Source: Granulicella sp. (GTDB lineage: Bacteria; Acidobacteriota; Terriglobia; Terriglobales; Acidobacteriaceae). Taken from it: a stretch of 33,276 bases of DNA. Both the position numbers and the translations under genes were made by a program. Location: assembly GCA_025359825.1 (NCBI GenBank), contig JANYER010000453.1:1-33276 (forward strand). Direction: 5' to 3'. Below the pieces are notes generated by a model, which was not told where the DNA came from, ran no database searches, and worked only from the letters and a program-made list of their open reading frames with translations. Positions 1 to 33,276 of this stretch are shown piece after piece. How positions within the stretch are numbered: position 1 is the first letter of the stretch; every line of letters begins with the position of its first letter.

Positions 1-1
1 G

Positions 2-676
2 CAGGAGGCTGGCGCCACCTTCCTAAAAGAAGTCCTTACCCCCAAGGACGAAGCATTCCTCATCTCCTTCGACATTAACGTTGACCTGCTGGCCGACTAC
101 ACAAACAGTCCGCGCGAGATTAAACGCGCCATGGATAAAGCCCGCATCAACACCGGTGCCGGCACCGGATCCATCACCGGCAACGGCAACCCCCGCGGTA
201 CGCTGCTCTACGACGCGGTATACCTGGCAGCGCACGACAAGCTGCGTCAGGAGGCGGGCCGCAAGGTGCTCGTCCTACTGACCGATGGTGGCGACCAGGG
301 CTCGCAGGAGACGCTCAAGACCGCCACCGAGGCCGCCCAGAAGGCTAACGCCATCCTCTACGTCATCCTCATCTCCGACACCGGAAACTTCGGCAACTTT
401 GGCGGCTTCGGCAACCCGATGGGCGACATGGATCGCCTCACCAAAGACACCGGCGGCCGCATGATCAACGTCGGCAGCAACGGTAGGCGGCTGCAGGACG
501 CCTTCAACCAGATTCAGGATGAGCTCCGCACCCAGTACCTGATCAGCTACACGCCCACTAATCTCAACATGGACGGGACCTTCCGTACCCTCAACGTTAC
601 CTGCGGGCCGGGCCAGAAGGTGCAGACCCGCAAGGGCTACTACGCCATGGCCGATGCGCTGGGTAACGATAACTAG
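2..676 (+). CDS. VWFA-related acidobacterial protein, C-terminal part (5' truncated by window)
   Basis: The reading frame is open from base 2, so the tracked ATG at 131 is internal and the gene begins before the window. About 224 residues are visible. They fit the second half of a von Willebrand factor A domain: a GTLLYDAV segment carrying the expected MIDAS threonine, then VLLTDGGDQGS with the MIDAS-type Asp, then a Gly/Phe/Asn-rich loop (GNFGNFGGFGNP). The C-terminus (LRTQYLISYTPTN, then RKGYYA) is characteristic of the 'VWFA-related Acidobacterial domain' family (TIGR03436), which is usually exported and of unknown role. The DxSxS half of the MIDAS would lie upstream of base 1. The stop codon shares the palindrome CTAG with the convergent histidine kinase gene. 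The family call is confident; the function is unknown. Confidence 0.85.
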   Translation, partial: QEAGATFLKEVLTPKDEAFLISFDINVDLLADYTNSPREIKRAMDKARINTGAGTGSITGNGNPRGTLLYDAVYLAAHDKLRQEAGRKVLVLLTDGGDQGSQETLKTATEAAQKANAILYVILISDTGNFGNFGGFGNPMGDMDRLTKDTGGRMINVGSNGRRLQDAFNQIQDELRTQYLISYTPTNLNMDGTFRTLNVTCGPGQKVQTRKGYYAMADALGNDN

Positions 677-2121
677 CCTGGCAGCATGTCCACCGGTCGC
701 TGCTGCACGATCGGTAGCCGCACCACAAACACGCTGCCCACGCCAGGCTCGCTCGACACCGTAATCGAGGCGCCGGCCCGCTCCACCATCGCCATCACAA
801 TCGACAGGCCCAGTCCGTTACCGCCGCTCTCGCGAGAGCGCGAGGGATCGCCGCGGAAAAACCGTTCAAACACATGCGGCAGCGCTTCGGCGGAGATGCC
901 ACAGCCAGTATCGGCCACTGAGATGACACACTCTTTTCCCTCAGTCGCTGCAGTGACCCGAATCTCGCTGGCCCCGTCGCCAACTCCGTCTCCACTGGCA
1001 TAGATGGCATTCTCCAGCAGGTTCGTCAGCACCACCCGCAGCTCCTCCGGAGCCATACGCGCCGTGGCTGCCTCGCCCTGCTGCTGGACGATGACGCGGA
1101 TCTGCCGGGCCGTCAGCAGCGGGGCCAGTCGTCGCACCACCTCCTCGGCCACACTGACGACCTCTGCGTCGAGGCCGTCGCTGGACGCGACGTCGTTGCT
1201 CAGTCCTTCGATCTTGGCCAGATGCAGCATGTCGCCCACCAGTCGCTGCAGCCGCTCCGTATCGTCCAGGGCGCGCTCCATCCCCTGGCGATACTCGGCG
1301 GCTTCGCGTTCGCGGTCTAGCGTCAGTTGCAGCGTGGACTTCACGATTGCGACGGCCGTCTTCATCTCGTGCGCGGCGTCCGCGGCGAAGCGTCGCTCCC
1401 GCTCGAACGAGGCCCGCAGCCGGCCCACCATGTGGGTCAGGGCAGCGGAGATGGGTGCGAGCTCCTTCGCCTCCGCGCCTTCGACACGGTCCTCCTGCTC
1501 CCAGTTCGAGGCATCGATCCGCGTGGCACGTTCCACGATTTGTACGATTGGCTGCAACCCCACACTTACCACCCAGCTGGTCGCAAGCAGAGACGCCAGC
1601 AGCAGCCCGACGCAGGTCGCCGCTGCGATCAGCGCGACGTGCTTGATATGTTCTTCTGCACCGCGGGTGCGCACCGCGTAGATCAGCGTCAGCCGCGGAA
1701 GGTTCTTGACCTCATCCGGCTCCACGTTCAGCAGGGCCATGTCGTGCAGTACCAGCGCGCGGTAGGGCCGGTCTTCGATGCGTAGATCGATAAAGCTGCG
1801 CGGAGCATCCGGCAACGGCACATCGCCCATCCAGTTGGACGACGCTGCCACCACCCGCCCATTCGCATCGCGCAGCACATACCGTTCGCCCCGCTGCAGG
1901 ATCAGCAGCTCCCGATGCAGCGAGAGACCGGAGTTGGACTCGTCCGGCGGCTCGATGGCCGACTTCAGCAACGCTGCGTGTTCACTCAGGCTCGCGTCCA
2001 GCACCATGTAGGACTGGCGTCGTTCATGCCGCACCACTAACACCGTGCTCAGCGTGGCAGCAATAATCTGTACAACGGCGACCCCGACCAGCAGTCTGCG
2101 GCGGATGGAGATCTGTATCAC
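673..2121 (-). CDS. Sensor histidine kinase of a two-component system
   Basis: This 482-residue membrane sensor kinase should autophosphorylate on His and pass phosphate to the adjacent response regulator. It has an N-terminal membrane helix (about residues 9-30), a periplasmic sensor region (about 31-160) and a second helix (about 161-187), followed by a HAMP-like linker. The H-box is FAADAAHEMKTAVA with His251, the N-box is NLLENAIYAS (Asn371), G1 is DTGCGIS (about 404), the F-box is ERFFRGD, and G2 is GGNGLGLSIV (about 433). All catalytic motifs are intact. The start is GTG at 2121, inside a GTGA overlap with the regulator stop, so the two genes are translationally coupled. The family resembles QseC/TctE-type EnvZ-like kinases. 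The signal sensed is not evident, though a PepSY-like exported protein is encoded just upstream. Confidence 0.93.
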   Translation of the reverse strand: MIQISIRRRLLVGVAVVQIIAATLSTVLVVRHERRQSYMVLDASLSEHAALLKSAIEPPDESNSGLSLHRELLILQRGERYVLRDANGRVVAASSNWMGDVPLPDAPRSFIDLRIEDRPYRALVLHDMALLNVEPDEVKNLPRLTLIYAVRTRGAEEHIKHVALIAAATCVGLLLASLLATSWVVSVGLQPIVQIVERATRIDASNWEQEDRVEGAEAKELAPISAALTHMVGRLRASFERERRFAADAAHEMKTAVAIVKSTLQLTLDREREAAEYRQGMERALDDTERLQRLVGDMLHLAKIEGLSNDVASSDGLDAEVVSVAEEVVRRLAPLLTARQIRVIVQQQGEAATARMAPEELRVVLTNLLENAIYASGDGVGDGASEIRVTAATEGKECVISVADTGCGISAEALPHVFERFFRGDPSRSRESGGNGLGLSIVMAMVERAGASITVSSEPGVGSVFVVRLPIVQQRPVDMLPG

Positions 2122-2801
2122 TCCGGCTCCTCTTCGCGTACGCAGTAGCCGTGGCCCCGCACAGTGTGGATCAGCTTCACGCTGCTGCCGGCGTCTATCT
2201 TCTTGCGCAGCCCGGCGATGTAGACCTCAATCACGTTGCTGAACTTCTCCCAGTGGAAGTCGTACAGGTGCTCCAGCAGCTTCGTCTTCGAGATCACCTT
2301 GCCCGGGCGGTGCATCAGGTACTCCAGCAGCCGGTACTCCATCGGCACCAGGGTCAGCGTGACGCCTCCGCGCCGTACAATCGCGCGTGCGGTGTCCATC
2401 TCCAGGTCGCCAATCGCCAGCTTCGCTACCGCGTGGCCCTGGCTGCGGCGAATCAGCGATTGCAGCCGGGCACGCAGCTCCCTCAGGTCGAACGGCTTGG
2501 TCAGGTAGTCATCCGCGCCATCGTTCAGCAGGCCGACGATCAGCTCCTTCTCGTCCCGTGCGGTCAGGATGAGCACCGGCGTCTTCGCCCCGCCCGCCCG
2601 CATCTTCCGCAGCACCTCGCGGCCCGAAAGCTTCGGCAGCATCAGGTCCAGCACCACCGCGTCGTAGGAGTTGGTCTGCGCCAGGTACAACCCTTCCGCA
2701 CCATCGCGTGCGACATCCACGGCATAGCCGGAGCCCTCGCGCAACGCTGCCGCGATGTTGTCCGCCAGGCGGGGTTCGTCTTCGATCACAGCAATACGCA
2801 C
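2118..2801 (-). CDS. OmpR/PhoB-family response regulator
   Basis: A receiver domain (about residues 1-115) is followed by a winged-helix DNA-binding domain (about 130-225). In the version starting at 2801 the acidic pair is in IEDEP, the phospho-acceptor is Asp52 in VVLDLMLPK, and the conserved Lys is in LTKPFDLRE. The C-terminal part (MEYRLLEYL, then VIEVYIAGLRKKID and IHTVRGHGY) is a typical OmpR-type wing. The longest ORF begins at 2855. I prefer GTG at 2801 because the homologous domain begins right there (VRIAVIEDE) and a GAGGA-type ribosome site lies just upstream; the 18 extra residues look non-coding. It overlaps the kinase start by 4 bp. It probably controls envelope genes, possibly the PepSY-like gene upstream. 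Confidence 0.93.
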   Translation of the reverse strand: MRIAVIEDEPRLADNIAAALREGSGYAVDVARDGAEGLYLAQTNSYDAVVLDLMLPKLSGREVLRKMRAGGAKTPVLILTARDEKELIVGLLNDGADDYLTKPFDLRELRARLQSLIRRSQGHAVAKLAIGDLEMDTARAIVRRGGVTLTLVPMEYRLLEYLMHRPGKVISKTKLLEHLYDFHWEKFSNVIEVYIAGLRKKIDAGSSVKLIHTVRGHGYCVREEEPE

Positions 2802-2863
2802 GGCTCGTCCTCGGCTAGAGCTGTTGTCCTGTGGGTGTAGAGGGTGGCATTTCACTCTTGTCT

Positions 2864-2881
2864 GTTTTCTGAAATGAAAAC
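2864..2881. promoter_or_regulatory. AT-rich inverted repeat upstream of the response regulator
   Basis: GTTTTC-TGAAAT-GAAAAC is a perfect 6-bp inverted repeat in the 135-bp gap between the PepSY-like gene stop and the regulator start. It could be an autoregulatory operator or a weak transcript hairpin. Only the symmetry is seen; function is not shown. Confidence 0.3.
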
Positions 2882-2936
2882 GGTACTGCTAGAAAATTCC
2901 CACTCCACAGCAACAGGAGAACTGCTCTAAACCCTA

Positions 2937-3401
2937 CTACTCTTCGTGCTTCAGCGCCTCGCCCTTCGGGCCTACCTGGATCTCACCCTTCTTGGCTCCC
3001 TTGCGCGTGGCGGCCTCGTAGGCCACCAGCTTGTCTTTCTTGGTCAGCGACTCCACTTTGGTGATGGTAGCGTCTGCGGCCTTGGCCGTCAGCGCACTCT
3101 GGACAGCGGTGGGCAGCGCGTTGAAGGCTACCTCTTCCTCTACCTCCAGCAACGTGCCGTCCGCAGCAATTGCCAGGTCGCGGCTATGCCCGTTCACCAT
3201 CGTCTCGACCTCATACTGCAGCTTGCCGTGCTCGCGTTCCGTAGCCAGGCCCTTTACAGTGGCACCTTGCGTCTGGGCCTGAATCGTCTTCTCGACCGCT
3301 GCGGGCACTGCGGACCGCTCGATCTTCTTGTCCTGTGCCGACGCAGCAACAGCCGTGGCGACGATAGCTCCCACTAACAAAACTCCCGGACGAAACCTCA
3401 T
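2937..3401 (-). CDS. Exported PepSY-like domain protein
   Basis: This small secreted protein has 154 residues. I start it at ATG 3401 rather than 3452 because AAGGAG sits about 7 nt upstream and the sequence then opens with a classic signal peptide (MRFRPGVLLVGAIVATAVAASAQ, in short M-R-F then a hydrophobic run and an ASA cleavage site). The mature part has two similar halves (about 30-85 and 90-150) of the form 'AVPAAVEKTIQAQ...YEVET...GHSRDLAIAADGTLLEVEEEV', which matches PepSY-like/BLIP-like folds thought to bind peptides or modulate envelope enzymes. It lies directly upstream of, and in the same direction as, an OmpR-type regulator and a kinase, an arrangement that suggests a periplasmic accessory or a target of that two-component system. 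The regulatory link is inferred. Confidence 0.8.
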   Translation of the reverse strand: MRFRPGVLLVGAIVATAVAASAQDKKIERSAVPAAVEKTIQAQTQGATVKGLATEREHGKLQYEVETMVNGHSRDLAIAADGTLLEVEEEVAFNALPTAVQSALTAKAADATITKVESLTKKDKLVAYEAATRKGAKKGEIQVGPKGEALKHEE

Positions 3402-3504
3402 GACGATTCTCCTTGCGGCATAATTCTTTGCCGAAGACCATCCTCGCCCCAAGCCCCTTAAACCAGCCTTAACGCCGTATCAATCGTCGCCGCGGCTTCC
3501 AAAC

Positions 3505-4209
3505 TCAGGCGTCCATCGCCCCCGAGTACACCGCCATGCCGGCCACGGCATCCACGCCCATCGCATCCAGCGCATCGACCTCGGCCTGTTCTTTAATGCC
3601 CCCCGCGACGATCAACTGCTTCGCCGTGCACGCCCGCAGAATCGCCGCCACATCCAGCGGAAAGCCAGTCATCGTCCCCTCTGTATCCACATGCGTGTAG
3701 AGGAAAGCAGCGCACGAATCCTCCAGCCACGTCACCGCCTCTTCGGGCGTCAGGTCCACCGAGTCCTTCCACCCCTTCACCGCTACGCGGCCACCCTTGG
3801 TATCCACGCTGAAGACCAGTGCCTCTTCGCCCAGCGTCTTCTTCAATGCCTCGGCAAACTCCAGCCGAATGATCTTATGGCGACGAGGCGTCTCGCCATC
3901 CACCGGCACACCAAACAAAGAAGACCCATAGATGACCCGCTTGGCTCCAGCATCCAGCAAGGCGCGCCCATCCTCCGCCGTCTTCAACCCGCCGCCCACC
4001 TGGCACGGCAGCCGCTTGCAGATCATCTCGATCAGCGTGCGATTGTCTCCCTGCCGCATCGCCGCATCTAAGTCAATCAACTGCACCACCGGATACTTGC
4101 TGAACCGCTCAATCCAGTACTCAAAATCATCGAAGGCAAGCTTCAGCTTTTCGCCCTGCACCAACTGCACAATCCGTCCGCCCATCAGGTCAATCGAAGG
4201 TATCAACAT
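3505..4209 (-). CDS. hisA: HisA-like phosphoribosyl isomerase (TIM barrel)
   Basis: The 234-residue protein resembles HisA, the histidine-pathway enzyme that isomerises ProFAR to PRFAR in the cytoplasm. It begins MLIPSIDLMGGR with the expected catalytic Asp7. The second catalytic Asp is probably Asp136 in FSVDTKGGRVAVKGW, and a VDTEGTMTG segment (about 173-182) stands where HisA usually has TDI-x-x-DGT. The phosphate-binding glycine loops are VGGGLKT and VAGGIK, and the C-terminal GMAVYSG corresponds to GRALYEG. It is close to family length but carries an unusual segment (about 99-115, GVPVDGETPRRHK). No other his genes are nearby. It could be the genome's true HisA or a divergent paralogue, so the symbol is tentative. 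It is 41 bp from the upstream phosphoesterase gene and may be co-transcribed with it. Confidence 0.78.
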   Translation of the reverse strand: MLIPSIDLMGGRIVQLVQGEKLKLAFDDFEYWIERFSKYPVVQLIDLDAAMRQGDNRTLIEMICKRLPCQVGGGLKTAEDGRALLDAGAKRVIYGSSLFGVPVDGETPRRHKIIRLEFAEALKKTLGEEALVFSVDTKGGRVAVKGWKDSVDLTPEEAVTWLEDSCAAFLYTHVDTEGTMTGFPLDVAAILRACTAKQLIVAGGIKEQAEVDALDAMGVDAVAGMAVYSGAMDA

Positions 4210-4250
4210 ATCTCTATTCTCTCGCGTCTCTCTCGTTCAACGTTCTACTA

Positions 4251-5756
4251 CTAATTCGGTGTCTTGCTGGCAGCACAGTAACAAGCCGCATAGCTCTCTA
4301 CTGTGTGGTGCGCCATCACGCAGGAGTAGCGCGGCCAAAGCGCCTTCAGCAGCAGTGCCTTCTCCCCGCCAACAATATGCTTCAGGTACGACTCCGTCCT
4401 GGCATCATGCGCAGTCGGATCTGCCTCAAATCCCTCAATCAAATGGTCCATCGCCTTCGGCGAAAACTCAGCCTCCTGGTAGGCCTCCCCATAGCTGTAC
4501 ACCTTGGACCACACCGCATCCACGCCAGTAATGTTCGACGCCGCATACACCGTGTAGTCCTTCATCTGCGCCGCCTTCGTATCCACCTTCGCCACCACAA
4601 ACTGCGAGATAAACGAAGCCAGCGGCGAGATAGAAGGCACCATCTTGATCGCGACTTTTCCCTCAGGCCCAGTTAAATGGCCGCTATCGACAGCACCGCC
4701 AAACAATCGCATCTCGTCCATATGCGTATGCCCAAAGACTCCCAGCTTGATCACATCCGCATACTTCGCCATCACGTTCTGCATCCGCTCCGACGACAGA
4801 AACATGGTCGGCAACTCACCCGCGCAGACATTCTTGTGCTGCAGCAGAGTCGTGTAGGAGTCCAGCCCCGGCGCAATGTGTCCCAACACCCAAACCCGCT
4901 CCCCCCGCTGCTTCGCCCCGGCCAGTTCTTTTTCCAGCCACGCAATCTGCGCGTCCACCGCCGCAGGATTCGGCTTGCCATCGCACCCCATGTACCGCCG
5001 CGACTGAAACAAATCATCCAGCACAATCAACCGTGTTCGCCGCACCGGAGCCAGCATGGTAATGGCATAATCCCCACGCTGGCCGTAGTTCACATAAGCA
5101 GTCTTCTTCTGCGCCCCATTGGGCAGCCACCCAATCGCCGCCTCCCGCGTAGTCGCCAGGTACGCATCGTTCGGATCGAGCGCATAGTCCCGGCACGTGC
5201 TGTCGTTGTTGCCCAGCGCCACATACAGCGTCACACCCTTCAGCGAGAGCCGTGTCTGGTCCAGCACGTAGTTGGTCATCTTCGCCACCAGCGCCTTGTA
5301 CTCACTCTCCGTCCGCCCCGGCATCAGCGTCTTGAACCGGCACGCCAGGTTATGCACCAGCAGGTCGCCGCTCAGCAGCGCGAACTGCGCATCCGCCGCC
5401 TTCTCTTTCATAGCGTCCAGGCTCGATCGAAACAGCGCATACGGCGTATCAATCGCCGCCTCATTGCAACCCTTCTGCAGCCGCGTGAAAGCCTCCTGCT
5501 GGTCCGGCGCATCCGGATCCTGCAGAATGGCGTTCCACTCACTCTCCGGCGCATCCACCAACCGCGCCGCCTTCGAAGGATCACGAAACGGATCAAAATG
5601 AATGTCACTCATCAAAATTGCCGTAACCGGAGCAGCCGCTGCAACAGTCTTTTTCGCCGTCCTGACCGTAGCCTGCGCAAAACCACTCGTACCTGCAGCC
5701 AGAGAAATCCCCACCACCAACCCGCCCACGAGCACCCGACGCATCCCTGTCCGCAT
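4251..5756 (-). CDS. Exported calcineurin-like metallophosphoesterase
   Basis: This predicted secreted binuclear-metal phosphodiesterase has 501 residues from the chosen start. All family motifs are present: DIHFD (about 51), GDLLVHN (130), GNND (182), GHIAPG (292) and GHTHMD (342). The large C-terminal region with several Cys residues resembles acid-sphingomyelinase-like phosphodiesterases. The substrate cannot be read from sequence. The ORF is open to 5882, but the first 42 residues lack homology-like features and would occupy the promoter of rpsA. The ATG at 5756 (or 5744) gives a clean signal peptide (MRTGMRRVLVGG... to GFAQA). The ribosome site is weak for either. It is divergent from rpsA, with hisA-like downstream. 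Confidence 0.85.
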   Translation of the reverse strand: MRTGMRRVLVGGLVVGISLAAGTSGFAQATVRTAKKTVAAAAPVTAILMSDIHFDPFRDPSKAARLVDAPESEWNAILQDPDAPDQQEAFTRLQKGCNEAAIDTPYALFRSSLDAMKEKAADAQFALLSGDLLVHNLACRFKTLMPGRTESEYKALVAKMTNYVLDQTRLSLKGVTLYVALGNNDSTCRDYALDPNDAYLATTREAAIGWLPNGAQKKTAYVNYGQRGDYAITMLAPVRRTRLIVLDDLFQSRRYMGCDGKPNPAAVDAQIAWLEKELAGAKQRGERVWVLGHIAPGLDSYTTLLQHKNVCAGELPTMFLSSERMQNVMAKYADVIKLGVFGHTHMDEMRLFGGAVDSGHLTGPEGKVAIKMVPSISPLASFISQFVVAKVDTKAAQMKDYTVYAASNITGVDAVWSKVYSYGEAYQEAEFSPKAMDHLIEGFEADPTAHDARTESYLKHIVGGEKALLLKALWPRYSCVMAHHTVESYAACYCAASKTPN

Positions 5757-5885
5757 AGCAAATAACCCTGTGGCAGTAGCCCAAACCGATACCTCCAGCC
5801 TAACCCACAACCCACCCGCTCCACCCAACAGCAGGGCAGGGAAGCACCCGACCCCGCGCCTATGCCAAAATGAAGATGACACCTT
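5757..5885. promoter_or_regulatory. Divergent promoter region, metallophosphoesterase / rpsA
   Basis: These 129 bp separate the two divergently transcribed genes, so both promoters should lie here. I could not pick out convincing -35/-10 pairs. The rpsA start at 5886 follows an AAGATGA stretch rather than a strong Shine-Dalgarno sequence, which is not unusual for rpsA. Confidence 0.45.
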
Positions 5886-7709
5886 ATGTCCAACTCAACC
5901 ACCGAATCCCTCACGCCCCCCGAAGCCACCGCCTCCACCGAAGCCCCTGCGACGTCCCCGGCTCCAGAGACCGCCCCCCAGGCGCCTCCAGTACACCACC
6001 CGCCTGCAGTCGCTGTAGAAGAAGCTGAAGCCCCGGAGACATCTCCCGCCGACTTCACCGCCATGCTCAAGGAGTATGAGCAGGCTCACGCCACCTACTC
6101 CGACACCGGCCAGAAGCAGATCAACGCCACCATCGCCGCCATCACTGCCGACTCCGCGCTGCTGGATATCGGCTACAAGACCGAGGGCATCCTTCCCCTC
6201 ACCGCCTTCGCCACGCCGCCCAGCCCCGGCGACCCCTTTGTCGTCACCGTCAAGGGCCGCGACGAAGATGGCTACTACCAGCTCTCCCTCCTGCGCTTCG
6301 CCCAGCCCAAGGATTTCTCTTCGCTCGAAGAAGCCTTCGCCGCCAAGGGCATCGTCACCGGAGTTGTCACCGGAGTCGTCAAAGGCGGCCTCACCGTTGA
6401 CGTCGGAGCCCGCGCCTTCCTACCCGCCTCCCGCACCGGCACTCGCGACGCAGCCGAGATGGCAAAGCTCGTCGGCCAGCAGATTCGCGTCCGCATCACC
6501 AAGCTCGAGATCGAAGGTCAGGATGAGACCGCCCGCGACTCCGTCGACGTGGTCGTCGACCGCCGCTCCGTCCTCGAAGAGGAAGAGAACGCCAGCAAGG
6601 CCACGCGTCTCGCTGAGCTTCAGGAAGGCCAGCTTGTACACGGCACCGTCCGTTCCATCGCCCCGTACGGAGCCTTCGTCGATATCGGCGGTACCGACGG
6701 CCTGCTCCACATCTCCGACCTCGCCTGGTCCCGCGTCACCAAGCCCGAAGACATCCTCACCGTAGGCGAAGAGCTCGATCTTCAAATCCTCAAGGTTGAT
6801 GCTGCCACTGGCAAGATCTCCCTTGGCCTCAAGCAGCTCCAGCCACACCCCTGGGACGCCGTCCCCGACACCTACAAGATCGGCGAACGCGTCACCGGCA
6901 CCGTCACTCGCGACGCCGACTTCGGCTCCTTCGTCGAACTCTCCCCCGGCGTCGAAGGCCTCATCCACATCTCCGAGATGGCCTGGGGTAAGAAGGTCCG
7001 CAAGCCCTCTGACATGCTCAAGATCGGCGACACCGTCGAAGCCATCATCCTCGGCATCGACACCACCGCCCGCCGCATTGCCCTCGGCCTCAAGCAGGCC
7101 CTCGGCGACCCGTGGACCGGCATCGCAGAGAAGTTCCCCGTAGGCTCCGCCGTCGAAGCCCCGGTCGTCTCCTTCACCAAGTTCGGCGCCTTCATCCAGG
7201 TCGCCGAAGGCATCGAAGGCATGATCCACATCTCCGAGATCACCGCCGAGAAGCGCCTCAACCACCCCACCGACGTCCTGCGTATCGGCGAAGTGGTCAA
7301 GGCCCAGGTGCTCGACGTCGACACCACCAAGCGCCAGATCCGCCTCTCCATCAAGCAGCTTATCCCCAGCGACCTCGACGAGTTTCTCGCCGACCACCAG
7401 CAGGGCGACAAGGTCACCGGTCGCATCATCAGCATCGATAACGGCAAGGCGCGCGTCGAGCTCGGTGAGGGCATCTTCGCCCCCTGCCCACTCCCCGCCG
7501 CCGCAGTCGAAGAGGAAGCCGCTCCAGCCAACACCGGTGCAGTCGACCTCTCCGCCTTCAGCTCGCTCCTCAAAGCCAAGTGGCAGGGCGCAACTCCCGC
7601 CGCATCCACCAAGCCAAAGTCCGAAACCCCGGCCCCCGGCCAGATCCGCAGCTTCCGCATCGCCAAACTGGATGCAGAAATAAAGCAGCTAGAACTCGAA
7701 CTCGCATAA
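5886..7709 (+). CDS. rpsA: 30S ribosomal protein S1
   Basis: The 607-residue protein is built from six S1 (OB-fold) RNA-binding repeats, which help the 30S subunit bind mRNA. The repeats lie at about 76-137, 154-228, 247-316, 333-403, 418-491 and 506-535. Repeats 3-5 carry the canonical form 'GxxVxGTVxxxxxFGAFVxxxxGxxGLxHISEx'; repeats 1, 2 and 6 are degenerate, as is usual for S1. The first 60 residues are an unusual Pro/Ala/Glu-rich extension, and the C-terminus ends in a short charged helix (AKLDAEIKQLELEL). It is followed 13 bp after the stop by a strong intrinsic terminator and looks monocistronic. An S1-domain protein other than the ribosomal one is possible, but length and repeat number fit RpsA. 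Confidence 0.9.
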   Translation: MSNSTTESLTPPEATASTEAPATSPAPETAPQAPPVHHPPAVAVEEAEAPETSPADFTAMLKEYEQAHATYSDTGQKQINATIAAITADSALLDIGYKTEGILPLTAFATPPSPGDPFVVTVKGRDEDGYYQLSLLRFAQPKDFSSLEEAFAAKGIVTGVVTGVVKGGLTVDVGARAFLPASRTGTRDAAEMAKLVGQQIRVRITKLEIEGQDETARDSVDVVVDRRSVLEEEENASKATRLAELQEGQLVHGTVRSIAPYGAFVDIGGTDGLLHISDLAWSRVTKPEDILTVGEELDLQILKVDAATGKISLGLKQLQPHPWDAVPDTYKIGERVTGTVTRDADFGSFVELSPGVEGLIHISEMAWGKKVRKPSDMLKIGDTVEAIILGIDTTARRIALGLKQALGDPWTGIAEKFPVGSAVEAPVVSFTKFGAFIQVAEGIEGMIHISEITAEKRLNHPTDVLRIGEVVKAQVLDVDTTKRQIRLSIKQLIPSDLDEFLADHQQGDKVTGRIISIDNGKARVELGEGIFAPCPLPAAAVEEEAAPANTGAVDLSAFSSLLKAKWQGATPAASTKPKSETPAPGQIRSFRIAKLDAEIKQLELELA

Positions 7710-7722
7710 AGCACTCGCAAAC

Positions 7723-7773
7723 AAAATCCCATTGAATCGACCGGCACAAGCCAGTCCATTCAATGGGATTTTT
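7723..7773 (+). terminator. Intrinsic terminator of rpsA
   Basis: A perfect 15-bp stem (AAAATCCCATTGAAT with ATTCAATGGGATTTT) encloses a 20-nt loop that holds a further GGC/GCC mini-stem. The right arm ends in a T-run. It starts 14 bp after the rpsA stop. The A-run on the left arm could also make it work for the convergent small gene at 7804-8067. Confidence 0.9.
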
Positions 7774-7803
7774 CCGTTAGCTACAGCCCAAATCGCGCGA
7801 GTG

Positions 7804-8067
7804 TTACTGCGGCGGCTGCTGCTTGCCGCTTACAAAGCCTGCCATGCTAAAGACCGTGGCATCCGTCTCCGTCGTCGTGTGGAACGGCATCCCCGGCGGC
7901 AGAATCTTCGCAGCCGCAGCCTCCACAGCGTGGATCAACCCGATCTCATTCGCCTCAGCGAGTGCTTCATCCCACGAGCCATAATCCTTGCTAGCTTCGT
8001 TGGTGTCCGACTTCACGCGAGTATTCGCGCCCGCATCCGTCCGCGTAATTCGTACTTGAATTTTCAT
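7804..8067 (-). CDS. Small conserved-looking hypothetical protein
   Basis: I do not recognise this 87-residue protein. I start it at the ATG at 8067 (MKIQVRITRTDAG) because an AGGG ribosome site precedes it. The longer tracked start at 8097 adds ten unlikely residues. It opens with a beta-strand-like KIQVRITRT, continues with a polar segment and an amphipathic helix (SWDEALAEANEIGLIHAVEAAAAKIL), and ends in a PGMPFHTTTETDATVFSMAGF stretch and a QQPPQ tail. There is no signal peptide, membrane helix or Cys. Its amino-acid composition looks coding. It is convergent with rpsA and divergent from rocD. Confidence 0.6.
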   Translation of the reverse strand: MKIQVRITRTDAGANTRVKSDTNEASKDYGSWDEALAEANEIGLIHAVEAAAAKILPPGMPFHTTTETDATVFSMAGFVSGKQQPPQ

Positions 8068-8366
8068 GGATTTAATCCCTCGCCCTGTGAGATGCAAACG
8101 ACTTACCTACAAGCCGCCCGTTTACATGTTGCGTTTAGAGAATTCAGCACTGCATAAACAGTCGTCCCCCACGCATAAAAATCCATTTTGCGGAACCAAC
8201 TTCTCTCCCCGCAACCCGCCGTGTAGCATAAGAAACAGCAACTTCCCAAAGCAGCATTCATAGACTGTGACCCCGACGTCTTGCCGGCCCGCACCGCTGT
8301 ACATCTGTACATCCAGCCAGTACGACCTCTCGAAGCCACAGCCCTAACCCAGAGAGAGACAGCCCC
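8068..8366. promoter_or_regulatory. Divergent intergenic region, small hypothetical gene / rocD
   Basis: About 300 bp with no convincing gene; the tracked ORFs here are antisense or out-of-frame. It should hold the promoters of both flanking genes. A TGTAGCATAAGAA stretch near 8221 is a weak -10-like candidate for rocD. Nothing else stands out. Confidence 0.35.
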
Positions 8367-9605
8367 GTGCCAGCCTCCGAGTCCATCTCCCAAATCGTCT
8401 TCAAGCAGCCCTCAGCCCAGGCTGCAGACCTCATCGCCATTGAGGACCAGTACGGCGCCCACAACTACCACCCACTGGACGTCGTCATCGAACGCGCCGC
8501 CGGTGCCTGGGTCTGGGACGTCGACGGCCGTAAGTATCTCGACTTCCTCGCCGCCTACTCCGCCGTCAATCAGGGGCACTGCCACCCCGCCATCCTCGCC
8601 GCCTTCTACGACCAGGTCCACAAGGTCACCCTCACCTCCCGCGCCTTCCGCAACGACCAGCTCCCGCTCCTGCTCAAAGACCTCCACGACCTCACCGGCT
8701 TTGATATGGCCCTGCCCATGAACTCCGGCGTCGAAGCCGTTGAGACCGCCATCAAGGCCGCCCGCAAATGGGGCTACACCATCAAGGCCATCCCCGCCGA
8801 TCAGGCTGAGATCATCGTCCTCTCTAATAACTTCCACGGCCGCACCACCACCGTCGTCGGCTTCTCCTCCGAGCAGCAGTACCGCTCCGGCTTCGGCCCC
8901 TTCACCCCCGGCTTCCGCCACGTCCCCATGGGCGACGCAGACGCCCTCCGTGCCGCCATCACCCCCAACACCTGCGCCTTCCTGCTCGAACCCATCCAGG
9001 GCGAGGCCGGCATCCTCATCCCACCCCCCGGATATCTCAAAGAGGTCGCCGCCATCTGCCGCGAGAACAACGTCCTGCTCATACTGGACGAGATCCAGTC
9101 CGGCCTCGGCCGCACCGGCAAATTCTTCGCCTATCAGCATGAAGGCATCACCCCCGACGTCGTCATCATCGGCAAAGCCCTCTCCGGCGGCTACTACCCC
9201 GTCTCCGCTGTCCTTAGCCGCCGCGCCGTCCTCGGCGTCTTCCACCCCGGCGACCACGGCAGCACCTTTGGCGGTAATCCACTCGCCTGCGCCGTCGCCC
9301 GCGCCGCCCTCAAGGTCATCGTCGATGAAGATCTAGCCGCCCGCTCCGCCCGCCTCGGTGACTACGCCCTCACCCGCCTCCAGAAGATCAAGAGCCCCCT
9401 CATCCACGCCGTCCGCGGCAAAGGCCTCTGGCTCGCCATCGAACTCAACACTCCCGCCCGCCCCCTCTGCGAAGCCCTCAAAGACCGCGGCCTGCTCTGC
9501 AAAGAGACCCACGACACCGTCATCCGCCTCGCCCCACCCCTCATCATCGAAGAGGCCGACCTAACCTGGGCCTTAGACCAGATCGAAGCCGTCCTCACCG
9601 CCTAA
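8367..9605 (+). CDS. rocD: Ornithine--oxo-acid aminotransferase
   Basis: This class-III PLP-dependent aminotransferase has 412 residues and should convert ornithine plus 2-oxoglutarate to glutamate-semialdehyde plus glutamate (arginine/ornithine to proline/glutamate metabolism). The features seen are WDVDGRKYLDFLAAYSAVNQGH near the N-terminus, MNSGVEAVETAIK (about 118), NNFHGRT (154), the PLP-binding Asp241 in ILDEIQSGLGRTG, the Schiff-base Lys270 in IIGKALSGGYYPVSA, and STFGGNPLACAVA. The AYSAVNQGHCHP pattern is typical of ornithine aminotransferase rather than acetylornithine or GABA enzymes. The start is GTG at 8367, preceded by AGAGAG. It stands alone; no arginine genes are adjacent. Confidence 0.93.
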   Translation: MPASESISQIVFKQPSAQAADLIAIEDQYGAHNYHPLDVVIERAAGAWVWDVDGRKYLDFLAAYSAVNQGHCHPAILAAFYDQVHKVTLTSRAFRNDQLPLLLKDLHDLTGFDMALPMNSGVEAVETAIKAARKWGYTIKAIPADQAEIIVLSNNFHGRTTTVVGFSSEQQYRSGFGPFTPGFRHVPMGDADALRAAITPNTCAFLLEPIQGEAGILIPPPGYLKEVAAICRENNVLLILDEIQSGLGRTGKFFAYQHEGITPDVVIIGKALSGGYYPVSAVLSRRAVLGVFHPGDHGSTFGGNPLACAVARAALKVIVDEDLAARSARLGDYALTRLQKIKSPLIHAVRGKGLWLAIELNTPARPLCEALKDRGLLCKETHDTVIRLAPPLIIEEADLTWALDQIEAVLTA

Positions 9606-9630
9606 TCAGTTCGTCGAAGGCCTGCCGGGT

Positions 9631-9681
9631 GCCCTATTCATCGATTTTGATGAGTGGGCATCGTGCGCAGCACGACCACTC
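9631..9681. repeat. Compound hairpin element with two mutually exclusive stems
   Basis: Stem A pairs GCCC/TTCATC (9631-9642) with GATGAG/GGGC (9649-9659). Stem B pairs GAGTGG and CGTGC (9652-9666) with GCACG and CCACTC (9670-9681). The arms overlap at 9652-9659, so only one can form at a time. It lies 25 bp after rocD and has no T-run. It may be a dispersed extragenic palindromic element or an mRNA 3' structure for rocD. Confidence 0.55.
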
Positions 9682-9737
9682 TCCTACCCATCTCCACAAA
9701 CCCCCAAGTCGGAAAGAGAGCATCCCCCTGTCTAAAA

Positions 9738-9772
9738 CTCTGCGATCTCTGCGCCCCTCCGCGCTCTCCGCG
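9738..9772. repeat. Short imperfect tandem repeat (CTCTGCG-type)
   Basis: Four consecutive units of 7-10 bp follow the theme CTCYGCG (CTCTGCG, ATCTCTGCG, CCCCTCCGCG, CTCTCCGCG). It is not coding. Similar low-complexity units are scattered between genes in many environmental bacteria, an observation from general knowledge that was not checked here. Confidence 0.5.
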
Positions 9773-9884
9773 TCCGTCTTGAAATCTTGTCAAGCCCCCA
9801 GCGCCTATCCAAATCCGCTAAGCCCAACAATTCAAACCACATAAAACCCAAAAATAAACGAGTCTTTAGTTATGGTGCCCTCGC

Positions 9885-9950
9885 TACAATTGAACTAGAG
9901 AACAAAAAGGAACCACTTCGGCCCACGGCCGAGCCTAACTCCTTTGTTTG
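9885..9950 (+). other. Possible promoter and long hairpin; candidate small RNA
   Basis: A TACAAT -10-like hexamer (9885-9890) is followed by an inverted repeat. The outer arms are roughly AACAAA..AGGA (9901-9911) and TCCTTTGTTT (9940-9949), enclosing a perfect TCGGCC-CAC-GGCCGA stem (9918-9932). No ORF in the stretch is convincing. It could be a small RNA, a leader, or a relic repeat. The -35 match is poor. Confidence 0.3.
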
Positions 9951-10013
9951 GAATATTTTGGCGTCATTGCCTGGTCGCAAATACAAGTAAAGAAAGAGCT
10001 TACGCTCCGGATA

Positions 10014-10033
10014 GGGGGGGAGGGGGGGTGGGG
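10014..10033 (+). other. G-rich tract with G-quadruplex potential
   Basis: The tract is seven G, then A, seven G, T, and four G on the plus strand. It offers enough G-triplets for an intramolecular G-quadruplex and is also a slippage-prone homopolymer. It lies about 200 bp upstream of the broken Sel1 gene. Confidence 0.6.
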
Positions 10034-10240
10034 TAGCTGAAAGGCCGAATGCACGCTCCTGTTGTCTATGGGAAGTAACCCGTTTCGATTCGTCAGTACC
10101 GAATGGAAGGTATCCAAAATGATTCCGCATGACGTAGATTCAACACGTTATGCTCGTTGCACTATTTTTCGTCACACTTCGACCGGGCCCTGTATCTGCG
10201 TTCCATCCTGTTCCATACGGCTTGTAGGGAGATGATTCTG

Positions 10241-11460
10241 ATGATGAAGTTTTCGATCCGGTGCGCTGCGGCGGCAACGCGCAGACCATGTATCAGTTCG
10301 GTGACGCCTTTTCGACCGCCCAGCACACCCTAGCCGTAGACCAGAAGGCCTCCACCGACTTCTTTATCGCCGCCGCTGAAAAAGCTCATGTTCCTGCCGA
10401 GTCGCGTCTGGCTGTGGCATATCACAACGGCACCGGCATCGCGAAGGACGACGTAAAAGCAGCCTACTGGGCCCGCAAAGCGATGGACGCCGGAGAGCCC
10501 GCCGGCGCAACGCTGCTCGCCAAGCTCTACGCCGCCGGCAATGGGGTTCCCCGCGATTAGGCCAAGGCGCTGGAGTTGATGAACGTTGCAGCAACGCGCG
10601 GCAATGCAGAGGCAAAGAGCGCTCTGGCTCGCGGCTTCGATGGTAGAGCCGACACTGCCAGTGCCGCCAGCACCTTGCTGACGTCGCAGCAACTCACCCA
10701 GCAGGCCTACGCAGCGTTGCCTTCGTTGCTCGACCGTCAGTTGGAGATGTTCAAACGCGATCACGCGAAGATTCCGCCGCTTACCGACACGGCGAAGGCA
10801 GAACTGCAAAAGAAATATGAAAAGTCCAAGCCCCTCGGTCAATTCAACTGCAACACGGACGCCCAGTCGGCATACCTGCTCGGCCGCAACTTGCAGTTAG
10901 GCCAGAGCTCCTACTTTTGGTATGTGGAGCGTGAATACTCCTTTTGCGCCGCGTTACACAACGTTCCCGGTGCGATGGAGAACATGCTTTGGTCCGCCTT
11001 CCTCAACTACTACAACTCGCGCGATCTGCAGATGTACGCCGATCCGGCACGAGGCAAGCTACAGGACTACGCCAAGGCCGCCTCCAACCAGTTCGGTCTC
11101 GCATCCTACATGCTCGCAGCGCTTGAGCAGGAGAAGAAAAACTCCACGCTGGTGCGCGCCTACCTCACCCTGGCGGCCAACCAGGTACCCGAAGCAGCCA
11201 CCGACCTCGCCGCAATGGAGTGGTCCGGTACCGGTGGCCCGGTCGATGAAGCCAGCGGGACCAAGCTAATGCTCTCAGCAGCCAAGACCGATCCCAACGC
11301 CATGTACCTGCTTGGCATGGCCTACGCCGAAGGCCTGCACGGCCTCACCGCCGACCCCGCTCACGGCCTAGAACTCCTCACCGCAGCAGGAGCGAAAGGC
11401 AATACCGTAGCTCTCCGCGCCAAGCAGCAAATTGAAGCCCAGAAGAGCGGAGGCTCCTAA
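10241..11460 (+). pseudogene. Sel1-repeat (TPR-like) exported protein, disrupted
   Basis: An ATG at 10241, about 10 nt after GGGAG, starts a signal-peptide-like MMKFSIRCAAAAT in frame 2. The Sel1-type protein itself (QTMYQFGDAFSTAQH onward) runs in frame 1 with no ATG of its own before residue 10, so a frameshift or small deletion has fused the two. In frame 1 a TAG at 10558 then interrupts a Sel1 repeat (GNGVPRD-stop-AKALELMN), where a single base change from CAG, TAC or similar would restore it. After the amber codon the frame is open for about 300 residues (10576-11460) with more repeat-like units (MYLLGMAYAEGLHGLTADPAHGLELLTAAGA). Such repeats usually mediate protein-protein contacts in the envelope. 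I call it a pseudogene; two sequencing errors, or translation restarting at 10576, cannot be excluded. Confidence 0.72.
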
Positions 11461-11549
11461 CCATCCTCCTTGGGCAGCGGGCTGCGCTATCATCGTCTCC
11501 AGTGTCAGGCCGCTTTGTCCTCGGCCGATTCAGGAGCTCTCTCTCTACC

Positions 11550-12512
11550 ATGCCGATGTCCAAAGCCCTGCTTGCCGTCTCGCTGCTTCTCGCGGCCCCG
11601 CTCTACGCCCAGTCGTCCATGCAGTTCGACGAGAAGAACCCGGCACCTCCCGCACCAAAATCGCCACCCATCCACGGCATCGCCCACATCGCCATCCGCG
11701 TCCACGACATCGCCGTCTCCCGCGCCTTCTACGAGAAGCTTGGCTACCAGCAGGCCTTCGCCTTCCACAAGGACAAAGCCAACGACGCCAGCCCCATCAG
11801 CCAGTCCTTCATCAAGATCAACAACCGCCAGTTTATTGAGCTCTACCCAACTTCGCCGACGCCCGACAATCAGCCCGCCTACGGTTTTATGCACCTGTGC
11901 TTCGATGGCGAAGACCTCAACGCTCTCCACGACTTCGACGTCGCCCAGGGCCTCACGCCAATCGCGGTACGCAAAGCCGGCGCCGGCAACCTGCTCTTCA
12001 CCCTCCGTGGCCCCGAGAACCAGAACATCGAGTACACCCAGTACATGCCCGGTTCCCTCCACTACGAAGACCGGGGCAAACATATCAGCACCAGCCGCCT
12101 CGCCGAGGGCTTCTTCGCGGTCGGTCTCGGCATGAAGGATGAGAACGCAGCCCATGACTTCTATACCCAGAAGCTGCTCTTCACCACCGTAGGCTTGAAC
12201 CCTCATCTGCTGTACATCCCAGCCAGCGAGGACAAGGTTCAACTGGAGCCACTCACCGGCACCGCCTCCCGCATCTACTTTGAAGTTTTGGATCTTGACA
12301 CCACTGCAGCGAAACTCAAGACACGAGGCATCGCCTACAAACTGGGCAAAAACCGGCTCACCATCACCGACCCCGATGGAAATTTTATGGTCTTCACCGA
12401 TAGCGTTCGCAAGCTTTGGCCCATCGTGCCTTTCAAAACGGGCATCCAGTCGAAGAGCGATCTGAACCGGAATAAAAGCAATCCGCACGGCTGGAACCCC
12501 AACGGGCGGTAG
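11550..12512 (+). CDS. Exported protein with two VOC (glyoxalase-like) domains
   Basis: From the chosen ATG the protein has 320 residues and opens with a signal peptide (MPMSKALLAVSLLLAAPLYAQ). I prefer this start over 11502 because AGGAG lies about 13 nt upstream and the signal peptide is then N-terminal. The first VOC domain (about 42-168) has a plausible metal set: His46 in HIAIRVHD, Glu97 in FIELYP, His115 in GFMHLCF and Glu161 in NIEYTQY. The second (about 188-305, VGLGMKDENAAHDFYTQKLLF to DPDGNFMVFTD) looks degenerate. The VOC superfamily includes glyoxalases, dioxygenases and resistance proteins; the substrate is not evident. The stop is only 2 bp from the convergent diguanylate cyclase stop. 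Confidence 0.82.
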   Translation: MPMSKALLAVSLLLAAPLYAQSSMQFDEKNPAPPAPKSPPIHGIAHIAIRVHDIAVSRAFYEKLGYQQAFAFHKDKANDASPISQSFIKINNRQFIELYPTSPTPDNQPAYGFMHLCFDGEDLNALHDFDVAQGLTPIAVRKAGAGNLLFTLRGPENQNIEYTQYMPGSLHYEDRGKHISTSRLAEGFFAVGLGMKDENAAHDFYTQKLLFTTVGLNPHLLYIPASEDKVQLEPLTGTASRIYFEVLDLDTTAAKLKTRGIAYKLGKNRLTITDPDGNFMVFTDSVRKLWPIVPFKTGIQSKSDLNRNKSNPHGWNPNGR

Positions 12513-12514
12513 AT

Positions 12515-13747
12515 TTAGCGGCGTTCCATAGCCATCTCGGAGTAGCAGACGCGGTTTCGTCCCTGCTCCTTGGCCTCGTACAGCGCCTTGTCCGCCGCAT
12601 CAAGCAGCTTGTCCTGCAGGTCGGTATGGGTCGGCCAGCAGGTAGCGACGCCGCAGCTCACCGTTGCCCATGTGGAAGGCAGCTCCTGCACATTGTCGAC
12701 TGCGGGCGAGCCTGCGACCTCCACCAGTTTGCGAATGCGTTCCGCTACCATCATGGCCGCCTCAGGACTGGCACCCGGCAGCAGCGCCACAAACTCTTCG
12801 CCGCCAAACCGAGCCGCAAAGTCTCCTTTGCCACGCAGGGCCTGCTGCACCAGCAACGCGACCCGCCGCAGCACCTGGTCGCCGTACAAATGCCCGCGCA
12901 CGTCGTTCAACATCTTGAAGTTGTCGATATCAATCAGCACGGCAGAGAGCGGAGCGCGAGAGGTCAAGGCCTGCTTCCAAAGCTTCATGTACTCCGCTGC
13001 AAAGGCATGGCGATTGCCCAGTCCAGTAAGTCCGTCGAGGTTGGAGATGCGATGCAGCTCGCGATTGATCAGCGTCAACTCATCACTCTGGATCTCTCCG
13101 CGTAGTCGCAGCAGGTAGGCAAGCCGCTCTTCGCGCTGCAGGCTGTAGTTGGCGATCAACGTCATAGCAATGGCGCACAAGGTCAGGGTTGCGGCGAACA
13201 CCTTCTCGGCCCGATTATCAAAGTGCTCCAGACGCAGGAACACCAGGTCGCCCGCCATCATGGCTATTGATACCGCCAGGGCATAGGGGAACTGCACCCG
13301 CATCACGACGTTCGTAAACAGTATGACGACGATTACCCCAACTTGGGCATAGGATGACCCCAGAGCATATTGCCCCAGCTCCATGTACAGATGGGTGTAG
13401 CAGATCCAGCAGGCGGCCAACGCAATGCTGGCCTCGCGATAGACCTTGCCCGGCCTCAACCGCATGGCGAAATTAACCAGCAGGGCGACCGGCGTGATCA
13501 GTCCAGACCGAAACAGCACATCCTTCCACGAGACTGAACTCATCAGAAAATGGTTGGCGAATAAAAGCAGGTTGAAGAGGAGGATCGCTACCAGCCCTTC
13601 CACCCACAAACGCCCGAGTCGGAACGCAGAGACGTCCCTCTCGTAGCGGTCTTCCAGCTCCTTCGGAAAGGTAAGCCACTGGAACTTCCGCTGCGAGAGT
13701 CGTTCAACCTGCTTTGGGACGAGTTCGTAGATCGAGGTCGATATCAT
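12515..13747 (-). CDS. Membrane-bound diguanylate cyclase (GGDEF)
   Basis: The 410-residue protein should make cyclic di-GMP from two GTP at the inner membrane. The N-terminal half has about five or six hydrophobic segments (roughly 48-70, 80-95, 105-125, 132-150, 153-172, 183-201), followed by a helical linker and a GGDEF domain (about 232-405). Catalytic features are intact: DGLTGLGNRHAF, metal-binding Asp273/Asp275 in LIDIDNFK, and the FGGEEF signature (about 314-319). The product-inhibition I-site (RxxD five residues before GGEEF) is not matched: the sequence is RGKGDFAARFGGEEF, with Gly where the Arg should be. It is next to the sigma-54 regulatory block and the EPS locus; c-di-GMP control of EPS is a common theme, but the link here is inferred. 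Confidence 0.93.
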   Translation of the reverse strand: MISTSIYELVPKQVERLSQRKFQWLTFPKELEDRYERDVSAFRLGRLWVEGLVAILLFNLLLFANHFLMSSVSWKDVLFRSGLITPVALLVNFAMRLRPGKVYREASIALAACWICYTHLYMELGQYALGSSYAQVGVIVVILFTNVVMRVQFPYALAVSIAMMAGDLVFLRLEHFDNRAEKVFAATLTLCAIAMTLIANYSLQREERLAYLLRLRGEIQSDELTLINRELHRISNLDGLTGLGNRHAFAAEYMKLWKQALTSRAPLSAVLIDIDNFKMLNDVRGHLYGDQVLRRVALLVQQALRGKGDFAARFGGEEFVALLPGASPEAAMMVAERIRKLVEVAGSPAVDNVQELPSTWATVSCGVATCWPTHTDLQDKLLDAADKALYEAKEQGRNRVCYSEMAMERR

Positions 13748-13946
13748 GGGGGCCTGAGCGAATCTTTACAGCTCACATATCGGCAGGCGTGCGACTAGTT
13801 TATGAAGTCTGGAACACGCCGCCCTACAACTTCTGGGTTATAGAGGACTTCGATCACTCCCCTGTGTCTATCGCTAATTAGACGCGAACCAGGGCTTCAC
13901 CGCTGCCTCTCCACAAGGCAAGAATCCGCAATAGACGCACATGTGG

Positions 13947-13989
13947 AAAAGGGCCGGCATCGCGGTGTGCGATCCCAGCCCTTGTTTTT
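13947..13989. terminator. Intrinsic (possibly bidirectional) terminator
   Basis: AAGGGC (13949-13954) pairs with GCCCTT (13978-13983), with an inner ATCGC/GCGAT stem. GTTTTTATT follows on the plus strand, and the minus-strand transcript would end in CCCTTTTCC. Because only the minus-strand DUF6982-like operon ends here, it most likely terminates that unit. The remaining intergenic sequence up to 13747 must hold the diguanylate cyclase promoter. Confidence 0.75.
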
Positions 13990-14012
13990 ATTCTAAGTAG
14001 TTAAACAAGGGA

Positions 14013-14501
14013 CTAGTTTGGCTTGAACATCCGGGGAGCGTTACGCATTCCCAGGACGTTGAAGTCCTTTAGTCGGTCCTTCAGGACATAGATCAACTGG
14101 TTGTTGCCGTTTGGGTCGGTGGGCATCATAAAGAAGCCATGCTCCAGCACGTAATCGCGGCTGTTGCGGATGATGCCTTCAATGGTCTCGCCGTCGTGGA
14201 AGGCGATGCGGACCCACAGGCCCTGCACAATGGGTGCGTTCTCGTGGAAGTGCAGTGCGCGGTGCCGCTCATCGCCATCGAAGGTCTTCACAAAGAAGAC
14301 TGCCTTGGCGTTGCGTGTGGAGACATCTTCTACTTTGTCGGTGTCCAGCAGCTCCAACCGGATGGAGTCCAGCGAGGAGGCGGGCTCATTGCGCAGCAAC
14401 TGCTCCAGTGAGCCCAGATCACTGGCCTGCGCTACACCTCGTACGGCGTGGTCTTCGTAACGGATGACAACTCGGTAGGTAGTCGGTAATTCTGGATCCA
14501 A
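14013..14501 (-). CDS. DUF6982-like protein
   Basis: This cytoplasmic protein of unknown function has 162 residues. The C-terminal two-thirds has the pattern 'KAVFFVKTFDGD...LHFHENAPIVQGLWVRIAFHDGETIEGIIRN...GFFMMPTDPNGNNQLIYVL', which I recognise as the DUF6982-type small beta-domain common in Acidobacteriota and found near signalling genes. The tracked ATG at 14612 would overlap the upstream regulator by 100 bp. TTG at 14501 is a better start: GAGGA lies 5 nt before it, and it begins 11 bp after the regulator's stop. It forms an operon with the sigma-54 regulator and ends before a terminator. Its placement suggests a partner or output of that regulator. It lacks the RxxxR/DxSxxG motifs of PilZ, so c-di-GMP binding is not indicated. 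Confidence 0.7.
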   Translation of the reverse strand: MDPELPTTYRVVIRYEDHAVRGVAQASDLGSLEQLLRNEPASSLDSIRLELLDTDKVEDVSTRNAKAVFFVKTFDGDERHRALHFHENAPIVQGLWVRIAFHDGETIEGIIRNSRDYVLEHGFFMMPTDPNGNNQLIYVLKDRLKDFNVLGMRNAPRMFKPN

Positions 14502-14512
14502 AGTCTTCCTCG

Positions 14513-15955
14513 CTACGCCCGGTTCTGCGGAGACAGATCGTACTGCTTGATCTTGTACAGCAGGGCCTTGTAGCTGATTTGAAGGTCGTTTGCTGCTGCC
14601 TTCCGGTTCCATCCAGTTCCCTCCAGTACCTGCGCGATTGCGGTCGACTCAGCCTCGCCCTTCAGACTACGGACCAGCGCCTTGAGTCCAGCTCCGCTCT
14701 GCGCGTCGGGGTTCGATTCCGACACTGCTTCGAAGCTATCACGCGGAGCCAGCTCATCGAGGATGGCTTTTTCATCGCCCAGTACCAGGTACCGATTCAC
14801 TACATTTTCCAACTCACGCAGATTGCCAGGCCAGTGGTGCCCGGTCAGCGCGTTAATCAATGCCGGGGAGATAGGGAGGATCTCGCGGTTATACCGCTTG
14901 GCGCCCTTCCGCATAAAGTACTCGGAGAGCACTGGAATCTCGTCCTTGCGCTCCCGCAGCGGAGGAATACTGAGAGTAAAGCCATTCAAACGGTAGTACA
15001 GGTCCTCGCGGAAGCTCTTATTGGCCATCGCTTCCTTCATATTGATGTTGGTGGCTGCGATCACGCGAACGTCCACCTTCATGGGGGAGCGGCTGCCCAG
15101 ACGCGAGAAGGTACCGTCCTGGAGCACCTGCAGCAGCTTGGCCTGCAGAATGGCCGGCATCTCGCCGATCTCGTCCAAGAAGATCGTGCCGCCTGTGCAG
15201 GTCTCAAACTTGCCCGGCTTGGTCTTGATGGCTCCAGTAAACGCGCCCTGCTCGTAGCCAAACAGCTCGCTCTCCAGCAGGTCGGCCGGTACCGCGGCGC
15301 AGTTCACCTTCAGAAAGATCTTGGAGCTGCGGGAGGACATCTTGTGCGTATAGAGGGCCAGAATCTCTTTTCCTGTTCCGCTCTCACCCAGGATCAGCAA
15401 TGGAATGTCCGCGCGTGCCACCAGTGCGGCCTGCGCCTCCAGGTCCCGCATCCTCTTGCTGGAGCGGACGAACGAGTGGCTCTCGTTCAGTGGAATTTCA
15501 CGCATCGTGTCCGACGGGGCGATCTTCTTTTCTCGATCGGCGGCGGCATTATTCAGGTGCTCTTCAATAGCCTGTTCGACATCGCTGCCCAGAAAGGGCT
15601 TCATCACAATCGCCCGCACACCCAGGCGGATGACCATCTCCAGGTCGCCCAGTTCCGCCGAGCAGGAGAGAACGATGACCGGCAGGTGCGGCTTACTGCA
15701 GCGGATATGGGTCAACAAGGGCATGGGGTCGCGGTGCGTATGCAGCGCAAGCAGCAATAGATCCGGATCTCCACTCTGTTCCAGTCGATCCAGCAGCGTC
15801 TGCTCTTCAGAGAAGAGGCTCAACGAGTACTGGTTGGAGAGGGTCGAGCGCAGATAGTCCAGAACCGCCACATCCGGCTCCAGAATCAAAATCTGAGAGC
15901 GGGACTTAATATTCGTATTCAAAGCAGACACTGGATAAGACAACGAAGCTGACAT
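14513..15955 (-). CDS. Sigma-54-dependent activator with degenerate receiver domain
   Basis: The 480-residue protein has an N-terminal receiver-like domain (about 18-135), a sigma-54 AAA+ domain (about 160-390) and a C-terminal Fis-type helix-turn-helix (about 435-475). AAA+ motifs are intact: GESGTGKE (190-197), the GAFTGA loop that contacts sigma-54 (237-242), FLDEIG (259) and the arginine-finger region FREDLYYRL. The receiver keeps the switch Lys (VMKPF) but has Ala70 where the phospho-acceptor Asp belongs (PDLLLLALHTH), so ordinary phosphorylation is unlikely. I start at ATG 15955, with AGGGG about 8 nt upstream; the extra N-terminus from 16060 is not domain-like. It shares an operon with the DUF6982-like gene and is divergent from a second sigma-54 activator. 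It plausibly controls the EPS locus. Confidence 0.9.
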   Translation of the reverse strand: MSASLSYPVSALNTNIKSRSQILILEPDVAVLDYLRSTLSNQYSLSLFSEEQTLLDRLEQSGDPDLLLLALHTHRDPMPLLTHIRCSKPHLPVIVLSCSAELGDLEMVIRLGVRAIVMKPFLGSDVEQAIEEHLNNAAADREKKIAPSDTMREIPLNESHSFVRSSKRMRDLEAQAALVARADIPLLILGESGTGKEILALYTHKMSSRSSKIFLKVNCAAVPADLLESELFGYEQGAFTGAIKTKPGKFETCTGGTIFLDEIGEMPAILQAKLLQVLQDGTFSRLGSRSPMKVDVRVIAATNINMKEAMANKSFREDLYYRLNGFTLSIPPLRERKDEIPVLSEYFMRKGAKRYNREILPISPALINALTGHHWPGNLRELENVVNRYLVLGDEKAILDELAPRDSFEAVSESNPDAQSGAGLKALVRSLKGEAESTAIAQVLEGTGWNRKAAANDLQISYKALLYKIKQYDLSPQNRA

Positions 15956-16486
15956 TGGTAAACCCCTGTTTGCGCCAAATCCAGGCCAGGTGCCCCAGTT
16001 GGCGATACTCGTGGACCCAAAGGACGGTGGAATGACAATTGGAAACCACGTACTAACCATCTATCGTCACGATCGCCCCAGTGGTAAATCAAGTGCACGG
16101 TACTAGGGAAAACAAGTTCCAGATCGTGTGAAAAATAAAGAACGTTGGCAGAGAAGTGTTAACAATTTTGCTGACAAAAGAGATAAAGATTTTCTCTTTC
16201 CCTCTAAGAGTATTGCAAGCTTACATGCTATCGCTCTTCTTGTAGAGAGAAAAATGAGAAAATTATTGAAAGTTACCTTGGTAACAATTCGCCATATGAC
16301 TGATGAGGTATTGATAAACAGAGCGTCACAGCAAGAGTTTTTGCGGAAATCGGAACGCTTCTCTCAGAGACTAACCATAGTCATCAAGTATTTTTGTTGT
16401 ACAGGTTTAGTTGGAGGTCAACGTGCTCATATCTTTATGTTTGAGACTGCCCTACTGCTAGACCTTTGATAGGAAAAACGACCTTG
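15956..16486. promoter_or_regulatory. AT-rich divergent region between two sigma-54 activator genes
   Basis: These 531 bp are unusually AT-rich from about 16100 to 16450 compared with the flanking genes. The tracked 113-residue ORF (16128-16469) has AT-driven codons and no recognisable domain, so I regard the stretch as regulatory. It contains the perfect palindrome GTTACC-TT-GGTAAC at 16272-16285. Both divergent promoters should lie here; no clear -24/-12 pair was found. Confidence 0.5.
16272..16285. promoter_or_regulatory. Operator-like palindrome GTTACC-TT-GGTAAC
   Basis: A perfect 6-bp dyad with a 2-bp spacer, in the AT-rich region between the two activator genes. It is of a size that a Fis-type or other dimeric regulator could bind. 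The binding protein is unknown. Confidence 0.35.
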
Positions 16487-17581
16487 GTGCACAATAATGA
16501 GTCCGCTGCGTTGCTTAATCTGCCGCCGCTCGACATTATTTTCGGTAAAACTGCAGCAATGCAGGCCGTCCGAAATAAGTTGGAGAGGGTTGCAGAAACA
16601 GACGTGCCCGTCCTGATTCAAGGGGAGAGCGGTACAGGCAAAGAAATCTCTGTACGCCTTCTTCATGCCTTCTCGATGCGCGCACGCGGTTCACTTGTGA
16701 AGGTGAGCTGTCCAGCAATCCCAAACTCCTTGCTCGAGACCGAACTGTTCGGATACGAAAAAGGCGCATTTACCGGCGCAATGAGCACTAAACTCGGACG
16801 CGTCGAACAGGCCCATAACGGCACACTTTTTCTGGACGAAGTCGGCAGCCTCGACCTCGCTGTCCAGTCAAAGCTCCTCCAGGTGCTTCAGGATGGAACC
16901 TTTGTCCGCGTTGGCGGGCATGAGCCACGGTCCATTGCGACCCGCCTGGTCTCAGCCTCCAATGGAGACCTCCGCACCCAGGTGGAAGATGGTACCTTCC
17001 GGCTGGATTTCCTCTTCCGCATCAACGCCGTGACCATCAACCTGCCCCCTTTGCGGCAAAGAATTGCAGACCTGCCTGTCCTGATCGACTACTTCATCGA
17101 CTACTACGCAAAGGCCTTTCGCAACACCCCCGAACTGCTCTCCAAGAGTGCGGTCCGGCTGATGCAGAACTACCACTGGCCGGGAAACATCCGTCAGCTG
17201 GAAAACCTCATCCGCAGCTATGTGCTGATCGGCAGTGAAGAGGCGCTGGTCGCCGAACTGATGCCGGATGCACCGCGCAACGGTGGCATCACCACGGAGA
17301 TCGACCTCAGTGAGCCCGTCTCACTGAAGCGCATCACCAAGCAGGCCACCCAGGACCTCGAACGGCAGATCATCCTCAAAGTTCTACAGGCCAATAGCTG
17401 GAACCGTCAGAAAACGGCGAAGTGGCTCCAGATCAGCTACCGTTCCTTGCTGTATAAGCTCAGCGAAGCCGGTATGCCGGAGGTGCCACCCCGTCCGATT
17501 CGGCTTCCTCAAATGCTGAAGAAGTCCCCCGATGAACGTACTCTCAAGACGGCTCTCTCTTCCCGCACCCGGGTTTACTAA
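16487..17581 (+). CDS. Sigma-54-dependent activator without receiver domain
   Basis: About 364 residues. It consists of a short N-terminus, a sigma-54 AAA+ domain (about 20-255) and a Fis-type helix-turn-helix (about 300-345: LERQIILKVLQANSWNRQKT...LQISYRSLLYKL), followed by a basic, Pro-containing tail. Motifs present are GESGTGKE, GAFTGA (YEKGAFTGAMS), GTLFLDEVG and the WPGNIRQLENLIR sensor-2 region. There is no sensory domain, so activity must be set by expression level or a partner (PspF-like logic). No ATG is available: an in-frame stop at 16442 leaves TTG 16466, TTG 16484 or GTG 16487. I choose GTG 16487, with AGGAAAA upstream. The helix-turn-helix is very similar to that of the divergent regulator (ISYK/RxLLYK), so they may share targets. 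Confidence 0.88.
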   Translation: MHNNESAALLNLPPLDIIFGKTAAMQAVRNKLERVAETDVPVLIQGESGTGKEISVRLLHAFSMRARGSLVKVSCPAIPNSLLETELFGYEKGAFTGAMSTKLGRVEQAHNGTLFLDEVGSLDLAVQSKLLQVLQDGTFVRVGGHEPRSIATRLVSASNGDLRTQVEDGTFRLDFLFRINAVTINLPPLRQRIADLPVLIDYFIDYYAKAFRNTPELLSKSAVRLMQNYHWPGNIRQLENLIRSYVLIGSEEALVAELMPDAPRNGGITTEIDLSEPVSLKRITKQATQDLERQIILKVLQANSWNRQKTAKWLQISYRSLLYKLSEAGMPEVPPRPIRLPQMLKKSPDERTLKTALSSRTRVY

Positions 17582-17619
17582 ACACACGGCACTCCATCAC
17601 AACTGCAACGGACACAAAG

Positions 17620-17651
17620 CAATCGAGCTTGCCAATTGGCAAGCTCGATTG
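17620..17651. terminator. Perfect 32-bp palindrome between convergent genes (putative bidirectional terminator)
   Basis: CAATCGAGCTTGCCAA is followed immediately by its exact reverse complement, with no spacer. It lies 38 bp after the activator stop and 52 bp from the glycosylphosphotransferase stop. RNA from either strand would form a strong hairpin, but neither side has a good T-run (minus-strand RNA continues CTTTG). It may be a bidirectional terminator, a transcript end-stabiliser or a protein-binding site. Confidence 0.6.
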
Positions 17652-17703
17652 TCTGCTACGGAACAAAGTAAATGGGAGCTTTACAGGCTCGAGGGGAGGG
17701 GAC

Positions 17704-19080
17704 TTACTGTGCGCCCTGGCGGCGAATGATGGTCTTGACTGTCTCGAACATGATCAGCAGGTCTAGGCCGAGCGTCATGTGTTTGATGTAGTAGAGGTCG
17801 AACTCCAGCTTTTCGCGGGCCTCTGCCAGCGTGGCTCCGTAGCCGTACCGTACCTGGGCCCAACCGGTCAGGCCGGGACGAATCATGTGGCGTAGCTCAA
17901 AGTAAGGAATCTTCTCCACCAGCATTGGGACAAATTCTGGACGTTCCGGCCGCGGGCCGACGAATCCCATGTCGCCGCACAGAACATTCCAGAGCTGCGG
18001 AAGCTCGTCCAGGCGCGTCTTGCGCATGAACATGCCGATCTTAGTGACGCGCGGATCGTTCTTGGTAGCCCATTTGGCGCCGGAGGCCTCTGCGTCCGTG
18101 CGCATGGTTCGGAACTTGTGCACCTTGAAGTTGCGCCCGTTCATGCCGACGCGCACCTGGTGGAAGAAGATGGGTCCGGGTGAGGAGAACCGCACCAACA
18201 ATATGAGGAAGGGTAGAAATGGCAGGGTGATCAGCAACCCAATCGCCGCAGTCAGGGTTGAGACCAGTCGGCGGGCGATCTGTTGTGACGGTTTGATGCG
18301 AAAGCCTTCGCTATAGATAAAGCTGCTGGGGCTCAGGCTGTTGAGGTGCAGTTTCCCGGTCAGGCGTTCGAGCAGGGTCGCGGCGTCTTCAACGACGATG
18401 CCGTTGAAGCGTAACTTAAGTAACTCTCTCACGGGAAGCTCGCCACGACGGTCCTCCACTGCAACGATGACCCGGTCGACGCCCGGCTTGAGGCCCATGA
18501 ACTGCTGGAGTGCCGATGCAAAGGCCTCCTTGCGCTGTTCCTTGTCGAAGGAAATCTCGTCCCAGCCCACTACCTCCATGCCTGCGTCTTTTCTGGTCCG
18601 CAGGGTCTGGACGACGGTCTGGGCGCGCTCCCCTGCGCCCAGCACATAGACCCGCTCGCGGAAGATCTCTCGTCCGATAATCCATTCGTAGGCACTGCGC
18701 CATGCCACCAGGGCGGCCGTCAGTAGCCCCAGCCCCAGCACCAGGACATATCGTCCCAGGTCGGCAGCAGGGAAGAAGTAGGTAATTGCAGAGAGCAGGA
18801 AAGAGAGAAAGCCAAGCACCAGCAGCAGCCGGAAGTAGATCTCCCAGCGCGCCGAGATGCGTTGGGGTTCGTACAGGTCGAAGTAGTAGGAGCTCAGCAG
18901 CGTGATAACGGTCAAGCCAAGTATTTTGTAAGCCCCGTACTCGTAGTTCAACACGAGATAGGTGTCTGGCCCCACCAGCGCCACCGTTGCCAGCAGGAAG
19001 GAGCCACTTACAATCAGCGCCTCACACAGCAGTAAAACGATGGTTCGGGTTGGGTAATACACGTTGAACAGCCGTATCAT
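17704..19080 (-). CDS. Exopolysaccharide polyprenyl glycosylphosphotransferase
   Basis: This 458-residue initiating transferase should move a sugar-1-phosphate from a nucleotide sugar to undecaprenyl phosphate at the inner membrane. There are four or five N-terminal membrane helices, a CoA-binding-like middle domain (REIFRERVYVLGAGERAQ), a further hydrophobic helix (ARRLVSTLTAAIGLLITLP) and the catalytic bacterial-sugar-transferase domain with KFRTMRTDAE, RKTRLDELPQLWNVLCGDM, GFVGPRPERPEF and RPGLTGWAQV. Its architecture matches the PEP-CTERM-associated EpsB-type subfamily (TIGR03013). I start at MIRLFNVYYP (19080), which is family-typical and preceded by AGGA. The frame is also open upstream to ATG 19173, overlapping the kinase end. 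It is the last gene of the minus-strand EPS operon. Confidence 0.92.
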   Translation of the reverse strand: MIRLFNVYYPTRTIVLLLCEALIVSGSFLLATVALVGPDTYLVLNYEYGAYKILGLTVITLLSSYYFDLYEPQRISARWEIYFRLLLVLGFLSFLLSAITYFFPAADLGRYVLVLGLGLLTAALVAWRSAYEWIIGREIFRERVYVLGAGERAQTVVQTLRTRKDAGMEVVGWDEISFDKEQRKEAFASALQQFMGLKPGVDRVIVAVEDRRGELPVRELLKLRFNGIVVEDAATLLERLTGKLHLNSLSPSSFIYSEGFRIKPSQQIARRLVSTLTAAIGLLITLPFLPFLILLVRFSSPGPIFFHQVRVGMNGRNFKVHKFRTMRTDAEASGAKWATKNDPRVTKIGMFMRKTRLDELPQLWNVLCGDMGFVGPRPERPEFVPMLVEKIPYFELRHMIRPGLTGWAQVRYGYGATLAEAREKLEFDLYYIKHMTLGLDLLIMFETVKTIIRRQGAQ

Positions 19081-19147
19081 TGCGTTTCCTGCTCCGTCCT
19101 GATTTGCGCCTACCTGGTTGCGACTCCTGGTTGTTGCTCCCTGATTG

Positions 19148-20110
19148 CTACCCCAGGTCTGCGTCGTATCCATAGTAGCCGCCAACCTGCGGCGGCTTCT
19201 CGACTGCATTCAGCACAAAGCCGAGCACGTTCGAGGCTTTAAGTTCGGACTGTGCCTTTTGCGCGACGGGGTACTTTGTCATGCCGCTGCGCGCCACCAG
19301 GATCACACCGTCGCAGGCACGCGCCAGGTTGACTCCGTCCGATACCGGCAAGACCGGTGAAGAGTCCACGATGATCCAGTCGAAGTGTGGTGCCGCAATT
19401 CGAATCAGCTCGCCAAATCGAGGATTGCCGGAGAGGTCCGCGGCCTTGTCGCCGCCGTTGCCGCCAGCGATAAAGGTAAGGTTCGGCAGAATAGCGGCTT
19501 TGACTTTATCGGATGCAGGGGCGTCTTCGGCACGCTGCATCACCTCCACGATCTCTGCTTTGCCGGCCAGATAGTCTGCCAGTCCGGGATGCGGTTGGCA
19601 GCCCAGCAGCTGGTGCAGCGTGTAGCGGCGCATGTCGCCATCGATCAGCAACACCTTGCTGTTTTTGTGGCGTGCCAGGCTGATGGCCAGATTAGTGGCC
19701 ACAAAGCTCTTGCCTTCCTGCGGCAGACCGCTGCTGATCATGATGGACTTCAACGGACTGATGTCGCGCAGTTCATGGATGCGCGATCGCAGACTGCGGA
19801 ACTGTTCCACGGCAGGGCCGCGCTCCAACAGGGCGGGTAGCTGGGAGTAGGTCGGTGTCCACGGATGCCTTGGAACGCGGCTCAGGTCCAGCGAGGAGGA
19901 AGCCTGTACGGGCGCCTTCTGTTCGGCCATCGGCTCACGGTAGATCTCAGGCTGCGCCAGAGGAGCGACCGGTGTCTGGTACTCCGCCACGGCTGCGGCC
20001 GAGCTGCGAGCGCTCGCTTCGTCATAGTCCGATCGGCGACTCACACGTTCGGCTCCGGCGGAGTTCCGCTCGGACTCTGCTTTCTGGAGTGCTTCGTAGA
20101 TTTTGCTCAT
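19148..20110 (-). CDS. CpsD/CapB-type tyrosine autokinase (BY-kinase), EPS locus
   Basis: The 320-residue cytoplasmic kinase should phosphorylate its own C-terminal tyrosines and cycle on and off the Wzz-type protein to control chain length. After a variable N-terminal linker (1-95) come the Walker A motif GLPQEGKS (128-135), Walker A' LLIDGDMRR (about 154-162) and Walker B WIIVDSSPV (about 245-253). The tail GGYYGYDADLG supplies Tyr312, Tyr313 and Tyr315, a short cluster compared with some BY-kinases. It resembles the PEP-CTERM locus tyrosine autokinase subfamily (TIGR03018). The kinase is a separate polypeptide from the Wzz-like membrane protein, as in CapA/CapB systems. The start ATG overlaps the ATPase stop as ATGA, indicating translational coupling. 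Confidence 0.92.
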   Translation of the reverse strand: MSKIYEALQKAESERNSAGAERVSRRSDYDEASARSSAAAVAEYQTPVAPLAQPEIYREPMAEQKAPVQASSSLDLSRVPRHPWTPTYSQLPALLERGPAVEQFRSLRSRIHELRDISPLKSIMISSGLPQEGKSFVATNLAISLARHKNSKVLLIDGDMRRYTLHQLLGCQPHPGLADYLAGKAEIVEVMQRAEDAPASDKVKAAILPNLTFIAGGNGGDKAADLSGNPRFGELIRIAAPHFDWIIVDSSPVLPVSDGVNLARACDGVILVARSGMTKYPVAQKAQSELKASNVLGFVLNAVEKPPQVGGYYGYDADLG

Positions 20111-21036
20111 CGGTCTTGTCTCCCATGGGGTTCGCCGTTGAAGGCTGGCATGTAGTTCGAAGGTTCACCTGAAGCATTCCTGGTTCCGTACCCGCCGCCC
20201 ATGGATGCGGTCGAGATTAGGAAGGGCTGTGTCTCCAGCTCCAACTCGGACGCTACGCCTTCGACCATGGCTGGTGTCACCTGCTGCACCTGCTCAACGT
20301 AGGCGACGATCAGGGTATGCTCGCATATCAGGTTGATGATGCGTGGAATTCCACGGCTGTAGCGATGGATCAGCTCCAGCGCCTCCGGGGGAAAGATCTG
20401 CCACGACGCTCCGGCGATTCTCAGGCGCTCTCCCACATACGCTTGTGTCTGGGCCTCGGTCAGCGGCTGGGTGCGGCACCACAGCGAGACGCGCTGGCGC
20501 AGTTGACGAACGCTGGGGTGGCGCAGCTTCTCTTCCAACTCAGGCTGGCCGGAGAGGACGATCTGCAACAGCTTCTCCGACGAGGTCTCCAGGTTGGTCA
20601 GCAGGCGAATCTCTTCCAGCAGGTCCCAGGAGAGATTCTGGGCTTCGTCCACCACCACCACGCAGGTTTCTTCCATGCGGAAGCGCTCAATCAGCCAGCG
20701 GTTCAACTGCAGCAACATGCCGGACTTCGTGCGCGTCGCAGGCACGAGGCCGAAATCGGTCAAGACAAACTCTAGGAAGTCCAGTACATCCAGTCGCGGG
20801 TTGAAGACGAACGCGGTCGAGACTCTCCGGTTGCTGAAAGAGCTCAACGCTCGTCGCAGCAATGTGGTCTTTCCGGTGCCAACCTCACCAGTCAGCACGG
20901 TAAAGCCCTTGCGTGCGGAGATGCCATACTCCAGGCAGGCCAGGGCCTCCCGCGTGTGCGGCATCATATAGAGGAAGCGCGGATCGGGGCTCGTCCCGAA
21001 CGGACTGCTCTGTAATTTGAAAAAGGCTTTATACAT
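20107..21036 (-). CDS. ExeA-like AAA ATPase, PEP-CTERM/EPS locus subfamily
   Basis: The 309-residue P-loop ATPase begins MYKAFFKLQSSPFGTSPDPRF, the signature opening of the ExeA/GspA-like 'putative secretion ATPase, PEP-CTERM locus' family (TIGR03015). Walker A is GEVGTGKTT (50-58), Walker B is VVVVDEAQ (126-133), and sensor regions follow (VLSGQPELEEKL, RIINLICE). The C-terminal 50 residues are Gly/Asn-rich and look disordered. Relatives couple ATP hydrolysis to assembly of envelope machinery; the precise role in EPS loci is unknown. It starts two bases after the stop of the Wzz-like gene and overlaps the BY-kinase by 4 bp, so the three are made together. Confidence 0.9.
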   Translation of the reverse strand: MYKAFFKLQSSPFGTSPDPRFLYMMPHTREALACLEYGISARKGFTVLTGEVGTGKTTLLRRALSSFSNRRVSTAFVFNPRLDVLDFLEFVLTDFGLVPATRTKSGMLLQLNRWLIERFRMEETCVVVVDEAQNLSWDLLEEIRLLTNLETSSEKLLQIVLSGQPELEEKLRHPSVRQLRQRVSLWCRTQPLTEAQTQAYVGERLRIAGASWQIFPPEALELIHRYSRGIPRIINLICEHTLIVAYVEQVQQVTPAMVEGVASELELETQPFLISTASMGGGYGTRNASGEPSNYMPAFNGEPHGRQDR

Positions 21037-21038
21037 GG

Positions 21039-22559
21039 TTAGCTACCTACATTCATCAGCGGGTTGTTCGCCGGTGCAATCTTTTCGCGTTTTGCGCCAG
21101 GCTTGTGCTTCTCGCGTTGTACGACGTCTGCGGCAATGGAGATGACAGCCAGCGTCGGCAGCTTTGTAAAGGCAAAGATGTCGCTCTCCGAGCGAACCGC
21201 GGTGTCCATATATTCGATCACTGCAATCACCAGCAGACCCAGCATCAGGCCTGCACCAAGTCCGCCGCCGAGGAACACACCACGCTTCGGGAACGAAGGT
21301 CCGTCGGGAAGGTTCGGTGCGTCCATGACCTTGAACTGCTCGCCCTGCTGACGGCGTTCCAGGTCTGTAGCCATCTTGGACTGGTTCATCTTGCCCAGCA
21401 GTTCGTCATAGAAGGCCTGTGCGGTCTGATAGTCGCGAGTAATTTGTTTGAAATCGGCCTGTACCGTTGGGCTCGAGGAGATACGGTCCTGATACAGCCG
21501 GAGCTGGTTCTGGATCGAGCTTTGGTCGCGCCGCTTCTGAACGATCATCTGTTCCACGGCACGAATCTGGGCACGAAGTTGCAGTATCCCAATAGGCTCC
21601 GGACCTTTGGCTGCAGAGGTCGTGGGGGCTGCGGCCGGCTGCGGCTTCGCCATGTTCGCGCGTAGCTCTCGAATCTTGCGGCGCACCGTCATTACATCCG
21701 GGTAGTCGTCGGTGTAGCGCGTCGTAAGGTCTGCTTCCTGGGCCAGCAGCGCCTGCAACTCCTGCTGTTGCGCCTGCGGCTGTACGCGCTGCTGGTCCGG
21801 GGCCGGCAGGTCTCGCGTCTGGGCGGAGAGCATCGCCTCCTCATAGGTCTTGTCCTGCTCCAACCGGGCCAGCGCCTGTGTGGCTGCATCCAGCTGGGTG
21901 TTCAGGCTGGTCATCATCTGCATGTTGCCGCCCTCTTCCCCGGGCAGTTTGCCAGCATAGGTACGCTGGAAGGCTGCGAGGCGTGCGTCCTGCTCATCCA
22001 GGTTGCGCTTGGCGTCTGCCAGTTGCTGCTTCAGGAACTCCATCGTGCCCTGGGCAGACTGCTCGCGTGCATGCAGGTTTTCGCTGACAAAGAGGGAGGT
22101 GATCTCACCGCAGACCTGCTGTGCTGTCTGGGCATCCCGGGCCTTGAACGAGATGAAGAATCCGGGGAGACCGCCCGTACGCGCGATCTGTGACTCAATC
22201 GGCTTGATTGCAATGTCCTTGCGCACCAGGTCGATGCGGCCGTCCATGCCCATCCCCTTTTGGTTATAGAGGTTGTATTTTTCGATGATGGGCTGCAGCC
22301 GCGAGCGGCTCAGGATCTGTTCCTGCATCGAAGCCAGGCGCGCATTCAGGTCTTCTGTCACGACCGGCTTCACGTAATCCGACGGAACCGCCTGCTGTTC
22401 GATCAGCACCAACGTCTGCGACATATAAATTGGCGTAACAAAGTACGTTGCCACAAATCCAACGATCGCGAAGATGGTCGCTGGTATAACTGCGATCCAC
22501 CAGCGCTTCTTCAATATCCGTAAATAGTCGTCTGTCGTAAGTGCGCGATGACCAAGCAT
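21039..22559 (-). CDS. Wzz/GumC-type polysaccharide chain-length determinant
   Basis: This inner-membrane polysaccharide co-polymerase has 506 residues. It has a first membrane helix at about 25-47 (WWIAVIPATIFAIVGFVATYFV) and a long periplasmic region with coiled coil (about 165-345, rich in Gln, Ala and Leu). A conserved segment follows before the second helix (about 428-449, VFLGGGLGAGLMLGLLVIAVIEY). The cytoplasmic tail is short, with no kinase domain; that activity is in the separate BY-kinase gene. It fits the PEP-CTERM-locus chain-length family (TIGR03007). AAGGAG sits 5 nt before the start, 9 bp after the upstream stop. It probably forms the bridge between the kinase and the outer-membrane export protein. 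Confidence 0.91.
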   Translation of the reverse strand: MLGHRALTTDDYLRILKKRWWIAVIPATIFAIVGFVATYFVTPIYMSQTLVLIEQQAVPSDYVKPVVTEDLNARLASMQEQILSRSRLQPIIEKYNLYNQKGMGMDGRIDLVRKDIAIKPIESQIARTGGLPGFFISFKARDAQTAQQVCGEITSLFVSENLHAREQSAQGTMEFLKQQLADAKRNLDEQDARLAAFQRTYAGKLPGEEGGNMQMMTSLNTQLDAATQALARLEQDKTYEEAMLSAQTRDLPAPDQQRVQPQAQQQELQALLAQEADLTTRYTDDYPDVMTVRRKIRELRANMAKPQPAAAPTTSAAKGPEPIGILQLRAQIRAVEQMIVQKRRDQSSIQNQLRLYQDRISSSPTVQADFKQITRDYQTAQAFYDELLGKMNQSKMATDLERRQQGEQFKVMDAPNLPDGPSFPKRGVFLGGGLGAGLMLGLLVIAVIEYMDTAVRSESDIFAFTKLPTLAVISIAADVVQREKHKPGAKREKIAPANNPLMNVGS

Positions 22560-22568
22560 AGTGACTCC

Positions 22569-23882
22569 TTAGAACCGGTTCAGTCGGACGGACCGGGGCG
22601 AAAATGTAATACCAGCACCCAGCGATTGCGACAAGCCACTGAAAGCGTTTTGACCGGTTAGGGCGCTCGGAATGGATTGGTGAATCGCGGTATAGCTGAC
22701 ATAAATGGAAAAGTTCTTTGCTATTCCTCGCGATACTTGGCCGCCACCATAAAAAGTAGAGGTGTCTCCTGCCTGGACCAGGCCGCTGGAGTGGGTGTAC
22801 GCGCCATTGAGGGACGTCGACCAGCTACGCCCCCAGCGACGCTGCACCTGCCCGGAGACGCTGTCCGCAAGGCTGCCGATCTGCACGCCCGAGCCGGAGT
22901 TCACGCCGCGGGAGTAGCTCAGCGAAGAGACGACATGCTGATGCGTCCAGGACAGTCCCACATTCGCCGCCAGATTCAAGCGGGAAGGAACGTTCGTGAT
23001 CACTGGCAGTCCGGACGACAGAGGGTAGGCCTGGAACCCACTCACCCACTGGGGCCCGACCGAAGCCTCCATCGAGACTTCCTTGGTCAGTTGACGGTTG
23101 TAGCCCAGGTTCACCCCGCGGGACTGGAAGGAACTAGAGTTATCGGCATAGGTGAACGTGGAGTAGACGCCGCTCACGTTCACGCTGCTGCGCCGGTCCA
23201 GTCGCCGATTCAAAGCCACCTGGCCGGAGATCTGGGTGCTCGAGACACCGTTGCCGTCGATAAACTTCAGAATGCCATAATTCCCGCCGCCACTGATCGA
23301 TGTCCGGCCATTCAACTTCCGCTCGATGTTGCCATTCAGGCCGTTACTGATCCGTCGGCCATAGTTGGTCAGTATGGTTTGGGCTGGGACATTGGGGTCT
23401 GGCAGCACCTGTAACCCCTGGTCGCCGACGCCAGCCACTCCCGAGAGCCCGGTCGTAGGGGATTGCGGAAGGTACGACACCGAGTCCGAGAAACCGAACG
23501 CCCACGGTCCCAGCACAAAACCCTGCGCTGCCGTCAGGCTTTGATACGTTGAAATCCCCTGTGCGCTATACGTGGAGTACAACATGCCACCCGAGTACAG
23601 CAGGGTAAAGGGTCGGTCCTTCTTGGGCGCGATGTACTCCACCGTGCCCGAGAGATTGGAGAGGTACGTACGACCGGACTGTCCGGAGTAGCCCCCGAAC
23701 TGCACGATCTCCGAGCCAGTCAAGGAGTACTGGAAGCTCCCGTCCATCAGTGGCAGGGCAGGGCCTGGGTTGTACGCAGGTTCACTGGACACTCCGGCAG
23801 GCGCGGCCTGCCCGTAGACGCGCAGGCTGGAGAGCGCCAGAACCGCAAGCATCGCTATCGATGTCTTCACGGGACACCTCAT
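22569..23882 (-). CDS. Predicted outer-membrane beta-barrel protein of the EPS operon
   Basis: I do not recognise a named family with certainty. The 437-residue protein has a signal peptide (MRCPVKTSIAMLAVLALSS, cleavage near VYGQA) and a mature chain of alternating polar/hydrophobic strands, many starting or ending in aromatic residues (VSMEASVGPQWVSGF, SIYVSYTAIHQS, LGAGITFSPRS). It ends in Phe, as outer-membrane barrels do. Ser, Gly and Thr are abundant and Cys is absent after the signal. The position between the Wza-type and Wzz-type genes matches the uncharacterised PEP-CTERM-locus outer-membrane proteins. A likely role is a secretion pore or barrel partner for export, which is inferred. 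It overlaps the export gene by ATGA. Confidence 0.8.
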   Translation of the reverse strand: MRCPVKTSIAMLAVLALSSLRVYGQAAPAGVSSEPAYNPGPALPLMDGSFQYSLTGSEIVQFGGYSGQSGRTYLSNLSGTVEYIAPKKDRPFTLLYSGGMLYSTYSAQGISTYQSLTAAQGFVLGPWAFGFSDSVSYLPQSPTTGLSGVAGVGDQGLQVLPDPNVPAQTILTNYGRRISNGLNGNIERKLNGRTSISGGGNYGILKFIDGNGVSSTQISGQVALNRRLDRRSSVNVSGVYSTFTYADNSSSFQSRGVNLGYNRQLTKEVSMEASVGPQWVSGFQAYPLSSGLPVITNVPSRLNLAANVGLSWTHQHVVSSLSYSRGVNSGSGVQIGSLADSVSGQVQRRWGRSWSTSLNGAYTHSSGLVQAGDTSTFYGGGQVSRGIAKNFSIYVSYTAIHQSIPSALTGQNAFSGLSQSLGAGITFSPRSVRLNRF

Positions 23883-24625
23883 GGAACCACGATCGTATCG
23901 CCGGGCTGCAGCGTAATCAACTGCTTACTGTCACCCTTCAGGGCCGCCTTGTAGTTGAAGGGAATTTTCACCTGTTTACCTTGTAGTCCACGCAAAATGT
24001 AGATACGTTTGGAGTTAGCAAAGGTAGAGAGCCCTCCGGCCGAGGCGATCGCCTGCAGCGGCGTCATCCCCGGAGACAACATCAAAGGCCCAACCTTGCC
24101 AATCTCGCCGATCATAAAAATACGCTGACTATTAACCGCTGTCACGACTACGGATACGCTTGGGTCCTGAATGAACTTCTTCAGCCGATTCGCAATATCG
24201 GCGCCTAACTGGATCGGGGTCAGGCCTGCTGCCGGAATATCCCCCGCCAGTACCATGGAAATGTTGCCATCCGGACGCACCGGAACCACGCCGGAGAGTG
24301 TGGGCTCACGCCACACCGTGATCTGTAACTGGTCATCTGCGCCGATCACGTAGCTGGCCGCGTTGACACTTGCGAGGACTTGGGGGGTCGGCGGCGGAGG
24401 GGTATCCACGGTGGCGGGGGTAGAGCTTGTTGCGGGTGCCGGTGTTGCGGGCATGCTCGCCGCAGGGGGAGCGGTAGTCGTCGTCGCTGGCTTCGTATCC
24501 TGCGCAAGGGCGCCGGTGGCACACATGGACAACAGGAGCAACGATTGAAGTACGGTCGAAGTCGCGCCGCGCAGCTGCGTGGTGCTGGTAACTTCCTTAT
24601 TCATCATAGGATTAGCCTTCATCAT
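23879..24625 (-). CDS. Wza-type polysaccharide export protein (SLBB domain)
   Basis: The 248-residue exported protein should contribute to the periplasmic/outer-membrane EPS channel. It has a signal peptide (LLLLSMCATGALAQ), a Pro/Thr/Ala-rich linker (about 43-85), then the polysaccharide-export domain (VIGADDQLQITVWREPTLSGVVPVRPDGNISM, about 92-180), and an SLBB domain (IFMIGEIGKVGPLMLSPGMTPLQAIASAGG, about 168-245) ending LQPGDTIVVP. The one Cys in the signal region is preceded by Met, so it is not a good lipobox; the ALA-Q site suggests ordinary cleavage. It is shorter than E. coli Wza and fits the PEP-CTERM subfamily. Several ATGs are possible (24625, 24622, 24607, 24604); 24607 has the better-placed AAGG. 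It is the first gene of the operon. Confidence 0.88.
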   Translation of the reverse strand: MMKANPMMNKEVTSTTQLRGATSTVLQSLLLLSMCATGALAQDTKPATTTTAPPAASMPATPAPATSSTPATVDTPPPPTPQVLASVNAASYVIGADDQLQITVWREPTLSGVVPVRPDGNISMVLAGDIPAAGLTPIQLGADIANRLKKFIQDPSVSVVVTAVNSQRIFMIGEIGKVGPLMLSPGMTPLQAIASAGGLSTFANSKRIYILRGLQGKQVKIPFNYKAALKGDSKQLITLQPGDTIVVP

Positions 24626-24712
24626 CTCGTTTCAGTCCAATAATCGTTCGGTAGGTCTCTCGGTCTTGCCGCTCTCCGATTTCATTCGAACGGTACTTCC
24701 CGTTGAAGTTCC

Positions 24713-24728
24713 TGCACAACAATCGCCA
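24713..24728 (-). promoter_or_regulatory. Candidate sigma-54 -24/-12 promoter for the EPS operon
   Basis: On the minus strand the site reads TGGCGATTGTTGTGCA: TGGC, correct 10-nt GG-to-GC spacing, then TGCA. It would start RNA about 75 nt before the export gene. The match is partial (-12 is GTGC, not TTGC) and such spacing occurs by chance every few hundred bases; the nearby sigma-54 activators raise its plausibility. Confidence 0.35.
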
Positions 24729-24800
24729 AACTACGTCATCAAACCACTCCAGGGAAAGTATTTACCAAAAAACTGCAATTTCCCTACAATCAGTTCGTAC

Positions 24801-24816
24801 TGGTCCATCCTTTGCC
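24801..24816 (+). promoter_or_regulatory. Candidate sigma-54 -24/-12 promoter toward the exosortase operon
   Basis: TGGTCCATCCTTTGCC has TGG and TTGC with the correct 10-nt GG-to-GC spacing. The leader to the exosortase GTG would be about 200 nt. The -24 half lacks the preferred CAC/CAT. Low to moderate support. Confidence 0.3.
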
Positions 24817-25027
24817 TATGGACGGCAACGTGCATCCACTGTCCAGGAAACAGATGCAACCCGTAATGTGCAGACTAGCAGCCAGAGTAGAAAAATCTTT
24901 CCTTTTTTGTGGACTCGTAACTACCACTTTGGTAGACCTTTCCTTTGACCCGCTTTGGAATAGACTCCTCAAAGCAGGGAATTGGATGTTTCGTTCGGCA
25001 TAGAATATTGCTTCTTACAGAGGACAT

Positions 25028-26029
25028 GTGAAGTATATCGTTCCAGCAACAACAACAGGCAGTACACAGACAGAGCCCTACGCGCAACAGGCGGCCAGTT
25101 CTGTCGGCGATGGACTTGCTTATGCCGAACAGCTCCAGGATTTCGGAACGCCCGCGACTGGCGTAGAACACAGTTTGTACTCGCCCGCCGGACCTCGCGA
25201 GTGGCTCCCCTACGTCGCGATCGCTCTACTATTGGCTTTCGTATACTTCCGTGTGGTCGCGAAGCTGGTCTTCGATTGGTACGATCTGCCCGACTACTCC
25301 CACGGCTTTCTCGTCCCCTTCTTTGCCGTCTTCGTCCTGTGGGACAACCGTACCGTACTACGGAATACCCCGGTTCGCGCCACCTGGAGCGGTCTTCCTT
25401 TGGTCCTCTTCGGTATCGTCGTGGTCATTCTTGGCGTCTACGGGGCAGACCTCTTCCTCTCCCGCATCTCGTTCCTCATCCTCCTCGCCGGCATCATCTG
25501 GACGTTCTTCGGTCGCGCTATGCTGGTGGCCCTGCGATTCCCGCTCTTTGTCCTGCTGCTGGCTATCCCGTTTCCCGCCATCGTCTTCAATCAGATCACC
25601 TTCCCGCTCCAGCTATTTGCCTCCCGGGTGGCAAGCGCCATTCTGCCGCTGCTCGGAGTTCCGGTCCTGAATGAGGGCAATGTCATCGAATTGCCAGTGA
25701 TGAAGCTGGAGGTCGCCGAGGCTTGCAGTGGCATCCGTTCCTTGATGAGCCTCTTTACCCTGGCCGTCTTTTATGGCTACTTTCTGGAGCGCACCACCAA
25801 ACGACGCGTTGTCCTCGCCATCGCCAGCATCCCAATTGCCGTCGCAGCCAATGCGGCGCGCATCGTTGGTACCGGCCTCTGCGTTCAGTACTGGGACCCG
25901 GAGAAGGCAATGGGCTTCTTCCATGAGTTCTCTGGATGGGTCATGTTTGTTATCTCTCTGGGGTGCCTGTATATCCTGCACCGGATCATGCGTGTGGTCG
26001 TCCCGCCGCCTGTCGAGGTAAAAGCCTGA
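25028..26029 (+). CDS. Exosortase (EpsH/XrtA-type transpeptidase-like membrane protease)
   Basis: The 333-residue polytopic membrane protein should recognise PEP-CTERM-type sorting signals and cleave or transfer the protein at the inner membrane. After a soluble N-terminal stretch of about 58 residues there are around eight membrane helices. The catalytic triad is in place: Cys233 in EACSGIRSL, Arg278 in AANAARIVGTG and His299 in FFHEFSGW. Other family marks are WYDLPDYSHGFLVPFFA and IPFPAIVFNQITFPLQ. It lacks the fused EpsI domain; EpsI is the next gene, overlapping by one base (TGATG). The start is GTG with AGAGGA just upstream. No protein with a PEP-CTERM tail is encoded in this window, so its substrates lie elsewhere. 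The exact subtype (XrtA or a related class) is not certain. Confidence 0.93.
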   Translation: MKYIVPATTTGSTQTEPYAQQAASSVGDGLAYAEQLQDFGTPATGVEHSLYSPAGPREWLPYVAIALLLAFVYFRVVAKLVFDWYDLPDYSHGFLVPFFAVFVLWDNRTVLRNTPVRATWSGLPLVLFGIVVVILGVYGADLFLSRISFLILLAGIIWTFFGRAMLVALRFPLFVLLLAIPFPAIVFNQITFPLQLFASRVASAILPLLGVPVLNEGNVIELPVMKLEVAEACSGIRSLMSLFTLAVFYGYFLERTTKRRVVLAIASIPIAVAANAARIVGTGLCVQYWDPEKAMGFFHEFSGWVMFVISLGCLYILHRIMRVVVPPPVEVKA

Positions 26030-26715
26030 TGAAATACCCTCGTTTCTGGACCATATCTCTCCTTTTATTAGCAACTGCGCTTTTGCTGCACTCCCGCGGC
26101 GACAAGGACAACGTTCCCTCCAGTCAGCCTCTTAGTCAGATGCCGCAGACCATTGGCGTGTGGACCTCCAGGGATATCGCCATGCAGGACGATGTTCTTG
26201 CCATCCTGGGTAAAGGTGACTTCCTCAACCGCCTCTACACCGGACCCGCGGTCCTGCCGGAACCGGGCGTGGAGAAGGTGTCCGTCCCCACCCGGTCGGA
26301 CGTCCCGATCAGCCTGTTCATTGGGTATTTCGCTTCACAGCGCACCGGCCAGTCCATCCACTCGCCTCAAAATTGTCTGCCCGGCGCTGGTTGGAACTTT
26401 GAGTCTTCGCGCTACACCACTCTGACGGCCGATAACGGCAAGGTCTTTACCGTTGGCGAGTACGTTATCAGCGACGGCAATACCAAGCAGTTCGTCCTGT
26501 ACTGGTACCAGGCACACGGGCGTAGCATTGCCAATGAGTATAAGGCAAAGCTATATATGATCGCCGACGCAATTCGCATGAACCGCACCGATGGAGCGAT
26601 CGTCCGCGTCATTACACCGGTCATGCCGCTGGAGTCTATTGCAACCGCACGCAACCGGGTCGTCCGGTTTACCAGCGAGATGGCACCGGTGCTGCCTCGC
26701 TTCATTCCCGACTAG
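26029..26715 (+). CDS. epsI: EpsI-family exosortase-associated protein
   Basis: The 228-residue protein is anchored by one N-terminal helix (MKYPRFWTISLLLLATALLL) with the rest in the periplasm. It matches the EpsI family that is either fused to or encoded beside exosortases: FIGYFASQRTGQSIHSPQNCLPGAGW (about 95-120) and the FVLYWYQAHGRS segment (about 155-166). Its biochemical role is unknown, although it is needed for EPS in Methylobacillus-type systems (general knowledge). I start at ATG 26029, which overlaps the exosortase stop as TGATG; the tracked 25936 start runs inside the exosortase gene. An internal LPEPG is not at the C-terminus and is not a sorting signal. Confidence 0.9.
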   Translation: MKYPRFWTISLLLLATALLLHSRGDKDNVPSSQPLSQMPQTIGVWTSRDIAMQDDVLAILGKGDFLNRLYTGPAVLPEPGVEKVSVPTRSDVPISLFIGYFASQRTGQSIHSPQNCLPGAGWNFESSRYTTLTADNGKVFTVGEYVISDGNTKQFVLYWYQAHGRSIANEYKAKLYMIADAIRMNRTDGAIVRVITPVMPLESIATARNRVVRFTSEMAPVLPRFIPD

Positions 26716-26805
26716 GCGGATGCGGGTCAACACGATCAGTAGAAGAAATACGAAATACAACTCGCAGTATGCAAGGCAGAATGAGTCTTTTGAGGAAAAT
26801 TGGTC

Positions 26806-29103
26806 ATGAAAAAAACGATATATAAGGCAGCCCTTCGGGTTCTGGCAGCTCTGACTGTTTCATTGATTCTTGGAACCTCTCTCGGCTGTCATCGTGACCC
26901 GAACGTGCAGAAGCAGAAGTACCTGGAGAGTGGAAAGCGCTACTTCGAGGATGCCAAGTACAAGGAAGCGACCATCCAGTTCTCTAACGCGCTCAAGGTC
27001 GACCATAACTTTGCCGAGGCCCACTACGAGCTTGCCAAGACCTTCCTGAAGACGAACTCCATGCTGCAGGCCTATGCAGAGCTGATGCGTACGGTCGATT
27101 TACAGCCCAATAACGTCGCTGCCCGCATCGATCTTGGCAACATGCTGTTGGCCGGCAATCAGGCACAGCGCGCTGTCGATCAAGCCAATGCTGTCCTTGC
27201 TCTGCAACCCAATAACGGCGACGCCCACGCACTGCTTTCGAGCGTTGCTGCTGCCAAAGGCGACCGGGCCGGGGCCCTGGCTGAGATTCAAAAAGCGCTG
27301 GAGATCGACCCCAAAAAAGCAAACTACCACGCTGCGCTTGGACTTATCCAAAGCTCCGACCCGACCGCCGGGGCCGCTGCGGAAGATCAGCTTCGCAAGG
27401 CGGTCGAACTCGACCCCAAAAACGCTACGGTTCATCTGGTACTTGCCAGCCTGCTGGAGCGGAAGGGCGATACGAATGCGGCCATCGAGCAGTTGAAAGC
27501 AGGCATCGCTGCCGATCCGAAGAGCATTCAGGCCCGGGGCGCCCTTGTGGGCATATACATGCGCCAGGGTGACAAGGCCCAGGCAGAGCAGACGGTTCGC
27601 CAGGCAGCCGATGATCTTCCCGACTCGCCCCAAGCCGCCCAGATGTTGAATAGCTATTACATCCAGACGAAACAGTTGGACAAGGCCCTTCCCATAGTCG
27701 CCGACCTCGTAACGAAGCACCCAAAGAGCACATCGCTTAAGGTGATGTACGCACGTCTCCTGATCTCCAATAAGGAGTATCCCAAGGCCAGGACCATCAT
27801 CACCGACCTGGTCAAATCCGACCACAACGATCCTGATGTCGTCGTCCTCAACGGCATGATGTTGATCGATGACAAGAAGATCAACGAAGCGGTCGATGTG
27901 CTGCAGAAGTCCTCCAAGAACAATCCCGAGAATCTACAGCTCAAACTCTGGCTGGGCCGCGCAGCAACCGCTAAGGGCGATACAGCCCTTGCCGAACAGA
28001 GCTATCGCGATGCGACTCGCATCAATCCGAAGAGCGTCGAGGCCCAGGAAGGTCTCGGGCAAATGGCATTGCTGAAGCATGACTATAGTTTGCTGACCCA
28101 GGTCGCGGAAGCCACCATGGCTATTGTGCCGCAGTACTCTAATCCATACATCTGGCGCGGTGTCGCCGAGCTGGCCAACAAGCAGGCCGACAAAGCCGAG
28201 GCCGACTTCAGGCAAGCCCTCAAGCTCAATCCCCAGGACGCGAACGCGACTCTGGAACTCGCCCAGCTTCAGCTATCCCAGAACCACATCCCACAGGCCA
28301 AAGAGTTGCTCCAGCAGACCTTGACCAGCAATCCCAACTCAGTCCGCGCTCTTCAGCTTCTGGTGTCACTGGATCTCTACGAGAAACAACCCGCCAAGGC
28401 AATCGCACGGATTCAGGATCAGATCGCCAAATCCACACCCAATAGCCAGATGTACGACCAGCTCTCGGAGGTCCAGTTAGCCACAGGCGATACTAAGGGC
28501 TCTCTTCAATCAGCCGAGACGGCGATGAAGATGAACCCGCAGGATGCGGGCGCAATCTCGGCATATACGCGTGCGCAGGTGGCCTCCGGAGATGTTGGAA
28601 AAGCCATCGGAGTCTGGCAGGAATGGATCAAGACCCATCCCACCGACGCCCAAGCCTATGCTCTCCTCGGCTCGCTGGAGGAATCCCGCGGCAATAAAGA
28701 TGCAGCCACTGCCAACTACAAGAAGGCTCTCCAGTATCAGCCGGAGCAGCCGGTCGCCTCCAACAACCTCGCTTACCTGATGATCGAGAGCGGGCAGAAT
28801 CTTGACGTGGCACTCTCTCTCGCGCAGACTGCTCGCCGTGCGCTCCCGGATTCACCCAGTACTGCTGACACGCTCGGCTGGGCTCTTTACAGTAAAGGCT
28901 CCTACTTCGCCGCGCGCGATCAGTTTGAAGAGGCCCTCAAGACAGCACCCAACAATGTGTCGCTCCACTATCACCTCGGCATGACCTACCTCAAAACCGG
29001 AGACCAGACCAACGCCTCCACCCACTTGAAAAAGGCAGTTACCCTGGACCCCAATGGCACCATAGGCAAAGATGCCCAGAAGGCGCTTTCAGGGGTTGCT
29101 TAG
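26806..29103 (+). CDS. PrsT-like TPR-repeat lipoprotein of the exosortase/EPS locus
   Basis: The 765-residue predicted lipoprotein has the signal sequence MKKTIYKAALRVLAALTVSL and a lipobox GTSLGC with the lipidated Cys at about 28. Almost all the rest is tetratricopeptide repeats (some 18-20 helix pairs), for example YFEDAKYKEATIQFSNALKVD, AEDQLRKAVELDPKNATVHLVLA and AEADFRQALKLNPQDANATLELAQLQL. It matches the PEP-CTERM system TPR-repeat lipoprotein family (PrsT), which probably scaffolds the envelope export machine. I start at 26806 because GAGGAAA lies about 10 nt upstream; ATG 26800 is also possible. It is 90 bp after epsI and is the last gene before a strong hairpin. Confidence 0.92.
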   Translation: MKKTIYKAALRVLAALTVSLILGTSLGCHRDPNVQKQKYLESGKRYFEDAKYKEATIQFSNALKVDHNFAEAHYELAKTFLKTNSMLQAYAELMRTVDLQPNNVAARIDLGNMLLAGNQAQRAVDQANAVLALQPNNGDAHALLSSVAAAKGDRAGALAEIQKALEIDPKKANYHAALGLIQSSDPTAGAAAEDQLRKAVELDPKNATVHLVLASLLERKGDTNAAIEQLKAGIAADPKSIQARGALVGIYMRQGDKAQAEQTVRQAADDLPDSPQAAQMLNSYYIQTKQLDKALPIVADLVTKHPKSTSLKVMYARLLISNKEYPKARTIITDLVKSDHNDPDVVVLNGMMLIDDKKINEAVDVLQKSSKNNPENLQLKLWLGRAATAKGDTALAEQSYRDATRINPKSVEAQEGLGQMALLKHDYSLLTQVAEATMAIVPQYSNPYIWRGVAELANKQADKAEADFRQALKLNPQDANATLELAQLQLSQNHIPQAKELLQQTLTSNPNSVRALQLLVSLDLYEKQPAKAIARIQDQIAKSTPNSQMYDQLSEVQLATGDTKGSLQSAETAMKMNPQDAGAISAYTRAQVASGDVGKAIGVWQEWIKTHPTDAQAYALLGSLEESRGNKDAATANYKKALQYQPEQPVASNNLAYLMIESGQNLDVALSLAQTARRALPDSPSTADTLGWALYSKGSYFAARDQFEEALKTAPNNVSLHYHLGMTYLKTGDQTNASTHLKKAVTLDPNGTIGKDAQKALSGVA

Positions 29104-29138
29104 GTTGTAGAAAGAAGTCTTAGAGGTGCTACAAGGAA

Positions 29139-29172
29139 TCGGGCTCCTCACCGCAGCATGTGAGGAGCCCGA
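29139..29172. terminator. Strong hairpin after the PrsT-like gene
   Basis: A perfect 13-bp GC-rich stem (TCGGGCTCCTCAC with GTGAGGAGCCCGA) has an 8-nt loop and lies 36 bp after the prsT stop, between convergent genes. There is no T-run on either side, so it is a terminator or mRNA-end stabiliser rather than a textbook intrinsic terminator. The remaining 225 bp to the ligase stop hold nothing I can identify. Confidence 0.65.
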
Positions 29173-29397
29173 ACTTCATGCAGTGGATATACCCAACCGT
29201 CTGGCTGCACTTGGTCGCAGCCTTCACGTCAGGGAGTTGTAAGCAATCACTACAGCCACTCTCAAACTACGCGACTGCTAATGATGAATAGCTCGATCGG
29301 TATCGATTGGGTGTTCGGTGAGTCAGCAAATCAGCGGCCTGGCAGGGAAGAGTACCGACATGCTGCAGCAGATGCGGCGACCAATCTTGCGACCCGT

Positions 29398-30735
29398 CTA
29401 ACGATAAGCAGGATGGGCCGCCAGCGTTGCCGTAGCGTCTACCTCGTCCACCGGCACATGGGGGCTATCGCTCACCATCAGGTACTCCGCCCTCACCGCT
29501 ACGCCCACGAGTACCCAAAGCAGCCCGGTGATCTCCAGGTAAGTCCATCGGTCACCAAAGCAATTGGCGACGATACACGCGATCACAGCCAAAAAAACCC
29601 CTAGACCAAGCCCTTTGTATAGGGGGTCGTCCGCCTTTTTGAACACTCTGTACCCCAGCGCCAGCATCTGCTGCAGCATCAAAGCCGCCATTGCAAGGCC
29701 AATCAAACCCGTTTCTACCGCTACCTTCACGTACCAGTTGTGGGTGTCTTTCAGATTGTCAGTATGTTGCCCCAGTTGGAAGGTGGCATACCCCATTCCG
29801 ACGATTGGACTGCTAAAGAACTCATCCTGGGCCGCAGTCCACAGATTGACCCTCTCCTGGGCAGAATCTTCCAATTGACCATTCTGGCCTTGAGTCATAT
29901 TCACGCGTTGGGTTACTGCGGTGGGCAGAACAACCTGCCAGGTAAAAATGAATACAAGCAGAAACACCAACAATTTACGGTCCTTCAAAATCGCCAAAGC
30001 AAGGACCGCAACCAAAAGGGCAGCGTACGATCCGCGGGAGAATGTGTACAGCGTAGCAACCGTCGTGATTCCCACCAGCGAATAGCAAAGCAGCTTCACT
30101 TTGATTCGCTTCATAAACTGCCCAAAGCCCCAGAAGAACATGACAAATTGGGCAAAGAACGCGGCCGTTTGATTCGAGCCATACCCCAACGGGCCACCGC
30201 TTCGCTTGCTCTCGTCAAAGTTGGTCCAGCTGCGCGACAAGCTCTCCATCAGAAAGCTTCGATCAATAAAGAGGACCGAAATTCCAGTCAGCAAAATCAC
30301 GGTTCGAGCCGCTTTTCTGTCTTCGACCACCATGCCCGTCGCCGCAAAGATCAGCGGAATCAGCATGTAGTCTTTCCAGGTTACGAAGTTGATGTCTGAA
30401 AGCCATAGAGGAGCTGGAGCATTGCCCAGCATAGTCCCCAGCCACATCGACATATACAGATACACGCCAAAGACAAACCAGATGACATAGAGTTTGGATT
30501 TGGGGAGATGCTTTCCGTAGATCAAGCCGCCAATCAGCACCGCTACGATCAAGATGGTCAGCACATTTCCGCCCAACGGATAGTCTAGGAAGTGGTCACG
30601 CATCGTACGGTAGGGAAGAAACGGGATCATGTAATACAGCCCATAAAGCGGCTTTCCGGCCAGCGACCACAAGGACATCACCCAGAAGCCCAGGTATGCA
30701 ATCAGCGGGATGTAGTGTCCAATTCCTGTTCCCAA
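29398..30735 (-). CDS. O-antigen ligase / polymerase-like membrane protein
   Basis: The 445-residue protein has about 11-12 membrane helices and a large periplasmic loop. It fits the Wzy_C/O-antigen-ligase superfamily, most like the 'putative O-glycosylation ligase, exosortase-associated' group (TIGR03097). The motif-bearing loop includes YTFSRGSYAAL (Arg234), ERVNLWTAAQDEFFSSPIVGMGYATF and DTHNWYVKVAVETGLIGLAM (His332), which are the expected functional positions. It should polymerise or transfer lipid-linked glycan on the periplasmic side. The start codon is TTG at 30735, supported by AGAGGA about 8 nt upstream. The final 30 residues are soluble. It is 76 bp downstream of the glycosyltransferase gene, probably in the same transcript. 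Confidence 0.88.
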   Translation of the reverse strand: MGTGIGHYIPLIAYLGFWVMSLWSLAGKPLYGLYYMIPFLPYRTMRDHFLDYPLGGNVLTILIVAVLIGGLIYGKHLPKSKLYVIWFVFGVYLYMSMWLGTMLGNAPAPLWLSDINFVTWKDYMLIPLIFAATGMVVEDRKAARTVILLTGISVLFIDRSFLMESLSRSWTNFDESKRSGGPLGYGSNQTAAFFAQFVMFFWGFGQFMKRIKVKLLCYSLVGITTVATLYTFSRGSYAALLVAVLALAILKDRKLLVFLLVFIFTWQVVLPTAVTQRVNMTQGQNGQLEDSAQERVNLWTAAQDEFFSSPIVGMGYATFQLGQHTDNLKDTHNWYVKVAVETGLIGLAMAALMLQQMLALGYRVFKKADDPLYKGLGLGVFLAVIACIVANCFGDRWTYLEITGLLWVLVGVAVRAEYLMVSDSPHVPVDEVDATATLAAHPAYR

Positions 30736-30811
30736 CGTATGTTCCTCTCAAACTCTTCCAAACACTTCATGGCTCATGCTTCGACCCTGCGTCGCTGCTA
30801 AAAACTACTAG

Positions 30812-31921
30812 CTAGCTCCACAGCTTCTTTCGGCCTGCGACAAAATTGTAGAACGCCATCGCAGCTGCTGCATTCAACATCACAAATGTATTCGCAATGG
30901 CAACAGGCTTTAGGCTCTTAGCGGACGGAATGCCTTCGCCCAACAGCGCCAGTAGATAAAACACCACCTGCAGTCCAAAGATGCCCCAATACAGCGGGCT
31001 ATGCGCCAGCGCTGCCGACACCACCATTACCACCAGCAACAGAGGCACCATCAACCGCAGCAGCTTATGGCTCACCAATCGAAACAGCAGCGGATTGGCT
31101 GGCGTAATCATCCACGGCGCAAGCTGCAGCAGTTGGTAGTTCCCGGTCAGGGTGCGAACCTTCCGTGAAAATTCTTTGCCCTTCTCGCTGAACAGTTGGT
31201 CCCGCGCAATCGCCCGCGGCTCAAAGATCACCCGCTTGCCCTGCCGTGCCACCTGCATCGGCACCCAGACGTCATCCAGCAGCGTCCCCGCCGGGATCGC
31301 AACATATAGTTCGCGCCGCATCGCATAGATCGCGCCCGTCACTCCGACCACTGATCCCGTCGCCGACTCCAGCTTCCGCACCAGCTTTTCAATCTTCCAG
31401 TACAGCCCCAGCGCGTTGTTCGCCGCCTTGCCTGGGCTGGACTCCAGCAGCAACTCGCCGCTCACAGCACCCACCTCCGCATCGGCAAAGCATGACACCA
31501 TCTCCTTCACCGCCGAGACATCGACGTTCTGTCGCGCATCCAGAAACACCAGCACGTCGCCCGTCGCATGCTGCACCGCGGCATTCAAAGCAGCAGCCTT
31601 GCCGCCCGAGCTTTCCAGCACCACCGGGACCACATTGGGTCCGGAAGCTCTTAAAATGGCTACGCTCTCGTCCGTCGAACCGTCCGATGCAATCACGATC
31701 TGCACCAGTTCCGGCGGATAGTCCATCTGCCGAAGGTTCTCCAGCTTGGCTGGCAAATTTCGCGCCTCATTGCGTGCGGCGATAACGATTGAAATGGTGG
31801 GGAAGATCGGACTACGCGCAACCGGACGGCGTCGCAGACGCACCAAGCCGGCAAGCAGCACCGCATAGCCAAAGTAGGCGTACACCACAACGCCAAATGA
31901 TGCCCAGAAAAGTAGACTCAC
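30812..31921 (-). CDS. Family 2 membrane glycosyltransferase
   Basis: The 369-residue processive-type GT-A glycosyltransferase probably adds sugars to the lipid-linked EPS intermediate on the cytoplasmic face. An N-terminal helix (about 5-27) precedes the catalytic domain: ISIVIAARNEARNL (about 43), ASDGSTDES with Asp80, the metal-binding FLDAR (Asp128), and the base-region LLDDVWVP (Asp216/Asp217). The Q/RxxRW-type site is replaced by RKVRTLTGNYQ, so it is not a standard cellulose-synthase type. Three or four helices follow at the C-terminus (about 285-360). The start is GTG at 31921 with GAGG about 7 nt upstream. It is divergent from the flippase gene and likely co-transcribed with the ligase-like gene. 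Confidence 0.9.
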   Translation of the reverse strand: MSLLFWASFGVVVYAYFGYAVLLAGLVRLRRRPVARSPIFPTISIVIAARNEARNLPAKLENLRQMDYPPELVQIVIASDGSTDESVAILRASGPNVVPVVLESSGGKAAALNAAVQHATGDVLVFLDARQNVDVSAVKEMVSCFADAEVGAVSGELLLESSPGKAANNALGLYWKIEKLVRKLESATGSVVGVTGAIYAMRRELYVAIPAGTLLDDVWVPMQVARQGKRVIFEPRAIARDQLFSEKGKEFSRKVRTLTGNYQLLQLAPWMITPANPLLFRLVSHKLLRLMVPLLLVVMVVSAALAHSPLYWGIFGLQVVFYLLALLGEGIPSAKSLKPVAIANTFVMLNAAAAMAFYNFVAGRKKLWS

Positions 31922-32251
31922 CTTGCCACCTCGAAGCGCGATAGAGCAAGCCCAACCGTCGAACCAGAGAGTGAGGCAAGCACACGCGAGCTACATGAAA
32001 AAAGGCTAGGCATGATGAGAGCAGCGCACAGCAAAGACAGCACATCGTCTCCAGCATTCATGATACTTCGGTCGCAGCACGATCCAACGCAGCGTAGATC
32101 CCACGGAAGTGTCAGACCCGCTACCCCTTTGCAGGCGATAGCATAAGTCATTGGTAAGACGAGCACTTTCTCAACGTCGTCCAACAAGAGGACAAGCCCT
32201 CGCTGTTACCATTAAGAGCGTTCCAAAGGTTTCTCCCCATGGCTATTATCA
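31922..32251. promoter_or_regulatory. Divergent intergenic region, glycosyltransferase / flippase
   Basis: 330 bp with no convincing gene; tracked ORFs on the minus strand here are not domain-like. It should carry promoters for both directions. One GG-N10-GC arrangement (AGGCATG...GAGCA, 32008-32023, plus strand) resembles a sigma-54 site only weakly. Confidence 0.4.
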
Positions 32252-33276
32252 ATGGCAAGTAAAAAACGATTTGCGCTCAATGTAGTCATGAACTGGGCAT
32301 CCATGGCCGTCGGCATGGTGGTTCCATTCTTCCTCACCCCGTACGTGGTCCGCAGTCTTGGGCCCATCGCATACGGCGTCTGGATTCTTGCGGTCTCCAC
32401 CGTCTCCTACTTGAATCTGCTGGACCTCGGCCTCCGCAGCGCGATCGTTCGTTTTGTCTCCAAGGGTCACGCGGAAGGCCGGGACGACGAAGCCCGGGAT
32501 GCCATCGGGGCTGCTCTCTGGGTACGGCTTCTCATTGCCGCAGTCGTTGGCGTGCTAAGTCTGCTGCTTGCATATCTCTTCCCGCACTTCTTCAAGGTGC
32601 CCCAGGACCTGCAACACGCGGGGCAGATCACCGTCCTTCTCTGCGCGCTGGGCGTCTCCTTCACGCTGGTCTCGGGCGTATTTGGCGGCGTCCTCTCTGC
32701 CATTCATCGCTTCGATATTCTTAGCTCCATCTCGGTGACACAGACTCTCTGCCGTGCAGTCGGAGTCATCCTGATCCTGCGCAGTGGCCACGGTTTGATC
32801 ACGCTCGCATATTGGGAGTTTGCCATCGCGGTCACGGCCGGACTCGTCACCTGCCTTACCGCACTTAAGATGTACCCACCCTGTCGTGTGCGGCTCCGCA
32901 AACCGCATATCAGCACCCTTAAAAAGATCTGGTCGTACAGCTTCAAGACTTTCATCATCATCGTCGCCGTACAGATCGTCTACTATACCGACAACATCGT
33001 AGTCGGTGCGTTCCTGTCCGTCGGTGCAGTAACGCTCTACTCCATCGCAGGCAGTTTGGCTATTTACTCCGGACAAGTAGCGTCGGCCATGGGTGCCACA
33101 TTCATCCCACTGGCGAGCAGCCTTGATGCGTCCGGACGTTCCAAAGACCTCGAGACACTGCTCTTGCGTGGCACACAGGCAGCGATGGGACTTATGCTCC
33201 CCATCAGCCTGACGCTCATGCTCCGTGGCAAAACATTTATCGGTATCTGGATGGGCGCACAGTACAGCCACACCTC
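32252..33276 (+). CDS. Polysaccharide flippase, Wzx/MATE-like (3' truncated by window)
   Basis: This gene is absent from the ORF track because it runs off the window end without a stop. The visible 341 residues begin MASKKRFALNVVMNWASMAVG and continue VVPFFLTPYVVRSLGPIAYGVW, the typical N-terminus of Wzx-type oligosaccharide flippases. Several hydrophobic helices follow (LLIAAVVGVLSLLLAYLF, TVLLCALGVSFTLVSGVF), then the motif-like QIVYYTDNIVVGAFLSVGAV and YSIAGSLAIYSGQVASAMGATFIPLAS. It should flip lipid-linked oligosaccharides to the periplasmic face. ATG 32252 is the only start codon in frame after a stop at 32213; the ribosome site is weak. Its direction, opposite to the glycosyltransferase, suggests a separate transcript leading into genes beyond the window. 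Confidence 0.88.
   Translation, partial: MASKKRFALNVVMNWASMAVGMVVPFFLTPYVVRSLGPIAYGVWILAVSTVSYLNLLDLGLRSAIVRFVSKGHAEGRDDEARDAIGAALWVRLLIAAVVGVLSLLLAYLFPHFFKVPQDLQHAGQITVLLCALGVSFTLVSGVFGGVLSAIHRFDILSSISVTQTLCRAVGVILILRSGHGLITLAYWEFAIAVTAGLVTCLTALKMYPPCRVRLRKPHISTLKKIWSYSFKTFIIIVAVQIVYYTDNIVVGAFLSVGAVTLYSIAGSLAIYSGQVASAMGATFIPLASSLDASGRSKDLETLLLRGTQAAMGLMLPISLTLMLRGKTFIGIWMGAQYSHT

Follow-up and report, generated by a model that had tools for sequence, protein, structure and literature searches.

Organisation of the exosortase locus

The window, i.e. the whole 33,276-nucleotide stretch of DNA that was analysed, represents one contig (C318) of a 3.71-Mb Granulicella MAG, which comprises 483 contigs with a completeness of 85.8%, and whose closest named relatives by sequence are Acidobacteriaceae, including Edaphobacter and Granulicella. 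Family profile matches and coordinates bear out the original prediction of nine genes arranged in two divergent operons, and the identities assigned to those genes were upheld in profile searches. The minus-strand operon (24625-17704) begins with a gene for a short, Wza-like OPX export protein (23879..24625; TIGR03027, 138 bits, cut-off 180; EpsY, 115), followed by genes for a predicted outer-membrane beta-barrel (22569..23882), a Wzz-type chain-length determinant (21039..22559; TIGR03007, 232.9 bits, cut-off 278.9), an ExeA-like ATPase of the XrtA-system type (20107..21036; TIGR03015, 288.1, cut-off 324.5), a BY-kinase (19148..20110; TIGR01007, 114.3, cut-off 108) and an EpsB_2 polyprenyl glycosylphosphotransferase (17704..19209; TIGR03013, 435.9, cut-off 393). 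The plus-strand operon (25028-29103) encodes an exosortase of 333 aa (25028..26029), EpsI (DUF3485; 26029..26715; PF11984, 178.2 bits; TIGR02914, 126.9, cut-off 42.8) and the TPR lipoprotein PrsT (26800..29103; TIGR02917, 372.9 bits, cut-off 312.2). EpsB_2 and PrsT, which are markers of XrtA-type EPS loci, pass their cut-offs, but the XrtA-system models for the ATPase, chain-length and export proteins were matched only at the lower scores given above, as was that for the tyrosine kinase (111 against 231). Two further minus-strand genes lie beyond prsT, one encoding a Wzy_C O-antigen ligase/polymerase-like protein (29398..30735; PF04932, 66 bits; TIGR03097, 44.2 of 188), probably a polymerase or ligase, and the other a GT2 glycosyltransferase (30812..31921), which has weak PgaC-type matches and adjoins the O-ligase gene in several close relatives.

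The gene at 22569..23882 was left unnamed in the original prediction, and its product gave no family match in profile searches. The protein has a signal peptide, and its AlphaFold model, which is of medium confidence (mean pLDDT 70.8), contains 18 strands; the best Foldseek matches were all outer-membrane barrels, including the alginate exporter AlgE, with E values of ~1e-6 and modest TM-scores of ~0.45. About 40 related loci have a counterpart of the gene in this position. A domain search of the adjacent OPX protein detected Poly_export and SLBB only, the Wza_C pore domain being absent. A short OPX protein adjoining a barrel of 18 strands, as counted in the predicted model, is the arrangement of a composite translocon, and the barrel is a probable partner of the OPX protein. 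The Myxococcus EpsY/EpsX translocon (PMC9601211) and class 3 OPX proteins (PMC9603273) likewise have a short OPX beside an AlgE-like 18-stranded barrel. Unlike EpsY/EpsX, the present pair, as predicted from genes and a structural model, lies inside an exosortase locus; the main texts of both papers mention neither Acidobacteria nor exosortases.

Classification of the exosortase and EpsI

The exosortase exceeds the cut-offs of the general exosortase profiles (PF09721, 251.7 bits; TIGR02602, 194.5 bits), and its predicted catalytic residues, Cys233, Arg278 and His299, proved invariant across 32 aligned exosortases. Its GTGAAGTAT start is kept in most close relatives, and the ATG of epsI at 26029, as read from the sequence, overlaps the exosortase stop. 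The protein narrowly misses the Exosortase A threshold (TIGR03109; 200.2 bits, at least 208 required) and attains 224.9 over the N-terminal part of the XrtD model, under the cut-off of 400; joining the exosortase and EpsI in silico raises the score to 392. The enzyme is best called XrtA/D-like, without assignment to either class. Its separation from EpsI had been contrasted with fused XrtA forms, a distinction that does not hold, since the 261 positions of the XrtA model include no EpsI portion; the fused exosortase models in NCBIfam are XrtD and XrtW, from which the window locus differs in having two genes and in its cargo tags (see below). In a family tree of 76 rows, in which deep joins are unsure because of long branches, the window exosortase was placed in a supported group of 30 rows; most of these are Acidobacteriaceae, and EpsI is separate in every one, while fused forms were scattered elsewhere. 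The split gene as the mark of a separate class was ruled out, split and fused forms being intermixed in the tree. A structural model of the exosortase (pLDDT 77) returned no fold match in the PDB, and no solved relative was found by sequence.

Distribution of PEP-CTERM cargo

The window proteins had been said to carry no PEP-CTERM tag, the targets being encoded elsewhere, and both statements stand: whole-genome profile searches gave no match on the contig and a scan of ORF tails was blank, but genes for 14-15 PEP-CTERM proteins are dispersed through the rest of the MAG. Fourteen exceed the Pfam PEP-CTERM cut-off and a fifteenth falls just under it, in a MAG that is 86% complete. Their tags are tripartite, with a motif of the VPEP/TPEP type rather than the VPLPA of XrtD systems, a hydrophobic stretch and a basic end, and nearly all have signal peptides; start codons were chosen by a signal-peptide heuristic. 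Most contain no additional domain; among those identified were pAdhesive_15 (putative adhesive) and CHRD. The lack of local substrates is not itself unusual, contrary to the original prediction, since PEP-CTERM genes were already reported to form mostly single-gene operons (Haft et al. 2006, PMC1569441).

The absence of tagged proteins from the window would also suit a stand-alone exosortase with no sorted proteins in its genome, a reading refuted by the at least 14 PEP-CTERM proteins of the MAG and by the 6-21 such proteins in each of the 12 named Acidobacteriaceae genomes tested that have a window-type exosortase (12/12), and which we regard as practically untenable. Of 60 family genomes, 30 have both exosortase and PEP-CTERM genes, five only exosortase, one only PEP-CTERM and 24 neither (p=7e-11). 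A second exosortase, XrtJ (656 bits), is encoded on contig C99 of the same genome, together with a PEP-CTERM gene, and could take some of the cargo. That XrtJ processes the PEP-CTERM proteins in place of the window exosortase is nevertheless unlikely: PEP-CTERM genes are present in 25 of the 26 family genomes with a strong PF09721 match (at least 196 bits), as opposed to 5/9 of those with only weaker exosortase matches, mostly in small numbers. Given the conserved catalytic residues and the cargo, the tags would be cleaved by the window exosortase.

A sigma-54 promoter and palindrome upstream of cargo genes

Control by sigma-54 went unnoticed in the original prediction. An unbiased spaced-trinucleotide scan was conducted with 83 upstream regions of PEP-CTERM genes against 360 other intergenic upstreams. 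The top result, TGG-N9-TGC, was present in 46/83 cargo upstreams and 42/360 others (p=2e-16), and is the -24/-12 core of a sigma-54 promoter. The second signal was a palindrome, TGCAA-N4-TTGCA, situated upstream of the promoter, with at least 9/10 matches in 36/83 cargo upstreams versus 9/360 in the discovery data, a comparison that is partly circular because the consensus was drawn from the same data. Both single-motif definitions were then frozen and applied to 68 PEP-CTERM genes from 12 other genomes, a set that replaced an earlier hold-out of loci beside the exosortase, which contained seven PEP-CTERM genes only and had no power. In the hold-out, the palindrome was found in 17/68 cargo upstreams versus 9/360 (p=4e-9) and the promoter in 35/68 versus 48/360 (p=4e-11). 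A joint rule, set alongside the hold-out test with slightly looser thresholds and requiring both motifs, in order and 20-100 bp apart, detected the module in 23/68 cargo upstreams versus 4/360 others (p=1e-16), distributed over 15 of 39 protein clusters; dinucleotide shuffles gave 0.16 joint modules on average. About two thirds of cargo genes have no clear joint module.

Distances from palindrome to promoter group around 40, 51, 61, 72 and 82 bp, and this period of ~10.5-10.9 bp (p~1e-4) corresponds roughly to helical phasing. Applied to 15 whole genomes, a strict pattern yielded about 66 matches compared with 14 for a reversed control, and 24 of 64 module sites examined stand in front of a listed PEP-CTERM gene, compared with an expectation of ~0.1%. 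Two more PEP-CTERM genes also have such a site in front of them, as do genes for a GalE-like epimerase, an acyltransferase and other surface-type products, these identities having been judged by eye from sequence. Counts of the exact palindrome per genome are only mildly informative, because PEP-negative genomes also carry a few. Many cargo upstream regions look AT-rich, and a motif arising from chance or composition might be suspected on that account; it is strongly disfavoured by the hold-out, the 360 control upstreams, the shuffles, the grouping of related cargo proteins into clusters and the spacer phasing, and is considered very improbable.

The gap between the OPX and exosortase genes was also examined by footprinting across related sequences. 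A putative sigma-54 promoter, TTTGGCGATTGTTGTGC, reads into the OPX-EPS operon (24714..24730, minus strand), and its TTTGGCA...GTGC element is kept in 16 of 17 aligned sequences, the window included. A sigma-54-like element precedes the exosortase gene (24997..25011, plus strand), with a GG-N10-GC arrangement in most relatives and GG-N11-GC in the window, where the spacing is off by one. Between the two operons lie a conserved palindrome, CTACCA-N3-TGGTAG (24921..24935), and a conserved GGAAAA/TTTTCC inverted repeat (24890..24902). TGCAA-N4-TTGCA is absent from this divergon, and elsewhere in the window a single near match within coding sequence is at chance level.

Candidate activators

Two divergent genes beside the locus encode sigma-54 activators. 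The first (14513..16060, minus strand; Sigma54_activat, 219.6 bits; HTH_8) has a degenerate receiver (Response_reg, 30.3, cut-off 30.2) in which the phospho-acceptor Asp is replaced by Ala, with Ala or Val in relatives (Val in loci L127 and L131). The second (16466..17581, plus strand; Sigma54_activat, 203.8; HTH_8, 36.7) has no Response_reg domain. An rpoN gene, cut by a contig end, was found in the MAG. PrsK was not detected over its cut-off (300 bits) in any of the 60 family genomes, the best score being 118 bits; PrsK-like candidates were rejected as generic kinase-domain matches only. The activators score 298.7 and 270.4 bits against the PrsR cut-off of 502.6 bits, and neither has a PrsR-type phospho-accepting receiver. 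With the canonical receiver Asp missing from both, neither can be phosphorylated there, and a PrsK-type kinase is therefore an improbable source of input. The degenerate receiver and a nearby GGDEF gene (12515-13747) invite the guess, by analogy with FleQ and VpsR, that c-di-GMP might serve instead.

Synteny and co-occurrence point to this pair as the likely activators, which would bind TGCAA-N4-TTGCA. In 12 named relatives the pair lies beside the locus, and in L127 and L131 it is found on the other side; orthologues of the 16466..17581 activator, present in about 40 of the 60 family genomes, adjoin PEP-CTERM genes in three (G026, G051 and G038). Activator and PEP-CTERM genes occur together in 28 of the 60 genomes, the activator without PEP-CTERM matches in 12, PEP-CTERM alone in three and neither in 17 (p=6e-5). 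The 12 PEP-negative genomes could instead point to a conserved neighbour with another job, the palindrome being read by some other regulator, and the lack of the palindrome in the window's own divergon and the several other sigma-54 activators of most family genomes agree with this. The co-occurrence and the repeated adjacency to the locus and to cargo genes speak against it, and it is a serious contender that we rate somewhat below an even chance. More distant relatives have a different receiver-less activator within the divergon itself.

Discussion

As a sorting and export system, the locus is one more example of an already known type. The PEP-CTERM/EpsH system with PrsK/PrsR/PrsT (PMC1569441) likewise comprises exosortase, EpsI, PrsT and EPS genes with scattered cargo, and a sigma-54 promoter with an upstream activator site before the cargo. 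Conversely, that sigma-54 cis-motif was found only in Proteobacteria and tied to PrsK/PrsR (Haft et al. 2006, PMC1569441), and proteobacterial motif 1 ends in TTTACA, as opposed to the acidobacterial palindrome; the family genomes surveyed here lack PrsK, and the activators lack a working phospho-receiver. RpoN-dependent PepA/PrsT floc formation in Aquincola (PMC9850573) similarly involves a sigma-54-controlled PEP-CTERM gene next to prsT, with a part in keeping EPS cell-bound; Aquincola, however, is a proteobacterium, whereas the Granulicella locus belongs to another phylum with its own site. The new part is the control, RpoN-type cargo promoters with a palindrome switch, as read from sequence, being previously undescribed for Acidobacteriota. 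Among the papers searched, none dealt with PEP-CTERM regulation in Acidobacteria or with sorted surface proteins of Acidobacteriota.

We consider it fairly likely that polysaccharide export and protein sorting operate here under shared sigma-54 control. The locus would make, export and load a surface polysaccharide, with EpsB_2 starting the polymer on a lipid carrier, Wzz and the BY-kinase setting chain length, and the polymer leaving via the short OPX protein joined to the predicted 18-stranded barrel. The exosortase, helped by EpsI and PrsT, would cut the C-terminal PEP-CTERM tag from secreted proteins encoded elsewhere. Cargo and EPS operon would be expressed together, sigma-54 RNA polymerase acting at the -24/-12 sequences of many PEP-CTERM genes and of the OPX operon, and an activator bound at TGCAA-N4-TTGCA, about 40-95 bp upstream on the right helical face, would open the cargo promoters. 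The divergent pair beside the locus are the likely activators. The stronger proposition, that the programme in Acidobacteriota runs on a rewired sigma-54 regulon, in which a phosphorylation-independent pair reads the palindrome in place of a PrsK/PrsR phosphorelay, perhaps via a ligand such as c-di-GMP, is in our view evenly balanced.

Few bacteria are commoner in soil than the Acidobacteriota, many of which produce EPS in abundance. The analysis yields a list of cargo, a cis-regulatory signature with which DNA sequence by itself can help to reveal cargo and glycan genes, and a pair of candidate activators. Haft et al. (2006; PMC1569441) left further regulators and motifs to be found, and the acidobacterial regulon bears on that point.

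Two conserved inverted repeats lie within the window divergon, at 24921-24935 and 24890-24902. The gene encoding a DUF6982 protein (14013-14612) overlaps that of the neighbouring degenerate-receiver sigma-54 activator, and a DUF6982 protein (64% identity) is also encoded near the same activator in G034, a genome of the same genus. Many loci from more remote Acidobacteriota relatives (L114-L133) have a gene for a receiver-less sigma-54 activator of ∼320 amino acids inside the divergon, between OPX and exosortase.

The Granulicella genome encodes a second exosortase, XrtJ (locus L012:1237-3057, contig C99; 656 bits), which carries a long extension at its C-terminal side and whose gene is followed by one for an NHL-like protein devoid of a tag. 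In genome G026, which encodes the activator pair along with 16 PEP-CTERM proteins, the whole genome (97% completeness) gave no exosortase match; either the assembly has a gap there or the sorting enzyme is one that went unrecognised. No PEP-CTERM match was obtained in G046 despite two full exosortases (C10 and C21; 230 and 219 bits), possibly owing to a variant tag.

A perfect copy of TGCAA-N4-TTGCA (C312:2281-2294) precedes the Granulicella PEP-CTERM gene at locus L014, the open frame of which lacks a signal peptide start, probably through a frameshift or assembly error. The palindrome/sigma-54 module lies upstream of genes for two mutually similar Ser/Asn/Thr-rich, secreted-looking proteins at loci L297 (908-2317; no Pfam match) and L298 (657-2294), both candidates for surface proteins belonging to this regulon.
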